DNA from: Clostridiales bacterium | GTDB taxonomy: Bacteria > Bacillota > Clostridia > Saccharofermentanales > Saccharofermentanaceae | Direction of reading: 5' to 3' | Length of the DNA stretch: 64,000 nt | Assembly: GCA_017451265.1 (NCBI GenBank) | Contig: JAFSPU010000003.1 | Coordinates: 310,001-374,000 of the forward strand | Shown: piece by piece, positions 1-64,000 of the stretch | Numbering within the stretch: the first letter of the stretch is position 1 | Layout of the letters: each line of letters starts with the position of its first letter | Made by a program: the position numbers and the translations under genes | Notes under the pieces: model-generated | Database searches by the model: none | The model's input: the letters and a program-made list of their open reading frames with translations, nothing else | Told to the model about the DNA's origin: nothing

Positions 1-33
1 ATTTTCTATATTTTATTTATATATAAGGGCAAT

Positions 34-726
34 TCAGAGGAACAAAAAGTATGAAAGTGCGCCCGCTGCGATGGCGCATATGAGCAGGGAAACGGCAGGA
101 GTTGCCAGAAGCGCCTTATGGAAGCCTTTGATCCTGTTAGGAGCATCCGGATCTATCCTGATAGTTTCAGTCGAACCCAGCGGGATTTTTGCGTCTTTCG
201 AGTTTTCGAAAGTGTCATAACAGGCCTGATATTTCTGACCGTTATAGTGATATTCGAACACCGGAGAAGTTACAGGATAAAGGATCTCGTCTCCACCGCC
301 GTCCATAGTACGCCAGTAACCGATACAGGTCGCACTGACTTCCTCCGTATAAACAGTCTTATCAGCAGACATATATCCGATGATCTTAACGAGCATATAA
401 AGACCGATCGCAATACTTGCGATAAGACCCATAGTCATGTAATAACTGATCGAATCCGCGGACCCTGTACTAAAGTGGAAAACTACCGCCGCTATAATCC
501 CTGCAAGAATACATGCCCTTCCTATCCACTGAAAGACAGGGCTTTCTATGAAGTATCTGGGCGAATCCTTATCCTGCTTCATCATCTTTCCGAACCAGCC
601 GGAAGGATTATTGAGGACAGATCTGCGGTACTCACCAAAGCTTTGGCGGAGCGCCTCCTCACCTTCAGGGCTTAATATCATCTCTTCGTTGAAGAAGAAT
701 TCCTTGTCGTTCGGATTAAACTTCAT
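34..726 (-). CDS. Hypothetical membrane protein, DUF3592-like
   Basis: The 230-residue product has a soluble N-terminus of about 65 residues, two adjacent membrane segments (about 66-85 and 95-115), an extracytoplasmic or cytosolic domain and a last membrane segment at about 206-229. The middle domain contains YPVTSPVFEYHYNGQKY and, further on, IRIDPDAPNR, a pattern reminiscent of DUF3592 proteins; this likeness is from memory and unverified. AAGGAG lies 9 bases before the ATG, supporting this start. It follows the next gene by 12 bases and probably shares its transcript. No function can be assigned. Confidence 0.6.
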   Translation of the reverse strand: MKFNPNDKEFFFNEEMILSPEGEEALRQSFGEYRRSVLNNPSGWFGKMMKQDKDSPRYFIESPVFQWIGRACILAGIIAAVVFHFSTGSADSISYYMTMGLIASIAIGLYMLVKIIGYMSADKTVYTEEVSATCIGYWRTMDGGGDEILYPVTSPVFEYHYNGQKYQACYDTFENSKDAKIPLGSTETIRIDPDAPNRIKGFHKALLATPAVSLLICAIAAGALSYFLFL

Positions 727-738
727 AAGACATCTCCT

Positions 739-1446
739 TTATAGCTCTTCGAAGTCCTCGATCAAATCCTTGTAATCGTGAATAAAACCGTATTCTTTCT
801 CGTTGCGTGTGCCGTTTACCGCGAACGCAAACCAGTCTATGAAGATCATGTAGTCGTAATCATAAAGCATAAGATGGCGTACTTCCTCTTTCGCGCCGCG
901 CTTTGTTGTACTGCTTAACGGAAGCACCCAGACCGTGTCGGGAAAAGGCTGCCAATGCCTGTCATCTACGTAAGGATACTTCTTAAGGAAGAACTCTTTC
1001 GTAACCTCGTAGACGGTCACGCGTTCACTCTCGATGAGCCCCGTGTCCCGAAGCCAGTTGTAGAACAGATTAAATCCTTTTTCCTCATTGGTCCACAGAA
1101 CGAGTGCACCTTCGTGATACCACTCATCCATGATATCAGGATCCGTGGGTGTTACCTTGTCAAATCTCTCGTGCGCATTCTCGTAGACATACACGACTTT
1201 GTTAAGTATATGCTGGTGCAATTTGACGAGGAGCTTCGGAATAAAGTACCACGTGAGTATGAGCACAGCGGCAGCAGCGGGAATCACAAGCTGCCAAGGA
1301 AGAAACACGGACAAAGCCGCTATTATAAATATGCTTGAGACATAAGAAGCGACCACGCTTCCGATAAAAATTCCGTCGCGAGCCCTGTCCCGTCTGTTAC
1401 GGTTGATGTAAGCGATATCGAATAAGTCACCCTTCGGTGCAGCCAT
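739..1446 (-). CDS. Hypothetical protein with two membrane helices
   Basis: I do not recognise the family. From the start at MAAPKGD the protein has 235 residues, a basic N-terminus, a helical hairpin in the membrane at roughly residues 25-70, and a soluble C-terminal domain rich in aromatic residues that ends in acidic residues (DLIEDFEEL). An earlier in-frame start at 1488 would overlap the upstream MATE fragment by 62 bases; the start at 1446 has a G-rich stretch (GGGGAACGGGGG) directly in front and is preferred. It is probably cotranscribed with the downstream membrane protein (12-base gap). Function unknown. Confidence 0.5.
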   Translation of the reverse strand: MAAPKGDLFDIAYINRNRRDRARDGIFIGSVVASYVSSIFIIAALSVFLPWQLVIPAAAAVLILTWYFIPKLLVKLHQHILNKVVYVYENAHERFDKVTPTDPDIMDEWYHEGALVLWTNEEKGFNLFYNWLRDTGLIESERVTVYEVTKEFFLKKYPYVDDRHWQPFPDTVWVLPLSSTTKRGAKEEVRHLMLYDYDYMIFIDWFAFAVNGTRNEKEYGFIHDYKDLIEDFEEL

Positions 1447-1702
1447 CCCCCGTTCCCCCACAGCTGTATTCGTTATTAATTCTATCAATAACGCTTAGCA
1501 AAAGCATTATCGAAACAGCCATCATGACGGCTTCTGTCACGGGCTGCGCGTGGATGAGCCCGGTGAATCCGAAGAACTTATTGAAGATGATAAGCAGTGG
1601 GATATAAAGGATCAGCTGGCGCACTAAAGTGATGCAGAAAGCGTACACGGGCTTACCCATTGTCCAGATATCGCGCGATTCGGCTCCGTTTAACAGGTTT
1701 AT
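1427..1702 (-). pseudogene. C-terminal remnant of a MATE-family efflux transporter
   Basis: The frame reads continuously from 1702 to a stop at 1427 and gives about 91 residues matching the last two helices of MATE multidrug/Na+ antiporters: a MGKPVYAFCITLVRQ stretch, then IPLLIIFNKFFGFTGLIHAQPVTE. In intact members this lies at the end of a protein of about 450 residues. The remaining five-sixths are missing, and the open frame stops being transporter-like exactly where the hairpin repeat begins at 1703. The first ATG (1660) has no convincing ribosome binding site. I interpret it as a decayed gene truncated at the repeat; a short expressed membrane peptide cannot be excluded. Confidence 0.65.
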
Positions 1703-1827
1703 GGGGAATGGACCCCCACTGTTCCCTATAGACCACTCATTTTGACCTCAAAATGATGTCATCACGGGGAATAGACCCCATCTATTCCCTAATAAGCGTT
1801 CATTTTGATTTAAAACGATTGGGTTAC
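1703..1827. repeat. Two tandem 62-63 bp hairpin repeats plus a partial third
   Basis: Unit 1 (1703-1765) and unit 2 (1766-1827) both begin GGGGAAT.GACCCC and share CATTTTGA in their second half; a third copy starts at 1828 (GGGGAACTCTTCC) and is lost inside the neighbouring gene. Unit 2 has a perfect 9-bp stem, GGGAATAGA / TCTATTCCC with a 5-base loop. Unit 1 has the equivalent, less perfect stem and a second one, CATTTTGA / TCAAAATG. The block sits between a truncated transporter and the end of a PD-(D/E)XK-like gene, as expected of a small non-coding mobile or recombinogenic repeat. Confidence 0.6.
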
Positions 1828-2414
1828 GGGGAACTCTTCCAACTATCACAAAGCAAATCGTCGATATTTGTCTCTATCGCCATCCGTAAAAGAGTCTGAT
1901 ATTCAGAAGCATCAAAGGTTCCCGAATCAAGCATACGTATAAATACAACATCTTTGAACTCCCTGAATCCGTCTTCAAAATAATCATTCTGTCGATTAAC
2001 TGACTTGATCCTATACGACTCCTTATCCATCGCTCCGTCAATCTCAGACATTATCATCAGATCTAATTCAGGCACTTCAACTGACACATCAGGAAAATGA
2101 TCAAAGTTCTTCTTCGAACCGACCACATGGATCTCCGACTTAAATCTGTAACCCATTGCTTCTACAGCCTGAGCCGCAGACAGCTCATTCTTTGATCTGA
2201 ACCACTGACCTTTATACTCTATCGTGAGTTCTTCCGGTTTATACGGATTCTGATTGGGCTTCGCCTTGTTGAAATAATCAGTATTCAAACCGGTATTCCG
2301 TATCTTATTAAGCGGATAATCAGCCTGCCTCGGATCTTTCCAATACATCGAACTCCAAAGAGATGTAAGATTGTAGAACTTTTGAAGACTGATTTTACCG
2401 ACAATTTTCGACAA
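1824..2414 (-). CDS. PD-(D/E)XK nuclease-like protein
   Basis: The 196-residue protein shares an ordered set of motifs with the larger protein at 15753: FRSKNE (about 72-77), HFPDVSVEV (about 106-114) and MSEIDG (about 122-127). This E...PD...E/D pattern resembles a restriction-endonuclease-like fold, so a DNA-acting role is an inference. The longest frame begins with TTG at 2414 without a clear Shine-Dalgarno; an ATG at 2348 (residue 23) has GGAG four bases upstream and may be the true start. Three TTTTTTGTCG-type direct repeats cover the TTG region. The last codons lie in the third, partial hairpin repeat, so the C-terminus may have been altered by it. Confidence 0.55.
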   Translation of the reverse strand: MSKIVGKISLQKFYNLTSLWSSMYWKDPRQADYPLNKIRNTGLNTDYFNKAKPNQNPYKPEELTIEYKGQWFRSKNELSAAQAVEAMGYRFKSEIHVVGSKKNFDHFPDVSVEVPELDLMIMSEIDGAMDKESYRIKSVNRQNDYFEDGFREFKDVVFIRMLDSGTFDASEYQTLLRMAIETNIDDLLCDSWKSSP

Positions 2415-2474
2415 AAAACGACAAAAAACGACAAAGCTATCGTCAGTCAGATAGTTCGATCAAAGCGTCTAATA

Positions 2475-2540
2475 TTACTTCATGTCGCTCTTGTTGAAGA
2501 TACGGACTGTCAGCGGGAGGAAGACCGCGATGATGACTCC
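2475..2540 (-). pseudogene. Possible C-terminal stub of an ABC-2-type permease
   Basis: Directly after the stop codon of the RsbU-like gene, the same frame stays open for 21 codons and encodes a hydrophobic stretch ending in PLTVRIFNKSDMK before TAA. That is how many ABC-2 permeases end (last helix, then a short basic tail). It is too short for a firm call. It could also be an accidental open stretch, but together with the MATE stub 1 kb away it suggests a deletion scar. Confidence 0.2.
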
Positions 2541-3998
2541 TTACTTAATGCCCTTATATTCAATACAGAGCATAGTCATATCATCAAACTGCGGAGCTTC
2601 CTTCACGAAGCTTTCCACAGAAGAAGTTACAGCCGGAAGAATCTCGTTCGGTTTCTTGTCCTCATTAGCGCGAAGCGCCTCCACAAGTCTGTCCGTACCG
2701 TAAAGCTCATTATTGGCATCAGTAGCCTCGGGTATACCGTCCGTGTAAACGAACAGCTTGGCCCCGGGATCCATCTGAAGCTCATACTCCCTGTATTTCT
2801 TATTGGCCATCGCACCGATTACAAGACCGTGCTTATCCTTAACCAAAGAGAAATGTCCGTCGGGAGTCTTTAACATCGGATACTCGTGACCTGCATTGGC
2901 AGCCTTCAGTTTTCCGGTCTCAAGATCAAGGCAGCCGTACCAGACGGTTACAAACATTCTCTCCGGATTATTCGCACAGATCTGCTGATTAACTAATTCC
3001 AGAACCTTTGAAGGTTCATATCCTATCAGCGCACAGTTCTGTATAAGTATCTTCGATACCATCATAAACAGCGCGGCAGGAACGCCCTTTCCTGATACGT
3101 CAGCGATGACAAGTCCTAAGTGCTTCTCGTCAATAAGAAAGAAGTCGTAGAAATCGCCTCCGACTTCCTTTGCAGGTTTCATAGAAGCATAGATATTAAA
3201 ATCCTCACGGTCAGGAAACGCCGGAAAGATGCTCGGCAAAGTCTCTGCCTGGATCTTGGTGGCCATAGTAAGCTCGGTATCAAGTCTCTGCTTCTCCTTC
3301 TGCTGAAGCTCATATTTCTCAGTCTGAATCTGTATGATGACATAGCAAAGATACGCCGCAGAGATAACTGTCATGAGGATAATGAACTGAATGTCCTGTA
3401 CGAGCATCTGAACTGCAATGGCACCTAAAGGCGCGAGCAGATAGATCCAGAGTGCAGAGAACAGTCTTTTGTCGAATTTATATCTGTACTTGGAAAGAAG
3501 GAATATATTCTGAAACAGCATAATGATATGCATCACATTTGAAAGCGCATATCCCCTGCCTCTTTGGTAGAAATTCATCTCGTCGAAGTAGTAATAAAAG
3601 TGAGTAAACTGAGCGACAATAAGTCCAATTAAATGAACCACCAAAAGCGCAAGAAATACCATATTTATTATCCGTCCGAGTTTCCCCGGCTGTGCGATAA
3701 ATATGATCAACAGCGAGAGCATATATATCATGAAGCCCGACACCAGGAACTCGACGAAAGTCACTGTGCGGATACCGTAATAATAAAAAGGCGCAGTGTG
3801 TCCTTCCATAAGCATACGGAAGAAATGCATCGTCAGATAGATATTTATCAGCGTAAAGAACAGTCTGAAATACTTCTTGGCTTCCTTACGGATATGCATA
3901 CCTGAACTGACATGCATAAAACTCATACCGCATATGCCGATACCGGCTGCGATAAATACAACGTTTATGAGATTGCTTAAACTCAGATCGATACTCAT
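2541..3998 (-). CDS. Membrane-anchored SpoIIE/RsbU-type PP2C phosphatase
   Basis: Residues 1-225 form about seven hydrophobic helices, a membrane sensor module, followed by a short coiled linker (225-248) and a PP2C-like SpoIIE domain. Visible phosphatase motifs are GGDFYDFF (280-287), ADVSGKGVPAALFM (299-312), NAGHEYP, VYTDGIPEA and the terminal FDDMTML. Family members dephosphorylate STAS-domain anti-sigma antagonists, releasing a sigma factor or another target. Two STAS fusion proteins lie just upstream beyond the tRNA, so they are plausible substrates. The ATG has no Shine-Dalgarno; instead TGATACTAT ends 6 bases before it, suggesting a leaderless transcript. Confidence 0.88.
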   Translation of the reverse strand: MSIDLSLSNLINVVFIAAGIGICGMSFMHVSSGMHIRKEAKKYFRLFFTLINIYLTMHFFRMLMEGHTAPFYYYGIRTVTFVEFLVSGFMIYMLSLLIIFIAQPGKLGRIINMVFLALLVVHLIGLIVAQFTHFYYYFDEMNFYQRGRGYALSNVMHIIMLFQNIFLLSKYRYKFDKRLFSALWIYLLAPLGAIAVQMLVQDIQFIILMTVISAAYLCYVIIQIQTEKYELQQKEKQRLDTELTMATKIQAETLPSIFPAFPDREDFNIYASMKPAKEVGGDFYDFFLIDEKHLGLVIADVSGKGVPAALFMMVSKILIQNCALIGYEPSKVLELVNQQICANNPERMFVTVWYGCLDLETGKLKAANAGHEYPMLKTPDGHFSLVKDKHGLVIGAMANKKYREYELQMDPGAKLFVYTDGIPEATDANNELYGTDRLVEALRANEDKKPNEILPAVTSSVESFVKEAPQFDDMTMLCIEYKGIK

Positions 3999-4004
3999 AT
4001 ATCA

Positions 4005-4013
4005 ATAGTATCA
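4005..4013 (-). promoter_or_regulatory. Extended -10 promoter placed for leaderless start of the RsbU-like gene
   Basis: On the minus strand TGA-TACTAT is followed by six bases (tgatat) and then the ATG of the phosphatase gene. With normal spacing transcription would begin on the A of the start codon. No good -35 hexamer is visible 17 bases upstream and no Shine-Dalgarno lies before the ATG. Confidence 0.5.
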
Positions 4014-4100
4014 AACTGATGTTTTGTTTAATTCTAACTGCTGTAAATTTTTCTTAAACTACTTGTTTTTCAGATTACTGTATATGCTTATGAGCATTAA

Positions 4101-4133
4101 AAAACTCTTCACGACGACAATCATGAAGAGTTT
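4101..4133 (-). terminator. Rho-independent terminator after tRNA-Leu
   Basis: A perfect 10-bp stem, AAACTCTTCA / TGAAGAGTTT with a 12-base loop, directly follows the tRNA 3' end on the minus strand and runs into a T-rich stretch. Confidence 0.85.
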
Positions 4134-4215
4134 GGTGCGGGTGAAGGGACTTGAACCCTTACGATCGCTCACCAGAACCTAAATCTGGCATGTCTGCCAA
4201 TTCCATCACACCCGC
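4133..4215 (-). tRNA. tRNA-Leu (anticodon TAG)
   Basis: On the minus strand the acceptor stem GCGGGTG pairs with CACCCGC, followed by discriminator A and an encoded CCA. The D-arm region TGGAATTGGCAGACA, the anticodon stem CCAGA/TCTGG around loop TTTAGGT, a variable arm and GGTTCAAGTCC in the T-arm are all present. The anticodon is TAG, for CUN leucine codons. The long variable arm is typical of class II tRNAs. It has its own promoter and terminator. Confidence 0.95.
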
Positions 4216-4225
4216 AAGCTTAATA

Positions 4226-4254
4226 ATTATAATTATCGTCCGCTTATTATGCAA
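4226..4254 (-). promoter_or_regulatory. Promoter of tRNA-Leu
   Basis: Minus-strand TTGCAT (4249-4254), a 17-base spacer and a perfect TATAAT (4226-4231) lie 10 bases before the mature tRNA 5' end, giving a leader of about three bases. Confidence 0.8.
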
Positions 4255-4265
4255 TGGAAGATCAG

Positions 4266-5426
4266 TCAGAATGCGATAGGCTCCACACCTTCATTTACAT
4301 ATGCCAATGCGATATTCTTTAGCATTTGCAGTCTTTCCGGACTGATCACACCCGGCACAAAAACAGATGCAAACAGCGATCTTGCCGCAGAAACAGCTGA
4401 TATCTGGCGTTCGGCACGGGAGAGCTTATCCTTATCATCGGTCTCAAGATAAGTGCCAAGATAAGTATTCCAGATAAGCCTGATCTCATCATCGGTAAAA
4501 CACTCAAGAAGCGGTGTATCCGGCCTGTGCGGCAGATGATAGATCGCGCACATGGAACCCAAATCGAAGATAGGATGTCCGCTTCCGCAAGCCATAAGAT
4601 CTATAAAAATATACTCTCCGTCCCTCACCATAACATTACCGGGATGGCAGTCACCGTGAATAAAGGTTTTCCTGTCGGGGATATTTTCATAAAGCTTACG
4701 CAGCTTACCTATCTGCTCCTGCGTGCAAAGCCCGGACAGCCTGTCCAGGAAGAAAAGACTGCCGGCTTTCGTCGGAGGAAACTGCCTGGGGTCCACTTCA
4801 GTCTGATGCATCCTTTTTATAGCCTGAGCGAAGCTTTTAATGTGCTCCTCAAGGTGTTCCTTATCATTCTTAAGAATCGACAGGAAGTCCTCGGCCTCAA
4901 GCAGCTCGTATACCATTCCATAACAGTCCCCAACCTGCACGATATCATAGGAGATCGCAGTCGGTATGCCGTTTAAGAATGCATTTGTGCTGCGCTCATT
5001 TTCCATCTTGATGATATCCATCTTAGCCTCGGGTCTGAACACCTTGATAACAGTCTCGGGATCAAGTCTGTAAACACTTCCCGTTGCACCCTTACCGACA
5101 AGAGGCAGCCAGTCGATACTGATTTGCCTCAGCGCCTTTTTCACCGTAAAAAGCTCGGTAAATCCCGTTACATCCAGTATTTCGTAGACCTCCTGTGAAA
5201 CACCCGTGATAGTGACAGGTTCACCCCTGGTCTGCAGAAGTTTCATCAGCACTCTCAGTCCCGCACTCGAGATATACTCCAGCCCGGATGCGTCAAGCTC
5301 GACTTTCCTATCTTCTCCGGCTTCGACGATCTCAAATAATTCTTTCTCGACCTGTGCCGCATTAACGGAATCGATACGCCCTTCAAGACTTATAACGAGA
5401 ACTCCGTTTTCTTCCTGATACCTCAT
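4266..5426 (-). CDS. STAS domain fused to an aminoglycoside-phosphotransferase-like kinase
   Basis: Residues 1-100 form a STAS domain with the anti-sigma-antagonist motif LDASGLEYISSAGLRVL; the serine at 53 or 54 matches the regulatory phosphorylation site. Residues 105-386 form an APH/choline-kinase-like domain: GKGATGSVYRL loop, VIKVF with the ATP-binding lysine (about 128), catalytic HGDCHPGN (257-264) and a metal-binding D in FIDL (about 276). Such kinases phosphorylate small molecules or proteins; the substrate is unknown. GGAG precedes the ATG. The gene is 16 bases downstream of the methyltransferase-STAS gene, forming a two-gene operon. The SpoIIE-type phosphatase beyond the tRNA may act on the STAS serine (inference). 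Confidence 0.85.
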   Translation of the reverse strand: MRYQEENGVLVISLEGRIDSVNAAQVEKELFEIVEAGEDRKVELDASGLEYISSAGLRVLMKLLQTRGEPVTITGVSQEVYEILDVTGFTELFTVKKALRQISIDWLPLVGKGATGSVYRLDPETVIKVFRPEAKMDIIKMENERSTNAFLNGIPTAISYDIVQVGDCYGMVYELLEAEDFLSILKNDKEHLEEHIKSFAQAIKRMHQTEVDPRQFPPTKAGSLFFLDRLSGLCTQEQIGKLRKLYENIPDRKTFIHGDCHPGNVMVRDGEYIFIDLMACGSGHPIFDLGSMCAIYHLPHRPDTPLLECFTDDEIRLIWNTYLGTYLETDDKDKLSRAERQISAVSAARSLFASVFVPGVISPERLQMLKNIALAYVNEGVEPIAF

Positions 5427-5442
5427 AAATATTTCTCCGATT

Positions 5443-6687
5443 TTACTTTAGTATTATCAGCTCACTGAAGCCGGAAGTCTCGAATATCTCCCTGACTGAA
5501 TCGTTTGTATGCTCGATAACAACAGTTTCTTCACCGAGCCTCTTCACTGCCATCAGCATTACTCTTAAGCCCGCTGAAGAGATGTACTGAAGATCTGTGC
5601 CGTCGATCACGATTTTATTTATACCATCGTAATTCATATCAAAGACCTCGAGCAGAGCCGGTGAGCTAATGGTGTCTATACGGCCTTCGATCCTGCACTT
5701 AAGAACACCGTTCTTCTTCACATAATCGATCTTAAGATTATCTACTTCACTTGCGCCTTCGACTGCCGTTTCTCCCTTAAAATCAGGATCCACAGTCATC
5801 TTCCAAACTGTCGAAGATTTAAGAAGCCTAATGAAACTATCCTTCCACGGCCCCGGCAGAGGACTTAAGATATTAAGCTCTTCTCCTTCATAATAAAACG
5901 GAAGCTTCTCCACAAGCAGACCATGTTCATTAAGGAAAGACACAATCCTGTCTTCATCCCAATACGACACACCGTCGTTATAGACATTAAAAGCCTTCAT
6001 GGACTGATTCTTTGATTCTCTGTAAATCTTAACGGCATCCGGGCTCGTCATATTAACTGTGGCAAAAGCCTCATAATCCACGCCGAAATCCGACGTTATC
6101 CATGCCCCTCCGTGCTCTTCGAGAAGCTTGCGTATACCGTTAAAGAACTGATCTGCCTCATCCCCCGAAAGGTAACCTGTAAGGCCCTCGCAAGAAATCA
6201 GGATCTCGCCTTTAAGATTATCTGCAGCAGCCTTAAGCGAAGCCTCGTTAGTTGCATCTCCGCCGATATATACGGGATGACCTTTCACGATCCCGGCCTG
6301 AGATGCGAACTTCTGCAGTTCATCGGCTACAACAGGGACATCAACGCCGACATAGTCGACTCCGTTCTTACTGCAGTACACGGAACGGGGCGTGTAACCG
6401 CAGGCGATATCCAGAAGATTCTTGACGCCGTTGGCACTTATAAAATGTGATAATGCTTCGTAACGGGCCTCAACAGCCAGCGTAACGCCCGCCAGAAATG
6501 CTTTTCTATCCGCTTCGGACATGGGAGACTTATCCCCTTCGTTCTTCCTGGAATCTGCCGACATTACATCCTGCGTACCAAGTGCCTCTATTACTTTCTT
6601 GGCATCATCATTGCCGGCAGCGGCAAGCATGTAGAGAGTTGATTTCGCAGTAAGAAAAGTCGGATTAACCATCGATCTGTAGTCCAT
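5443..6687 (-). CDS. SAM-dependent methyltransferase (LCM-like) fused to a C-terminal STAS domain
   Basis: The N-terminal 300 residues resemble leucine-carboxyl-methyltransferase-type (Ppm1/Tcm-like) enzymes: an SAM-binding motif LLDIACGYTPRS (about 91-102), then YVGVDVP and an acidic loop ISCEGLTGYL. Residues about 320-414 are a STAS domain with IDGTDLQYISSAGLRVM, close to the STAS part of the next gene. Fusing a small-molecule methyltransferase with an anti-sigma-antagonist-like domain is uncommon and points to STAS-controlled enzyme activity or complex formation. AAGGAG lies 8 bases before the ATG. It is the first gene of the operon; the substrate is unknown. Confidence 0.8.
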   Translation of the reverse strand: MDYRSMVNPTFLTAKSTLYMLAAAGNDDAKKVIEALGTQDVMSADSRKNEGDKSPMSEADRKAFLAGVTLAVEARYEALSHFISANGVKNLLDIACGYTPRSVYCSKNGVDYVGVDVPVVADELQKFASQAGIVKGHPVYIGGDATNEASLKAAADNLKGEILISCEGLTGYLSGDEADQFFNGIRKLLEEHGGAWITSDFGVDYEAFATVNMTSPDAVKIYRESKNQSMKAFNVYNDGVSYWDEDRIVSFLNEHGLLVEKLPFYYEGEELNILSPLPGPWKDSFIRLLKSSTVWKMTVDPDFKGETAVEGASEVDNLKIDYVKKNGVLKCRIEGRIDTISSPALLEVFDMNYDGINKIVIDGTDLQYISSAGLRVMLMAVKRLGEETVVIEHTNDSVREIFETSGFSELIILK

Positions 6688-6830
6688 ATCAAATTCTCCT
6701 TACAGTTAATTATCTATAGTGATTATAGTCATGCCGTCTGTACGCACCGTGAACATATTATTAATGTAGAGTTAACGTCTGACACACCCTAAAACAGCAC
6801 ATTTCAGATTTAACAATGTTACAAAATCAA

Positions 6831-6860
6831 TAAAGGCGGGGCCTCGCGGTCTCGCCTTTA
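6831..6860 (-). terminator. Hairpin terminator of the lipoprotein gene
   Basis: An 8-bp stem TAAAGGCG / CGCCTTTA with a GC-rich inner region lies about 30 bases after the lipoprotein stop codon on the minus strand, followed by a moderate T-rich tract (attgatttt). Confidence 0.65.
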
Positions 6861-6891
6861 TCTTAGTTTCATTTTATTCCGGTAATAAGGA

Positions 6892-7317
6892 TTACTGGAA
6901 GATCTCGAGGTGTGAAGCCTCAACTACTCTCTGATCATCAAGAATGATGTAGTTTCCGTCAGTAGCAACGCCGTTTACGATGCTTCCCTGAACGAGATCT
7001 CCGCCTGATGTCTGAACATCATTTCCGGACCATGTGATGCAGTCCTCGATAACTTCATACATAACAGGCTCGCTGAACTCTGTGTAGGAGTCCTCATCGA
7101 GAGGTACGCCTGTGGGAAATGCATCTGCATTACCTGTCTGTGTGTCACCAGCGATGATAGGAGCGAGAACTTCCTCTGTGGGAGCTGCTGTCTCTACTAC
7201 TGCAGGAGCCTCAGTCTCAACAGCAGATGTCTCTGCCGCCTCTTCACCTGCACATCCTGCTACTGCTGCAGCAGCGATGATTGCGACTGTAAGGATGATC
7301 TTCTTCTTCATTTTCAT
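6892..7317 (-). CDS. Small secreted lipoprotein, function unknown
   Basis: The 141-residue product starts with a basic MKMKKK, a hydrophobic signal segment and a lipobox VAGC (cysteine about 22), so it should be lipid-anchored outside the cell. A linker rich in E, A, T, P and V follows (about residues 23-55), then a compact domain of about 85 residues without recognised motifs. The linker start (ETSAVETEAP) resembles the ETEA-repeat lipoprotein at 54428. The gene follows lepA by 27 bases and has its own terminator. No ligand or partner can be inferred. Confidence 0.75.
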   Translation of the reverse strand: MKMKKKIILTVAIIAAAAVAGCAGEEAAETSAVETEAPAVVETAAPTEEVLAPIIAGDTQTGNADAFPTGVPLDEDSYTEFSEPVMYEVIEDCITWSGNDVQTSGGDLVQGSIVNGVATDGNYIILDDQRVVEASHLEIFQ

Positions 7318-7344
7318 ACTCTATTCCTTCCTCTTATTTGTTCT

Positions 7345-9159
7345 TTATTCTTCATCAAGCTTCAGGACGCTCATGAATGCTTCCTGCGGCACCTCTACGG
7401 AACCAACCTGACGCATTCTCTTCTTGCCTTCCTTCTGCTTCTCAAGAAGCTTTTTCTTACGGGAGATATCACCGCCGTAGCACTTCGAAGTAACGTCCTT
7501 GCGGAATGCCTTGATGGTCTCCCTGGCGATAATCTTACCGCCGATGCATGCCTGTATCGGAACCTCGAACTGCTGCCTCGGGATGTTCTCCTTGAGTTTC
7601 TCCGCCATGCGTCTTCCCCTCTCGTACGCCTTATCAGCATGTACGATAAATGACAGTGCATCCACGGGGTCGCCGTTAAGCAGGATATCGAGCTTTACAA
7701 GCTTGCTTTGCTGGTAGTCCGCCATCTCGTAATCGAGTGACGCGTAACCCCTGGTCCTCGACTTCAACGCATCGAAGAAGTCGTAGATAATCTCGTTAAG
7801 AGGCATCTTGTAGCGCAGCACCACGCGGCTCTCATCAAGATACTTCATGTCGACATACTCGCCGCGTCTGTTCTGGCACAGCTCCATGATGTTGCCGACA
7901 AACTCCTTGGGCAGAATGATGTCCGCGAACACGATCGGCTCCTCCATGAAGTCGATCTCAGCGGGGTCCGGCATGTTAGTCGGGTTATCCACCTCAAGCA
8001 CGGTGCCGTCAGTCTTGTGTACCTTGTAGATTACGGAAGGAGCCGTGGAGATAAGGTCAAGATTAAACTCACGCTCGAGTCTCTCCTCTATTACCTCGTA
8101 ATGCAGAAGGCCCAGGAAGCCGCATCTGAAGCCGAAGCCCAGAGCTGCGGAAGTCTCTGCCTGGAACGAAAGCGCAGCATCATTAAGCTGCAGCTTCTCG
8201 AGAGCATCGCGAAGGTCACCGTAACGCGCGCCGTCCACGGGGTAGATACCGCAGAAAACCATCTGCTGTATGCCCTTGTAGCCTGTAAGCGGCTCGGACG
8301 CGGGGTTTACCGCGGAAGTGATCGTGTCGCCCGGTGCCGTGTCGGAAACGGACTTGATGGAAGCGCAGATATAACCTACTTCGCCTGCAAGAAGCTCCTT
8401 GGCGGGCACGTACTGTCCGGGGTGGAAGTAACCGAGCTCCGTGATGGCGAACTCCTTGCCCGTGTGCATCATGCGGATGGTGTCGCCGGTCTTGATGGAA
8501 CCTGCACGCACTCTTACGGACGCGATTACACCCTTGTAAGGGTCGTACTTGGAGTCTACTACCAGGGCACGAAATGGCTCGTCCTCTGGGTCATGAGGCG
8601 CGGGGATATACTTTACGATACCCTCAAGAACCTCGTCTATGTTGATGTCATTCTTAGCCGAGATCAGGGGCGCATAAGAAGCATCGAGTCCGATGTCGTC
8701 CTCTATCTCCTGGCGCACTTCCTCTGGGCGTGCCGCGGGAAGGTCAATCTTGTTGATTACCGGCAAAATCTCTAGGTCAGCATCAACCGCGAGGTACGCA
8801 TTCGCCATCGTCTGAGCCTCAACACCCTGCGATGCATCGACGATAAGGATCGCACCGTCACAAGCCTTAAGAGAGCGGCTTACTTCGTAGTTGAAGTCGA
8901 CGTGTCCGGGAGTGTCGATAAGGTTAAGTGTATATGTGTTGCCGTCCTGGGCTTTATACTGCATTCTCGTCGCCTGAGACTTGATCGTGATGCCTCTTTC
9001 CCTCTCTATATCCATGTTATCGAGGATCTGGCTCATCATGTCTCTTTTCTCGACTACACCTGTGTGCTCGATAATACGGTCAGCCAGTGTAGACTTACCG
9101 TGGTCGATGTGCGCGATTATGCAGAAATTTCTTATCAGTTCCTGTCTTTCCATCTTCAC
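7345..9159 (-). CDS. lepA: Elongation factor 4 (LepA) GTPase
   Basis: At 604 residues the protein has normal LepA length. It opens with a GTPase domain: P-loop AHIDHGKST (about 16-24), the RGITI switch I, DTPGH and NKIDLP. EF-G-like domains follow, then the LepA-specific C-terminus with [20 protein letters not shown]. LepA binds ribosomes and back-translocates stalled complexes or assists 30S biogenesis. It follows lepB by 12 bases and probably belongs to an aspS-lepB-lepA operon. In many Bacillota lepA is followed by hemW and hrcA; here those are 15-24 kb away. Confidence 0.97.
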
Positions 9160-9171
9160 CTTTTATGTCTG

Positions 9172-9792
9172 TCAGATAAGTGAGAACGCATTGAAAGGAT
9201 AGATTATAACGAATGCTATTCCCTTAATGCGGTCAGAGCTGAACGGGCCGAGGTTACGGGAGTCATTACTTACAGGACGGTTGTCTCCCATGCAGTAATA
9301 CTCATCAGGGCCGAGAGTTACTTCGTTATAGCCTCTCTCGAATCCCCAGCTCATAACATAAGTCTCAACTCCGTCAGCGAGGTAAGGCTCGTCCAGCATG
9401 TAGAAATCAGCAGCACCGACTTCTCTGATATAGACGTGGCCGTCAGCGATCCTGATGGTCTCACCGGGCATACCGACGATTCTCTTGATGAGATACTCAT
9501 CGTGGTTGTAGCCCTCCATATCCTCGCCGTCGAGAATTACGATATCGCCTCTGTGATAGTTATCGAAATAAGTCGATACCTTATCAGTCATGACGATGTA
9601 GCCGTCTCTTAGGTTAGGCACCATGGAATCGCCGTAAACATTGTCTCTTTGAACAACGAATACCACGAGCAGGATACCTGCAAGAACACCGATCGCAATC
9701 GCAATAAGCCAGTCGAGAATGGATGCGATGATCTCATTCTTTCTGTCGCCGGGCTTTACCTCAACATACTCACTTTTATCGTGTTTTTTCAT
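9172..9792 (-). CDS. lepB: Type I signal peptidase
   Basis: The 206-residue membrane peptidase has a single N-terminal anchor (about 25-48). The catalytic serine lies in GDSMVPNL (S56) and the general-base lysine in LIKRIVGMPGE (K103), with the conserved box GDNRPVSNDSRNLGPF near the end. It removes signal peptides from exported preproteins on the outer face of the membrane. The one-anchor architecture is usual for Gram-positive bacteria. It lies between aspS (21 bases) and lepA (12 bases). Confidence 0.95.
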   Translation of the reverse strand: MKKHDKSEYVEVKPGDRKNEIIASILDWLIAIAIGVLAGILLVVFVVQRDNVYGDSMVPNLRDGYIVMTDKVSTYFDNYHRGDIVILDGEDMEGYNHDEYLIKRIVGMPGETIRIADGHVYIREVGAADFYMLDEPYLADGVETYVMSWGFERGYNEVTLGPDEYYCMGDNRPVSNDSRNLGPFSSDRIKGIAFVIIYPFNAFSLI

Positions 9793-9813
9793 TTCCCTTA
9801 ATCCCTGTAAATC

Positions 9814-11625
9814 TTAATCCATTACCAGATTGTCATTATCGTCATCCTGTTCGTCAGCCGAGCTTACTTCGATACCGAGTTCATTAAGCTGAGCAACCGC
9901 AACCGGAGAAGGTGCATCTGTCATAAGATCGGAAGATGTCTGTACCTTCGGGAATGCGATAACCTCTCTGATGGAACCTGCACCTGTAAGGAGCATTACG
10001 AATCTGTCGAGACCGATAGCCAGGCCGCCATGAGGAGGTACGCCGTACTTGAATGCATCAAGCAGGAAGCCGAACTGCTCCTGTGCGGACTCCTCGGAGA
10101 AGCCCAGAAGCTTAAATATTCTCATCTGGAGGCTTCTGTCGTGGATTCTGATGGAACCGCCGCCGAGCTCACAGCCGTTAAGAACGATATCGTAAGCCTT
10201 GGATCTTACCTTGCCCTGATCGGACTCCAGGTGATCCAGGTCCTCATCCATGGGGCATGTGAACGGATGGTGCATTGCCATGTATCTTCCCTCTTCGTCC
10301 GACCATTCGAACATGGGGAACTCCGTTACCCAGCAAAGCTTGAAGTCATCCTTGTGAATAAGACCGAGCTTGTCTGCAGCAGCGATACGCAGCTGGCCCA
10401 AAGCATCATGAACTACCTTGAACTTGTCTGCTACGATGCAGATAAGGTCGTCAGCTGTTGCACCTGTAGCGAAAGCAAGAGCTGCGATGTCCTCAGGCTG
10501 CATGAACTTGAGGAAGGAGCCGCGGGGTGTCTCGGCAGGAACTACCCATGCCATGCCCTTTGCCTTGTATGTCTTACAAACTTCACCGAGTGCGTCGATC
10601 TCCTTACGGGAGAAAGCAGCGCCGCCGGGGATTACTACAGCCTTGATAAGGCCGCCTTCTGCAATAGCATTCTGGAAAACAACAAAGTCGAGTGTCTTAG
10701 CCCACTCAGTGATGTTCTGAAGTTCCATGCCGAAACGCAGGTCAGGCTTGTCGGAACCGTAACGCTCCATTGCCTCGATCCAGGGCAGGCGCTTGATAGG
10801 AAGCTCGATGTCGATATCAAGAACATCCTTGAAAACTCTTGCCACGAAGCCCTCTGTGATACCCATAACGTCATCGCAGTCAACGAAGCTCATCTCGAGG
10901 TCCATCTGTGTGAACTCGGGCTGTCTGTCAGCACGCAGGTCCTCATCACGGAAGCAGCGTGCGATCTGCATGTAGCGGTCGTAACCTGCGAGCATGAGAA
11001 GCTGCTTATAAAGCTGAGGTGACTGAGGCAGCGCAAAGAAGGAACCCTTCTTTACTCGTGAAGGAACGAGGTAGTCACGTGCGCCCTCAGGTGTGCTCTT
11101 ACCGAGCATAGGAGTCTCGATCTCAAGGAAGCCCTTCTCGTCGAAGTAGTCACGCGCAGACTTCGCGATCTTATGGCGAAGGATCATGTTGTTCTGCATG
11201 ACAGGTCTTCTCAGGTCGAGATATCTGTACTTAAGTCTTAAAGACTCGTTTGCTGTATTGTCATCCTCGATGTAGAACGGAGGTGTCTCAGCCTCGGAGA
11301 TGATACGCAGGTCGTCTACGTTAACCTCGATCATACCTGTAGGCATCTTCTCGTTCGGAGCGGATCTTAAAGCTACCTTACCCTTAACGGCAAGCACGAA
11401 CTCGGATCTGATCTTGGATGCTTTACTTCTTATATCCTCGGAACTTTCGGGAGTGATAACGAGCTGAACCTCGCCGCTCCTGTCCCTTAAGGTGATAAAT
11501 GTCAGGCCTCCGAGGTCACGCGCCTTATGGCACCAGCCCATAAGTGTAACTTCTTTGCCGACATCGCTTTCTCTTAATGTGCCGCACATATCAGTGCGCT
11601 TCATATCTGCTATTGATTCAGACAT
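9814..11625 (-). CDS. aspS: Aspartyl-tRNA synthetase
   Basis: At 603 residues the protein has the bacterial AspRS architecture: an N-terminal OB fold for anticodon recognition, the class II catalytic core with motif 2 (FRDEDLRADRQPEFTQ), a GAD-type insertion and motif 3 (GLAIGLDRFVMLLTG). The C-terminus carries a short acidic tail (DEQDDDNDN). AAAGG precedes the ATG. The anticodon-domain features that separate discriminating from non-discriminating AspRS were not evaluated. It appears to be the first gene of an operon with lepB and lepA. Confidence 0.97.
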   Translation of the reverse strand: MSESIADMKRTDMCGTLRESDVGKEVTLMGWCHKARDLGGLTFITLRDRSGEVQLVITPESSEDIRSKASKIRSEFVLAVKGKVALRSAPNEKMPTGMIEVNVDDLRIISEAETPPFYIEDDNTANESLRLKYRYLDLRRPVMQNNMILRHKIAKSARDYFDEKGFLEIETPMLGKSTPEGARDYLVPSRVKKGSFFALPQSPQLYKQLLMLAGYDRYMQIARCFRDEDLRADRQPEFTQMDLEMSFVDCDDVMGITEGFVARVFKDVLDIDIELPIKRLPWIEAMERYGSDKPDLRFGMELQNITEWAKTLDFVVFQNAIAEGGLIKAVVIPGGAAFSRKEIDALGEVCKTYKAKGMAWVVPAETPRGSFLKFMQPEDIAALAFATGATADDLICIVADKFKVVHDALGQLRIAAADKLGLIHKDDFKLCWVTEFPMFEWSDEEGRYMAMHHPFTCPMDEDLDHLESDQGKVRSKAYDIVLNGCELGGGSIRIHDRSLQMRIFKLLGFSEESAQEQFGFLLDAFKYGVPPHGGLAIGLDRFVMLLTGAGSIREVIAFPKVQTSSDLMTDAPSPVAVAQLNELGIEVSSADEQDDDNDNLVMD

Positions 11626-11680
11626 AGTGATCTGCCTTTCTTATATATACACCCGCGCGGGCGCATTAATACAACAAGTC

Positions 11681-11689
11681 ATTATATCA
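11681..11689 (-). promoter_or_regulatory. Extended -10 promoter of aspS
   Basis: Minus-strand TGA-TATAAT lies about 55 bases before the aspS ATG. The intervening leader contains a GC-rich palindrome, CCCGCGCGGG (11652-11661), that could fold. No clear -35 box is seen. Confidence 0.55.
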
Positions 11690-11738
11690 TACTTAGCAGA
11701 TTAACTAATAAAGTTTGTGGCGGGATTAATACAAACGA

Positions 11739-12485
11739 TCAGAGTTCAAACTGATACAGCAGCATCGCAAGGACTGCGGGGCCTGCAGTCTCTGTTCGAA
11801 GGATTCTTTTACCTAAGGTTACGGGCTTCGCGCCGTTATCACGCGCAGCATCGGCCTCGCCGTCCTCGAATCCTCCCTCAGGGCCGATAAATACAGCTAT
11901 CTCGCTGATCTTATCTTTATCGATTTGAGAAAGGGCCTCTTTCAGAGTTAATCCATGCTCCTCTTCCCAGGGAAACAGAACAATACCCGCTGTCTCATCA
12001 GCCATCTTCACAGCCTGAGTAAAGTTAACCGGTTCAACGACTTCGGGAATTATCCCCCTGCCGCTCTGCCTTGCAGCCTCAAGTGCGATCTTCTGCCAGC
12101 GCTCAGTCTTAGTCTTCTGCTTTTTAGGCTCGTCAGGTCTGACAACGCATCTTGAAGAAAACACCGGAACGATCTTAGTGACTCCCAGTTCGACGCACTT
12201 CTGAATAGTTAATTCCATTCTCTCGCCCTTGGAAACCGATTGATAAAGAGTGATCCTGAAAGGCGGCTCAGAGACTGAAGTATGCGTATCTTTGATTTTG
12301 AGCGTAACGGATGATTTTGACAGTTCATGAACTTCGCAGAGCGCCTCAACACCACCGCCGAGAACGACAGTAAGCTCTTCGCCTTCTTTCATACGCAGTA
12401 CTTGTGAGATGTAGTGTGAATTGTCTTTGTCGAGGGTGAGATAACCGTCACCGGCTTCCCTGTCCTCCATAAAAAGTCTTGTCAC
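11739..12485 (-). CDS. rsmE: 16S rRNA m3U1498 methyltransferase (RsmE)
   Basis: The 248-residue protein has an N-terminal PUA-like domain and a C-terminal SPOUT knot. Characteristic stretches are RMELTIQKCVELGV, EAARQSGRG, FIGPEGGF and LGKRILRTETA. It methylates N3 of U1498 in 16S rRNA. The start is GTG, placed 3 bases after the stop of the ThiD-like gene, with a GGGGAAG stretch that overlaps that gene's end, so coupling is likely. In many bacteria rsmE follows prmA; here prmA is 6 kb away in the dnaK operon. Confidence 0.93.
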   Translation of the reverse strand: MTRLFMEDREAGDGYLTLDKDNSHYISQVLRMKEGEELTVVLGGGVEALCEVHELSKSSVTLKIKDTHTSVSEPPFRITLYQSVSKGERMELTIQKCVELGVTKIVPVFSSRCVVRPDEPKKQKTKTERWQKIALEAARQSGRGIIPEVVEPVNFTQAVKMADETAGIVLFPWEEEHGLTLKEALSQIDKDKISEIAVFIGPEGGFEDGEADAARDNGAKPVTLGKRILRTETAGPAVLAMLLYQFEL

Positions 12486-12488
12486 GGT

Positions 12489-13583
12489 TTACTTCCCCGA
12501 ATCAGCAAGTCTATTCAGGTTATTAAGTCTGTCCTTCAGCGCCTGAAGATCAGTGATAGACTGGTTTACCTTGCTGTCGAAAAGCAGTCTGGAGCTTGCA
12601 AGATTAGTAACCTCACCCTTAGGATCCTGCTTCTTCTCGATGTTGCTCGTAATGGCATGCTGAACCTCTTCATCAGAAGAAGGAGTGCTCATGAAACGTG
12701 CGATATCTCTGATGGACTTACCGGGAGAAACGAGCGATGAAGTAACAGGTGCCTTGACTTCCTGCTCGTCCTCATGGGGTTCTTCCTGATATCTGAGCTG
12801 AGGCTTAGCCTCTTCCTTAACTTCTTCCTTAACCTCCGGCTTAAGAGCAGGTGCGGCAGCCTTGGGTGCTTCCTTGACTTCCTCCTTAGGCTCCTCTTTT
12901 CCGCTTACGAACTCGAGAGCTAAAGAAGCAACAAGATTGGCAGGATGATCTTCTGCATATTCACATGCCAAAGCTGTCAGGAAGCTGTACTTATCCTCAT
13001 AACCGGGCTTTACAGGAATGTTATCAACCCACTGGTTCTTGGCGCCGTCGAAAAGAACATTCTGACCATCAGTACGGTCATCACCCTTAATGAATACAGC
13101 ACATCCGTAAACGTTAAAGATCTTCTTTGCGGCTCTTAAGAAATCGTTCTTGGCGCGGCACTCGAATCCACAGAAAGCCTCAGCTTCCATAGTGTTTACC
13201 ACGAGGAAATCACAGAACTCAAGAAGTCTTTCGGACAATGCGGAATATACGGATCCGTCTACGAGGATCTCACCCTCATCCGAAATCAGAGACGGGCAGC
13301 AGATGACGGGAGCCGTCTTATTCTGCTCGAGCTTATCTGCAACATATAAGATGACATCAGGATTGGTGATGAAACCAATTCCAAGAGATGCAAACTCGCA
13401 CTCACCGAAAGCGAAGTCGAGCATCTCGGAAACGTCATTCTCTTCTGAAGTATCGTCTTTATAGGAAATTCTAGGCACCACAGCAAGCGGATCAAGACCG
13501 AAGTCTTTGATCGTCGCGGTACATCTTAGTAAGTCAAAGATCGTACCTTCGACAGAATCCGATATGGTTAGGACAGTTTTCAC
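12489..13583 (-). CDS. Degenerate ThiD/pyridoxal-kinase-like protein with charged C-terminal extension
   Basis: Residues 1-230 look like the ribokinase-fold HMP-phosphate/pyridoxal kinases: VKTVLTISDSVEG at the N-terminus, a FCDFLVVNTMEAEAFCG stretch equivalent to the 'TPN..EA..L.G' region, and AVFIKGDD. The hallmark GTGC anion hole with the catalytic base is absent and is replaced by PGYEDKYSFLTAL, so kinase activity is doubtful. A Lys/Glu/Pro/Ala-rich linker (about 230-290) and a C-terminal helical region follow. The GTG start at 13583 has AGGTG just upstream and matches the kinase N-terminus; the longer frame from 13646 adds 21 unlikely residues. It is coupled to rsmE. A regulatory or scaffold role is possible. 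Confidence 0.6.
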   Translation of the reverse strand: MKTVLTISDSVEGTIFDLLRCTATIKDFGLDPLAVVPRISYKDDTSEENDVSEMLDFAFGECEFASLGIGFITNPDVILYVADKLEQNKTAPVICCPSLISDEGEILVDGSVYSALSERLLEFCDFLVVNTMEAEAFCGFECRAKNDFLRAAKKIFNVYGCAVFIKGDDRTDGQNVLFDGAKNQWVDNIPVKPGYEDKYSFLTALACEYAEDHPANLVASLALEFVSGKEEPKEEVKEAPKAAAPALKPEVKEEVKEEAKPQLRYQEEPHEDEQEVKAPVTSSLVSPGKSIRDIARFMSTPSSDEEVQHAITSNIEKKQDPKGEVTNLASSRLLFDSKVNQSITDLQALKDRLNNLNRLADSGK

Positions 13584-13710
13584 ACGGCACCTTTTACAAT
13601 ATAAAATGTTCATTGTTAGTTTTGCACAAAAAACTACCCTCAACAAGTGGCATCTTAACTATAAACCTGACATATATTTGTAAGAATTCACAATGGCATT
13701 TTCCAAAGCA

Positions 13711-13738
13711 CTAAAAACCGCCCCCTGACGGGAGCGGT
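13711..13738 (-). terminator. Rho-independent terminator of trpB
   Basis: On the minus strand, CCGCTCCC and GGGGGCGG form a GC-rich hairpin followed by TTTTT, about 50 bases beyond the trpB stop codon. Confidence 0.8.
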
Positions 13739-13789
13739 CGGTGATTAGAAATAATACCTTACTTAGGAAATTGTAATAATCGTTTGGCC

Positions 13790-15157
13790 TTACTCGATTA
13801 CGGGAAGGCTTGCGAATCCCTTCTCGAGGTCCTCATCTGTAGGAATGAAGTCGTTCATCTTTCCTTCGTTGTATGCCTGGTAAGCAGTCATGTCGAAGAA
13901 GCCTGTACCTGTGAGGTTGAACAGGATCGTCTTCTTCTCACCTGTCTCCTTGCACTTCAGGGCCTCATCGATAGCTGTTCTGATAGCATGTGAGGACTCA
14001 GGTGCAGGAAGGATAGTCTCTGTCTTTGCGAAGAGCTCAGCAGCCTCGAATACCTTTGTCTGCTCTACTGCAACAGCTCTCATATAGCCGTCGTGATAAA
14101 GCTGAGAAACGATAGGAGACATACCGTGGTAGCGGAGTCCGCCTGCGTGTGAAGGTGAAGGCATGAACTCGGAACCTAATGTGTACATCTTAGCAAGAGG
14201 GCATACATGACCTGTATCAGCGAAGTCGTAAGCATATCTTCCTCTTGTCATGGAAGGACAGGAAGCAGGCTCTACAGCGATGATCTCAGGATCAGCAACA
14301 CCTGTGAGCTTATCTCTCATGAATGCGGACATGATGCCGCCGAGGTTTGATCCGCCGCCTGCGCAGCCGATAACGATGTCAGGATACTCATCAACCTTGG
14401 CAAGCTGGAGCTTAGCCTCTTCACCGATGATGGACTGATGGAGGATGACCTGATTAAGAACCGAACCCAGAACATATCTGCAGTTGTCGGTCGTAACAGC
14501 CTTCTCTACAGCCTCGGAGATAGCGCAACCAAGTGATCCGCCTGTTCCGGGGAACTTCTCGTTGATCTCGCGTCCTACCTTTGTTGTATTTGAAGGTGAA
14601 GGAATAATATCAGCGCCGAAAGTCTCGATGATGGACTTTCTGAAGGGCTTCTGCTCATAGGATACCTTTACCATGTAAACAGTGAGCGGGATGTTATAGA
14701 AAGCGCTCGCCATGGAAAGAGCTGTTCCCCACTGGCCTGCACCTGTCTCAGTTGTGAGTGATGTAAGGCCCTGCTTCTTTGCGTAGTAAACCTGCGCTGC
14801 AGCGGAGTTGAGCTTGTGTGAACCGGATGTGTTGTTACCCTCGAACTTGTAGTAGATCTTGGCGGGTGTGCCGAGAGCCTTTTCGAGCTGATATGCACGG
14901 ATGACCGGAGACGGACGGAAGATCTTGTAGAACTCCTGAACCTCTTCCGGGATATCGATGTAACGTGTGTCGTTATCGAGTTCCTGCTTGCACAGTTCCT
15001 CACAGAAGATGGGTGTCATCTCCTCAAGTGTGAGGGGCTTGTGTGTACCGGGGTGAAGCATAGGTGCGGGCTTGTTCTTCATATCCGCACGAACGTTGTA
15101 CCACCTTGTCGGCATCTCGTCTTCTGTCAGAAAAATTCTCTTAGGTTCTTTTGCCAT
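13790..15157 (-). CDS. trpB: Tryptophan synthase beta chain, TrpB2-type
   Basis: The 455-residue PLP enzyme is longer than classical TrpB (about 400) and has the N-terminal extension and GRPSPV-type region (here FRPSPVIRA) of the TrpB2 / TrpB-like group. The PLP lysine sits in SGSHKLNSA (K115), and the phosphate-binding loop GCAGGGSNLGG is intact. It condenses indole with serine; TrpB2 enzymes often work without a TrpA partner. No trpA or other trp gene is adjacent, so it may salvage free indole. A tryptophan-specific T-box precedes it, which independently supports a role in tryptophan supply. Confidence 0.92.
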   Translation of the reverse strand: MAKEPKRIFLTEDEMPTRWYNVRADMKNKPAPMLHPGTHKPLTLEEMTPIFCEELCKQELDNDTRYIDIPEEVQEFYKIFRPSPVIRAYQLEKALGTPAKIYYKFEGNNTSGSHKLNSAAAQVYYAKKQGLTSLTTETGAGQWGTALSMASAFYNIPLTVYMVKVSYEQKPFRKSIIETFGADIIPSPSNTTKVGREINEKFPGTGGSLGCAISEAVEKAVTTDNCRYVLGSVLNQVILHQSIIGEEAKLQLAKVDEYPDIVIGCAGGGSNLGGIMSAFMRDKLTGVADPEIIAVEPASCPSMTRGRYAYDFADTGHVCPLAKMYTLGSEFMPSPSHAGGLRYHGMSPIVSQLYHDGYMRAVAVEQTKVFEAAELFAKTETILPAPESSHAIRTAIDEALKCKETGEKKTILFNLTGTGFFDMTAYQAYNEGKMNDFIPTDEDLEKGFASLPVIE

Positions 15158-15188
15158 TTTCGGCCTCCTTTCTATATGCCGGATGCAA

Positions 15189-15460
15189 TAAAAAATCCTG
15201 TGTCTCGTTTAAGACACAGGACAGTTAATTACTGCGGTACCACCTGATTTGACTGCTTGATGAATATTTATAGTAGCAGTCCGCTCATTTCATGTTCCGA
15301 CAAACATGCTCTGCTGATAACGGAAGAGTTCCCGTCGGGCCATTTCCTGCCCGCCCTCACGAGGTCCATTCTTCTTCGCCCTCCGTATCGCGATTCCACC
15401 GCCCGCGACTCTCTTTGACGGATTGATGCGTCGAGTACTACTCCTCGTTCATCGGTTTAC
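15189..15460 (-). promoter_or_regulatory. T-box riboswitch, tryptophan-specific (UGG specifier)
   Basis: The minus-strand leader starts with GAACGAGGAGTAGTA, typical of T-box stem I, followed by an AGAGAG / GGTGGAA region. The specifier loop reads GAATGGACC, placing UGG (15366-15368), the Trp codon. The T-box antiterminator sequence GGTGGTACCGC lies at 15234-15244. The terminator stem TCCTGTGTCT / AGACACAGGA (15196-15221) follows, with a run of six T. Uncharged tRNA-Trp should stabilise the antiterminator and turn on trpB. Confidence 0.92.
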
Positions 15461-15466
15461 TGTATG

Positions 15467-15496
15467 AATATATCCTTTTGGTGTGAGGATTGTCAA
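15467..15496 (-). promoter_or_regulatory. Promoter of the T-box/trpB transcript
   Basis: A perfect minus-strand TTGACA (15491-15496), an 18-base spacer and TATATT (15467-15472) put the start site near 15460, at the head of the T-box leader. Confidence 0.8.
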
Positions 15497-15533
15497 GATG
15501 AATTAGATTTGATTAGTATGTCTGCGCCTCTGC

Positions 15534-15568
15534 GTATACGTTTAGTTGTTATCTGGGATTACGTATAC
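15534..15568. repeat. GTATACGT / ACGTATAC inverted repeat
   Basis: A perfect 8-bp inverted repeat separated by 19 bases lies between the divergent trpB leader and the PD-(D/E)XK-like gene. It could be an operator. Each arm contains the palindrome GTATAC. Further GTATA-ended, A/T-rich hairpin-like sequence occurs at about 15685-15722 and again near 53.8-54.0 kb. Apart from these and the promoter sites, 15497-15740 holds no gene that I can see. Confidence 0.5.
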
Positions 15569-15740
15569 AGATTCGATTGGATTTGTATATGTTATTTGCA
15601 AATTCAAAAAAACATATAAAAAAGCAGTCCATTTTCCCACCCAGACCCTCCAAACGCAGTAGTATCAGCATTTTGCTTTCCCAAAACGTCTATTTATTCC
15701 CTATTTTTCAAAAAACGTATATTGAGAAGATCTAAGGTTC

Positions 15741-15746
15741 TATAAT
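15741..15746 (+). promoter_or_regulatory. -10 box placed for a leaderless start
   Basis: TATAAT is followed by six bases (cacaac) and the ATG at 15753, so transcription would start on the start codon. The nearest purine-rich stretch (AAGG) is 15 bases from the ATG, too far to serve as a normal Shine-Dalgarno. A good -35 is not visible. Confidence 0.5.
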
Positions 15747-15752
15747 CACAAC

Positions 15753-16550
15753 ATGGATAAGGATTTGATAAACAAACAACTAACTGCAAGATACAAAAGA
15801 CTCAATAAACTGACAGAATCGATAGAGAAAAAACTACTTATTCTGCCGGAGGGTAAGATTCGGATTCTGCGTAAGCATAACACCGATTATTACTACTATG
15901 TGGACAAAGACAGCAATGATAACGGAACAATTATTAACTCCTTAAATCTCCCATTTGCGCAGGGTCTGGCACAGAGATCATATCTCCAGAAAGTACTTCG
16001 TGCAGCTAACAGAGAACAGAAACTGATCGAACAATTCATTAAGCGTTTCCCGAGTCCGTCAGTAGAACAGGTATACCAAACTCTCCCTGAACCAAGACAG
16101 AAACTTATTACGCCGATCATACTTCCAGATGATCAATACATTAAGCAGTGGCTGGACACTCCCTATATTCACAAGGGATTCAGTGAGGGTGATCCTTACT
16201 ATGAAACTTTAAACGGGGAGCGCGTCAGATCGAAGTCCGAAGCGCAGATTGCAGATCATCTGAAAGCTAAAGGAATCCCATATAAATATGAGTACCCGCT
16301 AATGGTAGGTAACAAGCTCTTTCATCCTGACTTTACGATCTTAAGAGTAAGCGACAGGACTGAGCTTTACTATGAGCATCTCGGGAAAATGGGAGACCGG
16401 GACTATGCCGCCCAAAACATCAGCAAGCTCAATCTATATGCATTGAACGGGTTTATTCAAGGGGACAGATTATTTACGACTATGGAGTCCGCAGATTGTC
16501 CGTTCGATGTGAGAGTGCTGGACAGAATGATCGAGAAAAACTTCCGCTGA
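15753..16550 (+). CDS. PD-(D/E)XK nuclease-like protein
   Basis: The 265-residue protein has a basic, helical N-terminal half and a C-terminal domain with VRSKSEAQIADHL (about 158-170), FHPDFTIL (190-197) and YYEHLGKMGD (206-215). The E...PDF...E.H spacing fits the restriction-endonuclease-like fold. Similar proteins are common in Clostridia as uncharacterised families, often near mobile regions. It shares the RSK(S/N)E and PD(F/V) motifs with the protein at 1824. It is a lone plus-strand gene among minus-strand operons, with an AT-rich upstream region and no Shine-Dalgarno. Nuclease activity is inferred from motif order only. Confidence 0.65.
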   Translation: MDKDLINKQLTARYKRLNKLTESIEKKLLILPEGKIRILRKHNTDYYYYVDKDSNDNGTIINSLNLPFAQGLAQRSYLQKVLRAANREQKLIEQFIKRFPSPSVEQVYQTLPEPRQKLITPIILPDDQYIKQWLDTPYIHKGFSEGDPYYETLNGERVRSKSEAQIADHLKAKGIPYKYEYPLMVGNKLFHPDFTILRVSDRTELYYEHLGKMGDRDYAAQNISKLNLYALNGFIQGDRLFTTMESADCPFDVRVLDRMIEKNFR

Positions 16551-16564
16551 GCAGAAGTCAAACA

Positions 16565-17062
16565 TCAGGCAGCTGCGTGTGCGGAGATATCCTTGACGGA
16601 AGCCATCTTGTCAGCGATAGAGATTATGATTCCTTCAATTGATGTGGGAGGAAGAATTGTAAGAGGAAACATATGGCGCGAAATGGTCCTGTAGAACTTC
16701 TTATTCATCTCAGGCAGCAGGCGCATGGCAATCTTGGCCGAATCAGACGGGTGACGAATGTAAGTCTCTAAGTTGTTGGAATACTTCTCATGCCTTCCCA
16801 CGATTCCCAAGTCATGCGTGAGCGCCGCGAGCACCACTCTTCTCTCATCGAGATGACACACCCTGCTGTTAAGTCTTCTACACATCCTTAATGCAATCAC
16901 CGCAACGCAGGCGGAATGGTCTCCCACCGTCGTCTTCTTATGGTGCGTCTGCGCCAAGGCCTTCTTGAAAATATCCGTCTCCACGATGTCCTTTCCGTAA
17001 TGGAAAACATCGCTGTAGGCGGTCTTTCTTTCAGCTTCCCTGCGTTCTTTTCTGGTGCTCAT
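16565..17062 (-). CDS. HD-domain phosphohydrolase
   Basis: The 165-residue protein has a metal-binding HD domain: a histidine in GDHSACVA (about 49), HDLG (83-86) and downstream histidines in YIRHPSDSA and SRHMFP. Such proteins hydrolyse phosphoester bonds in nucleotides or signal molecules; the substrate cannot be read from the sequence. The ATG has no Shine-Dalgarno, and TATAAT lies six bases before it, so a leaderless mRNA is likely. It lies 37 bases after the Nudix gene and may also be read from that operon. Confidence 0.8.
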   Translation of the reverse strand: MSTRKERREAERKTAYSDVFHYGKDIVETDIFKKALAQTHHKKTTVGDHSACVAVIALRMCRRLNSRVCHLDERRVVLAALTHDLGIVGRHEKYSNNLETYIRHPSDSAKIAMRLLPEMNKKFYRTISRHMFPLTILPPTSIEGIIISIADKMASVKDISAHAAA

Positions 17063-17068
17063 TTTTGT

Positions 17069-17074
17069 ATTATA
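17069..17074 (-). promoter_or_regulatory. -10 box placed for a leaderless start of the HD gene
   Basis: Minus-strand TATAAT, six bases (acaaaa), then ATG. No Shine-Dalgarno is present in the 20 bases before the ATG. Confidence 0.5.
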
Positions 17075-17099
17075 GAATCATTCTAAGGACTTGAAGTGA

Positions 17100-17522
17100 T
17101 CAGTGTGTAAAGGTTGTGTAACTGTTAAGGACCGCCTCGACTACTTTCACATCAGCAGGAAGCCAGTCGACTTCATTCAGCGCATCCTTCGCAAGCCACC
17201 TCGCCGCTTCATGCTCAGTAAGAACGGGATCTTCATCATTAACCAGCTCTGCCCAGAAGCAGTCCATAGACAGGTGGAAACCGGGGTAATCATGTTCTAC
17301 GGTAATGAGCTTCTTCCCCACTTTAATATCGGCAAGAAGCTCTTCCTTGATCTCTCTTATAAGCGCCTGCTCCGGCGTCTCATGAGGTTCTACCTTGCCT
17401 CCCGGAAACTCCCAGCCGTCCTTATAGTCTCCGTACCCTCTCTGGGTAGCGTAGATCTTATCGCCGCGCCTTATGATCGCAGCGACTACTTTTACGGTTT
17501 TGACCGGTTGAGATTCGGGCAT
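17100..17522 (-). CDS. Nudix hydrolase, MutT-like
   Basis: A 140-residue protein with the full Nudix box at about 41-63: GGKVEPHETPEQ followed by ALIREIKEEL, preserving G, E, RE and EE of the consensus. The WEFPGG context resembles MutT-type 8-oxo-dGTP diphosphatases, so pool sanitation is likely but not proven. Its start overlaps the stop of the SCP2 gene by one base (TAATG), implying translational coupling. Confidence 0.88.
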   Translation of the reverse strand: MPESQPVKTVKVVAAIIRRGDKIYATQRGYGDYKDGWEFPGGKVEPHETPEQALIREIKEELLADIKVGKKLITVEHDYPGFHLSMDCFWAELVNDEDPVLTEHEAARWLAKDALNEVDWLPADVKVVEAVLNSYTTFTH

Positions 17523-17842
17523 TACTTCTTTACGATCTTGGAGAACTCGAGAGCCTTTCCGACATCGCCGTCAACCTTAAGCTTACCTGTAGTGAAGGCA
17601 AAGATAGGATCAAGCTTTCCGTCGATCAGCTTATTGAAGTCATCAAGGCTCATGGTAACAGCGCAGTGTCTGTCAGCGTACTCGTAAGGCTCCACATTGA
17701 CTTTTCCGTCATTGACCTCAACATAGAACACACCGCCTTCAGCGCCCGTCAGATTAACCTGAACAGCGAGGAAGCCCATACCTGAAGCATCCACACCGGA
17801 TGCGATATTTCTTACTTTTGTGAGGATTTCATTGAATGTCAT
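17522..17842 (-). CDS. SCP2-like sterol/lipid-binding domain protein
   Basis: The 106-residue protein is a single SCP2-like domain. The C-terminal half holds the usual signature: DRHCAVTMSLDDFNKLIDGKLDP, then AFTTGKLKVDGDVGKALEF. Stand-alone SCP2 proteins in bacteria are thought to bind hydrophobic ligands; the ligand here is unknown. GGGAGG precedes the ATG. It is followed directly by the Nudix gene (one-base overlap) and lies 48 bases after prmA. Confidence 0.85.
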   Translation of the reverse strand: MTFNEILTKVRNIASGVDASGMGFLAVQVNLTGAEGGVFYVEVNDGKVNVEPYEYADRHCAVTMSLDDFNKLIDGKLDPIFAFTTGKLKVDGDVGKALEFSKIVKK

Positions 17843-17890
17843 AGGGAACCTCCCGAAAATATGTATCAGCTAGTATTCTAACACACGAAG

Positions 17891-18916
17891 TCATCCGACC
17901 ACGCACTCGTACGCCATCCAGTCGTTCTTCTCTTCCTTCCTCAGGATCTTAAAGCCGGCTTCGGCGAGAGCTTTCTCCACGCGGTCCTTCTTGGTGTTAA
18001 TGATTCCGGAGCAGATAAACTTGCCTCCGGGTGCGAGCTTGGCAGGCACATCACCTGCGATGGCAGCGATTACGTCCGCGATGATATTCGCCACAATGAT
18101 ATCGTAGCCGCCGTCCTTAACGTCCTTAAGCTCACCCACGTAGCACTTGATGTCAGGGCAGCCGTTTATGGCGCAGTTCTCCACCGCAACGTCGATCGCG
18201 AGCTTATCGATATCGACAGCATCTACTTCACCTGCACCGAGTTTTTTGCAGATGATGGCAAGGATTCCGGAGCCCGTGCCAAGGTCAAGGATCTTCTCTC
18301 CTCCCTTTACAGCTGTATCGAGCAGCACGGCACATGTTGAAGTGGTCTCATGGGTACCGGTTCCGAACGCAGAACCCGGGTCAAGTGAGACGACGACCTC
18401 AGAAGGATCTTTCACCTCATACTCTTCCCACGAGGGGCATATCACGATCCTGTCGGAGATCTTAAAGGCCTTGTAGTCTTTCTTCCACTCGTTCTCCCAG
18501 TCCTGGTCCTCGACATACTTCCAGGAGTCGTAACCCTTGCCGATATTAAGGAACTCGGAAATCTGCGACAGCTGCTTCTTGAGGATCTCGAGAGCCTCAT
18601 CAACTGTCACGCGGTTGCCCGTGATGTTGCCGTAGATAGCAGTGGTATCAAACTCATCCACATACTCCTCCGCCTTGGGCCCCAGACGGATCAGGCCGTC
18701 CAGCTCAGCGAAATAAGCACGCACCGTAACATCCTCTCCCAGCGAATTCACGAACCCGCCATCAGCGTACGACAGAGAATTAGGATCGTCGATGATCCTC
18801 TTTATCTCCCAGGGGTCGGTAACTGCGATTCCGTCCGCACCGATCTGCGCGAGCATCTCGGAGATAGCGTCAGAAGCTTCTTCTGTGGTAATGATTGTAA
18901 ACTCAGCCCATCTCAT
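17891..18916 (-). CDS. prmA: Ribosomal protein L11 methyltransferase
   Basis: The 341-residue protein has an N-terminal substrate-recognition domain (MRWAEFTIITTEEASD) and an SAM-binding core. Motifs are DPGSAFGTGTHETT, ILDLGTGSGILAI and VANIIADVI, all typical of PrmA, which trimethylates L11. The frame opens earlier (18946), but that segment is part of the dnaJ terminator hairpin; AGGAAGAG lies just before the ATG at 18916. Slightly longer than the usual 290-310 residues. It follows the hrcA-dnaJ operon, as in many Bacillota. Confidence 0.93.
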   Translation of the reverse strand: MRWAEFTIITTEEASDAISEMLAQIGADGIAVTDPWEIKRIIDDPNSLSYADGGFVNSLGEDVTVRAYFAELDGLIRLGPKAEEYVDEFDTTAIYGNITGNRVTVDEALEILKKQLSQISEFLNIGKGYDSWKYVEDQDWENEWKKDYKAFKISDRIVICPSWEEYEVKDPSEVVVSLDPGSAFGTGTHETTSTCAVLLDTAVKGGEKILDLGTGSGILAIICKKLGAGEVDAVDIDKLAIDVAVENCAINGCPDIKCYVGELKDVKDGGYDIIVANIIADVIAAIAGDVPAKLAPGGKFICSGIINTKKDRVEKALAEAGFKILRKEEKNDWMAYECVVG

Positions 18917-18930
18917 ATTTCTCTTCCTCG

Positions 18931-18956
18931 TAAAATGCCCCGGCATATACCGGGGC
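18931..18956 (-). terminator. Hairpin between dnaJ and prmA
   Basis: A 7-bp stem GCCCCGG / CCGGGGC with a 6-base loop, followed by CATTTTA, lies about 25 bases after dnaJ. The weak T-tract suggests partial termination or an mRNA-processing or stability element, with prmA possibly read through. Confidence 0.55.
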
Positions 18957-18979
18957 TCTTGATCATGTGAATTTAAGGA

Positions 18980-20125
18980 TCACTTAAAGATCTTCTTTAC
19001 CTTCTCGAAGAACGAATTCTTCTTCATGTAGTTCTTATCTGTCAGCGACGCATCAAAAGCCTTAAGCAGCTTCTTCTGTTCCTCCGACAGCTTGGTAGGA
19101 ATCTCGACAACGAATCTTACAGTGTGGTCGCCTCTTATGGAAGGCGTATTCTTGTCGGTGATTCCGCGGCTTTTGAAGCTTACCTGGTCACCCGGCTGTG
19201 TGCCGTCCTTGACCATATACTTCATCGGTCCGTCGATAGTAGGAACCTCGATCTCGCCGCCCAGTGCTGCCTGTGCCAGAGTGATCGGAACCTCGCAGAA
19301 AGTATTCCTTCCCTGACGGACGAATACATCGTGCTTTTTTACCTTGAACTCAATGTACAGATTACCCTTGGAACCGCCGTTACGTCCGGGTTCACCCTCA
19401 CCGTAGATCGGCAGCATGTCTCCTGTATCGACACCTGCGGGCACATTTACATGGAGCTGTCTCTTAGTGATCTTGCGACCCTTGCCCGAGCAGTCGGGAC
19501 AGGGTGTTCTGATAACGGTACCGCGGCCGCCGCATGCAGGGCAATCCTTGGTTACCATCGTCATACCAAACAGGGTCTGCGTCTGCGTCTGGATGCGTCC
19601 TCTACCACCGCAGGAAGGGCAAGTCTCGGGGACAGTTCCCTTCTGTGCGCCGGAACCGTTACATGAAGGGCAAAGGTCCTCACGTGAGAAGGTGATGTCC
19701 TTCTCGCAGCCGAATGCCGCCTCCATGAACTCGAGCGTCATGCCGTACTTAAGGTCAGCACCCTTCTGAGGGCCATTACGTCTGCGTGAGGAAGAACCTC
19801 CGAATCCGCCGAACCCGCCTCCGAAGAACGAGTTGAAGATGTCCATCGGATCGAACTCGCCGGAGAAGCCGTAACCGCCTCCGCCGAAGCCGCCGGAACC
19901 GTCAACTGCGCCCTTACCGAACTGGTCGTACTTACGTCTCTTGTCGGCGTCGGACAGAACCGAGTACGCTTCGTTGACGTCCTTAAACTTCTGCTCTGCA
20001 GCCTTATCACCCGGATTAAGGTCCGGGTGATACTGCTTGGCTAATTTACGATAGGCTTTCTTGAGCTCCTCGTCAGAGCAGCCCTTCTGAACGCCTAAAA
20101 TGTCATAATAATCGCCTGATGCCAT
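18980..20125 (-). CDS. dnaJ: Chaperone protein DnaJ
   Basis: At 381 residues this is a type I J-protein: J domain with YHPDLNPGD, a Gly/Phe-rich segment ([16 protein letters not shown]), four zinc-binding CxxCxGxG repeats ([32 protein letters not shown]) and a C-terminal substrate-binding domain. It delivers unfolded clients to DnaK and stimulates its ATPase. It starts 14 bases after dnaK and closes the CIRCE-controlled operon. Confidence 0.97.
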
Positions 20126-20139
20126 CAGTCAGTTTCTCC

Positions 20140-21996
20140 TTAGAAGTCTCCGCCTGCACTCTTGAAGCCGCCTTCCGGAGCATCGCCAGCTGCACCCTGA
20201 TCTGCACCGGGGTTGCCGTAGCCTGCGAAGTCCTCAGGATTAGGAGCTGCACCCTGTGCGCCGCCTGCTGCCTGGTAGAACTTCTCGCCGAGCTTCATGA
20301 GAGCGTTGCTGACATTCTCTGTCTCAGTCTTCATAGCCTCAGTGTCATCCTTTGCGATGGCATCCTTAAGCTTTGTGAGAGCCTCGTTGATTGGAGCCTT
20401 GTCTTCCTCGGAAACCTTGTCGCCGAAGTCAGTCAGAGCCTTCTCTGTCTGGAATACTGTGGACTCAGCCTTGTTCTTGGTCTCGACCTTCTCCTTACGC
20501 TCCTTATCCTCAGCAGCGTGGAGCTCAGCCTCCTTGATAGCCTTCTGGATGTCTTCCTCGCTCATGTTGGAAGAAGCTGTGATAGTGATCTTCTGCTCGC
20601 GTCCCGTGCCCTTATCCTTAGCGGATACGTTTACGATACCGTTGGCATCGATGTCGAATGTAACCTCGATCTGCGGTACGCCGCGGGGTGCAGGTGCGAT
20701 ACCGTCGAGGATGAAGTTACCGAGGCTCTTGTTGTAAGCAGCCATCTCACGCTCACCCTGGAGCACGTGTACGTCAACCTGTGTCTGGTTGTTAGCAGCT
20801 GTGGAGAATACCATGGACTTCTTGGCAGGGATAGTGGTGTTTCTCTCGATCATCTTTGTGAAGATGCCGCCCTCTGTCTCGATACCGAGTGAAAGAGGTG
20901 TAACGTCGAGGAGAACGAGGCCCTTAACATCCCCTGTGAGAACTGCAGCCTGGATAGCAGCACCGATAGCTACGCACTCGTCAGGATTGATGCCCTTGAA
21001 AGGCTCCTTGCCGAAGTAATTCTTAACAGCGTCCTGAACAGCGGGGATTCTTGTGGAACCGCCGACGAGGAGGATCTTGTTGATGTCGTTAGTAGAAAGC
21101 TTAGCATCAGACAGAGCTCTCTTAACGGGATCCATTGTCTTCTGAACGAGGTCAGCTGTGAGTTCATCGAACTTAGCTCTTGTGAGAGTGATGTCCATGT
21201 GCTTAGGACCTGTTGCATCAGCTGTGATGTAAGCGAGGTTGATGTTGGAAGATGTAACACCGGAAAGCTCGATCTTAGCCTTCTCAGCAGCCTCACGGAG
21301 TCTCTGCATAGCCATTCTGTCGTTTCTGAGATCAACACCGTCGGAATTCTTGAAGGAATCTACGAGGAAGTCAACGATCTTGTTATCGAAGTCGTCACCG
21401 CCGAGTCTGTTGTTACCTGCTGTAGCAAGAACCTCGAATACACCGTCGGAGATGTCGAGGATGGATACATCGAATGTACCGCCGCCCAAGTCGAATACAA
21501 GGATCTTCTGATCTTCTTCCTTATCAAGGCCGTAAGCCAGGGAAGCTGCAGTAGGCTCGTTTACGATACGCAGAACCTCAAGGCCTGCGATCTTACCTGC
21601 GTCCTTTGTTGCCTGACGCTGTGAGTCTGTGAAGTAAGCAGGAACTGTGATAACTGCCTGTGTTACGGGCTGGCCGAGATATGCCTCAGCATCACTCTTG
21701 AGCTTTGTGAGGATCATCGCGGAGATCTCCTGAGGAGTGTACTGCTTGTCTGCGATGCTTACCTTATAATCAGAACCCATCTCTCTCTTGATGGACTGTA
21801 TTGTACCGTCAGGGTTTGTTACTGCCTGACGCTTAGCGACCTGTCCGATGAGTCTCTCGCCGTCCTTTGTGAAAGCGACGACTGAAGGTGTTGTTCTGTT
21901 ACCTTCGGGATTAGGGATTACTACTGTCTCCGAACCTTCCATAACCGCTACGCACGAGTTTGTCGTACCGAGGTCAATACCAATTACTTTTGCCAT
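20140..21996 (-). CDS. dnaK: Chaperone protein DnaK (Hsp70)
   Basis: The 618-residue protein starts with [14 protein letters not shown] and has the remaining Hsp70 signatures ([26 protein letters not shown]), the [11 protein letters not shown] linker region, and a C-terminal lid ending in a Gly/Ala-rich tail. The lid tail contains [13 protein letters not shown] in place of the EEVD-like end of eukaryotic forms. It works with DnaJ and GrpE in protein folding. It follows clpP by 20 bases. Confidence 0.98.
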
Positions 21997-22016
21997 TTTT
22001 TATTTCCTCCAAATTC

Positions 22017-22616
22017 TTATTTCTTACTTTCAAGGATCTTGTCTACGATACCGTAGTCAAGTGCTTCCTGTGCTGTCATCCAGTGGTCTCTGTCTGTATC
22101 TCTCATCAGATCCTCGAGAGGTCTGTTACAAGCGTCAGCCAGGATCTGGTTAAGTCTTGTTCTTGTGTCCTTGATGTGCTCTGCAGCAATAAGGATCTCT
22201 GTTGCCTGGCCCTGAGCGCCGCCCAAAGGCTGGTGGATCATTACCTCAGCATTAGGCAGGATGCATCTCTTGCCCTTAGTACCTGCAGCGAGGAGTACGG
22301 AACCCATTGAAGCTGCCATACCCATGCAGATTGTCTGTACGTCAGGCTTGATGAGCTTCATTGTGTCGTAGATCATAAGGCCGTCCGTAACGGATCCTCC
22401 GGGGCTGTTGATATAGAACTGAATGTCCTTATCGGGATCCTCTGCCTCGAGGAAGAGGAGCTGTGCCGTGATAAGGCTTGCTGTTACGTGGTTAACTTCC
22501 TCAGAAAGGATAACGATTCTCTCCTTAAGAAGTCGGGAGTAGATATCATAAGCTCTCTCGCCTCTTGAAGAGGACTCGATTACTGTAGGTACCAGTGAAG
22601 ATCTGATGTCGTACAT
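22017..22616 (-). CDS. clpP: ATP-dependent Clp protease proteolytic subunit
   Basis: The 199-residue serine peptidase has the catalytic serine in [11 protein letters not shown], the histidine in [11 protein letters not shown] and a downstream aspartate in DRDHWM. It forms the tetradecameric barrel that degrades proteins fed by ClpX or ClpC. Normally clpP is alone or next to clpX; here it lies between grpE and dnaK (29 and 20 base gaps), putting it under the CIRCE/HrcA heat-shock promoter. Confidence 0.97.
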
Positions 22617-22645
22617 TTCTTTGTCTCCTTATATAAATAGTTTGA

Positions 22646-23251
22646 TCAGTTAGCTACCTGAACCACCGCATGTCTTACTACGCGGTCCTTGAGGATGTAA
22701 CCCTTCTGGAAAACCTGTGCGATCTGGTTCTCTCCCAGGGAGTCATCCTCCGTATGCATTACAGCTTCATGCAGATTAGGATCGAAAGCCGTTCCGCGCT
22801 CACACTCGATCTCAGTTACATTGATCTTGGCAAGCACATCCTGGGCCTGCTTCTTGATAAGCTCGAGACCCTGAAGCATCTTGTCTTCCTTCTCAGTCTC
22901 CTCTGCCTCGTCTGCAGCTAAAGCTTTCGCGGCGTCGAGCGCACGGTCGATATTATCGAGCACTGACAGCCACTGCTTTGTGACTTCCACTACAGCACTT
23001 GCATACAGGTCATCCTTCTCCTTGGAAGTCCTCTTCCTGAAGTTGTCGTACTCAGCGAAAAGTCTTACGTATCTGTCCTCAAGCTCCCGTATCTTCTTGG
23101 AGTCATCGGAGTCAGAAGCAACCTCTGAAGCTTCAGCCTCTGCTTCCTCTTCTACAGCCTCCTCGGCTGCCTCGTCGAATTCGTCTTCGGAAACCGCATT
23201 GACATCGTCGTCTGCGGGGAACTCAAGAACATCTTTCTCGTCGTCCAACAA
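22646..23251 (-). CDS. grpE: Nucleotide exchange factor GrpE
   Basis: The 201-residue protein has the usual acidic, low-complexity N-terminus (about 1-50), a long coiled coil with AEYDNFRKRTSKEK, and the C-terminal beta domain (VFQKGYILKDRVVRHAVVQVAN). It promotes ADP release from DnaK. It starts 14 bases after hrcA. Confidence 0.97.
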   Translation of the reverse strand: MLDDEKDVLEFPADDDVNAVSEDEFDEAAEEAVEEEAEAEASEVASDSDDSKKIRELEDRYVRLFAEYDNFRKRTSKEKDDLYASAVVEVTKQWLSVLDNIDRALDAAKALAADEAEETEKEDKMLQGLELIKKQAQDVLAKINVTEIECERGTAFDPNLHEAVMHTEDDSLGENQIAQVFQKGYILKDRVVRHAVVQVAN

Positions 23252-23265
23252 TTTGTATTCCTCCC

Positions 23266-24315
23266 TTATCCGTTTATTTTCTTTATCTTCTCGTTGATCT
23301 TGTATCTCACAAAATCAATCTGGGAAATAACTTTGCTGTAGTCCATTCTCTTCGGTCCGATGACTCCGATGTTTCCGGAGATCGTATCACCGACCTTATA
23401 AGTGGTGGTGATGAAGGAACAGTCTTCAAGACCTTCAAGCGCGATCTCCTGACCAATCCTGATCATGTAGGTATCGTCGCCGCCGGTCTTCTCTTTCTCG
23501 ATCTCATTTACATAACCTGCGACCATGCCGTCATGTGAAAGAGTTCCGAGAAGGTTCTGCGCTCTTCTAAGCTCCGAGAAATCCGGAAGCTTGAGCATGT
23601 TGTGCTCGCCTTCAAGGAATACATCCAGGCGGTCTGCCTGCTTGATAGCTGTGTATGTCTCGTAAAGGACCTGATTCAGGATGGAATCCGGAATCTGTGT
23701 CTCCTTTACTGAAGTCGCCAGCGTGATGAGCGTGATCTCGTCCAGAGGTTTGCCGTTAAGGCTCTTCTCGACTGAGTCGGAGATCTCCTTGAGCTGGTCG
23801 GGTGTGAGGAAGTTCGGGATGCGGACTACCTTGTCCTTGACCACGCCTGCCGAGAGCACCATAACCACGAGGGCTTTGCCGGGCTCGATCATGAGGAGCT
23901 TAAGCTGAAGCAGAGAGCTGCCTGCAAGTCTCGGTGTCATTACGAGGGAAACCATGCCTGTGGCCTCAGAGAGGATGGAAGAAGCGTTCTTGAGAAGGTC
24001 TCCTGCCTCGTCCAAGCACTCGTCGATCTTGCGTGAGATCTCATCGCGCTCGCTTGCGGAGAGCTGATCGATCTTCATGAGAGAGTCGACGTACTCCCTG
24101 TAACCTCTGTCAGAAGGAATCCTTCCCGCGGAGGTGTGCGGTTTCTCGATAAGGCCCATGCGCTCGAGCTCTGCCATGTCATTGCGGAGCGTCGCGGAAC
24201 TTACGGGGAACTTGTGGCGCTCGATGAGAGCCTTGGATCCTACGGGCTCGTTGGTGTTGACATAGTCATCTACGATAGCCTGTAAAACCTGCATTTTACG
24301 GTCATTTAAGCCCAT
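23266..24315 (-). CDS. hrcA: Heat-inducible transcription repressor HrcA
   Basis: The 349-residue repressor has an N-terminal winged helix (MGLNDRKMQVLQAIVDDYV, then GSKALIERHKFPVSSATLRNDMAELE) and the C-terminal IDGP-type regulatory domain. It binds CIRCE as a dimer and is kept active by GroEL. An earlier start at 24345 would run into the CIRCE arm; AAAGGAG nine bases before the ATG at 24315 marks the real start. It is first in hrcA-grpE-clpP-dnaK-dnaJ. Confidence 0.96.
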   Translation of the reverse strand: MGLNDRKMQVLQAIVDDYVNTNEPVGSKALIERHKFPVSSATLRNDMAELERMGLIEKPHTSAGRIPSDRGYREYVDSLMKIDQLSASERDEISRKIDECLDEAGDLLKNASSILSEATGMVSLVMTPRLAGSSLLQLKLLMIEPGKALVVMVLSAGVVKDKVVRIPNFLTPDQLKEISDSVEKSLNGKPLDEITLITLATSVKETQIPDSILNQVLYETYTAIKQADRLDVFLEGEHNMLKLPDFSELRRAQNLLGTLSHDGMVAGYVNEIEKEKTGGDDTYMIRIGQEIALEGLEDCSFITTTYKVGDTISGNIGVIGPKRMDYSKVISQIDFVRYKINEKIKKING

Positions 24316-24338
24316 TCTCTGACGCTCCTTTCTCATAA

Positions 24339-24365
24339 TTAGCACTCAAACCCTCTGAGTGCCAA
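24339..24365 (-). promoter_or_regulatory. CIRCE operator
   Basis: TTAGCACTC-N9-GAGTGCCAA matches the HrcA operator consensus with one mismatch in one arm (C for T). It lies just downstream of the -10 box and 24 bases before the hrcA ATG, where bound HrcA would block transcription. Confidence 0.95.
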
Positions 24366-24369
24366 ATAC

Positions 24370-24398
24370 AAGATATCATTATGGTCAAAGAATGTCAA
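24370..24398 (-). promoter_or_regulatory. Promoter of the hrcA operon
   Basis: Minus-strand TTGACA (24393-24398), a 17-base spacer and TATCTT (24370-24375). The predicted start site falls at the edge of CIRCE. Confidence 0.8.
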
Positions 24399-24436
24399 AC
24401 TCATTTTGACGTTTATTCAGTTTTGCCTCAGATGTG

Positions 24437-25501
24437 TCAGGAAGTCTTTAACTTGTCCGATACGCGGGAGATTAGCTTAAGCCAGCCTGTATATCTTTTA
24501 AAAAGATTCAGGATATACGCACACAGAAAACATAATCCAACGGATACGATGTACTGAAGAGGAACAAACTTAAGTGCACGAAGAAGCCCCGCCGCACTTC
24601 TGAATACCATTGTATGAATAAGAAACATATCAAAAGAGAAACTTCCGAGAACAACAAGGAGTTTTCTAATATATCTGCCGGTAAAGAACAGGTACCCCAG
24701 AATCATCATCGACACCGCGCCGAAAGTATGAAGCATAGACTGAAATCCGTAGCGATCATCAGGGATAATATACCACGCAACATATGGACAAATCGCAGTA
24801 TAAAGAATCAATCCTATACTAAGTGCTGTCTTCAACACAAAAGACATCCTACCAAAAGAACCTTTAAGTTTTCCGAAAACATCATAATGCTGAAACAGCA
24901 CTCCTGCCTCCGCCGCGAAAAGATAAGAGGCATAAGGGCCGCCATAAGGAGAATCCAGCACGACAGGAATAAAACCGTAGAGCAAAACAGTGAGGATCAG
25001 CAGAAGCGGTCCTGTCTTTCTCGTGATTAGATTAATTATAGGCAGAACGAATACAAGAATAAGCGTATAGTTCATGTACCAAAACACGCCGTTAAACATT
25101 TCGAACGGACGTCCGATGATGTCCAGCACAGGTATAACATCACCTAAGAAATAAAGAACGCTCTTGTAATAGAACTTATGATTAACAAGCGAATATAGAA
25201 CATTGACGACAACAAGAGTAAACCAATACGGCGCCAACAACCTCCAAAGACGATACAGGAAATAACGCGGCATAATCTTCTTCGCACCAATACCCACAGA
25301 CATACCAAACGAGCTTAAAAAGCAGAACATATAAACACATATTCTGAAGCAGAAGGCTGTCATCGACAAATCCGCATCAGCCATCACAAGACCATGAGCT
25401 GCAATAAACTCAATATCTCCTACAGTGCGGTACATGTGGTGAAATATCAAAAGAAGGATTGCTATTCCTTTAAGTCTGTTTGTGTCATCTTTACTGAACA
25501 T
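24437..25501 (-). CDS. Acyltransferase family 3 membrane protein
   Basis: The protein of about 354 residues has around ten hydrophobic helices and begins KDDTNRLKGIAILLLIFHHMYR, the acyltransferase-3 opening with its key histidine pair. Members O-acylate cell-surface sugars, peptidoglycan or lipids. The ATG at 25501 is chosen; GTG at 25510 is possible. It is divergent from the GT-C-like gene 52 bases away and may acylate the glycan made by the adjacent locus, but that link is positional only. The region upstream has a TATAAT (rc of 25524-25529) that could be its promoter. Confidence 0.8.
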   Translation of the reverse strand: MFSKDDTNRLKGIAILLLIFHHMYRTVGDIEFIAAHGLVMADADLSMTAFCFRICVYMFCFLSSFGMSVGIGAKKIMPRYFLYRLWRLLAPYWFTLVVVNVLYSLVNHKFYYKSVLYFLGDVIPVLDIIGRPFEMFNGVFWYMNYTLILVFVLPIINLITRKTGPLLLILTVLLYGFIPVVLDSPYGGPYASYLFAAEAGVLFQHYDVFGKLKGSFGRMSFVLKTALSIGLILYTAICPYVAWYIIPDDRYGFQSMLHTFGAVSMMILGYLFFTGRYIRKLLVVLGSFSFDMFLIHTMVFRSAAGLLRALKFVPLQYIVSVGLCFLCAYILNLFKRYTGWLKLISRVSDKLKTS

Positions 25502-25537
25502 CTGCAACACTCTTTTTTATTCATTATATTGCAAACA

Positions 25538-25546
25538 TGCTATAAT
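25538..25546 (+). promoter_or_regulatory. Extended -10 promoter for leaderless start of the GT-C-like gene
   Basis: TGC-TATAAT is followed by seven bases (tgcttct) and the ATG at 25554. There is no Shine-Dalgarno before this ATG, and the frame N-terminal to it carries no likely start. Confidence 0.55.
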
Positions 25547-25553
25547 TGCTTCT

Positions 25554-27155
25554 ATGAATAAACTTGATGACAGGCGCGTTGAAGAACTGTTCCCTCCCAT
25601 TCTCTTTCTGTTTCTGGGAACGTTCATAACCATATTCTATTTTGCAGTCCACGGTGACAATCTCGTAAGCTCCGACAGTGCAGCCGACCTTATTCTCGCA
25701 CGCGTTCTGTGCAGAGACGGCGGTCTCATGTCCAAGAACTGGTTCTATTCGACAGAACTTCTTACATTGGATGTCCAGCTTATCTTCAAGCCCTGCTACG
25801 CTTTATTCCCGAATGACTGGCATATGGCAAGACTTCTTGCACACAGCATACTTATGATCCTTTATATCGCGCCGATGATCTGGTTCGTCAAAGTCTCTAA
25901 GATCGGACCCAAGGGACTGTGGGCCGTTGCTCTGTGTTCATTCCCCATAGGATACGGTTATGTAATCACGATGTCTTGGTCGATGTGCTATGTATCGTAT
26001 TTCTTCTTTACCTTTATCACCTTCGGCATTCTCCTGCTCGCATTAAGGTCAAAGGATAAAACCGTTCTGTACACAATTCTGATCGTAATCTTCTCGTTCA
26101 TTTCCGGAATGAGAACTATCAGAGCCATCATGCAGATCAACATGCCTCTTGTCGCCGTCGCGGTATTCATGCTGTTATGCAGAGCATTCCGCGACCGTAT
26201 GAAGATTGCTCCTTCAATGATCCGTAATATCGACAAACCGCTTCTTAAGTATTCGGTCATCATGATGATCTCTGCGGCAGCAGGTTACGTCTTCAACTCC
26301 GTTGCATTACTGAATAACTTCCATTACTTCAGTCAGAATGATGAGAGCTACTGGCAGCCTTTCTCAATTCACAGCATCCTTAAAGTAATAAGCGATATGA
26401 TCGCTTCTTACGGCTGGCATGAGAAGACAAAGATCTTAAGCGTTGAAGGTTTGTCTTCATGCTGTGCTCTGCTGCTCGGTCTGGCTGTAGTCGTGTCGGT
26501 CGTTCTTCTGCTGTTTAAGTATTCACATCTGTTAAGCGACAGCGAATATATCCTTGTTCTTTATACATTCGCCGCCGTTGTTATATCAGTCTTTATATTC
26601 GCGCACTGCGACATCTACGCCACATGGCACTGGGTAACACTTATGCCATTCGGCTATCTGTGTCTGTCGATCGCGATAAAGTATCTGTGCATCCTTTTCA
26701 AGCCTTTGCAGAAGATGAGATACGGTGTCATTCTCGGAGCACTCATCGTCTTCATAAGTATGTCCTGGATCGTCGGTCCTTACTTCGGACCCGGTAAAAT
26801 GGATAACGATACTCTTATCCCCGTTATCGAATGGCTTGAAGAGAACGGTTACGACAGAGGCGTTGCCACTTTCTGGAACAGCAATGTCACGACCGAATTA
26901 TCAGACGGCCGCATCGAGATGTGGTCGGTAAGAGGATTCGGTACTATGAATGCATATGAGTGGCTTCAGGAAACATCTCATTCAGAGCTCCCTGACGGAA
27001 ACGTTTTTGTCCTTATCAACAAGAAAGAATATGAGACTCTGGATTCAGGAATCGAAGACTACATCGTTTATCAGGTTCCAGACTTTACAGTACTCGCTTT
27101 CGACGAAGGAACTGACTACGTGTCCATAATCACCGGCTCTTATACCGGCAAGTAA
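25554..27155 (+). CDS. Multi-pass membrane protein, probable GT-C-type glycosyltransferase
   Basis: The protein has about 533 residues, around ten to eleven membrane helices and a C-terminal soluble domain of about 110 residues. After the first helix an exported loop contains GDNLVSSDSAADLILARVL, with acidic residues where GT-C enzymes keep their catalytic Asp. This is the architecture of GtrC/ArnT-like transferases, which move a sugar from a polyprenyl-phosphate carrier to a surface polymer. The neighbouring GtrB-like, ArnE/F-like and WecE-like genes fit that role. Its stop is immediately followed by the convergent stop of the next gene, with no bases between. Confidence 0.6.
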   Translation: MNKLDDRRVEELFPPILFLFLGTFITIFYFAVHGDNLVSSDSAADLILARVLCRDGGLMSKNWFYSTELLTLDVQLIFKPCYALFPNDWHMARLLAHSILMILYIAPMIWFVKVSKIGPKGLWAVALCSFPIGYGYVITMSWSMCYVSYFFFTFITFGILLLALRSKDKTVLYTILIVIFSFISGMRTIRAIMQINMPLVAVAVFMLLCRAFRDRMKIAPSMIRNIDKPLLKYSVIMMISAAAGYVFNSVALLNNFHYFSQNDESYWQPFSIHSILKVISDMIASYGWHEKTKILSVEGLSSCCALLLGLAVVVSVVLLLFKYSHLLSDSEYILVLYTFAAVVISVFIFAHCDIYATWHWVTLMPFGYLCLSIAIKYLCILFKPLQKMRYGVILGALIVFISMSWIVGPYFGPGKMDNDTLIPVIEWLEENGYDRGVATFWNSNVTTELSDGRIEMWSVRGFGTMNAYEWLQETSHSELPDGNVFVLINKKEYETLDSGIEDYIVYQVPDFTVLAFDEGTDYVSIITGSYTGK

Positions 27156-27506
27156 TTACCACAACGAATATACGACTATTCCGATCAGGATGACTGCGAT
27201 TCCTGATATCTTTTTGGCATTGAGTTTTTCATGGAAGAATATGATTCCGAACGCGGTCACAAACAGGTATCCCGTCGAGTCAAGTATAGGTCCATAAGAT
27301 AACGGTATCCCCTTAAAAGCATAGACCGTCATAAAAGTAGCCGCCACAAACAATGCGTAAGCCGCGATAACAAAAGGATTCAAATATTCCTGCACAAAAC
27401 CTTTTCGGGGGGTGAGGGCAGACTTCTTAAGCAGCACCTGCGAAAAGGAGCTTATAAAGACGCCGGCAACGAGGACAGCCGAATAGAAAAGGACACCGTT
27501 ATTCAT
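27156..27506 (-). CDS. EmrE/ArnF-like small membrane transporter, subunit 2
   Basis: The 116-residue protein has four helices of the DMT/SMR type, with GIPLSYGPILDSTGYLFVTAFGIIFFHEKL in the second half (written here in two parts: helix 3 GIPLSYGPILDS and helix 4 start FGIIFFHEKL). ArnE/ArnF proteins of this size flip undecaprenyl-phosphate-aminoarabinose as a pair. It overlaps the preceding SMR gene by 8 bases, typical of a heterodimer pair. Export of the amino-sugar-lipid made by this locus is inferred. Confidence 0.7.
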   Translation of the reverse strand: MNNGVLFYSAVLVAGVFISSFSQVLLKKSALTPRKGFVQEYLNPFVIAAYALFVAATFMTVYAFKGIPLSYGPILDSTGYLFVTAFGIIFFHEKLNAKKISGIAVILIGIVVYSLW

Positions 27507-27873
27507 CTGTCTCTTTCTCCCCCAGCGAGAACAGCACTATACCCGCGATAACTATAACAGCTCCCAGCACCTTATTCGGCGTGACTTCTTCCGAGAAAAG
27601 TATATATCCCCATATAAGCCCCCATATGACCGTCACGGCCTTATTGGCGTACGCGAATACCAGCGGCAGATGCTTGAGCACCTGCTGCCAAATAACCGCA
27701 TATACACCGAGCAGAAGTATCATGCCGCCGTAAACGCCGCAGAACTTGATGCTCAGGAAATCCTCTCCCGAGGCGTATTTACTTAATACCGTGCTTAATG
27801 AATAGATTATGAAAGCGGCATGAAGCACCGCTATCCAGACAAGGGACTTCTTATCATTCTTTGCTTCCGTCAT
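27499..27873 (-). CDS. EmrE/ArnE-like small membrane transporter, subunit 1
   Basis: From the ATG at 27873 the protein has 124 residues and four helices, with LVFAYANKAVTVIWGLIWG and FSEEVTPNKVLGAVIVIAG, as in SMR/DMT half-transporters. The frame opens farther upstream, but that part lies inside the aminotransferase gene; the chosen start overlaps its last 20 bases, suggesting coupling. It pairs with the next gene. A flippase for a polyprenyl-linked sugar is the most likely role from context. Confidence 0.7.
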   Translation of the reverse strand: MTEAKNDKKSLVWIAVLHAAFIIYSLSTVLSKYASGEDFLSIKFCGVYGGMILLLGVYAVIWQQVLKHLPLVFAYANKAVTVIWGLIWGYILFSEEVTPNKVLGAVIVIAGIVLFSLGEKETDE

Positions 27874-28996
27874 GATAAAAACCTGCGATTGCCTTCGCGA
27901 CAGCAGCTGCATCTTCATCAGAAAGGAAGTAATGCATCGGGAGGCGCAGAAGTCTCTCACTCTCGGATGTCGTGTATTTATCTTCACCGTCGAAGCGGCC
28001 AAACTTCAATCCTGCTTCCGCACTGTGAAGCGGAACATAATGGAAAACCGTCAGTATATCAAGGCCCTTAAGATAAGCTATAAGCTTCTGTCTCCCATCG
28101 AGATCCGCAGTCTTGATATAGAAGATATGCGCATTATGAGTTATCCCTTCGGGAGCAACAGGAAGTTCTATATATCCTTCATCAGCCAGAGGCTTCAGAA
28201 GTTCGTAATACATATTCCATAAATGCATTCTTTTGCCATAAAGCCCGTCCGCATTCTCGAGCTGTCCCCACAGGAATGCGCACAGTATGTCGGAAGGCAG
28301 ATATGACGATCCCACATCAACCCATGAATACTTCGCGATTTCACCTCTGAAGTACTTGGATCTGTTGGTACCCTTCTCTCTTAAGATCTCGGCTCTCTCG
28401 ATATCGGCCGGATTGTTAACGAGCAGTGCTCCTCCTTCGCCCATCGAATAGTTCTTGGTCTCGTGGAATGAATAGCAGCCGAAGTCGCCAAACGTACCGA
28501 GAGCTTTGCCGTGATACTTGCTCATGACTCCCTGTGCCGCATCTTCGATGACCTTGAGATCATGCTGCTTCGCTATTCTCATAATCTCATCCATCTCACA
28601 TGCAACACCCGCGTAGTGAACGCACATTATGGCTTTAGTTCTGGATGTGATGGCCGACTCTATCTTCGTCTCATCTATATTCATGGTATCAGGACGCACA
28701 TCGATGAATACACATTTGGCGCCCGCTCTTACAACTGCGTTCGCAGTGCTGGAGAAAGTGAAGCTCGGCAGTATTACCTCATCACCTTCTCCGATATTGC
28801 AAAGAAGCACTGCCATCTCGAGTGCAGCTGTTCCGGAAGTAGTCATAAGACATGCCGGACAGCCTGTGGTTTCCTCGAACCACTTCCTGCATTTCGCCGT
28901 GTACTCACCGTCGCCGCTGTGATAGTGATTGTTCAAAGCCTTTGTAACATGCTTGATGCAATTATCGTCTGAATACGGTCTGTTAAAGTCAATCAT
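27854..28996 (-). CDS. wecE: WecE-like dTDP-4-keto-6-deoxyglucose aminotransferase
   Basis: The 380-residue DegT/AryC1-family PLP enzyme closely follows E. coli WecE as I recall it: IDFNRP at the start, DEVILPSFTFSSTANA, DVRPDTMNIDE, VHYAGVACEMDEIM, EDAAQGVMS, SFHETKNYSMGEGGA (PLP lysine in ETKN) and REKGTNRS. WecE transfers an amino group to dTDP-4-keto-6-deoxy-D-glucose, giving dTDP-4-amino-4,6-dideoxygalactose (dTDP-Fuc4N). No rmlA/rmlB are nearby, so the precursor comes from elsewhere in the genome. It follows the glycosyltransferase by 4 bases. Confidence 0.85.
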   Translation of the reverse strand: MIDFNRPYSDDNCIKHVTKALNNHYHSGDGEYTAKCRKWFEETTGCPACLMTTSGTAALEMAVLLCNIGEGDEVILPSFTFSSTANAVVRAGAKCVFIDVRPDTMNIDETKIESAITSRTKAIMCVHYAGVACEMDEIMRIAKQHDLKVIEDAAQGVMSKYHGKALGTFGDFGCYSFHETKNYSMGEGGALLVNNPADIERAEILREKGTNRSKYFRGEIAKYSWVDVGSSYLPSDILCAFLWGQLENADGLYGKRMHLWNMYYELLKPLADEGYIELPVAPEGITHNAHIFYIKTADLDGRQKLIAYLKGLDILTVFHYVPLHSAEAGLKFGRFDGEDKYTTSESERLLRLPMHYFLSDEDAAAVAKAIAGFYHDGSKE

Positions 28997-29000
28997 AGTC

Positions 29001-29921
29001 TTATTTATTCTTGATCTCTCTTACTATGTACAGCGGGCGGTCCTTGGACTGCATAAAGATCTTTCCGATATAGATTCCCGCGATTCCGTTGGAAGATATG
29101 ATAAGCCCTCCGACGAGAAGCACGATTGCGATAACACTCGTCCAGCCCGGATCGATATCGGCAACAAAATACTGAATAACCAGGAATACGATATACAGAA
29201 ATGCTATCAGCGTAAGACCGAAGCCCACATACGCGGATACTCTCAGCAGGGAATCCGACTGGGATGTAAGTATATCCTCCGCGAGTCTCAACTTCTTCAT
29301 GAATGTATATGAAGACTTGCCTTCCTTACGCGGATCAGTCTCGATATCAATAAACGCCTGCTTATATCCCATCCAGCAGATATATGTCGAATACTCTCTG
29401 TGGTACTCTCTCATATCGCAGAAGCTCTTGATGACAGCCTTTGTACATACGGAGAAGTTACCTATCTCGGGATCATACTTAAATCCGGAAAGCTTCTCGT
29501 ATATCTTGTAATACACCTTGGAAACGAATTTCTTGAAGCCGGTATCTTTCCTCTCCTTACGCATTCCGAATACGACATCGTATCCTTCTTTTGCCTTGAG
29601 ATAGAGTTTCTTCAGCTCTTCCGGTCTGTCCTGAAGATCGCAGTCCATAACGGCAATATAATCGCCTGATGCGTGATCAAGTCCTGCCGTGATCGCCTTA
29701 CTCTGACCGAAGTTTCTGGACAAATCGATACCGACTACCTTCTTATCCTGTGATGTGATCTCGTCTATAACAGACCATGAACCCTGGGGGCAGGCGTCAT
29801 TGACAAAAATAATCTCATACTCAGCGGTAATATCGGATAAAGTCGCCGTTAAGCGTTCATACAGTTCACGAACCGCTGCTTTGCATCCGTATACAGGAAT
29901 TACAACTGAAATATCCATCAC
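29001..29921 (-). CDS. GtrB/ArnC-like polyprenyl-phosphate glycosyltransferase
   Basis: The 306-residue family 2 transferase has the GT-A start DISVVIPVYG, a VNDACPQGSW loop and the DCDLQDRPEE metal-binding motif (about 101-104), then two C-terminal membrane helices (about 236-258 and 268-290). This layout is that of ArnC, GtrB and DPM-type enzymes, which attach a sugar to undecaprenyl phosphate on the cytoplasmic face. Its likely donor here is the amino sugar made by the WecE-like enzyme. The ATG lacks a strong Shine-Dalgarno and lies 14 bases after the ATP-grasp gene. Confidence 0.88.
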   Translation of the reverse strand: MMDISVVIPVYGCKAAVRELYERLTATLSDITAEYEIIFVNDACPQGSWSVIDEITSQDKKVVGIDLSRNFGQSKAITAGLDHASGDYIAVMDCDLQDRPEELKKLYLKAKEGYDVVFGMRKERKDTGFKKFVSKVYYKIYEKLSGFKYDPEIGNFSVCTKAVIKSFCDMREYHREYSTYICWMGYKQAFIDIETDPRKEGKSSYTFMKKLRLAEDILTSQSDSLLRVSAYVGFGLTLIAFLYIVFLVIQYFVADIDPGWTSVIAIVLLVGGLIISSNGIAGIYIGKIFMQSKDRPLYIVREIKNK

Positions 29922-29935
29922 ATTACCCGCCAGAA

Positions 29936-31078
29936 TTACTCGCTCTCAGGCATAAATCCCGCAATAAGATCTCTGTCCGAAGAAGCCATTATATAATATC
30001 CTTTTCGGGTGGAACTATCAATTATCGAGGACAGGTCGCCGCGTCTGTCATCGACCTCATACAGCACATCGGGATACCCGCTTCTGATCGTCTTAAGACA
30101 ATCCTCGGCAGCATCATCGGTAATGTATCTGATCGCCGCCGCCCTGTTGATACTCCCGGTAAACTCTTCAGGCTTATCTCCCAGGCACACATCGATAACG
30201 GCTTTGATGAAGTCATATCCTGTCGACAGCTGAACCAGAGTGCTTCCTATCATATCGCCGCCCATTCTCGCACCGATCTCGATGACCTTGATATCATCAC
30301 CGTTAACCTTGAGTTCCGAATGAGACGCACCGTACTTTACCTGCAGCGCATCAAGACCGTTGAAGACAATCTGTCTTACCTTCTCGATCTGCATATCACT
30401 TAAGTCAGACGGCTCGATATGTCCGGTCTCTATGTAGTGAGGATCGCCTGTAGTATATTTCTTCGTAACGGCAAGAAGCGTGTGCTTACCTTCATACGAG
30501 ATGCACTCCACACTGTACTCATCGCCGTACACATATTCTTCTATCAAAGCTCTCTTCTCGAGGCTCTGCTCTATAGCTCTTACAACAGCCTCTTTAATAT
30601 CATCATCTGCGGAATTAAGACGCGTAACGCCGCGGCTTCCCGAACGGTCTGTGGGCTTTACGATAAGCGGATAACCCATATCGCTTACATCAGGTATCAC
30701 ACCATCTTCTACAAGTCTGCATACGGCAGCAGGAACGTTGCCAGCCATGAAAGCCTTCTTCATAGAATACTTGTTAACCGACGACAAAGAGCTCTCTATG
30801 CTGTTGCTTACAAGGCCCATGTTCTGAGCGACATAACATACCGTCAGCACTGCAAGATCCGAAGCGATACTGCAGATACCGTCGATTCCGATCTTCCTGC
30901 ATTCTTCAAGGATCCGCTCTTTCTCGACTATGCTTATCGGGTAAAAAACATCCGCTTCTTTCTCACCGACATCACCGCACTCCCATGCGAAAACATGAGT
31001 CTCAAGACCCATCGATTTTGCTTTTCTGATCAGGGGAAGCTGGAGGTATGAAGCGCCGATTATTGCTATCTTTCTCAT
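29936..31078 (-). CDS. ATP-grasp carboxylate-amine ligase
   Basis: The 380-residue protein (true start MRKIAIIGASYLQLPLIRKA) has a Rossmann-like preATP-grasp domain and an ATP-grasp fold: YPLIVKPTDRSGSRGVTR, IEEYVYGDEYSVE and VIEIGARMGGD. It resembles CarB/PurK-related ligases that join a carboxylate to an amine. In this locus the amine could be the 4-amino sugar, with an amino or hydroxy acid as the acyl donor; this is inference from position. The ATG has no Shine-Dalgarno and TATACT lies seven bases before it. It is the first gene of the five-gene minus-strand operon. Confidence 0.8.
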   Translation of the reverse strand: MRKIAIIGASYLQLPLIRKAKSMGLETHVFAWECGDVGEKEADVFYPISIVEKERILEECRKIGIDGICSIASDLAVLTVCYVAQNMGLVSNSIESSLSSVNKYSMKKAFMAGNVPAAVCRLVEDGVIPDVSDMGYPLIVKPTDRSGSRGVTRLNSADDDIKEAVVRAIEQSLEKRALIEEYVYGDEYSVECISYEGKHTLLAVTKKYTTGDPHYIETGHIEPSDLSDMQIEKVRQIVFNGLDALQVKYGASHSELKVNGDDIKVIEIGARMGGDMIGSTLVQLSTGYDFIKAVIDVCLGDKPEEFTGSINRAAAIRYITDDAAEDCLKTIRSGYPDVLYEVDDRRGDLSSIIDSSTRKGYYIMASSDRDLIAGFMPESE

Positions 31079-31085
31079 ATAACGA

Positions 31086-31114
31086 AGTATATTAAACAAA
31101 ATCCATAAACACAA
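31086..31114 (-). promoter_or_regulatory. Promoter of the ATP-grasp/amino-sugar operon, leaderless
   Basis: TTGTGT (31109-31114), 17 bases, TATACT (31086-31091), seven bases, ATG. The -35 lies inside the end of hemW. Confidence 0.5.
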
Positions 31115-32180
31115 GATTCGCGAAGTCGAGGCCCCTGCGCGAGAGGCAGTAACCTGAAGGCGTCTGCTCCAGGTAGCCGAGCTTAAGGTTCTTCTGGATC
31201 TCATCAGGAAATCCTTCTGCAAGTTCACGGCTCACACCCGCACTCGTCCTTAACGCGAGCATGCATTTCTCTTTTATCTTATCCTGCTCCGTGAGCACTT
31301 CTTCCGTGATGCGTTTCAGCGGGTCAGCGATATACTCTTCGATGCTCTCGGGGTGCGCGAACCTCTCCGAATTCAGATACCCGTGCGCGCCTGCACCGAA
31401 AGCATAGTACTCAGACCCGCTCCAGTACGAAAGATTATGCCGGCTCTCGTACCCCGGGAAAGCGCAGTTTGAGATCTCATACGGGATGAGCCCGCGCTCC
31501 GCTAGGAAGTCACGCAGGCCATGGTACATCTTTCTCTCCAGTTCCTCGTCAACATACTCGCCCAGCCTGTCCCCGTACAGCTTCTCGAAAGGTGTCCCCT
31601 CCTCGATCATAAGTGAGTATATACTGATGTGTTTCGCGCCCGCGTTTATAAGAAGCTGCGCGTCCTCGTAAAGGTCCGCGAGAGTCTGCCCCGGCACGCC
31701 TGTAATTAGGTCGCACGAAATATTATTGAACCCCGCATTCTTCGCATTTCCTATGGCTGCCAGCGCCTCCTGTCTGTCATGCAGCCTGCCCAGGGTCTTC
31801 AGCACGTCATCATGCAGTGACTGCACTCCGATCGAGATGCGGTTAAAGCCCGCCTCCAGGTACCGCCTCCCCTTGCCTTCATCAAAAGAATTCGGGTTAA
31901 CCTCCACGGTGAACTCGCCGTCGTCTATCGAGAACCAGTGTCGCAAAGACTTGAGCGCACTGCACACATAAGATGCTTCCGCAAACGACGGCGTACCTCC
32001 CCCGAAGTAAATGGTATCTGCACCGCCATCTGCTTCTGCAGAACATATCACGGGCTGCTCCAGGATCTCCTTCTCAAGCGCCTCGAAATACTCCTTCATC
32101 TGCGGCTTGCCCACCACGGAATAGAACCCGCAGTACGGGCACTTGCGCGCGCAGTAAGGGATGTGAACATAGATGTGCAT
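31092..32180 (-). CDS. hemW: Radical SAM heme chaperone HemW (HemN-like)
   Basis: The 362-residue protein starts with HIPYCARKCPYCGF, giving the radical-SAM cluster motif CxxxCxxC at C10, C14 and C17, and continues with IYFGGGTPSF, GVQSL and SYWSGSEYYAFGAGAH. It lacks the extra N-terminal arm of true coproporphyrinogen dehydrogenase HemN and so is best called HemW. It overlaps the stop of the TOPRIM-like gene by one base (TGATG), so it is translated as part of the ATPase operon. In many Bacillota hemW lies between lepA and hrcA. Confidence 0.9.
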   Translation of the reverse strand: MHIYVHIPYCARKCPYCGFYSVVGKPQMKEYFEALEKEILEQPVICSAEADGGADTIYFGGGTPSFAEASYVCSALKSLRHWFSIDDGEFTVEVNPNSFDEGKGRRYLEAGFNRISIGVQSLHDDVLKTLGRLHDRQEALAAIGNAKNAGFNNISCDLITGVPGQTLADLYEDAQLLINAGAKHISIYSLMIEEGTPFEKLYGDRLGEYVDEELERKMYHGLRDFLAERGLIPYEISNCAFPGYESRHNLSYWSGSEYYAFGAGAHGYLNSERFAHPESIEEYIADPLKRITEEVLTEQDKIKEKCMLALRTSAGVSRELAEGFPDEIQKNLKLGYLEQTPSGYCLSRRGLDFANLVFMDFV

Positions 32181-32884
32181 CAGAATGTTGTCCTGTGTAC
32201 GCCGGGACGCGGCATGGAAGGTATGGGAGCGGAGTTTCTAAGCGCAGTCAGCAGCGCATTCTTGAAGGTCTGAAAACTCGGAGAGACGTTGCTGCCGGGT
32301 TCCATGTAAGGCGAGATCGCCTCCGCCCACCTGGCCTTGTAGTGGCCGATAGCGGGGTACCCGATCTCGATGATGTCTTCGTAGTTATAAGGGAACGTAA
32401 CGCGGCACAGAGTTTCCCATGTGCCGCATATGCTGTCCTGCACATAATCCTTGTACGCATTCAGGTCCGCGTCAGGGTAAGCCTTAAGCACAGCATCGAT
32501 ATCACCCAGAAGCCAGGACTCGACCTCCTCGGTGCAAAGCCCGATTACGGACCTTATGTCACGCGCATACTTCTTGCACACGCGGTACAGTTCCTGCCGA
32601 AGCTCGTCGGGAACGTTATTATCGGAGTCTATTATCACGACTAAAATGGTGTCGGTATTTCCGTAGACTTTGTTGTAAGCGCGGCACTTTGCCGGGAGCA
32701 GATCAAGAAGCGAGCTCGCAAACTTAACGGGACGCGTGTCCCAATCCTTGGGCAGGCTTCCGCAGCCTCTGTGAGGTCTTACTGCGTGTGTCGCGTCTAT
32801 CTTCTCTTCTTCGAGAAGTCTCGTCACGAGACGCTCAACTACGACCGCACCGGATCTGTCTTCTGTCAGTATCTCAATGTGCAT
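32180..32884 (-). CDS. TOPRIM-like DUF4276-type protein
   Basis: The 234-residue protein opens HIEILTEDRSGAVVVERLV, with an acidic residue where TOPRIM folds have their catalytic glutamate (E8), followed by VVIIDSDNN (D86 and D88, the DxD pair) and CTEEVESWLLGD. This matches DUF4276-type TOPRIM proteins that are usually paired with AAA ATPases in OLD-like, predicted defence loci. It overlaps the ATPase gene upstream by 11 bases and hemW downstream by one base. Nuclease activity is inferred from the fold assignment. Confidence 0.65.
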   Translation of the reverse strand: MHIEILTEDRSGAVVVERLVTRLLEEEKIDATHAVRPHRGCGSLPKDWDTRPVKFASSLLDLLPAKCRAYNKVYGNTDTILVVIIDSDNNVPDELRQELYRVCKKYARDIRSVIGLCTEEVESWLLGDIDAVLKAYPDADLNAYKDYVQDSICGTWETLCRVTFPYNYEDIIEIGYPAIGHYKARWAEAISPYMEPGSNVSPSFQTFKNALLTALRNSAPIPSMPRPGVHRTTF

Positions 32885-34079
32885 TGTTTATGCCTTCGTC
32901 ATCGTACTCGCTCGAGCCCTGGTCAAGGTGGCCGCCGTACCAGATTGCGCCCATGCCTACGCCCTGCTCTGTCAACGCCATAACGACAGGATCGGAACCT
33001 GCGCATGTGATCTTTACATCGGCCTTCTCGTAGTCTTCCTCGTCATCTCTGGAGAACACCCAGATCTCCTTCGGAGACATCGACTCCACGATGTAAGGAT
33101 TATGTGTGGAGAAGATGATCTGCGAGTACGGATGTCTTAATGTAAACTCGCGCATATCGTCTGCAAGAACATCGACCATGTCATGGTAAAGATCCCTGTC
33201 AGGAGTCTCTATGAAGATAGTCGACTTCGGCTCAGGATCTCTTAACAGGAGCAGGTATTTAAACAGCTTCTCGGGACTGCCCTGAAGGTTCATGGGAAGA
33301 TGCTTTTTCTTCTTCCGCATGGTGGGGATCTTGGAGTTGATCTCATCCATGAGATCTTCGTATGTATCGTCTCCCAGGGATTTGATATAGTCGAGCACAT
33401 TACCTACATTGCTGCCCTCGGAATTAAGATGCTTGTGACCGCCGGGTGCATTTCCCGCGGAGAAATAATCAGATGATTCCTCGGCAGAGAAAGCGCAGAA
33501 GAACCAGCCGTTGATCTCGTTCATGAGAAGCTTGATGGGGTCATCGCTTCCGTTCAGTCTTCCGAGGACGCTTAAGGCCGTGATGCGGTCATCGTTTATA
33601 AGTCTTGCTTCAGAAGAATTCGTATATACTTCCCTGACTTCTATCTTACCGTCTTCTCCGCGCACGGAAGAGAGAACTCTCTCATTCTCGATATACGGGC
33701 TGCCCTGTGCACTAGCGCCGACTGTGAGTTCATACTGAAGGAAATCGGACTTCTTCGTATTCGGATCCATGATCCTGAAGAAGATACTGAACGAAGCAGG
33801 CTTATCTTTATCGACCAGAAGGTTCATGAATCCGGGTCTGTTGTCGGTAGTTGAAGCCTTGCCGACATCTGTGATGATGCATCTTTTAACAAATGAAAGA
33901 GCTCTTATGAATGCACTTTTTCCGGTGTTGTTCCTTCCGATAAGCGCATTGAGATTTCTAAGTCTAATTCCCTGTTCAGACGGCGCCGTTCCGGCATACT
34001 GAGCGGAGTCGCCGATCATCATTCCAACTGTATCATCCGTGAACACATCGAAGTTCTTAATATTAACTCCCAGGATCAT
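32874..34079 (-). CDS. AAA15-type (OLD/RecF-like) ATPase
   Basis: The 401-residue protein has an SMC/RecF-like N-terminus with Walker A GRNNTGKS (48-55), a variable insert, and the C-terminal ATPase half with PEKLFKYLLLLRDPEPKSTIFIETPDRDL (Walker B TIFIETPD) and SQIIFSTHNPYIVESM, the typical 'STHSP' switch. OLD-family ATPases couple this module with a TOPRIM nuclease, here encoded separately by the next gene. GGAGGG precedes the ATG. It heads the operon with the TOPRIM-like gene and hemW. A phage-defence role is plausible but unproven. Confidence 0.78.
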   Translation of the reverse strand: MILGVNIKNFDVFTDDTVGMMIGDSAQYAGTAPSEQGIRLRNLNALIGRNNTGKSAFIRALSFVKRCIITDVGKASTTDNRPGFMNLLVDKDKPASFSIFFRIMDPNTKKSDFLQYELTVGASAQGSPYIENERVLSSVRGEDGKIEVREVYTNSSEARLINDDRITALSVLGRLNGSDDPIKLLMNEINGWFFCAFSAEESSDYFSAGNAPGGHKHLNSEGSNVGNVLDYIKSLGDDTYEDLMDEINSKIPTMRKKKKHLPMNLQGSPEKLFKYLLLLRDPEPKSTIFIETPDRDLYHDMVDVLADDMREFTLRHPYSQIIFSTHNPYIVESMSPKEIWVFSRDDEEDYEKADVKITCAGSDPVVMALTEQGVGMGAIWYGGHLDQGSSEYDDEGINNAH

Positions 34080-34166
34080 ATCAACGCCCTCCGGAAAAGT
34101 AATCTTATTACCTCTTTATTGTACTATAAGTCGGTCTTTTAATGCTTATCCTAAGCAAACAATTAA

Positions 34167-34199
34167 AACACCCGGAACCTAGGCACTGTTCCGGGTGTT
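34167..34199 (-). terminator. Terminator after the coiled-coil gene
   Basis: A perfect 11-bp stem AACACCCGGAA / TTCCGGGTGTT with an 11-base loop, followed on the minus strand by TTTTAATTG, ends the ftsZ-to-coiled-coil gene string. Confidence 0.85.
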
Positions 34200-34240
34200 A
34201 CGCGGTGTTTTGTGAGTCAAGTTGCAACTCAAAAAGTTAC

Positions 34241-34744
34241 TTACATTGAATCAAGCGTTGTATCTATCTCTGAAAGATTTGTCTGGATCTTTGCGATGCT
34301 CTCAGACAGGGAATTGTTAGCATCTGTAAGAAGCTGCTTAACATAGATGTGAGCGCTCTTGCGGAGTTCGTCAGCCTGGTTCTCAGCTGCTGCGAGGATG
34401 TTGTCAGCCTCGTCTCTTGCGCCCTTTGTAATCTCGTGATCGTTAACCTTGGAAGCGTACTGACGGTTTGCCTCGTCGATGATCTTCTTGCTCTTCTCAC
34501 GTGCTGTAGTGATGATCTCCTGAGCTCTTACAACGATGTCATTACTCTGAGCGATCGAAGCGGGGAGATGATTCTTAAGCTCCTCCAAAGAAGCGATCAT
34601 GTCATTTCTGTCAACTGCACAGTTTGAAGAAAACGGTACGCCGCTCGCTGCACGGAGAGTCTCGATCATATCGTTGATGTTGCTGATAACATCATATCGC
34701 TCAACCCTCTTCTGCGGAGCCTGTCCGTAATTACTGTTGTCCAT
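34241..34744 (-). CDS. Coiled-coil protein, DivIVA/ATP-synthase-b-like
   Basis: The 167-residue protein has no signal or membrane segment. After a low-complexity start it is almost wholly helical and rich in A, E, K, D and N, with long heptad-like stretches (about 60-160). Such proteins occur after coaD in many Clostridia and are annotated loosely as 'ATPase' or ATP-synthase b-like; a cell-division or envelope scaffold is possible. GGAAGG precedes the ATG. It lies 3 bases after coaD. The function is unknown. Confidence 0.65.
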   Translation of the reverse strand: MDNSNYGQAPQKRVERYDVISNINDMIETLRAASGVPFSSNCAVDRNDMIASLEELKNHLPASIAQSNDIVVRAQEIITTAREKSKKIIDEANRQYASKVNDHEITKGARDEADNILAAAENQADELRKSAHIYVKQLLTDANNSLSESIAKIQTNLSEIDTTLDSM

Positions 34745-34747
34745 AGG

Positions 34748-35236
34748 TTAAGTCCTTCCTTTCCTTAATCTCTCGTTTACTTTATCAACTATCTGAGCCG
34801 GCAGCATTCCGGAGATATCTCCTCCGTATGAACCGACTTCCTTGACCAGGCTTGAACTGATAAGTGACAGGTCATCGCGGCAAGGCAGCAAGGTTACATC
34901 GTAACTGGGGCAAAGCATCTTGTTTGCCAGAGCCATCTCGGCTTCATATCTGAAATCCGACTCGGATCTGATGCCTCTTACTACTGCATTACAACCCAAG
35001 TCTTTGAAGATGTCAACAAGGAGACCGTCGCTTCCGAGCACTTCGATGTTCTCATACTCACCGAGTACTTCTTTGACCATCTGAACTCTCTCATCGAGAT
35101 CGAACAGATAAGTCTTCTTGTTGTTATTCATGACAACAACATAGAGCTTGTCGCAGATCTTCGACGCTCTTCTCGCTATATCTTTATGCCCTCTTGTTAA
35201 GGGGTCAAAGCTTCCGGGAAACAACAGCGAAGTCAA
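34748..35236 (-). CDS. coaD: Phosphopantetheine adenylyltransferase
   Basis: The 162-residue nucleotidyltransferase starts FPGSFDPLTRGHKDI, with the T/HxGH-type ATP-binding motif in TRGH, and continues VVRGIRSESDFRYE and the ISSSLVKEV signature. It converts 4'-phosphopantetheine to dephospho-CoA. The start is TTG with GGAGG nine bases upstream. It is linked to rsmD as in many bacteria (17-base gap). Confidence 0.95.
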   Translation of the reverse strand: MTSLLFPGSFDPLTRGHKDIARRASKICDKLYVVVMNNNKKTYLFDLDERVQMVKEVLGEYENIEVLGSDGLLVDIFKDLGCNAVVRGIRSESDFRYEAEMALANKMLCPSYDVTLLPCRDDLSLISSSLVKEVGSYGGDISGMLPAQIVDKVNERLRKGRT

Positions 35237-35253
35237 CTACAAAATCCTCCACG

Positions 35254-35823
35254 TTAACCATTCTTCGAGAAAAATGTTAACATTGCCAGACCGTACCTAC
35301 AAGTACGATTGGGTGTCATGTTCATTACATCTGTTACAAAAGGCAATTCGGACGAATGCTCAACTATAAGAATGCCTCCGTCATTAAGCAGGTCACGCCT
35401 TACGATAATCTCGCACGCAGCCGCTGCAGCCTTTTCCGCCATCCTGTACGGCGGGTCCATGAAGATGATGTCAAACTTGCGTCCCTCATCAGCCAGTGAC
35501 TCGAGAGCCGCATCATAACCTGCCTTCATCAAAATGATGTCATCATCTTCATCAAGCTTAAGCTTATTTAGATTAGACTTGATCACTCCGCATGCCTGTC
35601 CCGCTTTCTCCACGAGAACGACAGACGATGCTCCGCGGCTCAAAGCCTCTATACCGATGCCTCCCGTGCCTGCAAACAAATCGACGAAATCGCACCCCGA
35701 AATGCGGGTCTGAATAATTGAGAACAGGGCCTCCTTGACCTTGTCTCCGGTAGGTCTTGTGTTGTCTCCCTTGGGAGCATCGAGAATTATCCCTCTGAAC
35801 TTTCCTGATACTACTCTCGGCAT
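35254..35823 (-). CDS. rsmD: 16S rRNA m2G966 methyltransferase RsmD
   Basis: The 189-residue protein has the SAM-binding motif DLFAGTGGIGIEALSRGA and the catalytic DIIFMDPPY of N2-guanine methyltransferases. The N-terminus VVSGKFRGIILDAP is typical of RsmD. It overlaps the recG stop by one base. Confidence 0.94.
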   Translation of the reverse strand: MPRVVSGKFRGIILDAPKGDNTRPTGDKVKEALFSIIQTRISGCDFVDLFAGTGGIGIEALSRGASSVVLVEKAGQACGVIKSNLNKLKLDEDDDIILMKAGYDAALESLADEGRKFDIIFMDPPYRMAEKAAAAACEIIVRRDLLNDGGILIVEHSSELPFVTDVMNMTPNRTCRYGLAMLTFFSKNG

Positions 35824-37988
35824 TACAGTGTCCCCATCTTATCGGCAAACCTTAACCTGAACATGGTGCCGATATTATTCATAAGTGTCTTGGCTTCTTC
35901 ACCGCCCTGCTCGAAAAGCTTATTAACCTCATCGCACGCGGTCTTGGCAAGCGGCGCGTCAGTAAACAGGTTGGCGGCGCGCAGTGTCGGGATACCGTGC
36001 TGACGCGTTCCGAAGAAGTCACCGGGGCCTCTTAACTCAAGGTCTTTCCCCGCGAGTTCAAATCCGTCGGAACACTCGCACATAAGCTTCATTCTCTCGA
36101 GCGCACGCTCGGTCTTGTTATCAGAACAGAGCACGCAGTAAGACTGCTTGTCGCCTCTTCCGATCCTTCCCCTTAACTGGTGCAGTGTGGATAAGCCGAA
36201 GCGCTCGGCGTTCATTATCATCATCATCGTAGCATTCGGGTTATTAACACCGACTTCGATTACCGTGGTGGATATAAGCACCTTCACTTCTCCTGAAAGG
36301 AATCTTTCCATAACCTCGAGCTTGGCAGTCTCCTTCATAGAACCGTAGAGCACCGCTGTCTCGTACTTCTCCGAGATACCGTGTTCATCAAGTCTCTTCT
36401 TCATCGTCTTGACGCTGACAGCCTCGGGAGCCTGCCCCTCAAGCCCGAAGAAGTCGTCGAAATAATACTCATCAGGCGCCACCGTCTCCGAATCATCGTC
36501 AATACGCGGGCACACGATATACGCCTGCTCTCCCTTGCGAAGCTTGGCTATAAGAACATTATAGATATCGTCGCCGTCAGTGTAAGGCAGGAAGTGCGTC
36601 ATGATGGGCTTCCTGCCTGCCGGCTTCTCACGTATTACGGAAGTCGCCATGTCACCGTAGATGACCATGGCAAGAGTACGCGGTATAGGCGTCGCCGTCA
36701 TGACGAGGTTATGCACTGCATTCACGCCGTCAGTGCCATCACGTGAGATCAAAAGCTTCTCCCTTTGCTTTACGCCGAAGCGGTGCTGCTCGTCTGCGAT
36801 AACGAGGGACAGGTCGTTAAACTGAACATCATCCGTGAGCACAGCATGCGTGCCGATAATGACCGAGGCCTCACCCTCCTTAAGCTGCGTCTTGATTTCT
36901 TTTTTTAGCGACGCTTTCGTCTTACCCAGAAGCAGGGCCACATTAATGCCGGACCCCGCAAGAAGTGCGCACGCCGAGTCATAATGCTGCTTGGCAAGAA
37001 CCGACGTGGGCGCGAGCAGTACAGACTGCTTTCCCATGATGGCAGTCATCGCCATGGAAAGGATGGCAACCGCGGTCTTACCGGAGCCGACATCACCCTG
37101 CACGAGACGGTTCATGGGCTTACTCAGCATGAGGTCCTGCTGTATATCCGTGAGTGCTTTGCGCTGGTCTCCCGTGAGCTTAAACCCGAGGTTACCTACA
37201 ACTGTCTTCCACCTTGCGGCAGCTTCTGAAGACAGCCCTCCGGAAGACGGCACCACGACAGGCGCGACCTCATCCGGGCCTCCCGTGGTCATGAAATACT
37301 TCATGCCGATGCCAAGAAGGATGAGCTCTTCAAAAGCAATCCTGCGTCTGCCCTCCGCCGCCTGCGCAATAGTAGCCGGTGCGTGCACATACTCATAAGC
37401 TTCAGCTGCACTGCACAAGTTCTCGCGCTCTTTAAGGGACGCGGGTATCACATCGGGGATCTGGTTCTTCACAAGCTTCAGCGCCGTGAGAGCCCACTTG
37501 TTTATCATGTTGGAAGTGATGCCGGCAGTAAGGTGGTACACGGGGCGAACAAGTCTTAATTCATCGGCAGAAGCCGCCTTCTCGCAGAAAGGGTTTACGA
37601 TCTGCGCGTGCATGCCGTAGTACGTAACCGTGCCGTGCACGAAGATCTTGTCACCCACCATAAACTTGTCGATTATATAAGGCGCATTAAAGTACGAAAG
37701 CTCAATGCGGCCTGAGCCGTCGCTCACGTAAAAAGCCACAGGGGACTGCTTCTTAAAACCCTTGCGAACAGGCGCAGACGTGACGGTGCCGAGGAACGAG
37801 ATCTCCTGTCCCTCCTCACACTGATCTATAGAAGACACATCAGACCAGTCGTTATAGCGGCGCGGTATGAACGAGATCAGGTCGTAAACACTTGTGATCT
37901 CGAGCTTGGCGAGCTTACGCGCAGCCTCAGGGCCGATACCGTAAAGCACCGTGACCGGGCTTCCTAATGTCACCTTAACATCACTCAT
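35823..37988 (-). CDS. recG: ATP-dependent DNA helicase RecG
   Basis: At 721 residues the protein has the RecG layout: an N-terminal wedge/OB domain (VLYGIGPEAARKLAKL, then FLGTVTSAPVRKG), helicase motifs I (GDVGSGKTAVA) and II (ADEQHRFGV), and the C-terminal QLRGRIGRG and GPGDFFGTRQHG motifs. It remodels stalled replication forks and branched DNA. It overlaps both nth (4 bases) and rsmD (1 base). Confidence 0.96.
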   Translation of the reverse strand: MSDVKVTLGSPVTVLYGIGPEAARKLAKLEITSVYDLISFIPRRYNDWSDVSSIDQCEEGQEISFLGTVTSAPVRKGFKKQSPVAFYVSDGSGRIELSYFNAPYIIDKFMVGDKIFVHGTVTYYGMHAQIVNPFCEKAASADELRLVRPVYHLTAGITSNMINKWALTALKLVKNQIPDVIPASLKERENLCSAAEAYEYVHAPATIAQAAEGRRRIAFEELILLGIGMKYFMTTGGPDEVAPVVVPSSGGLSSEAAARWKTVVGNLGFKLTGDQRKALTDIQQDLMLSKPMNRLVQGDVGSGKTAVAILSMAMTAIMGKQSVLLAPTSVLAKQHYDSACALLAGSGINVALLLGKTKASLKKEIKTQLKEGEASVIIGTHAVLTDDVQFNDLSLVIADEQHRFGVKQREKLLISRDGTDGVNAVHNLVMTATPIPRTLAMVIYGDMATSVIREKPAGRKPIMTHFLPYTDGDDIYNVLIAKLRKGEQAYIVCPRIDDDSETVAPDEYYFDDFFGLEGQAPEAVSVKTMKKRLDEHGISEKYETAVLYGSMKETAKLEVMERFLSGEVKVLISTTVIEVGVNNPNATMMMIMNAERFGLSTLHQLRGRIGRGDKQSYCVLCSDNKTERALERMKLMCECSDGFELAGKDLELRGPGDFFGTRQHGIPTLRAANLFTDAPLAKTACDEVNKLFEQGGEEAKTLMNNIGTMFRLRFADKMGTL

Positions 37989-38629
37989 TTATTCACCACA
38001 CGCTTCCTGCAAAACGAGGTAAGCGGACACTTCTCACAGTCGGGGTTACGCGAGTCGCAATAACTTCTTCCGAGGTCCACCGCCATGTGCCCAAGCCCGA
38101 TCCAGGACTCCTCGGGAAACACCTCGCAGATATCCTTCTCCACCTTAAGCGGGTCAGTGTTGTCAGTGATGCCGATACGGTACATCACGCGCTTGCAGTG
38201 AGTATCCACGACTACCGCGGGTATGCCGTAGATCTCCCCGATAATTAGATTTGCTATCTTCTTGCCGACTCCGGGGCACTTCATGAGCGGGCCGATCTCA
38301 CGCGGCACGATGCCTTCCCACTCACTGCAGTAAAGGTGCGCAAAGGTCTTTATAGACTTCGCCTTCGACTTATAAAGGCCGCAGGGCTTTATGATCTGTA
38401 TAAGCTCTTCCTCAGGGAGAGCATCTATATCAGCCATGGAGGGGCACTCCTCAAAAAGCTCGCGTGCCGTGATATTCACTCTTACATCAGTGCATTGGGC
38501 AGAAAGTATGCCTCTTATGGCAAGCCTTTCAGGGCTGTCGGAATCAAGCGAGCATGACGAATCAGGGAATGCCTCCGTCAAGGCCTTCAGGGTAAGGTCG
38601 GCAAGCTTGATGCGATCGCTTTTCTTCAT
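37985..38629 (-). CDS. nth: Endonuclease III
   Basis: The 214-residue DNA glycosylase/AP lyase has the helix-hairpin-helix CPGVGKKIANLI with the catalytic lysine (first K of GKK is in the usual place), the aspartate in VVDTHCKRVMYR, and a C-terminal [4Fe-4S] motif C-x6-C-x2-C-x5-C in YCDSRNPDCEKCPLTSFC. It excises oxidised pyrimidines. It lies 3 bases after the histidine kinase gene. Confidence 0.95.
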   Translation of the reverse strand: MKKSDRIKLADLTLKALTEAFPDSSCSLDSDSPERLAIRGILSAQCTDVRVNITARELFEECPSMADIDALPEEELIQIIKPCGLYKSKAKSIKTFAHLYCSEWEGIVPREIGPLMKCPGVGKKIANLIIGEIYGIPAVVVDTHCKRVMYRIGITDNTDPLKVEKDICEVFPEESWIGLGHMAVDLGRSYCDSRNPDCEKCPLTSFCRKRVVNK

Positions 38630-38632
38630 GGA

Positions 38633-40126
38633 TCAGTCTTTCTTGGGCGGAAGAGGGAACGAGAAGATAAATCTGGCTCCGCCTAATTCCTGGCTCTCTT
38701 CAAGTCTGATAGACTGGCCGTGACCTGACAGTACCTGCTTACAGATATAAAGGCCGAGGCCGAAGCCCTCCTGCTTACGTGAAGGATCAGCTTTATAGAA
38801 GCTCTCGAACACTCTGGAACGCTTCTCAGGCTCCACTCCGGGGCCGGAATCCTCTACTGAAATGTACATGCAGGTCTTCCTGTCGCTTTCAGACGAAATA
38901 ATGATCTTACCGCCCTCAGGCGCGAATTTTATTGCGTTTGTAACAATGTTAAGCAGAACTCTGCACAGCATCTGGATCTCTCCGTAGACCTTGGTGCCGC
39001 CCTCTTTGTCGATCCTGGTCTCCACAGTGATATTCTTGGCGGAAAGCTGAGGCTCAAGCTCGGATACAAGCTCTTCGACAGCCTCTACAAGGTCAAATTC
39101 ATCCATCAGGTCGGGCTCGACATGAGACAGAGACGACGCCTCAGTCATGGAAACGACGAGACCTCTGATCTTATCGACCTCGGTCTTGATCTTCGTTAAG
39201 TACTTCTCATAAAGCTCAGGAGGGATCGTACCGTCGATCATGGCTGTTACGAAGCCGTTTATCGATGTCAGAGGCGTCCTGATGTCATGTGCGACAGAAG
39301 AAATGAAGATAGCACGGTCATTTTCCTGGTTCTCGAGAGATTCGATCATGGAATTGATATACTGAGCCATCTCCGTAAGGTCAGATGAAAGAGTCAGCAT
39401 ACCTGTACTGTCACCGAGCTTCGTATACTTGTCATCTACACGTGCCGTCAGATCACCGTCAGACACCTTGGATACAGTCTTGGATATTTCTCTTAATGGT
39501 CTGATAGTCAGACCGACAAAGCCTATAAACATGGCTATGGCTGCGACCAGCGACACGAGAGTCGGATATAAGATGATTGAAAGATATGCATCTATGAAGT
39601 TTGTCTGGTCCATCTTATGGATAACTACAGAATAAAGTCCGGTATCTCCGATTTTCATACCTGTGACGATCTCAGCGGAAGTAGCTGTGAGTTCACGGTA
39701 ATCCTGCCAGATACCCTGCTCTGCATTTACTGATTCGATCGTGCTGCGTATCAGGGTATTAACATCATCGCCGTAGTAAGCAATATCGTTGGCATATTGG
39801 ATTACTCCGTTGCGGTCTACGATATAAGCAGCAACCTTATCTTCGATGAGGTTCGATGCCAGATACATATTGATAAGGCTGTCCTGCTCTTTCTGATCAT
39901 CAGGATAAGCCTCGGTAATCTTCAGATAATCAACACTGATATCGGAACAAATCGAAGCCGTATCAGCCATGTGATTGCTTATATATTCATTGCTGATGCT
40001 CTGATACGAGATAATAATAAGCACAGCAAAAACAATCACTGTGCTTATTATCAGAAACGTATTCAGAAATACGGCAAAATCCGTAGAGACTGACTTGTAC
40101 TTATAGGAACTGATACCCATAATCAC
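38633..40126 (-). CDS. Two-component sensor histidine kinase
   Basis: The 497-residue protein has two membrane helices (about 20-42 and 182-205) flanking an extracellular sensor domain, then HAMP (IRPLREISKTVSKVSDGDL), a HisKA dimerisation helix with VAHDIRTPLTS (phospho-histidine about H280), and an HATPase with VTNAIKFAPEGG, DSGPGV and GFGLGLYICK. It pairs with the response regulator just upstream, overlapping by 4 bases. Closest in form to the BaeS/PhoR/ResE-type kinases of Bacillota; the signal is unknown. Confidence 0.93.
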   Translation of the reverse strand: MIMGISSYKYKSVSTDFAVFLNTFLIISTVIVFAVLIIISYQSISNEYISNHMADTASICSDISVDYLKITEAYPDDQKEQDSLINMYLASNLIEDKVAAYIVDRNGVIQYANDIAYYGDDVNTLIRSTIESVNAEQGIWQDYRELTATSAEIVTGMKIGDTGLYSVVIHKMDQTNFIDAYLSIILYPTLVSLVAAIAMFIGFVGLTIRPLREISKTVSKVSDGDLTARVDDKYTKLGDSTGMLTLSSDLTEMAQYINSMIESLENQENDRAIFISSVAHDIRTPLTSINGFVTAMIDGTIPPELYEKYLTKIKTEVDKIRGLVVSMTEASSLSHVEPDLMDEFDLVEAVEELVSELEPQLSAKNITVETRIDKEGGTKVYGEIQMLCRVLLNIVTNAIKFAPEGGKIIISSESDRKTCMYISVEDSGPGVEPEKRSRVFESFYKADPSRKQEGFGLGLYICKQVLSGHGQSIRLEESQELGGARFIFSFPLPPKKD

Positions 40127-40848
40127 TTAGTCTCGAATTTGTATCCTCTGCTCCAGACAGTGCGGATGCACCAGTCTCTTTCTACACCGGGAATCTCGAT
40201 CTTCTCACGGATTCTCTTGATGTGTACGTCAACAGTTCTGGACTCACCGAAGAAGTCGTAACCCCAGACATTCTCGAGCAGCTGCTCTCTGGAATATACG
40301 CGGTTCGGGTTGGAAGCGAGGAAGAAAAGAAGCTCGAGCTCCTTCGGGGGCATGTAAACTTCCTTTCCGTCTGCCGTTACAACATACTTAACCTTATCGA
40401 TCGTAAGACCGGGGAAAGTAACAAGGTCTGTAGCCTTGTTCTCATCAGCGCCGGCAGCGTCTCCGCCCTGGCCTGCTGCAGACTTCTCTGTTCTTCTTAA
40501 TACTGCCTTAACTCTGGCAAGAAGCTCCTTAGGCTCGAACGGCTTCGGAACATAGTCATCAGCACCGAGCTCAAGACCTACAACTCTGTCGAGTGTGTCT
40601 GTTCTTGCTGTAAGCATGATGATCGGAACATCAGATACTCTTCTGATCTCGCGGCAGATATCGTTACCGTCCATGCCGGGAAGCATGAGATCGAGGATGA
40701 TGATATCAGGCTTCGTAACATTAAATGTAGCGACTGCCTTGTCACCCTGCATGCAGGAAACTACTTCATAGCCTTCCTTCTCGAAGTAAAGCTTCTGAAG
40801 CTCGATGATATCTGCATCATCATCAACAATAAGTACTTTCTTTGCCAT
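40123..40848 (-). CDS. OmpR/PhoB-family response regulator
   Basis: The 241-residue regulator has a receiver domain with VDDDAD, phospho-acceptor aspartate in IIILDLMLPG (about D53), MLTARTD and YVPKPFEPKEL, joined to a winged-helix DNA-binding domain (LENVWGYDFFGESRTVDVHIKRIREKIE). A Gly/Ala/Asp linker (about 128-140) separates them. It is encoded 4 bases before the kinase end, between nrdR (19-base gap) and the kinase. Its regulon cannot be read here. Confidence 0.95.
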   Translation of the reverse strand: MAKKVLIVDDDADIIELQKLYFEKEGYEVVSCMQGDKAVATFNVTKPDIIILDLMLPGMDGNDICREIRRVSDVPIIMLTARTDTLDRVVGLELGADDYVPKPFEPKELLARVKAVLRRTEKSAAGQGGDAAGADENKATDLVTFPGLTIDKVKYVVTADGKEVYMPPKELELLFFLASNPNRVYSREQLLENVWGYDFFGESRTVDVHIKRIREKIEIPGVERDWCIRTVWSRGYKFETK

Positions 40849-40867
40849 AAGAGTCTCCCCCTAATCC

Positions 40868-41323
40868 TTAATTATTCGTACTCAAATGTTCAACTTCATC
40901 AGTGAAAGACTTGATGTCGGTAAAGTCTCTGTATACAGAAGCAAATCTGACATAAGCGACCTTATCCAGCTTCTTAAGTCTCTCCATTACGATCTCGCCG
41001 ATAGCGTTAGTCGAGATCTCATGGTTACGCTGATCATTAAGACAATTCTCGACTTCATCGACTATCTTCTCGAGATTGGCATTGGAAACGGGGCGCTTAG
41101 AACAGGCGGAAGCAAGACCTGCCATGAGTTTCTCTCTGGAGAAATCCTGACGTGTTCCGTCCTTCTTAACGACCTTCATACCAAGCACTTCGGCGCGCTC
41201 CGTGGTGGAGTATCTGTACTCACATTCAATACAGACTCTTCTGCGCCTAATGGCGCGCCCCTCATCAGAGGGGCGCGTATCTATTACTTTATCATTATCA
41301 GCTCCGCACTTAGGGCACTTCAT
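40868..41323 (-). CDS. nrdR: Transcriptional repressor NrdR
   Basis: The 151-residue protein has an N-terminal zinc ribbon (C3, C6, C31, C34) and an ATP-cone domain (VVKKDGTRQDFSREKLMAG). NrdR senses ATP/dATP and represses ribonucleotide reductase genes. The ATG overlaps the ftsZ stop by one base. Confidence 0.97.
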   Translation of the reverse strand: MKCPKCGADNDKVIDTRPSDEGRAIRRRRVCIECEYRYSTTERAEVLGMKVVKKDGTRQDFSREKLMAGLASACSKRPVSNANLEKIVDEVENCLNDQRNHEISTNAIGEIVMERLKKLDKVAYVRFASVYRDFTDIKSFTDEVEHLSTNN

Positions 41324-42735
41324 TACTGATTATTGTCCTTGTTGCCAAACATGAACCAAGGCTTTGCTGTCCTCGGTGCTGCAGGTCCCTCGGAAGCAGG
41401 TGTTACGTTAACCTGAGGCTTACCGCCGTACTGGGAAGGAGCTGCGGGTGCAGGCTGCTGAGCCGGCATCTGATATGAATGTGTCTGTACCGGAAGAGGT
41501 GAAACGGGCTGCGCAGGTGCCTGCTCAGGAACAGGTGCGGGAGCTGCCTCGGGTTCACGGGCTGCCTGTACTCTGGAATTTACTGAATCATCTCCGAAAA
41601 GGAATCCGGGAGCTGCCTGTCTGGGAGCAGGTGCAGGAGCGGGCTCAGGTCTGGAGTAGGAGCTTCTGCTTGTTGTTGTAACAGGAGCAGCCTGTCTGGG
41701 CTCGCTTACGAGCTGGGGATTATTTCTGGAAAGAATTGATGTGCTTGCTCTGTGGTTAGCAGAAGCATTCACGGAATTATCGAAACCGGATGCGATAACA
41801 GTGATCATGATCTCATCCTCGAGGGATGCATCGATAACTGCACCGACGATAATCTCAGCCTCAGGTGCAACAGACTCCTGAACGAGCTTAGCAGCTGCGT
41901 CGATCTCCTGGAGCTTCATGTTACGTCCGCCTGTGAAGTTGATGATTACGCCGTTAGCGCCTTCGATCGTTGTATCGAGCAGAGGTGAATTGATAGCCTG
42001 CTTAACAGCAGCTGTAGCTCTACCCTCGCCGGAAGCACGGCCGATACCCATGTGACAGATGCCTGCCTTTGTCATTACTCTTCTAACGTCAGCAAGGTCG
42101 AGGTTGATAAGTCCGGGGATAGCTACGAGGTCGGAGATACCTGCTACACCAAACTTGAGAACCTGGTCTGCCATATTGAAAGCTTCCTCGAAGGATGTAT
42201 CGTCATCAACAACTTCAAGGAGCTTGTCATTGCTTACAACTACGAGAGCATCTACATACTTCTCGAGCTCACGGATACCTCTCTCGGCATTCTGTGCTCT
42301 TCTTGCGCCCTCAAATCCGAAAGGTCTTGTTACTACAGCTACTGTGAGGATACCGAGCTCCTGAGCGATCTGTGCAACTACGGGAGCAGAACCTGTTCCT
42401 GTACCGCCGCCCATGCCGGCTGTGATGAACAACATATCTGTGTTGGAGATAGCCTCAGCGATCTCGTCCTTGGACTCCTCTGCAGCCTTCTCACCTACGC
42501 TGGGATCAGCTCCGCATCCGAGACCTCTTGTTACCTTCTCACCGATCTGGACCTTAATAGTCGACTTAGTCCTGGCAAGAGCCTGATTATCACTGTTTAT
42601 GGAAATGAATTCGATTCCCTGTACACCGCTGTCGATCATTCTGTCAACTGCGTTACAGCCTCCGCCGCCACAACCGATTACCTTGATGGTAGCGAAATGA
42701 TCCTCGTCCAAAACAAAACCTCTCTTATCAGACAT
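41323..42735 (-). CDS. ftsZ: Cell division GTPase FtsZ
   Basis: The 470-residue tubulin homologue has GCGGGGCNAVDRM, the tubulin signature GGGTGTGSAPV and the T7 loop (ISDLVAIPGLINLDLADVRRVM). It polymerises into the division ring. The C-terminal linker (about 325-450) is long and rich in A, P and Q. The tail ends PWFMFGNKDNNQ, and a similar PGFLFGDDS occurs earlier in the linker, in place of the common DIPxFLR tail. GGAGG precedes the ATG. It is separated from ftsQ by 166 bases and has its own likely promoter. Confidence 0.97.
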   Translation of the reverse strand: MSDKRGFVLDEDHFATIKVIGCGGGGCNAVDRMIDSGVQGIEFISINSDNQALARTKSTIKVQIGEKVTRGLGCGADPSVGEKAAEESKDEIAEAISNTDMLFITAGMGGGTGTGSAPVVAQIAQELGILTVAVVTRPFGFEGARRAQNAERGIRELEKYVDALVVVSNDKLLEVVDDDTSFEEAFNMADQVLKFGVAGISDLVAIPGLINLDLADVRRVMTKAGICHMGIGRASGEGRATAAVKQAINSPLLDTTIEGANGVIINFTGGRNMKLQEIDAAAKLVQESVAPEAEIIVGAVIDASLEDEIMITVIASGFDNSVNASANHRASTSILSRNNPQLVSEPRQAAPVTTTSRSSYSRPEPAPAPAPRQAAPGFLFGDDSVNSRVQAAREPEAAPAPVPEQAPAQPVSPLPVQTHSYQMPAQQPAPAAPSQYGGKPQVNVTPASEGPAAPRTAKPWFMFGNKDNNQ

Positions 42736-42802
42736 TGTCAGATCCTCCGTGTATCTGTATAAATGTACTTCTCAAAATCCTATATATAGTACAATCAAAT
42801 AA

Positions 42803-42831
42803 ATTTTAAACTAAATGTTGTACTTCGACAA
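42803..42831 (-). promoter_or_regulatory. Candidate promoter of ftsZ
   Basis: Minus-strand TTGTCG (42826-42831), 17-base spacer and TAAAAT (42803-42808), in the AT-rich gap between ftsQ and ftsZ. A second TACTAT/TATATA-rich region lies nearer the gene, so the exact start site is uncertain. Confidence 0.4.
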
Positions 42832-42901
42832 TAGAATATTTCAGTATCACCGCTTAATGTTAAACTTTTTTTCTTATTAATGCAATCAGCCTATATTAAA
42901 A

Positions 42902-43984
42902 TTAAGTATCATACGCGCGATATATCTTTTCATCATCTGTCATATCCAGCGAACCCGCGGGCAGTCCCTCGAAGGCATCGGCCCTTATCGCATACAGCAG
43001 CCACTGCATGTTATCGTCGATATTCTCGACTCCGGCAAGCTTAACCTGGAGTATGGTTCCGTCCGGAAGTTCGATAGTCAGGAAGATAAGACCTGACGAC
43101 AGCACGCGGATCTCCCTGACGCTGTCATAGAAGCTGTATCCGTCGTTACGGATGGATCCGCGGTCGGCATCCAGCACGGCTCCGAGCACCAGGATCATCT
43201 TCCTGAACTTAAGGGACTCGGTTATATCCGTCCTCTGGCCGATGACCACTCCGTTAAGGTCAAGTCCGCACAGGATTGGGTGAACGTCGTATGCGTCATC
43301 AAACGTCTGGAAATCCAGGATTACGCCCTCATCATCAATGACCGCATAACCGTCAGGCACTCTGATATATGCAAGTCTGTGTCTCTCCGTCACGTTAATG
43401 ACGAGACCCGAGGGGAAATCTATATCAACATCGATGTCGATAATATAAGGCGTGCTTCTGACAAGACTCATGCTTCTGCTTAAGGTCGGCTTCAGGATGT
43501 GATCACCGATATGAACGTCCAGGGCATCCATTATCTGCTCATCAGTAAACTCATAATTACCATTAATCTCGATGTGATCGATCCTCATGGAAGGATTAAA
43601 GATAACCGACCAGATGAACACCAGCACAGTTACGATCAACAATACAGTCAGTACAGTCTTGAAGTCATAAGGAAAACCAGGAAGGTATTCCTTCTCGTCA
43701 TTTTTCTTTTTAGATGATTTCTTCTTAGGCGCAGGCTTAGCCTTCTGCGGTTCAGGCTTTTCGGCTTCTTCAGGCTTTTTCTCAGATTCGTCTTCCGGCT
43801 TCTCCTCAGAAGGTTCTTCAGGAAGATCTTCTTCCTTCTTCTCTTCCGCTACAAAAACAACGCCGTCGTCCTTCGGCGGTTTCTGGCTTTTCTCGTTATC
43901 AGCCTCCTCTAAAGCCTCCAGAGCCTTCTCCATCTCGTCGGCTATGTCGGCCTGAGGTTTCTTTTCCTTCTCCCCGTCACTCAC
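42902..43984 (-). CDS. ftsQ: FtsQ/DivIB-type cell division protein
   Basis: The 360-residue protein starts with about 105 residues rich in E, K and P, a cytoplasmic tail longer than usual. A single membrane helix (about 108-128) follows, then a POTRA domain (MRIDHIEINGNYEFTDEQIMD) and a FtsQ/DivIB beta domain. It stabilises the divisome with FtsL. It overlaps murG by 8 bases. The Glu/Lys-rich tail is of the type seen in DivIB but has no known partner here. Confidence 0.88.
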   Translation of the reverse strand: MSDGEKEKKPQADIADEMEKALEALEEADNEKSQKPPKDDGVVFVAEEKKEEDLPEEPSEEKPEDESEKKPEEAEKPEPQKAKPAPKKKSSKKKNDEKEYLPGFPYDFKTVLTVLLIVTVLVFIWSVIFNPSMRIDHIEINGNYEFTDEQIMDALDVHIGDHILKPTLSRSMSLVRSTPYIIDIDVDIDFPSGLVINVTERHRLAYIRVPDGYAVIDDEGVILDFQTFDDAYDVHPILCGLDLNGVVIGQRTDITESLKFRKMILVLGAVLDADRGSIRNDGYSFYDSVREIRVLSSGLIFLTIELPDGTILQVKLAGVENIDDNMQWLLYAIRADAFEGLPAGSLDMTDDEKIYRAYDT

Positions 43985-45077
43985 CGATGAGTTCTCCTAT
44001 AGCCCTGACGATCTTCTCGTCACAGTCGGGCACCGCGAGTTTCTTCGCATTCTGTCTTATATTCTTACGCCTCTGTTCGTCATTAAGAAGCTCCTCGAGC
44101 ACATCTCCGAGCTTACCCTCAGCGACATCCTTGTCAGGCATCAGCACGCATCCGCCGATATCAGCGAAAGCCGATGCGTTATAAGTCTGGTGGTCATGCG
44201 CCGCATACGGATAAGGGATCAGCACAGAACACGAGCCGATAGCCGCCGTCTCAGCGCAGGTTACCGCGCCCGACCTGGTAAGCGACACGTCCGCCGCCGC
44301 CATGTACTCATTCGGGTTGGTGATGTACTCATGCATCTCGAGGTTATCCGGGATAACTACATCATCCGCAATCTTCTGCGACTGCTGCTTGCCCGTGCCG
44401 AGCACGAATCTTACATTCTTAAACCTCGGCTCCGATGCAGCCTTGATAACGAAATCGTTGATAGTCTTCGAGCCCAGGCTTCCGCCCATGGCAAACACCA
44501 TTTTGTCGTCAGGACCGAGACCGAACTTGGCACGGCACTCCTGCGCGTCAGTAGAAGCCACGCCGGATCTTATCGGGTTACCCGTGCACACCACTTTCCC
44601 TGCCTTGGAAAAGTCCTTTTCGAGGTCGGGAAAGCCCGTGAGGACCAGGTCCGCCTTGCGTCCGAGCCAGCGGTTGGCTCTGCCGGGGAACGCGTTTGCC
44701 TCGTGAATTATGACGGGCACCTTAAGCGATGCGGCAGCCTCGAGCAAAGGCGCGCAAACATAGCCGCCGGTGCCGATTACTGCGTCAGGCTTAAAGTCCT
44801 TGATTATCTGCGTGCACTGCTTGCGCCCCTTAAGGTTCGCGCTGAAAGCCTTCACCATCTTAAACGACGGCTTCATGGGGAAAGGCTTGGCAGTAATATT
44901 GCGAAGCTCGTAGCCAGCCTTGGGTACAAGCTCGCCCTCCAGGCCTTCCTGCCTGCCCGTGAAGATGATCTCGCAGCCGCCTTCAGGGCCGTAATGCGCC
45001 GCCAAAGCGTCCGCAATGCTGATCGCGGGATTTATGTGGCCTGAGGTGCCTCCGCCTGTCACGATAAACTTCTTCAT
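43977..45077 (-). CDS. murG: MurG, undecaprenyl-PP-MurNAc-peptide GlcNAc transferase
   Basis: The 366-residue GT28 enzyme has VTGGGTSGHINPAISIA at the N-terminus, GTGGYVCAPLLEAA, IIHEANAFPGRANR, MGGSLGSKTIN and TRSGAVTCAETAA. It converts lipid I to lipid II on the cytoplasmic side of the membrane. It overlaps ftsW by 4 bases. Confidence 0.96.
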   Translation of the reverse strand: MKKFIVTGGGTSGHINPAISIADALAAHYGPEGGCEIIFTGRQEGLEGELVPKAGYELRNITAKPFPMKPSFKMVKAFSANLKGRKQCTQIIKDFKPDAVIGTGGYVCAPLLEAAASLKVPVIIHEANAFPGRANRWLGRKADLVLTGFPDLEKDFSKAGKVVCTGNPIRSGVASTDAQECRAKFGLGPDDKMVFAMGGSLGSKTINDFVIKAASEPRFKNVRFVLGTGKQQSQKIADDVVIPDNLEMHEYITNPNEYMAAADVSLTRSGAVTCAETAAIGSCSVLIPYPYAAHDHQTYNASAFADIGGCVLMPDKDVAEGKLGDVLEELLNDEQRRKNIRQNAKKLAVPDCDEKIVRAIGELIGE

Positions 45078-46309
45078 GCTGCACTCTCCGCCTTTTCTTT
45101 GATCTTAGGCGAGGTTCCGCTTCTCGAAACGCACAGGATAAGTCCAAACGCAACGAGCAGGAACAGCTGTGCGGTACCGCCGTAACTTACGAACGGCAGC
45201 GTAACACCCGTAGAAGGGATAACCTGCAGCTCAACGGCGAGGTTAAGCACGACCTGTATCACTATGAGTGTCGTGCAGCCCGTGGCGAGCATCCTCGAGA
45301 ACACGCTGTTCGCCCTCAGTATTACCTGCACGAACATCGCGAAGATTACCATATAGAAGAAGATCAGCACGGCACCTCCGATGAAGCCCGTCTCCTCCAC
45401 ATAGATGGAGAAGATGTAGTCGTTCTGCGCCTCTGATACGTAGTTATATTTAGCACGGGAAGAACCCAGGCCTCTGCCCCACATACCGCCCGAACCGAGA
45501 GCGTTATGGGCATTAGTAACCTGACGGGTTTCATCCTCCGTTACCTCGACCTCCTCGTCACCGCTCGTAGCAGCGAAGATGTTGAGTCTCTGGTAAACAT
45601 GTGCGAAGTTCTTACGGAAGTTAGGGTTAACGGCGATGTAGATACTCGCGAAAAGCACTCCGACCAGAAGAATGGAGAGGCCTCCGAGGATCCACGCGCG
45701 GATACCCGCACCGGAATTCAGCGTGCACATGAATACGACGACGCCGATGATAAGGAAGCACGAGAAGTGCGGCTCAAAAAGAATGAATACGTCGACAAGC
45801 AGGCATGCCGCCACCGGGATAATGAAGTCGAAGAAAGCGTGGTTCCAGGCCTGAGCCTTGCCGGTCTTGGACTTAAGCCGCCCCTGCGCCCTCAGCCTGA
45901 CTATGTATTCCCTGTAGCCCGCGAGCGCTATTATAAGACCGATCTTACATAGCTCCGAGGGCTGGAACTCCCAGGAGCCGATGAGGATCCATCTTTTAGC
46001 ACCGTTGATCTCACTACCGAAAAGCTTAACCGCTATGGCAAGTCCCAGACTTAAAAAGTACGCCGTGAAAAAGATTACCGGGTGCTTGAAGAAGTTTACC
46101 GGCATGAACGATATAACGAGCGCCACCGCGATTCCTACGACAGTCCACAAAATCTGCCTCTTAAGGTAATACGCTGAGTCGTGAACGCTCTTGGCATAGC
46201 CCGCAGGACCTGATACCGAATAAAGAATGACAAGGCCGAACATGACGATGGCGAACATCATCAGGATCAAAGGAATATTGCTCTGTCTTTGTGTCTTGAT
46301 CTTAGTCAT
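45074..46309 (-). CDS. ftsW: FtsW, SEDS peptidoglycan polymerase
   Basis: From the ATG at 46309 the protein has 411 residues and ten membrane helices, with IGSWEFQPSELCKIG, EAQNDYIFSIYVEETGF and PFVSYGGTAQL, the SEDS-family signatures. The 29 residues before that ATG belong to the out-of-frame end of murF; the chosen start overlaps the murF stop by 8 bases. It polymerises lipid II with its PBP partner. Confidence 0.94.
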   Translation of the reverse strand: MTKIKTQRQSNIPLILMMFAIVMFGLVILYSVSGPAGYAKSVHDSAYYLKRQILWTVVGIAVALVISFMPVNFFKHPVIFFTAYFLSLGLAIAVKLFGSEINGAKRWILIGSWEFQPSELCKIGLIIALAGYREYIVRLRAQGRLKSKTGKAQAWNHAFFDFIIPVAACLLVDVFILFEPHFSCFLIIGVVVFMCTLNSGAGIRAWILGGLSILLVGVLFASIYIAVNPNFRKNFAHVYQRLNIFAATSGDEEVEVTEDETRQVTNAHNALGSGGMWGRGLGSSRAKYNYVSEAQNDYIFSIYVEETGFIGGAVLIFFYMVIFAMFVQVILRANSVFSRMLATGCTTLIVIQVVLNLAVELQVIPSTGVTLPFVSYGGTAQLFLLVAFGLILCVSRSGTSPKIKEKAESAA

Positions 46310-47738
46310 TACCGGTAAATTCCTTGGACAGTGCCTCGAAGCCGAAAGAGTGTGAAGCCTTGAACAGCACAGTGTCACCGGGCTTGATGATCTCATGGAT
46401 CTTTCTGCTTACTTCCTGTGTGTCGGCACATGATATCACATCAGCATTTGATCTGACGTTCTTAAGGCCCTTGATGAATGCATCGCGGTCGTCACCTGTC
46501 ACGATGATCTTATCGAACTTATACTTGCCGCATTCTTCTCCGGTGAGCCTGTGAAGCTTAGCGGAGTCGTCACCGAGCTCGAGCATACCGCCGAGCACCG
46601 CGATCTTACGGCTGCCGGGATTTGTCGTATCCAGGTTCTTAAATGCCGCCGCCATTGACTCGGGAGAAGCGTTATATGCATCGTTGATTACAGTGTAATC
46701 CTTGCCGTGGTATGTCTTGCCTCTGCCGTCCATCGGAGCGTACTCAGAAAGAGCCTGCTTGGTCTTCTCGAAATCTGCATCCAGAATACCTGCGCACGAG
46801 AGTGCAACACATGCATTTCTGACATTATGCTCGCCTCCAAGTGCTATATGCATTCCCTTTATTGCATGATTATAACCGCCGAGCGTGACATCAACATCGA
46901 ACTCCATTCCATCATGCTCGCTGACATTATAAGCGCGAACACTTGCGGGACAGTTCATAACGCTTTCCTTAAACTTATCTCCTACCGAGACTGCCACGAG
47001 ACCGTTGTTAAGAGGAATGATGTTTCTTACATAATCGAAGAGAAAATCGTCATCGCCGTTTACGATGAGGATTCCGTTTTCTGTGAGGCCGTCGATGATC
47101 TCGCACTTGGCTGCTCTGATTTCCTCACGCGAGCCGAGGATTCCGATATGTGAATAGCCGACATTCGTGATAACAGCGATGTCGGGATGAGCGATATTCG
47201 TAAGGTAAGAGATCTGTCCTCTGCCTCTCATCCCCATCTCCACGATCAGGACCTTGGTGTCCTCGGGAGCCGAGAGAATGGTCTGAGGAAGACCGATATC
47301 GTTATTAAGATTCATCTTGGTGGACCACACCTTGAAAGAAGGCGTGAGCGCTGCCGTGATCATGTCGCGCGTGGTGGTCTTGCCGACGGAACCCGTGACC
47401 GCGATCACCTTGGCATTTATCTTGAATCTGTAGTGTTCTGCTAAAGCACCGAGTGCAATGAGAGTGTCCTTAACGACGATGCCTATACCGCCTTCGGGCA
47501 CCTTGGATGCGCTGCTGACGATGACCGCACACGCGCCCTTGGAGATGGCCTGCTGCACATAGTCGTGGCCGTCGAATCTCTCGCCCTTGAGAGCAATATA
47601 GAGATTGCCTTCCTCGATAGTGCGCGTATCAGTAGACACGCCGGACACGAAGAGTGTCCCGCCTACCGCGCCTTTGCGGTTTATAACGGTGCCGTTTACA
47701 GCGGCGACCGCTTCATCGAAAGAGAACATCCGTCTCAT
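46302..47738 (-). CDS. murF: MurF, D-alanyl-D-alanine-adding ligase
   Basis: The 478-residue Mur ligase has the ATP-binding VTGSVGKTTTRDM, a central domain with EMGMRGRGQI, and YNASPESMAAAF in the C-terminal part. It adds D-Ala-D-Ala to the UDP-MurNAc-tripeptide. It overlaps murE by 4 bases. Confidence 0.95.
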   Translation of the reverse strand: MRRMFSFDEAVAAVNGTVINRKGAVGGTLFVSGVSTDTRTIEEGNLYIALKGERFDGHDYVQQAISKGACAVIVSSASKVPEGGIGIVVKDTLIALGALAEHYRFKINAKVIAVTGSVGKTTTRDMITAALTPSFKVWSTKMNLNNDIGLPQTILSAPEDTKVLIVEMGMRGRGQISYLTNIAHPDIAVITNVGYSHIGILGSREEIRAAKCEIIDGLTENGILIVNGDDDFLFDYVRNIIPLNNGLVAVSVGDKFKESVMNCPASVRAYNVSEHDGMEFDVDVTLGGYNHAIKGMHIALGGEHNVRNACVALSCAGILDADFEKTKQALSEYAPMDGRGKTYHGKDYTVINDAYNASPESMAAAFKNLDTTNPGSRKIAVLGGMLELGDDSAKLHRLTGEECGKYKFDKIIVTGDDRDAFIKGLKNVRSNADVISCADTQEVSRKIHEIIKPGDTVLFKASHSFGFEALSKEFTGND

Positions 47739-49234
47739 TTTCTTTCCTCTCGTATGCGGGAAGCAGCCTCAGCGGCAACCTCCGCATCATCAAAATGTAT
47801 TGTGCGATCCTTGAAGATCTGATAATCCTCATGGCCCTTGCCCGCAATGAGAACGATGTCTCCGGGCTTCGCAATGCTTATGGCTTTATGTATAGCTTCC
47901 GCTCTGTCGATGACAGTCTCGAACTTGCCAGGCGTCTTCTCTATCGCGGATACGATGTGACCCACGATCACCTCGGGGTCCTCCGTCCTCGGGTTATCCG
48001 AAGTAACGATGGTGTAGTCGGACTTGTTACCCGAAACCTCACCCATCTCGAACCTTCTGGTGTGCGATCTGTCGCCGCCGCAGCCGAATACGGTTATAAC
48101 TCTTCCTGATGCAGCCTTCTTAAGCGTGTCCAGAACATTCTCAAGGCTCGCTGCATTATGCGCGTAATCCACGAGAATGGTTATGCCGAGTTCGTTCTTA
48201 ACCGGCTGCAGTCTTCCCGGAACCTCGATCCCGGCAAGGCTCTTCTCCACTGCCTTGGCATCAGCGCCTGACAGGAAAGCCGCCGTAAGTGCGCACAGAG
48301 CATTATACACATTAAATTCGCCGGGTATAGCCACAAATAATCTTCCGTTATACCAGGGACTTAATAAACTGAAGTAAGTTCCGGCGCGTCCGTCCTTCAT
48401 TCCGTTCTCCAGATCGTACGCCTGAACATCGCATGTATCGGAGAGGCCGTAAGTGATTATCTGGCAGCCGCACTGCTGAGCCTTCACGTAGAACTCGCCG
48501 CTCACGGGCGTATCCATGTTAATGACTGCAGTCTTAGTCTGCTCCCACAGCTTGAGCTTGCAGTTAAGGTAATCCTGCATGTCGGGGTGCTCATTGCCGC
48601 CGATGTGGTCTTCATAAAAATTAGTGTAGCAGCCGACGTCGTAAACGATGCCGTAAACACGGTCGAGCTTCAGACCCTGGCTGCTGACTTCCATAACACA
48701 GGCGTCAGAGCCGCACTCCGCCATCCTGGCAAGCATCTCGTAGTTATCGCGCGCCTCGGGAGTCGTGTGCGCAGAGGGGATCTTCTCGTCGCCGATGATG
48801 TCGCAGACGGTTCCTATAAGGCCGCTTTTCTTGCCCGCGGTCTCAAGTATGTCTCTTACCATAAACGCGATCGTAGTCTTGCCCTTGGTACCCGTGATGC
48901 CGATCATGTTAAGCTTCTTCTCCGGGTGTCCGAAAAACTCCCGGCTTAAAAGCGCACACTGCAGTCTCGTGTCCTTAGCCTTAAGAACGCAGGCACCGGT
49001 GCCCTCCGCCATCGCCTTGAGCTCCTCGTCAGTATAAGGGCAGTCGTTCTCGTCAGCCACGATCACGGAAGCCCCCTTCTCAAGCGCAGACTTAATATAA
49101 GAGTGGCCGTCTGAAGTGAAGCCCTTCACAGCAACGAAAAGGCTGCCCTCGGTAACCTTCCTGGAATCGAACTCGACCGAAGTTACCTTCACACGGCTGT
49201 TTCCCGTTATTACTCTGAAACCGTCTAAATTCAT
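47735..49234 (-). CDS. murE: MurE, UDP-MurNAc-tripeptide synthetase, meso-DAP type
   Basis: The 499-residue ligase has GITGTKGKTTIAFMV, EVSSQGLKLDR, and the C-terminal DNPRTEDP motif. That DNPR motif is the known determinant of meso-diaminopimelate ligases, whereas lysine-adding enzymes differ there. So the cell wall probably uses meso-DAP. It lies one base after the PBP gene. Confidence 0.95.
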   Translation of the reverse strand: MNLDGFRVITGNSRVKVTSVEFDSRKVTEGSLFVAVKGFTSDGHSYIKSALEKGASVIVADENDCPYTDEELKAMAEGTGACVLKAKDTRLQCALLSREFFGHPEKKLNMIGITGTKGKTTIAFMVRDILETAGKKSGLIGTVCDIIGDEKIPSAHTTPEARDNYEMLARMAECGSDACVMEVSSQGLKLDRVYGIVYDVGCYTNFYEDHIGGNEHPDMQDYLNCKLKLWEQTKTAVINMDTPVSGEFYVKAQQCGCQIITYGLSDTCDVQAYDLENGMKDGRAGTYFSLLSPWYNGRLFVAIPGEFNVYNALCALTAAFLSGADAKAVEKSLAGIEVPGRLQPVKNELGITILVDYAHNAASLENVLDTLKKAASGRVITVFGCGGDRSHTRRFEMGEVSGNKSDYTIVTSDNPRTEDPEVIVGHIVSAIEKTPGKFETVIDRAEAIHKAISIAKPGDIVLIAGKGHEDYQIFKDRTIHFDDAEVAAEAASRIREERK

Positions 49235-49235
49235 G

Positions 49236-51647
49236 TCAGCCTACCATTCCTTCCTCGGACTCGCCGTCAGTGCCGTCTTCAGACACCACGCCGTCCTCAC
49301 TCTCGATCTCGCCCTGGGGCTCGTCGCCGTCGATAACTATCGCGGTGTTCTCCAGCGTAACCGTAACGATAGAGCCCGAGAAGACTATGCTTCCCGCAAG
49401 ATCGCTCTGGCCCGTGCAAATACCCATTACATCACCTTCGATGTGGCAGTTAAGGTTGGCATCACGAAGCGCTTCCATGCACTCGATCGCTGTCTTACCG
49501 GACAGATTAGGCACTGTGCTCGAGAGCATCTGCACATTCTCACCCTCAGGATAGAGCATTACTATTCCGCTGCTGTAAAGCTGTGCGTCTGTGGAAGGAT
49601 ATGTGTAGCCGACTATCGTCTCTGCCGTCATGTTGGCGGAACCGTAAACACATGAGATACCGTTATAACCGATCCTGGACGCAGCTTCCGTGGCAGAAAG
49701 ACCTACTACAGGCTGAACCCAGTACCTTGTGGTGAGCTGCTCGTAGTCCTCTTCAGTGAGGATTCTCGGCACGCCCATGTAACGCAGCGTACCTTCAACG
49801 ATACGTGCCGCCGTGGCAGCAGCCGCTGAGGAACCTACCGAGTTCTCGGCAGGCTTATTAAGAACTACGAGGACCGCGATCTGCGGATCGTAGGAAGGTG
49901 CAAAACAGGAGAATGACAGAACGTGTGCGCCTGCAAGCTCACCGTTCTCAATGGTGGATGTAGACGTCTTACCTGCAACGTAGTATCCCGGAACCTGACC
50001 TGCAGAACCCGTACCTTCGTCTACTACGTCGATCATGAGCTGTCTTACTCTCTCGCAAGTACTCTCGGAGAAGATCGTTCTAATGACCTCAGGCTCGATC
50101 TCATCGACCGTGTTGCCGTTCTCATCAGTAATATAGTGAACAACGTGAGGCACCATGAGGTTACCTCCGTTAACGATGGCGCAGTAAGAGTTAAGAAGCT
50201 GAATAGGTGTAACCGTAGCTGACTCACCAAAAGACAAGCAGCTCATATCGATTACGGTAGGATCCGTGTGGAAGATACCCGTACCTTCAGCAGGAAGATC
50301 GATACCGGTCGTCTCGTAGAAACCGAACATGTGCACGTATCTGTAGTATCTGCTTACGCCGATCCTCTGGGCAAGCTGAACGAAGATAGGGTTACATGAA
50401 TTCTCGAAGCCCTGTCTCAAGGACTCCATACCGTGATTACCGCCGTTCTGCTTCTGCATCCAGCAGGAGATCGTATCTATGTCGGACACCTGGATAGGCG
50501 CGTCGGAGAACTCCTCGTTCTCGTTCGTAAGATTCTCCTCGAAAGCAATGCATGTCGTAAGAGCCTTGAACGTGGAACCCGGCTCGTATGTATCGGATAT
50601 GCAGCGGTTACGCCAGACATTACCCATCAGGTACTCTACCTGGGCATCGTCATCCATCGAGTTCCAGACGATGGCGTCCATTCCGTAAGGGATTCCGTAA
50701 GGCTCATTCAGATCGTAGTCAGGAAGAGAGACCATGGCGAGGATGGCGCCCGTGTAAGGGTTCATGACAATGGCGCAGATTCCGTCCCTCGGCGCATACT
50801 GGATGTAAGCGCTTCTGCAGATCTCCTCAGCAATTCTTTGGATATTAATATCTATATTAAGAACAAGGTTGTTGCCGTTTACCGCGGGCTGCGTGATGGC
50901 ATCGGAGTAAGGCAGAACGCCTTCCGTACCCTGGTCAACCTCAGAATACCTGTAGCCGTCAGTACCGGAGAGGACGGAGTTGTAATAAGCCTCCAGGCCG
51001 TAAACACCGTTAAGGCTGACGCCGTCATTGCTGGCGTAGCCAATTACCTGCGCTGCAAGGCTGCCGTAGTTGTAGTATCTTTGCGGCACCGCAAGGAACG
51101 AGATGCCTGACAGCGAGTGCTGCTGGCAATATGTCTTTGCGGGCTCCGCAAGCTCCGCCTCGAGGTTACGGATAAGATCCATACCGGCAACGTCGTTTCT
51201 GGGGTCAGACGTGTCTTCCGGGTCAAAGGGGAGCACCTCGTCGATGTCGGCCGCGGGCATCTGGAACAGCTCAGCCATATCGTTTATGAGCTGATCGCGG
51301 CTTAAGGTGCCGTTCATGATCTCGCTGCTCGACATAAGGATCTTGGGCGAGATAACTACAGTATAGTTATAAGTATTGGAAGCGACCGGCATCATGTTGG
51401 CGTCGTAGATAACTCCGCGGTCCGCCTCGTAGGACATCATCCTCCACTGCTGGTTGGACGCAGCCCTGGCATAGGTGTCGTAGTCGATTACGGTGGTCTT
51501 GTAAAGGTCTCCTATAAGGTAGAGAGAGAAAGCTCCGATAAGCGCAAAAATAGCAAGAGTGAGTCCTAAGGACACTCTCTCGTTCTGGCTCTTCTCGGGA
51601 TGTTCCGAATTATGTGTTTCTTCTCTTAAATTCCTGTCTTCACTCAT
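49236..51647 (-). CDS. Class B penicillin-binding protein with PASTA domains (FtsI/SpoVD-type)
   Basis: The protein of about 803 residues has one N-terminal membrane anchor (about 30-50), a PBP dimerisation domain, the transpeptidase domain and a C-terminal pair of PASTA domains (about 645-705 and 715-775), ending in an acidic tail. Using numbering from the TTG at 51656, the serine motif is STFK (361-364) and the SxN motif SCN (420-422). The third motif reads KTST (563-566), where KTG(T) is usual. It crosslinks peptidoglycan at the septum. The ATG at 51647 overlaps the FtsL-like gene by 8 bases. Confidence 0.9.
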   Translation of the reverse strand: MSEDRNLREETHNSEHPEKSQNERVSLGLTLAIFALIGAFSLYLIGDLYKTTVIDYDTYARAASNQQWRMMSYEADRGVIYDANMMPVASNTYNYTVVISPKILMSSSEIMNGTLSRDQLINDMAELFQMPAADIDEVLPFDPEDTSDPRNDVAGMDLIRNLEAELAEPAKTYCQQHSLSGISFLAVPQRYYNYGSLAAQVIGYASNDGVSLNGVYGLEAYYNSVLSGTDGYRYSEVDQGTEGVLPYSDAITQPAVNGNNLVLNIDINIQRIAEEICRSAYIQYAPRDGICAIVMNPYTGAILAMVSLPDYDLNEPYGIPYGMDAIVWNSMDDDAQVEYLMGNVWRNRCISDTYEPGSTFKALTTCIAFEENLTNENEEFSDAPIQVSDIDTISCWMQKQNGGNHGMESLRQGFENSCNPIFVQLAQRIGVSRYYRYVHMFGFYETTGIDLPAEGTGIFHTDPTVIDMSCLSFGESATVTPIQLLNSYCAIVNGGNLMVPHVVHYITDENGNTVDEIEPEVIRTIFSESTCERVRQLMIDVVDEGTGSAGQVPGYYVAGKTSTSTIENGELAGAHVLSFSCFAPSYDPQIAVLVVLNKPAENSVGSSAAAATAARIVEGTLRYMGVPRILTEEDYEQLTTRYWVQPVVGLSATEAASRIGYNGISCVYGSANMTAETIVGYTYPSTDAQLYSSGIVMLYPEGENVQMLSSTVPNLSGKTAIECMEALRDANLNCHIEGDVMGICTGQSDLAGSIVFSGSIVTVTLENTAIVIDGDEPQGEIESEDGVVSEDGTDGESEEGMVG

Positions 51648-52191
51648 CCGATGCAACTTCTTGGAGGTAGTAGTTTGTCAGAGCTTCCACAGCGCTGTCA
51701 TACGCCTCCTCGCTGATTCCAAACTCTTCGTCATATGATACCATAGTTACGAGTTTGTCATCTTCGGGCATCGGGATGATTACGACCTGATTCGTATTAG
51801 GATCCTGCATACCCAGAGCGAGTGCCTGCGCTCTGATGCTGTCCATATCTGTAATACCGTTTACGTCCTCTTCGGAGTCAAGGATATTTCTCTTCAACAC
51901 CGCTATATCATCCTTGAGATCCGAATTATCCTTTGCAAGTTCCGCCAGGCCTACCTGGGGGTTGATAAGCAACATAAAGAACACACCGACAAACATGATA
52001 AGTCCGACCGCAATAACAGATTCGAAGATCCTGCTTCTTGTTGCCTTACGGATCATCTTCGCTTCTTTCTTCTTGAGTTCTTCTTTTCTGTCCTCTGCTT
52101 CCTTGGGAGAGAGCGCGGGATACTCATATACCTGCCTTGAGATAGGCACGTATACTTCAGTGTAGAACTCGTCTGTTTTTACTGAAGACAT
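51640..52191 (-). CDS. ftsL: FtsL/DivIC-like cell division protein
   Basis: The 183-residue bitopic protein has a basic cytoplasmic region with EELKKKEAKMIRKATRSR, one membrane helix (about 57-76) and an extracellular coiled coil (ELAKDNSDLKDDIAVLKRN) followed by the DSIRAQALALGM pattern seen at the end of FtsL/DivIC-type proteins. It sits between rsmH and the PBP gene, the standard ftsL position. Sequence conservation in this family is low; the call rests on topology and position. Confidence 0.8.
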   Translation of the reverse strand: MSSVKTDEFYTEVYVPISRQVYEYPALSPKEAEDRKEELKKKEAKMIRKATRSRIFESVIAVGLIMFVGVFFMLLINPQVGLAELAKDNSDLKDDIAVLKRNILDSEEDVNGITDMDSIRAQALALGMQDPNTNQVVIIPMPEDDKLVTMVSYDEEFGISEEAYDSAVEALTNYYLQEVASDE

Positions 52192-53168
52192 CAGTTTGTC
52201 CTCCCGTCTGTTCTTTCGAAGATCCTAAGCTTTGCGCTGTGGGATCTGTTATTCATTTTTAATTCCTCATCACATGCCGTGATCGGCTTTCTTGTGATGA
52301 CTCTGCCGAGGCTCTTCTTACCGCATACGCAGGGAAGATTCTTCGGACATGTGCAAGGGTCCTGGAGAGTACGGAACTCTTCCTTTACGATCCTGTCCTC
52401 CAGAGAATGGAAGCTGATAACTGCCATTCTTCCTCCCTCGGACAGTCTCTTAGGACCTTCCTGCAGTAAAGTTCTGACGGAATCGAGCTCGTGATTAACC
52501 TCGATCCTGATAGCCTGGAAGCATCTTCTTGCGGGGTGCTGATCCTCGTATCTTGCCTTGCCCGGCATATACGAAGCGATTGCTTTAGCAAGCTCCACCG
52601 TGGAAGTGAAAGGCTTCTCCTGCCTATCCCTTACAATCCCTGAAGCTATCCTTCCGGCGTATCTTTCTTCCCCGTAGAGTCTGAAGATCTCCTCTAATCT
52701 TCTGGCGTCATATGTGTTTACCACTTCATACGCCGAGACCTTCTGTGTCTCATCCATTCTCATATCCAGAGGACCGTCTACCGCATAAGAGAAACCTCTC
52801 TGAGCCGTATCGATCTGGTGAGAAGAGACTCCCAGGTCTGCTAAGATTCCGTCAACCTTGTCAATGTTCATATCATCGAGGACTGTCGTAATCTCCGAGA
52901 AATCGGATTTTACGATCTTCCACGTCTTTCCTTCTTCAGCCTTGGCCTTTGCCTTAGCTTCGCAGACTTCAATCGCCTCGTCATCCTTATCGAGCGAGAT
53001 CAGAAGACCCTTCTCGTTAAGTCTGTCGGCGATACCGCCGCTGTGGCCCCCGCCGCCCGCCGTGCAATCTACATAGATTCCGTCAGGCTTAATATTAAGA
53101 GCCTCCATGCACTCATTAAAAAGGACCGGTATATGGGTAAATGTCTCTACCTTACTATCCCGATCCAT
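52191..53168 (-). CDS. rsmH: 16S rRNA m4C1402 methyltransferase RsmH (MraW)
   Basis: The 325-residue enzyme has HIPVLFNECMEAL at the start, DCTAGGGGHSGGI as SAM motif, DLGVSSHQIDTAQRGFSY and HPARRCFQAIRIEVN. It methylates N4 of C1402. It overlaps mraZ by one base and the FtsL-like gene by one base. Confidence 0.97.
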   Translation of the reverse strand: MDRDSKVETFTHIPVLFNECMEALNIKPDGIYVDCTAGGGGHSGGIADRLNEKGLLISLDKDDEAIEVCEAKAKAKAEEGKTWKIVKSDFSEITTVLDDMNIDKVDGILADLGVSSHQIDTAQRGFSYAVDGPLDMRMDETQKVSAYEVVNTYDARRLEEIFRLYGEERYAGRIASGIVRDRQEKPFTSTVELAKAIASYMPGKARYEDQHPARRCFQAIRIEVNHELDSVRTLLQEGPKRLSEGGRMAVISFHSLEDRIVKEEFRTLQDPCTCPKNLPCVCGKKSLGRVITRKPITACDEELKMNNRSHSAKLRIFERTDGRTN

Positions 53169-53599
53169 TAGAGGCCTTCTACGAAATACGTGGTCTCAAG
53201 ACCTTCAATAGAAGAGATATCGTGATCCTCTTCGTCGTAGTGTGCCTTAGTGCATATATCGAGTTTGCCGTCGACATCGAAGACGCAGATCTCGTCTCCC
53301 GGCTTAGCTCCGATCCTCTCCCACAACTCATCGCTAACCTTAATTCTGCCCTGGGAATCCACAGTGCACTCCAAAGCCTCACCGATAATCTCTCTTTTGA
53401 GCTTTCTTACCTTGGCATCCATGGAGTTGAGTTTTCCGAGCTGATCGGCGATCTTGCGGAAGTTAACGGCAGGATAAACACTCAAATAGCCTGTATCAAG
53501 GCTATTGGTAACTACCAACTCCTCGCCCAGGCCCTCTTTGTGCTTTGTCGGGATGAAGAATCTTCCCTTAGCATCAATCTTCTTAGTGTCTCTTGCCAT
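53168..53599 (-). CDS. mraZ: MraZ, transcriptional regulator of the dcw cluster
   Basis: The 143-residue protein has two MraZ/SpoVT-AbrB-like repeats: DAKGRFFIPTKHKEGLG near the N-terminus and DSQGRIKVSDELWERIG in the second half. It binds repeated boxes upstream of its own gene and regulates dcw transcription. AAAGGA precedes the ATG. It is the first gene of the cluster. Confidence 0.96.
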   Translation of the reverse strand: MARDTKKIDAKGRFFIPTKHKEGLGEELVVTNSLDTGYLSVYPAVNFRKIADQLGKLNSMDAKVRKLKREIIGEALECTVDSQGRIKVSDELWERIGAKPGDEICVFDVDGKLDICTKAHYDEEDHDISSIEGLETTYFVEGL

Positions 53600-53646
53600 C
53601 GTCCTTTTTAACTCTGTTATATTGTTACAACTTGGTGGTTTACTGA

Positions 53647-53690
53647 CACTTTACTCCACATTGCTGAAATTTTGTGCCACTTTTCTCCAC
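53647..53690 (-). promoter_or_regulatory. Candidate MraZ boxes
   Basis: Two direct repeats on the minus strand, GTGGAGAAAAGTG (53678-53690) and GTGGAGTAAAGTG (53647-53659), are spaced 31 bases apart, and each holds two GTG cores 10 bases apart. AAAGTG(G/T) is the box known for MraZ of mycoplasmas. They lie 48-91 bases upstream of mraZ. A TATAAC that may be the -10 lies closer to the gene. Confidence 0.5.
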
Positions 53691-53806
53691 GCATTTGTAT
53701 TTTATATGTAACGATTTTGTTATGCAAGGGCTTTTATCGTTTTTTCTTGATTTTTTGTTCTTTTTTCTTGAGGGGGCTGATCGGCCGGGCCGGCCATCCG
53801 GGCACT

Positions 53807-54000
53807 TTTGTATACTTTTTGGCAGTTTTTGAGAAAACGTATAAGTTTCCAGGCCTATTTGTATACTTTTTTCTTGTTTTGGGAATTGAGTATAAGAATC
53901 AGCGCTTCTACCCCCTGTTTTCCCCTGTTAACCATCCAAATCAGCTCCTGATCGCTCAGAATCATCTACTTTTTTGGGATTTTTAGGAAAACGTATAATC
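53807..54000. repeat. Degenerate AT-rich repeat array with GTATA-bounded hairpins
   Basis: Three related 37-39 base sequences lie at 53807-53845, 53858-53896 and 53961-54000. Each has a TTTGTATACTTTTT-like left end and a GAAAACGTATAA-like right end that can pair (weakest in the middle copy). Their starts are 51 and 103 bases apart, as if one ~51-base unit between them has decayed. A similar sequence occurs at about 15685-15722. The 53700-54049 gap holds no gene that I can see; a GC-rich palindrome GGCCGGGCCGGCC lies near 53783. Confidence 0.45.
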
Positions 54001-54034
54001 GCGATTGCACTTAATTCGTAAAATCAGAAAAAAG

Positions 54035-54043
54035 TGCAATAAT
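54035..54043 (+). promoter_or_regulatory. Extended -10 promoter for leaderless DUF1294 gene
   Basis: TGC-AATAAT, six bases (acatat), then ATG at 54050. One mismatch from TATAAT; no Shine-Dalgarno. Confidence 0.4.
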
Positions 54044-54049
54044 ACATAT

Positions 54050-54331
54050 ATGGAATTTCTTATAAGAGTATTAATTATCTATTATTTATTAATAACAATA
54101 GTCACCTTCGCAGCTTATGGTATTGATAAGCGCAAGGCGATTAAGAATCAGTGGCGCATTCCCGAGAGAGTACTGATTTCATTGGCTTTCGCGGGTGGTT
54201 TCTTAGGCGCGATCTTCGGAATGATCATGTTCAGACATAAGACAAAAAAGCTGAAATTCCGCCTTCTGGTACCAATATCAGCCATATTACATGTAATTCT
54301 CATAATTTTTCTTGTGATAACTCTTCATTAA
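54050..54331 (+). CDS. DUF1294 membrane protein
   Basis: The 93-residue protein has two or three hydrophobic helices and the DUF1294 core: YGIDKRKAIKNQWRIPE, then AFAGGFLGAIFGMIMFRHKTKK. The function is unknown. The ATG is preceded by TGC-AATAAT and six bases with no Shine-Dalgarno, suggesting a leaderless mRNA. The upstream 15 in-frame codons look unlike coding. Confidence 0.8.
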   Translation: MEFLIRVLIIYYLLITIVTFAAYGIDKRKAIKNQWRIPERVLISLAFAGGFLGAIFGMIMFRHKTKKLKFRLLVPISAILHVILIIFLVITLH

Positions 54332-54347
54332 TTGTTGAACCTGTTGC

Positions 54348-54376
54348 TTGTTGTCTGATCGCAAGAAATCTACAAT
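54348..54376 (+). promoter_or_regulatory. Promoter of the ETEA-repeat lipoprotein gene
   Basis: TTGTTG (54348-54353), 17-base spacer and TACAAT (54371-54376). The leader of about 45 bases contains GGAGG 9 bases before the ATG. Confidence 0.6.
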
Positions 54377-54427
54377 ACGCAAGGTATTTTTGTGTAGGAC
54401 AAAAAGACAATTTGGAGGAATAAAGAA

Positions 54428-54685
54428 ATGAAGAAGATTATTGCACTTGCTATTGCTACAACTATGGTATTCGCTATCGCTGCTTGCGGCGATACAGCTA
54501 CAGAGACATCTGCTGTTGAGACAGTTGCTGAGACAGTTGTTGAGACAGAGGCTGTTGAGGAGACAGAGGCTGTTGCTGAGACAGAGGCTGCTGTTGAGGA
54601 GACAGAGGCTGCTGTTGAGGAGACAGAGGCTGTTGAGACAGAGGCTGCTGAGGAGTCTGTTGAAGAGACAGAGGCTGAGGCTTAA
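54428..54685 (+). CDS. Small lipoprotein with ETEA/VEETEA repeats
   Basis: The 85-residue product has a signal peptide with lipobox IAAC (cysteine about 20). The rest is a low-complexity run of V-E-(T/E)-T-E-A units and contains almost no residues other than E, T, A, V, D and S, hence strongly acidic. It is likely an extended, anchored surface peptide; the function is unknown. A strong GGAGG site, a promoter and a terminator frame it as a single, probably well-expressed gene. The repeats are near-identical in DNA (GAGACAGAGGCTG), so unit number may vary between strains. Confidence 0.75.
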   Translation: MKKIIALAIATTMVFAIAACGDTATETSAVETVAETVVETEAVEETEAVAETEAAVEETEAAVEETEAVETEAAEESVEETEAEA

Positions 54686-54768
54686 TTCTCTCTTTACTTA
54701 TTAAAAAACAAACTAATTATTTAAAAAGAAAAATTAGCCCTTAGTACACAAAATACACACATTATTGC

Positions 54769-54805
54769 AACAGGGATGCTTTTATGAAGTAGCATCCCTG
54801 TTTTT
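54769..54805 (+). terminator. Strong Rho-independent terminator after the lipoprotein gene
   Basis: A perfect 12-bp stem AACAGGGATGCT / AGCATCCCTGTT with a 10-base loop, continuing in TTTTT, lies 84 bases after the stop codon. Confidence 0.92.
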
Positions 54806-54824
54806 ATGTTGTTTTTTTCCACCA

Positions 54825-54833
54825 TGATATAAT
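54825..54833 (+). promoter_or_regulatory. Extended -10 promoter for leaderless tadA
   Basis: TGA-TATAAT (perfect -10), seven bases (catccct), then the tadA ATG at 54841. No Shine-Dalgarno in front of the ATG. Confidence 0.6.
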
Positions 54834-54840
54834 CATCCCT

Positions 54841-55332
54841 ATGGAAGATCAGAACACCAAGTTTATGAAGGCGGCGCTCAAGGAAGCGCAGAAGGCATAC
54901 GAGAAGAAGGAATGCCCGATAGGATGCGTCATCGTCAAAGACGGCAAAGTATTCGTCCGCGCGCATAACCTGAAGCTCACCAAATCAAACGCCCTGATGC
55001 ATGCCGAGATCATCGCTATCGACAAGGCCTGCAAGAAGCTCGGCGACTGGCGTCTTAATGATATGGATATGTATGTCACTCTCGAGCCCTGCACAATGTG
55101 TTCCGGCGCGATCGTCCAGTCCAGGATCCGTAAAGTCTACTTCGGCGCATATGAACCCAAGTCAGGTGCGGTCTGTTCATGCAACGACATCTTCAACGTC
55201 GAGCACGGACATAATCACCATGTGGAATTTGAAGGTGGCGTAATGGAGCAGGAATGTTCCGATCTGATGCTTAAATTCTTCAAAGAGATGCGCGAGAGAA
55301 ATAAGGAAAAGAAATCGAATGAGTCTGATTAA
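54841..55332 (+). CDS. tadA: tRNA adenosine deaminase TadA-like
   Basis: The 163-residue zinc deaminase has the ALMHAEIIAI motif (HAE, with catalytic glutamate) and EPCTMCSGAI (PCxxC) zinc ligands. The spacing and the N-terminal KFMKAALKEAQKAYEKKECPIG follow TadA, which converts A34 to inosine in tRNA-Arg(ACG). Related guanine or cytidine deaminases of the same fold cannot be excluded. The stop overlaps the next gene by 14 bases. Confidence 0.85.
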   Translation: MEDQNTKFMKAALKEAQKAYEKKECPIGCVIVKDGKVFVRAHNLKLTKSNALMHAEIIAIDKACKKLGDWRLNDMDMYVTLEPCTMCSGAIVQSRIRKVYFGAYEPKSGAVCSCNDIFNVEHGHNHHVEFEGGVMEQECSDLMLKFFKEMRERNKEKKSNESD

Positions 55333-55939
55333 GATACTGTTTCTTATTGCAATTATCGGCCACATTCTCTGCGGAGTATGCGACTGCCTGCTTACTTATG
55401 TACCGGGAGGAAAGTTCAGTGCCGAACAGTTATCTGACAACGACAAGCTGAAGGCCACCTTCAGCAAGATGCCTCTTAAGAATCCCCTTCTTTCGATGCT
55501 GCTGGGTGTACTCGCCATGCTGATGTTCTCCGCAGGCTACTACGGAATATACCTGTGGCTCAAAGAGTATTCTGTGACACTTGCGGTAATCGTTCTGATC
55601 TCTTCGGCGGTATTCATTATTCCCGGCGTTGCACATCACGTATTCTGCGGTGCAGCCGAATGGTTTTATATCAAGATGGGAATGACCGAAGAAGCACGTC
55701 AGACAATAATCAAGTTCTTTAAGGACACATCATCCACCATGATCGTTTGCTATCTCGGAATGGCTGTATTTGCAGTCACGCTGTTTATTGCTGTTGTTAC
55801 CGGAAAGACGGACCTGCCCAGATGGGCATGCATCTTCAATTCTGCCCTGCTCTACATACCGCTGTTCCCCTTAAGGATAGGCGGCACCGGCAACTGGGTG
55901 GGCGCCATCATGTTCCTGGGACTGTTTGCGCTGATTTAA
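55319..55939 (+). CDS. DUF6796-like integral membrane protein
   Basis: The 206-residue protein has about six hydrophobic helices, a GHILCGVCDCLLTY motif in the first one and PGVAHHVFCGAAEWFY in the middle. I recall this layout as the DUF6796 family of Bacillota; no function is known. It overlaps tadA by 14 bases and, at its 3' end, the convergent HXXEE gene by 32 bases. Confidence 0.65.
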   Translation: MSLIKILFLIAIIGHILCGVCDCLLTYVPGGKFSAEQLSDNDKLKATFSKMPLKNPLLSMLLGVLAMLMFSAGYYGIYLWLKEYSVTLAVIVLISSAVFIIPGVAHHVFCGAAEWFYIKMGMTEEARQTIIKFFKDTSSTMIVCYLGMAVFAVTLFIAVVTGKTDLPRWACIFNSALLYIPLFPLRIGGTGNWVGAIMFLGLFALI

Positions 55940-56438
55940 GCAGCTGCTTATTCGCCTTATGCATCACAGCATGAGCGATCTTAAGGTTGATTATCATTAG
56001 TACTATTCCCGCGGTTATCAGCATCACTGACTGAACATTAAAGTCGATAAACTGACCCGACTTTAAAAGTACAACAATACTCACAGGAAGACAGATCAGA
56101 CTCGTTATAAAACTCGGGATATACTTGCGGATATAAAACGTCTGTCCAATATGAATCAGAAAGTGTCCAGCAATCGAAAGAAACACTCCGTACCACAACG
56201 CATACAGCACATCACACGGCAGATAATACGCAAGCAGGCTGATGCCAAAGATCGGAACAAACTCTTCATAAACAGCCGCCGCGAAGCCGGCCGTTGAGAT
56301 ATTGCGGTACGCTTTCAACACCTTCGGGAACCGTTCAAACAGCCACGGATTTCCCCTGAAGAAGTTCCCAAATCCAACCACCTCTTCCATATCATGAAAG
56401 ATAAAGATTATCGGCAGCAAAAGAAGATACTCTCTCAT
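55908..56438 (-). CDS. HXXEE-domain membrane protein
   Basis: The 176-residue protein starts MREYLLLLPIIFIFHDMEE and has the HDMEE motif that names this family, plus a second metal-ligand-like stretch (AVYEEF, GHFLIHIGQ). Five helices are predicted by eye. Earlier start codons would run through the promoter region, so the ATG at 56438, with AGGTG five bases upstream, is chosen. It is divergent from a TetR gene, which is probably its regulator. The function is unknown. Confidence 0.75.
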   Translation of the reverse strand: MREYLLLLPIIFIFHDMEEVVGFGNFFRGNPWLFERFPKVLKAYRNISTAGFAAAVYEEFVPIFGISLLAYYLPCDVLYALWYGVFLSIAGHFLIHIGQTFYIRKYIPSFITSLICLPVSIVVLLKSGQFIDFNVQSVMLITAGIVLMIINLKIAHAVMHKANKQLLKSAQTVPGT

Positions 56439-56457
56439 ACGCACCTCACAACTGACA

Positions 56458-56500
56458 CACTTGTGTATTTTTGTGATTATGTTACGATGTACCACAAGTG
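56458..56500. promoter_or_regulatory. Divergent TetR/HXXEE regulatory region with CACTTGTG/CACAAGTG inverted repeat
   Basis: An 8-bp inverted repeat (56458-56465 and 56493-56500) flanks TTGTGT-16-TACGAT, a possible promoter toward the TetR gene. The region separates the two divergent starts by 127 bases and is the natural place for a TetR operator. Confidence 0.4.
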
Positions 56501-56565
56501 AAGTAAACAGTTACGGCAAAAGATACACAAACTCGCGGGAATGTGTCTTTTCGGGAGGCAGAGGC

Positions 56566-57111
56566 ATGAATACAACTACGAATCCATCGGCAGTAAGATC
56601 CAGAAACGAGATTACCAAGGCGCTGCTGAAGCTTATGGGCAAATACCCTTACAGCGAGATCACGGTTACGCAGATCGTGATGGAGACCAATCTTGTCAGG
56701 AAGACCTTCTACAGGAACTTCACTTCCAAGGATGATGTTCTCGATGCGATCATAAACAACGCCATTATCGAGTACACGGATGCACTCGTAGAATCAGACG
56801 AGGATCCTCTGGCAGTTATCTTCGCTTTCTGTGAGAAGAACAGGAAGCTGCTCAAGCTCCTTCACAAGAACAACATGCTCTATCTGCTTCTGCTTAAACT
56901 TAACGAGACTCTGCCGAAGATCAGCGAGACGACAGATAAAGAGAAGAATCCGTTCGCGAAATTAATGACGGGACTCGAGCCCGATTACCTTATCGCATTC
57001 AATGTCGGAGCTATATGGAACGTCATCTTCAAGTGGGTCGACCGTGGTATGACCGATTCACCGGAGAAGATCAAGACTACGATAGAGAACTATCTCAGCA
57101 GATTACATTAA
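56566..57111 (+). CDS. TetR-family transcriptional regulator
   Basis: The 181-residue protein has a TetR helix-turn-helix: NEITKALLKLMGKYPYSEITVTQI, then RKTFYRNFTSKDDVLDA (here listed in two parts). The helical C-terminal ligand domain is unclassified and holds LKLLHKNNMLYLLLLKL. GGGAGG precedes the ATG. It lies divergently from the HXXEE protein gene, its likely target. Its stop overlaps the addA stop in the opposite strand by 4 bases. Confidence 0.85.
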   Translation: MNTTTNPSAVRSRNEITKALLKLMGKYPYSEITVTQIVMETNLVRKTFYRNFTSKDDVLDAIINNAIIEYTDALVESDEDPLAVIFAFCEKNRKLLKLLHKNNMLYLLLLKLNETLPKISETTDKEKNPFAKLMTGLEPDYLIAFNVGAIWNVIFKWVDRGMTDSPEKIKTTIENYLSRLH

Positions 57112-60100
57112 ACCTCTATCGCCATGTCTTTCCTGAGCAGCCAGACATAGCGCGACTTGACCGGGATGCCCGAAGCTTCTACAGCGGCAGCATAGAGTTC
57201 GAGCTGTTCAGCATGGCGCTTCTTAACTTCACTGATCACCTCAGCAGGATCATCAGACTTGATGTAATCAGTCTTATAGTCGATGATCACAGCCTTGCCG
57301 TCATCGTCGATATACATCGCATCGAGTGTTCCCTGTACAAGCTTATAGTCATCACGCCCGGGATTGATACGGATAGAGCATATCAATTCACGCTCACGGT
57401 CTGCGTGACCTTCAGCATCAGCCTTTAACAAAGCCCTACACAGATCACTCGCAGCAAACGCTTCAATATTCTTCGAGAACTTACCTACCGCCGCTCGTTC
57501 AACCTCATCAAGTATGCCTTCAGTAACAAGCGCATCAAGCTCCGCCTCCGCCGGCACTCCTTCCGCCAGAGATGTAAGATCAACAAACCTCATCGCCTTA
57601 TGAACAGCAGTACCGAGCGCAGTTCCGGACAGACCGCCACACTCACCAATATAGTGGTCAGCATCAGGAACAAGAAGATTGATCGCTCTATTAAGATCAA
57701 CTTCCGTATCCGAAGTCTCCTTCGTAAAAAGTGATTCCTCTTCTCTCTTCATCGCTGACACCGAAGTCTTCGCAGGCGCCTTCATCGCATCCTCATAACG
57801 GTAAGGATCAAACTTAGGCATACCTAATTCATCAACACCAATGCATCCATAAATCTCCTGTCTTCGAAGATCCGCTTCACTATTAGCACTTGCTGGGGCT
57901 TTAGCAACAGTCGGAGAAGCTTCAGCAAGTTCATCATCAGAAGACTCCATAACATCCAAGACAGTCTTAACTGTCACCTTCACACCTTCAAAACCGGACC
58001 TGTAGGAGAATAGCTCTTCATTAAGCCCGCAGATTTCCTTAAGGCCCGAAGAATCAGGCGAGAGTTTCATTCGGATGAGCGCGCTCAACATTAGCTTATC
58101 GATACCCGACATTCCCACATAAAAATCACGGGACAGCTTTCTGTCTTCTGAAAGCAAAGGTGTCAGAACAGAAGATCCGAGCGGCTTCGATGACAGATCC
58201 ATACGTCTTATGAAGCACAGATTCTCTTCAGCTCTCGTAAGTGCTACATACAAAAGTCTCATCGCTTCCGCATTCTCTTCAAGTATGTTTTCTTCTTTTA
58301 CAATGGCCTTCTCTAAAGAAGTTGATGCATAGGATGTATCCTCCTCATAATCATCAACAACAAACCGAGGTCCCTTAGGGTCATCAGGAGACAAAACACT
58401 ACCGGACTTAAAACTAATATAGCCATTAGTATCCTTCTCATTTGAGCCGTCTACATCAACAACGATAACGCACTTATTCTCAAGACCTTTACTTTTGTGG
58501 TAACTCATGCAGCGCACAAGATCCTCACCACCGAGATCAAACTCTATCGCTGCATCATCATCAAGCCTCGACTGCATCTGATCAATCACGTCTGATACTT
58601 CAGTAAGATCGCTTCCGCGCTTAAGGAAATTACTACACAGCCATCTCTTAAAAAGATCCAGTTTATTGACTTCATATGGAGCATCCTGCATCAGTGTTGC
58701 CTTAATGCCTGTGCGCACATAAATCAACTCTATGAGTTCACCAATATCGCGTATAACACTCTCGGAACGCAGATCATCAATTGCATCGAGCATGATCCGG
58801 CACTTATTTCTAACACTCTCATCCGGACCATTAACAGCATAATTACGAATCTTTATAATCAGGTTCATCTTCTTATACTCAACCGGTGCGAATCCGACGA
58901 TTTCAGCAAGCTCATCAAGAACAAAATTCGAGAATCTGTACGGAGAAAGAATCACACCGGCAAGACATTCATCACGATACTCATTCGCGAGCACCTTGAT
59001 AAGATTACACATACCGATAATCTCATTATCCGAGAACAGCGGCTTCTTATCCATGCACCTTGCACTGATACCGAATCGTCTGAGATGGGCAGCAGCGTCC
59101 TTAGCTGCGCTGTTCGTTCTTGTGAGCACGAAGATATCCTTCTTCTCATATCCTGCATTAAGGTATTCCTGTACCTTGCTCCTGATCTCAGATACGAGCA
59201 TCTCGATCTGCTTAACATCACTCTCGGCACTACCCTCATCACCTTCCGTGGATTTCTTCTCTTTCTCCTTCGCATTGATGAGAACAACTTCAGGTAACGG
59301 CCCTTCCTTTGCCCCCTCGGGAGAATTAAGTTCATGGTTACCGCCTTCGTAATCAATCTCAGCTGCACCGCCGCTCATGAGCTGGTCAAATATTTCATTA
59401 ACAAAAGACAGAATCTGAGGAGTACTTCTGAAGTTACAGTTAAGACCCATTAGCTTACCCTTGGAAGGATCCTCTGTATACACTTCAGACTTACGAATAA
59501 ACATCGCAGGATTTGCATTTCTGAACTTATAGATACTCTGCTTAACATCTCCTACACAGAAGACATTATTATCTGCAATCTTCTCCACAACAGCATCCTG
59601 AAGAGATGTATTATCCTGATACTCGTCGATATAGATCTCTTTGAACTTGGTTCTATAAAGTTCACCAGCTTCATTAGTCTTCAGAATGCGAAGGCACATA
59701 TGCTCCTGGTCGGAATAATCGATACCTCGAAGGTCCCGCTTATACTTGCTGTACCTGCCATCCATATCCTTAAGAACCGCCGCGAAAGCTCTTGCACATG
59801 ACGTCCTTCGCACCTGCTTCTCAAGCAACTTTTCAACATCAATATCTCTTATTAATAGATCAGGGTTAACAGCACATAGGTCGGAAGATGCCTTCCAACC
59901 CCACTTAGCAGATTTAATCTCTTCTCCGCAACTCTTGTGATTATCACGGTTAATGATGCATGCTCTGGCGATAGGAGCAATTTTTTCCAAGAAAATCTCG
60001 TCCTTAACTTTATTTCTCTCATAAAGATTCGGATATATATCAGCTCCCTGTTCATTAAGGAGATTTGTATAGAAATGCTTTATTGCACCCAACAGATCCA

Positions 60101-60953
60101 ACAAAGTCTTAGCCGTTCCTTTTTCATTATTATATTCATCGATCAGCTTTCTGAAAGAAGAGAATATCCACTTTAACTCATCATGTGATGCCGGCTTAAT
60201 ATCCAGACCATCAATCATATTTTCAGAAGAGTTAATGGCGGGCAATAGCCTGCTAATGAAACGATCATTGTACTCAACAATTCTGTCGAGCCCAATCACA
60301 TCACCATCACTATCAAGCTTCTCGCGATGTGCGATTACTCCGTCAACAACATCAAGATAATCCGGCAGGCTGCGTAGCTTACCATAAGCTTTCTCCAGCG
60401 CATCAGACAAAGGCGCCTCACTCTTGCCATTACCCATTGAGAAGATAAGATTAAGGAAATCTTCCCTCTCCTGCTCTGAGATATCGCCTTCCGCAATTCT
60501 CTCATACACAGCCATGATTGCATCATTCGCTGCCTGCTTCTTAAGCATACTGAGCGTAGTCTCATCAAGAACAGCACTGCCCGGAGCCGCCGCATCTTCA
60601 TCTTCAAACATGTAACCCGCCTCACTCACAACGCGGTTACAAAAACTGTTCATCGTCTGGATATACGACACTGATATCTTGTCTATCTGTGACTTGATAT
60701 GAGTTCTGTCAGCACCGGGTTCAGACAGTGCCTTACGAAGACCGGCCTCAATCTTCTCTCTCATATGAGAAGCCGCATCCTTTGTAAACGTAACTACAAG
60801 AAGCTCATCAATATCAAGTTCCTTATTGATTATCTTCGATGTTATCCTTGCCGCCAGCACGGTCGTCTTACCCGAGCCCGCCGCTGCGGAGACCAGAATA
60901 TTGGATCTTCCTGCATCAATTATAGCCTGTTGTTCGCCAGAAAACTTAACCAT
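57108..60953 (-). CDS. addA: ATP-dependent helicase/nuclease subunit A
   Basis: The 1281-residue UvrD-like helicase has Walker A AAAGSGKTTVLA (23-34), YIDEYQDNTSLQD, CVGDVKQSIYKFR, MSYHKSKGLE and the C-terminal nuclease domain with a VIIDYKTD motif. With AddB it resects double-strand breaks toward Chi-like sites. It is one base after the addB stop. In its second half the codon use looks like its neighbours', with no sign of transfer. Confidence 0.96.
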   Translation of the reverse strand: MVKFSGEQQAIIDAGRSNILVSAAAGSGKTTVLAARITSKIINKELDIDELLVVTFTKDAASHMREKIEAGLRKALSEPGADRTHIKSQIDKISVSYIQTMNSFCNRVVSEAGYMFEDEDAAAPGSAVLDETTLSMLKKQAANDAIMAVYERIAEGDISEQEREDFLNLIFSMGNGKSEAPLSDALEKAYGKLRSLPDYLDVVDGVIAHREKLDSDGDVIGLDRIVEYNDRFISRLLPAINSSENMIDGLDIKPASHDELKWIFSSFRKLIDEYNNEKGTAKTLLDLLGAIKHFYTNLLNEQGADIYPNLYERNKVKDEIFLEKIAPIARACIINRDNHKSCGEEIKSAKWGWKASSDLCAVNPDLLIRDIDVEKLLEKQVRRTSCARAFAAVLKDMDGRYSKYKRDLRGIDYSDQEHMCLRILKTNEAGELYRTKFKEIYIDEYQDNTSLQDAVVEKIADNNVFCVGDVKQSIYKFRNANPAMFIRKSEVYTEDPSKGKLMGLNCNFRSTPQILSFVNEIFDQLMSGGAAEIDYEGGNHELNSPEGAKEGPLPEVVLINAKEKEKKSTEGDEGSAESDVKQIEMLVSEIRSKVQEYLNAGYEKKDIFVLTRTNSAAKDAAAHLRRFGISARCMDKKPLFSDNEIIGMCNLIKVLANEYRDECLAGVILSPYRFSNFVLDELAEIVGFAPVEYKKMNLIIKIRNYAVNGPDESVRNKCRIMLDAIDDLRSESVIRDIGELIELIYVRTGIKATLMQDAPYEVNKLDLFKRWLCSNFLKRGSDLTEVSDVIDQMQSRLDDDAAIEFDLGGEDLVRCMSYHKSKGLENKCVIVVDVDGSNEKDTNGYISFKSGSVLSPDDPKGPRFVVDDYEEDTSYASTSLEKAIVKEENILEENAEAMRLLYVALTRAEENLCFIRRMDLSSKPLGSSVLTPLLSEDRKLSRDFYVGMSGIDKLMLSALIRMKLSPDSSGLKEICGLNEELFSYRSGFEGVKVTVKTVLDVMESSDDELAEASPTVAKAPASANSEADLRRQEIYGCIGVDELGMPKFDPYRYEDAMKAPAKTSVSAMKREEESLFTKETSDTEVDLNRAINLLVPDADHYIGECGGLSGTALGTAVHKAMRFVDLTSLAEGVPAEAELDALVTEGILDEVERAAVGKFSKNIEAFAASDLCRALLKADAEGHADRERELICSIRINPGRDDYKLVQGTLDAMYIDDDGKAVIIDYKTDYIKSDDPAEVISEVKKRHAEQLELYAAAVEASGIPVKSRYVWLLRKDMAIEV

Positions 60954-60954
60954 A

Positions 60955-63900
60955 TCACTTGTCCTGCTTCCACGATTTATCTAACATAGTGACTTCATCC
61001 GAACTCGGCTTGTCATTAATATTAAGAAACCTTCCGCACGCCCCCTTGAAGCTGCAGAAAGTACATGCGCCGTCGTATTCACTCGCCGTCAGTTTAGCCG
61101 CTCCCTTACCTTGCGCAATCTTAGAACATGTCTCCTCAAGTTTCTGTCCTGCATACTCGATCATGGGCTCGATATCATACTTCTTTTTGCTCGCACTTAA
61201 GTATTCAAACAACTGCGGCTTCTTGCCATTATCACCCTTCTTCGTAGGCAGATAGATGCCAATATAACCAACATCATCCACCTTCTTCCCGGGCTGCTTC
61301 TCAAGCCCATACGCATAAGCGAAAAGCTGGATTTGCACGCCGTCAGCAAGCTTCTTTCCTTCAACTTCCTTGGCATAGGATTTATAGTCAACAACTCTTA
61401 AGAGACCATCTTCATTCTTATCTACTCTGTCGATCGAGCCTTTAAACTTGAACTCGAACTCGATACCGTCTGCAGTCGTAGTAATGTCGATCTTATGCTC
61501 AAGTTCTTCCACCTTCGCCTCGAACGCATCAGGTCTGTAACCGGACTCCTTATAGTAGTCGAGCATCGCTGGATACGCCTTGCTGAATATCCTCTTAACC
61601 TTAAGTCCCGGATATACCGCATATCTGTTCGAGAACTTATCAGGATTCTTGATTTGCTCATCAGCTATAGCTCTTCTGAAATAATCATCAGCAAGCTTCT
61701 CTATCTTCTCCGGAACAGCCTCATCGATAATCTGATCGATAGTCTTATCAGACAGTTCTTTTTTTACATCGCTCATGGCGAATTCGAACATAGAATGGCT
61801 CAGGCTTCCGAACTCGTTACCATCTACCTTTGTTCCGTCAGTTCTTACCTTGATTCGCAGCGCGTAATCAAGCATATACTGCAAAGGACATCCGTTATAC
61901 TTCTCGATTGAAGATACACTGCAGGTGTTCCTTCCTAACAAAAGCTGATGCATGTGTGAAGGAGTAATAAAACTCGAATTCTCATCTGAAGCATCATGAC
62001 GTCTCTCAACAGGATCGCCATATACAGGAGTCTCAAATCCGCCGGTCGGAATCAGATACTCATCCTCACCTTCCTGAAGTGCTCTTCTTATATACGTAAA
62101 TACAGAGCTGGGCATCTCAGAAGCCGGCGTGATAAAACAAAGTTTATCCGATACACAGTTAAGGAGCAGTGATGACTCAATGAACTCCTGCCTTGATCTC
62201 ATTTGGACCTTATCAGGCAGTCCCAAAGCCTTAAGCTTAGTTGAAGGCAAGATACCTTCGCGCGAGGACTTATGAGGGAAGTTCTCAGCATTCGCACCAA
62301 GTATATAAAGCACCTTACAAGATGTATAAACAGACGATTCAACTGAAGTTATCTGAACAGAATCAGCACACAGAGGAATGCTTCCTGATGCCTTATTCTT
62401 CATATCAGTCTTGATTAAAGATGCAAACTGTTCACGAGTAATCACAACCTCATTAAGTTCACCCGTCAAGGATGACAAAAGGCCCATAATCTCTGTATAG
62501 CCTTTGACAATCGCCAAAGCCGTATCCTGGTCACCTCGGTCGATAAACTCATTGCGTAAAGCTTCAATCTCTTTCTTAAGGCCCCCAATATACTTAGCAA
62601 GTGTTTCAGCCTTACCTGCGATAGTTGTCTTCGCATCAATCGCATCCGTAATCTCACTTAACGGTACGAGCACATTCTTAACTATATGCTCATACAAATA
62701 TGAAGGTCCGTCTGCTACGAGTTTACTGTCATCAAAGATCTTAAACTCATCCTTCTTTATCAGCTCTCCGTCTGACTCGAATGTAAGCTTATAGAAATTC
62801 TCGTTAAACAATCGGCTCCTGTTACGGATATTCTCACGAAGCAAATAATTATCGAACACATCGACCAAATCTCTTCTGACACCTGTGAGCACACCCGTAC
62901 GAAGGATCTTCAACACAGAATTCGCATCGTAATCGTATATCGACAGATTGAGAAGACCAATCACGAATCTTACGACCGGGGTATTCAACAGTATGACCTT
63001 CTTATCAATAAATGCCTGCAGATCGAACAGGCTGAAAATACTCTTGATACAATCCTTATAATCCTCATCAACACACAGTATTCTGATGTCACTATACCTA
63101 TACTTCTTATCAACACGTACGAGCTTATTGATCTCGTTCGCCACATAAGACACGGCATCATCATGGTAAGCATAAGAAAGAAGTTCGATTGAATCATCCT
63201 GTGGCATCGAAGACACATTCACATCCATGTCACCGCACGCATAATGATGAGCAATAACATTCAACCTGTTTGCATTCTCCTGCGAGAACGAAGCAGGCTC
63301 GCACACAACGCCTCCTACACTCTCAAGGTCAGAAATCGTTTTCTGACCAAACTCACCGAAAGCAGCGTCATCACCTTCACTCGAACAAGACGCATATACA
63401 ATAACTTCCGCCCCTGCATCAGACAGAGCCTTAATTAGTCTTCTCTCCTGCGGAGTAAGATTACGTGCACTGCCAAGACCGGTTATTACGAATCTCGACT
63501 TAACAAAAGACGCGAGCGACTTATATCTTGAAGGCACTCCCTCAGCCAATGACATTACAGCCTTAGCTGCAGCATCAGGTAAAGTCTCATCTACGGGCAA
63601 TCCATACTTCTTACCAAGTTCATCAGTTCTTCTCATAAGGAGAAGCATTTCGGTAAGCTTACCGTCGTTATCACCCTCACTGTCGATCAGCGTTTCTATC
63701 TTATCAACGCCGATATCATAACGATGAAAGTCGCCTATCAGGTCAACTAACATATCGACATATTCGAAGTGGTAGCGAAGGCGGTTAAAGTTAGGAAAGT
63801 CTGAAGGCGAATCCGTCAGCACTCGGTAGATCAGGTTACGCAGAACCGAATCATCCGAAGAAGATTCCTTGCCCGTCATGGACAGGATCTTGTACGAAAG

Positions 63901-64000
63901 TCTGACAAAACTTAATACATCTACATCAAGCGTTCCTGCGCTGACGGGACCGAACGAGGTCTTTATATCATCCGAGGAAGATTTACCCTTAACCAGGCGG
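60955..64000 (-). CDS. addB: ATP-dependent helicase/nuclease subunit B, 5'-truncated by the window edge
   Basis: The frame is open to the window end, so the first ATG at 63879 is internal; upstream codons encode DVDVLSFVRLSYKIL, typical of the AddB N-terminus. The visible part (about 1014 residues) has a degenerate helicase core, the C-terminal nuclease motif VVDYKSYAK and four cysteines for an Fe-S cluster: one in YNGCPLQYM and three in ACTFCSFKGACGRF. AddB recognises Chi and provides one of the two nuclease sites. It overlaps no gene and precedes addA by one base. Confidence 0.94.
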   Translation of the reverse strand, partial: RLVKGKSSSDDIKTSFGPVSAGTLDVDVLSFVRLSYKILSMTGKESSSDDSVLRNLIYRVLTDSPSDFPNFNRLRYHFEYVDMLVDLIGDFHRYDIGVDKIETLIDSEGDNDGKLTEMLLLMRRTDELGKKYGLPVDETLPDAAAKAVMSLAEGVPSRYKSLASFVKSRFVITGLGSARNLTPQERRLIKALSDAGAEVIVYASCSSEGDDAAFGEFGQKTISDLESVGGVVCEPASFSQENANRLNVIAHHYACGDMDVNVSSMPQDDSIELLSYAYHDDAVSYVANEINKLVRVDKKYRYSDIRILCVDEDYKDCIKSIFSLFDLQAFIDKKVILLNTPVVRFVIGLLNLSIYDYDANSVLKILRTGVLTGVRRDLVDVFDNYLLRENIRNRSRLFNENFYKLTFESDGELIKKDEFKIFDDSKLVADGPSYLYEHIVKNVLVPLSEITDAIDAKTTIAGKAETLAKYIGGLKKEIEALRNEFIDRGDQDTALAIVKGYTEIMGLLSSLTGELNEVVITREQFASLIKTDMKNKASGSIPLCADSVQITSVESSVYTSCKVLYILGANAENFPHKSSREGILPSTKLKALGLPDKVQMRSRQEFIESSLLLNCVSDKLCFITPASEMPSSVFTYIRRALQEGEDEYLIPTGGFETPVYGDPVERRHDASDENSSFITPSHMHQLLLGRNTCSVSSIEKYNGCPLQYMLDYALRIKVRTDGTKVDGNEFGSLSHSMFEFAMSDVKKELSDKTIDQIIDEAVPEKIEKLADDYFRRAIADEQIKNPDKFSNRYAVYPGLKVKRIFSKAYPAMLDYYKESGYRPDAFEAKVEELEHKIDITTTADGIEFEFKFKGSIDRVDKNEDGLLRVVDYKSYAKEVEGKKLADGVQIQLFAYAYGLEKQPGKKVDDVGYIGIYLPTKKGDNGKKPQLFEYLSASKKKYDIEPMIEYAGQKLEETCSKIAQGKGAAKLTASEYDGACTFCSFKGACGRFLNINDKPSSDEVTMLDKSWKQDK

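Follow-up and report, generated by a model that had tools for sequence, protein, structure and literature searches.

A WecE-paired ATP-grasp enzyme as a probable capping ligase for Fuc4N in a clostridial operon with a candidate lipid-sugar flippase

What might a clostridial bacterium do with an amino sugar that it appears equipped to make, load onto a lipid, and move across its membrane? The question is raised by a cluster of seven genes in a 64,000-nt stretch of DNA (the window); the host is a rumen bacterium. A sequence-only reading had seen here a locus that makes, modifies, flips, and transfers a Fuc4N-like sugar, with an ATP-grasp enzyme acylating the amine, perhaps with an amino acid. 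As a whole, that interpretation is partly supported. The cluster and its flanks contain the following features.

31092..32180, minus strand: presumed hemW, upstream flank of the cassette (a flank common to L064/L174 and L063/L187)
29936..31078, minus strand: ATP-grasp ligase, ATG start, PF13535
29001..29921, minus strand: GT2, GtrB/ArnC/PgfS-like, PF00535, two C-terminal membrane segments
27854..28996, minus strand: WecE transaminase, above the PRK11706 and TIGR02379 cut-offs
27499..27873, minus strand: SMR-like subunit 2 (SMR2), four hydrophobic segments, EamA match below gathering
27156..27506, minus strand: SMR-like subunit 1 (SMR1), four hydrophobic segments, EamA and Multi_Drug_Res matches
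25554..27155, plus strand: orphan membrane protein, GT-C candidate, 11 hydrophobic segments, no family
24437..25510, minus strand: acyltransferase_3 protein, PF01757 at 78.9 bits
24339..24365, plus strand: CIRCE-type operator, hrcA operon (a single hit carrying one mismatch, against an expected 0.04)
23266..24345, minus strand: presumed hrcA, downstream flank of the cassette, also near hemW in cassette-free relatives

All seven open reading frames named earlier are present, and the operon of ATP-grasp, GT2, WecE, and two overlapping SMR genes lies where it had been placed. Its end at 31114 was set slightly too far: the ATP-grasp gene was correctly located, but it starts at the ATG at 31078. 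Gaps of 13 nt (hemW to ATP-grasp), 14 nt (ATP-grasp to GT2), and 4 nt (GT2 to WecE) are followed by overlaps of 20 nt (WecE with SMR2) and 8 nt (SMR2 with SMR1), and because of these short gaps and overlaps a single transcription unit is likely. The membrane protein gene converges on this operon, tail-to-tail with SMR1, as it also does in G014, G077, and G111. We take the flanking genes to be hemW (31092..32180) and hrcA (23266..24345), the latter name agreeing with the CIRCE-type site. Near that site is a promoter-like TTGACA-17-TATCTT (24398-24370, minus strand), and hrcA apparently retains a separate control that is not part of the cassette. In cassette-free relatives hemW lies near hrcA; the site of the cassette is a variable hemW-hrcA gap. 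In G095 a methyltransferase-like gene and WbqC occupy the space from hemW to GT2, while GT2, WecE, and an SMR pair are kept, an arrangement that speaks for the reading developed here.

Which sugar would the operon handle? The aminotransferase scores 573.9 bits against PRK11706 (cut-off, 375) and 555.7 bits against TIGR02379 (cut-off, 434.85), and its best PDB matches are 4piw/4zah and 6blg. RmlB (501 bits) and RmlA (478 bits), both above cut-off, are encoded side by side in the same genome. These matches support its assignment as WecE, the dTDP-4-amino-4,6-dideoxygalactose (Fuc4N) transaminase, and the Fuc4N-type sugar postulated earlier is supported. A point against extending this assignment to every locus comes from G001 and G028, where another DegT-family aminotransferase lies directly upstream of the ATP-grasp gene, with WecE elsewhere in the genome; given this different neighbor, the sugar there may differ.

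What about WecD, the known Fuc4N acetyltransferase? With E. coli as the positive control of the search, none of the 113 family genomes had a WecD above cut-off, nor did any of 50 genomes drawn from those of the 75 ATP-grasp loci (one weak match, 56 bits); the window's own genome, which is 69.5% complete, gave no match whatever. The locus resembles the Fuc4NAc branch of ECA (RmlA/RffH, RmlB/RffG, WecE, WecD) in its WecE, RmlA, and RmlB, but differs in having an ATP-grasp gene in the operon where no WecD is above cut-off in the tested genomes. Export here would apparently go by lipid phosphate, instead of the polymer route by which ECA is made.

The ATP-grasp gene and WecE travel together. Among 75 ATP-grasp loci, WecE was counted in 48 by phmmer (>300 bits; only some of these were scored against the curated cut-off), in 27 of them within 300 bp, and 20 of the other 27 genomes encode a WecE above the TIGR02379 cut-off elsewhere. 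All 17 genomes with a close ortholog of the ATP-grasp enzyme have WecE, compared with 36 of 113 in the family overall, a pairing above chance (Fisher p 1.4e-10) whose p value is merely indicative because the genomes are related, hence not independent events, and because the bit threshold was picked after the scores were seen. The ATP-grasp family occurs in Bacillota, Actinomycetota, Spirochaetota, Bacteroidota, and Cloacimonadota (phyla per sequence records). The pairing is real, and the outcome named beforehand as fatal, that the genes would not co-occur elsewhere, did not occur. Against a strict partnership stand the 7 of 75 loci or genomes without WecE above the thresholds (2 of which match at 369 bits), the merely 308 to 385 bits or so reached by WecE of Bacteroidota and Cloacimonadota loci, and the 19 of 36 family WecE genomes that lack a close ATP-grasp ortholog.

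What would the ATP-grasp enzyme contribute? It matches PF13535 (ATP-grasp_4) at 76 bits (cut-off, 27), and this protein, tied to WecE across phyla, has the L-amino-acid ligases BL00235 and BacD as its closest characterized PDB relatives, in keeping with the earlier suggestion of an amino acid. In alignment A1 (61 ATP-grasp rows, some from loci that have lipid-export genes and some from loci that lack them), E217, E255, E267, and R271 are invariant (61/61) and H220 is found in 56/61. The three Glu and one Arg line up with BacD and BL00235, and we take them, with H220, to be residues of the catalytic type. Unlike BL00235 and BacD, the enzyme has an N-terminal ETHVFAWE motif that is invariant in 61/61 rows, is shorter, and is tied to WecE genes. 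LAL_C2, the L-amino-acid-ligase C-terminal domain, has no match in the window protein; the domain may not be universal among characterized ligases, and it is present in the adjoining second ATP-grasp protein of L088. Such second ATP-grasp genes, forming one cluster whose representative has this domain, were counted in 15 of the 75 loci, and 4 of the 75 have an ornithine cyclodeaminase-like gene; both favor amino acids as substrates. The enzyme probably amidates dTDP-Fuc4N, the cap most likely being an amino acid. No published test of this capping enzyme was found in the literature searched.

An analogous case is type B flagellin of C. difficile (CDR20291_0241-0247): in the excerpted reports, Fuc3N bears an amide-linked taurine-Ala-Gly, and in a mutant of the PF13535 ATP-grasp gene the terminal peptidylamido sugar is missing (PMC5207245, PMC5207246). 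As described in those excerpts, it is a precedent for a peptide-amidated amino sugar that needs a PF13535 ATP-grasp enzyme. Both systems are clostridial and have a dTDP-linked amino-dideoxygalactose, a PF13535 ATP-grasp enzyme (likened by family and description), and an ornithine cyclodeaminase-like partner, here near the 4 ATP-grasp genes just mentioned. They differ in that the C. difficile sugar is the 3-amino Fuc3N, with an FdtB-like gene, rather than Fuc4N made by WecE; its target is flagellin, and an SMR pair and a GT-C protein are absent from the excerpted description.

Could the cassette work as proposed but cap the amine with formate, a hydroxy acid, or acetate? ACP-synthase-III-like genes lie near WecE in L168 and L173, with no ATP-grasp gene at the locus (in the L168 genome it is on another contig), which suggests that acyl caps vary. 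PurT is an N-formylating ATP-grasp enzyme that the family matches weakly, and Arn sugars receive a formyl group ahead of lipid-linking. We nevertheless consider a non-amino-acid cap unlikely: BL00235 far outscores PurT (69.4 versus 23.2 bits), and the ligase-type ATP-grasp and the ornithine cyclodeaminase-like neighbors point to amino acids. More doubtful still is the idea that the enzyme comes in at a later step or in another place, working on the lipid-linked sugar or on a sugar-borne amino acid, or making a dipeptide for another enzyme. The second ATP-grasp genes would permit stepwise peptide building, and 15 of 75 loci have a hexapeptide transferase close to the ATP-grasp gene, a count that weighs against capping by the ATP-grasp enzyme; that transferase could itself acylate the amine first. 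The window operon, in contrast, has a single ATP-grasp gene and neither a hexapeptide nor a GNAT-type gene, and the constancy of ETHVFAWE whether or not a locus has lipid-export genes fits one shared sugar-nucleotide substrate.

How might the capped sugar leave the cytoplasm? GT2 matches PF00535 at 102.4 bits; PgfS is its best-scoring model (210.6 bits) and ArnC gives 164.1 bits, neither reaching its cut-off. Hydrophobic segments at residues 231-249 and 263-281 bear out the two C-terminal helices of the GtrB/ArnC-like transferase described earlier, and GT2 is proposed to be an undecaprenyl-phosphate sugar synthase. SMR1 matches EamA at 32.1 bits (cut-off, 28.2) and Multi_Drug_Res at 23.8 (cut-off, 23.7), and SMR2 reaches 25.4 bits for EamA in a scan of a longer ORF, below the gathering value of 28.2. 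SMR1 has 1 K/R on its N-terminal side and 5 on the other, SMR2 has 5 and 2, and the N terminus is predicted to be outside for SMR1 and inside for SMR2. Adjacent four-helix SMR proteins with opposite K/R bias are the pattern of flippase pairs in the excerpted source (PMC9574504). The window pair fits this pattern, being adjacent, of four segments each, and opposite in bias; the overlapping four-helix proteins noticed earlier thus have features of a heterodimeric lipid flippase, of which SMR1 and SMR2 are proposed to be the two halves. Both lack an acid in segment 1, so there is no central glutamate in helix 1; with the window included, such an acid occurs in 12 of 27 SMR1 rows (near the segment start) and in 11 of 27 SMR2 rows (at varying places).

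The protein that would act outside is harder to name. The ORF of the large membrane protein opens at a GTG at 25482, the start given earlier, and the ATG at 25554, which agrees with the starts in L063 and L064, is likely the true one. Asp65 after segment 1, W87, Y89, S90, and E92 (numbered from GTG 25482) are invariant in 14 homologs. No family match was found in Pfam, NCBIfam, or further searches; an hhalign comparison with YfhO gave 29.6% versus 9.3% for a reversed control, a weak profile link, and YfhO-like proteins (phmmer; representative, PF09586) occur in 7 of 75 ATP-grasp loci. It is a candidate extracytoplasmic GT-C transferase, a label that rests on topology and one motif since no family is matched; of the earlier description, the large membrane protein stands, and the GT-C assignment is at most partly supported. 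The acyltransferase_3 gene was dropped from the set: it was not found at the corresponding place in the three nearest cassette-bearing relatives (L174, L186, and L187), is not conserved, and would be an optional O-acylation gene.

Might dTDP-Fuc4N instead join a normal polymer repeat unit, with GT2, the SMR pair, and the membrane protein decorating with another sugar? The ATP-grasp gene has no visible SMR pair in 49 of 75 loci, for example Bacillus-type loci with group 1 glycosyltransferases, but in the window the genes concerned lie interspersed in a single compact operon that has no further gene for making a sugar, and this alternative is improbable. That the genes are mere neighbors, with the SMR pair exporting a drug or metabolite and the ATP-grasp enzyme belonging to another pathway, is highly improbable: SMR1 scores higher for the drug exporter EbrA than for ArnE (31.9 versus 23.7 bits, all below cut-off), yet the SMR pair is found in 26 of 75 ATP-grasp loci, 17 of 75 have a GT2 no more than 400 bp from an SMR gene, SMR2 and ATP-grasp distances correlate (Mantel r 0.71, 21 loci), the genes overlap, and segment 1 is acid-free in both window subunits.

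Known export systems offer partial parallels. The Arn pathway (Ara4N on lipid A) has the same order of amination, capping, ArnC-like lipid-linking, a paired SMR flippase, and external transfer, but it uses UDP-Ara4N and ArnA formyl transfer where dTDP-Fuc4N and an ATP-grasp enzyme are found here. Membership in Arn, as the earlier "Arn-like line-up" might imply, was rejected: scores fall far below cut-off for ArnB (181 versus 631 bits), ArnC (164 versus 529), ArnE (23.7 and 27.3 versus 92), and ArnF (18.8 and 17.5 versus 99), and ArnA, ArnD, and ArnT are not among the listed Pfam and NCBIfam matches of the seven cassette proteins (the best 25 NCBIfam matches for WecE and the ATP-grasp enzyme). 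The three-component systems (Gtr, CsbB-GtcA-YfhO, and S. mutans Pgf) share a GT2 with two C-terminal helices, a small flippase, and, if the GT-C candidate is one, a large external transferase, the PgfS score and the YfhO-like proteins adding to the likeness. They differ in that a paired SMR replaces GtrA/GtcA, for which Pfam found no match among the cassette proteins (EamA/SMR matches appeared instead), in a GT-C candidate outside known families, and in a proposed capped 4-amino sugar as donor.

Taken together, RmlA and RmlB, encoded elsewhere in the genome, would supply dTDP-4-keto-6-deoxyglucose, which WecE would aminate to dTDP-Fuc4N. The ATP-grasp enzyme would activate a carboxylate with ATP, most likely an amino acid though possibly another acid, and couple it to the 4-amine, taking the place held by WecD acetylation in enterobacteria. 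Capping probably occurs at the nucleotide-sugar stage, since ATP-grasp and WecE are paired with and without the SMR pair. By three-component logic, GT2 would load the capped sugar onto undecaprenyl phosphate, the SMR1/SMR2 pair would flip it, and the large membrane protein would hand it to an extracellular wall polymer or protein. On balance we lean, slightly, toward this full chain for one modified amino sugar. A wider reading is tentative, and a little more apt to fail than to hold: the uncharacterized ETHVFAWE family, found in five phyla, would be dedicated to ligating aminoacyl (or peptidyl) groups to dTDP-Fuc4N and similar 4-amino sugars, and would replace WecD in bacteria other than enterobacteria. 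Within the group to which the window belongs, it would feed a lipid-phosphate, SMR-flipped, extracytoplasmic decoration displaying amino-acid-capped Fuc4N, and strains would exchange the cap slot at the hemW-hrcA junction.

Why does this matter? In the excerpts of a 2020 survey, Fuc4NAc is reported solely from Gammaproteobacteria (PMC7725333). Many of the gut and rumen bacteria considered here have WecE without WecD, part of them with a specific ATP-grasp partner, and amino-sugar-making and capping enzymes co-travel in several bacterial phyla. A large ATP-grasp family gains a testable function, a sugar-capping step is tied to an SMR-type lipid flippase outside enterobacteria, and aminoacyl sugars are predicted on the surface of gut bacteria.

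The minus-strand operon runs hemW, ATP-grasp gene, GT2, WecE-type aminotransferase gene (WecE), SMR2, and SMR1, with gaps of 13, 14, 4, -20, and -8 bases. Two further genes lie beyond it:

Plus strand, likely start at ATG 25554: membrane protein (GT-C candidate), its end abutting the SMR1 stop codon
Divergent from the membrane protein: acyltransferase_3 gene

The start at 25554 matches the relatives in L063 and L064 (L numbers denote loci, G numbers genomes of the window's family). The gene list of the sequence-only reading was correct, in that the open reading frames of the operon, the membrane protein, and the acyltransferase_3 were all found. Two of its assignments were given up. The acyltransferase, which it had treated as a core part of the cassette, was dropped because L174, L186, and L187 had no AT3 match (0/3); low-scoring AT3-like genes occur in 3 of 75 ATP-grasp loci, which were collected by scanning public genomes with the window ATP-grasp protein, and a looser cluster takes in four of the 75 plus the window. 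Membership in the Arn system, suggested by the line-up of genes, is ruled out by models that score below their cut-offs.

What sugar is made? The window aminotransferase exceeds both WecE models (573.9 bits against a cut-off of 375 and 555.7 against 434.85) but against ArnB and PseC it falls far under the model cut-offs. Its best PDB relatives, 4piw/4zah and 6blg, are each named dTDP-4-amino-4,6-dideoxygalactose transaminase, and the window's own genome encodes RmlA and RmlB, both over cut-off, side by side (G000:C2:81924-83817). From these scores, relatives, and supply genes, dTDP-Fuc4N is the expected product. Some loci carry additional sugar genes. Five of the 75 (L068, L069, L092, L104, and L114) also encode an NDP-hexose 2,3-dehydratase together with a GFO/IDH/MocA reductase, identified in Pfam from L092 representatives, and because of these two genes the 4-amino sugar is probably further deoxygenated there. 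Clustering places a short-chain dehydrogenase/epimerase close to the ATP-grasp gene in 18 of the 75 loci, and phmmer in 21, including L066, L078, L079, L086, L104, and L136; the window operon is without one.

Does the ATP-grasp enzyme belong with WecE? Their grouping in the sequence-only reading is borne out in other genomes. WecE (phmmer, >300 bits) is present in 48 of the 75 ATP-grasp loci, lying no more than 300 bp away in 27. The SMR pair is present in 26/75, and WecE, the SMR pair, and GT2 occur together in 20/75. Many loci run into a contig edge; among the 44 with 5 kb on both sides, 31 have WecE. As for the 27 genomes lacking an in-locus WecE, 20 encode one elsewhere that exceeds the TIGR02379 cut-off, 2 show a weaker match of 369 bits, and in the other 5 no match appears at an E value of 1e-60. 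The WecE-type genes of the Bacteroidota and Cloacimonadota loci score about 308 to 385 bits by phmmer. By their titles the loci are spread over Bacillota, Actinomycetota, Spirochaetota, Bacteroidota, and Cloacimonadota; some are metagenome bins, which may carry stray contigs. L082, a 3.8-kb contig from a Methanosphaera bin with WecE and ATP-grasp genes, is possibly a stray bacterial contig.

Within the window's own family, 36 of 113 genomes encode a WecE that exceeds the cut-off. A close ATP-grasp ortholog (>500 bits to A1, the 61-row profile of the ATP-grasp family) is found in 17 of the 113, every one of which is WecE-positive as well (Fisher p 1.4e-10, for genomes that are related and not independent); the 500-bit threshold was picked post hoc, once the scores were seen to drop from 518 straight to 275 bits. 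Another 11 genomes have a weaker best match (142 to 275 bits), 9 of them with WecE, and the close ortholog is missing from 19 of the 36 WecE-positive genomes. G111, which holds part of the cassette, scored negative for both genes, its contig breaking inside WecE. The two samples overlap at L063/G077, L064/G014, and L065/G028. In G001 and G028, a different DegT-family aminotransferase (L181 6436-7566 and L182 125-1222, with low PF01041 scores of 100 and 116 bits) directly precedes the ATP-grasp gene, with WecE on another contig. The ATP-grasp and WecE genes are on separate contigs in G002 and G010 too. Mirror-tree correlation of ATP-grasp with WecE is r 0.46 over 49 loci including the window and drops to 0.32 for the 21 loci that have the complete set of five. 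On the co-occurrence counts, the ATP-grasp enzyme belongs with WecE. Among the open-licence PubMed Central papers listed in literature searches, none was recognised as testing such an enzyme on Fuc4N or alongside WecE; excerpts of PMC2824669, PMC11167607, and PMC9933511 were not relevant to the question.

What might the enzyme do there? ATP-grasp enzymes use ATP to join a carboxylate and an amine. dTDP-Fuc4N is an amine without a carboxylate, so the acid must have another source. The best PDB match, 4dim, is named only phosphoribosylglycinamide synthetase, and the two that follow it, BL00235 and BacD, are L-amino-acid ligases. A PurT-like formylation enzyme is kept as a rival, but PurT matches the window protein with a low score, well behind those two ligases. 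Residues E217, E255, E267, and R271 are invariant across the 61-row alignment and align to BacD and BL00235, and H220, a histidine in 56 of 61 rows, is matched by histidine in BacD only. The N-terminal domain carries an invariant motif, ETHVFAWE, that is absent from 4dim, the sole one of three inspected PDB alignments to span that place. One sequence cluster consists of second ATP-grasp genes, present in 15/75 loci, and its representative has an L-amino-acid-ligase (LAL) C-terminal domain (the count comes from clustering with only representatives put to Pfam, phmmer being unusable, as the LAL query matched the ATP-grasp protein itself in 75/75). An ornithine cyclodeaminase-like gene is found in 4/75. 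On account of these two kinds of neighbor, the surrounding genes point to amino acids. The ATP-grasp enzyme would thus be one that caps the amine of dTDP-Fuc4N with a separate acid, probably an amino acid.

A precedent comes from Clostridioides difficile. According to the published accounts as excerpted, the terminal sugar of type B flagellin is Fuc3N, its amine acylated by taurine-Ala-Gly (PMC5207245), and the type B locus includes PF13535 ATP-grasp, ornithine cyclodeaminase-like, and FdtB-like aminotransferase genes; mutants in either of the first two are missing the terminal unit (PMC5207246). Likened by its genes, the window would be the WecE/Fuc4N counterpart of this system. In an earlier publication, the C. 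acetobutylicum gene CA_C2189, which has a sialic-acid-synthase-type gene nearby, is labelled an ATP-grasp amino acyl ligase (PMC4000134).

How would the capped sugar reach the surface? GT2, a candidate for lipid linking, carries a pair of hydrophobic segments at its C-terminal end; the model it matches best is PgfS (210.6 bits, cut-off 500), followed by ArnC (164.1, cut-off 529), both below cut-off. Four segments are seen in SMR1 as in SMR2, and the two are opposed in K/R bias (1 vs 5 and 5 vs 2), as in antiparallel pairs. In distance agreement over 21 loci, SMR1/SMR2 reaches r 0.89 and SMR2/ATP-grasp r 0.71. Neither window SMR subunit has an acidic residue in segment 1; with the window included, an acid falls inside the predicted segment in 12 of 27 SMR1 rows, near its start, and in 11 of 27 SMR2 rows, at variable positions, three of them mid-segment. 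Lipid-type SMR proteins often have Asn replacing the central Glu, and in the genome set of the same review, as excerpted, lipid SMRs are singletons (PMC9574504), so the paired window genes are unlike that set, although ArnE and ArnF are likewise two genes.

The membrane protein has 11 hydrophobic segments and an invariant Asp65 just past segment 1; searches of PDB, Pfam, and NCBIfam found no relative. Homologues occur in 15 of 115 family genomes and are close (at least 52% identity) in four: the window's own, G014, G077, and G111. Its profile was compared with YfhO and three other membrane families, with reversed controls alongside. All the matches were weak: the best, at 83.6% (control 17.9%), covers 101 columns in the C-terminal half and is to an unnamed membrane family; that to YfhO reaches 29.6% (control 9.3%) and those to the other two 15.5% each (controls 3.7% and 2.8%). 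The YfhO match and one other span the Asp region after helix 1, the YfhO Asp being offset by one column. The protein is at most a candidate GT-C. YfhO-like proteins occur in 7/75 ATP-grasp loci (phmmer) and near WecE in G001, G017, and G095, a distribution that supports a three-component scheme of the kind described for the glycosylation of LTA and WTA in the sources as excerpted (PMC7389260; PMC11127046).

The cassette sits at the hemW-hrcA junction and so outside the heat-shock operon, which reads hrcA-grpE-clpP-dnaK-dnaJ by its presumed gene names (18980-24345, with clpP between grpE and dnaK). That operon retains a CIRCE-type site (24339-24365, with one mismatch and 0.04 matches expected) and a promoter-like site. 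The order hrcA-grpE-clpP held in 30/30 hrcA loci examined (30 of 75 matches, with 1.5-kb flanks). In 16 of these, a hemW open reading frame lies within about 660 bases upstream of hrcA, so no cassette stands between them; in G079 about 50 bases separate the two. Both flanks accompany the cassette in G014; in G077 the hemW side is seen, its hrcA being on another contig, and in G111 the hrcA side. In the interval from the membrane protein to hrcA, where the window has the acyltransferase, G111 carries a GT2-like open reading frame, and nothing scored in G014. Elsewhere the junction holds other genes: in G095 a methyltransferase-like gene, WbqC (on which a literature search found nothing informative), GT2, and WecE, with a 626-residue protein, YfhO, and an SMR pair on the opposite strand; in G012 GT2 and a 495-residue protein; and in G030 an AcrB-type protein. 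Because these contents differ and the cassette is absent elsewhere, the junction swaps surface genes. That the ATP-grasp slot varies while WecE, GT2, and an SMR pair stay favors a capping role for that slot.

Other features of the window can be briefly described. Between hemW and coaD, 32180-34079 encodes an overlapping DUF4276-like protein (24.7 bits, below cut-off) and AAA_21 ATPase, whose best PADLOC models are the candidate defence pair HEC-01 (215 and 192 bits); the pair adjoins hemW in G014, G077, G030, and G079 too. A T-box leader (15214-15461, minus strand, Rfam RF00230, 110 bits) is just upstream of a PALP-type PLP enzyme (13790-15157). At 57108-63879, a UvrD-helicase and PD-(D/E)XK protein adjoins a second PD-(D/E)XK nuclease, both large, a pair that looks AddAB-type.

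Is the amine capped in some other way? WecD is the enterobacterial enzyme that acetylates the Fuc4N amine. With an E. coli control positive, WecD was over cut-off in 0/113 family genomes (weak matches to that acetyltransferase model in 69; the window's own genome is 69.5% complete) and in 0/50 locus genomes, covering 50 of the 75 loci, with one weak match. Two WecE loci that lack an ATP-grasp gene, L168 and L173, carry ACP-synthase-III-like genes close to WecE, a hint of other acyl caps; the L168 genome (G001) has its ATP-grasp gene on a different contig. Since a survey, as excerpted, places Fuc4NAc in Gammaproteobacteria only (PMC7725333), the presence of WecE but not WecD in these groups seems to have been overlooked.
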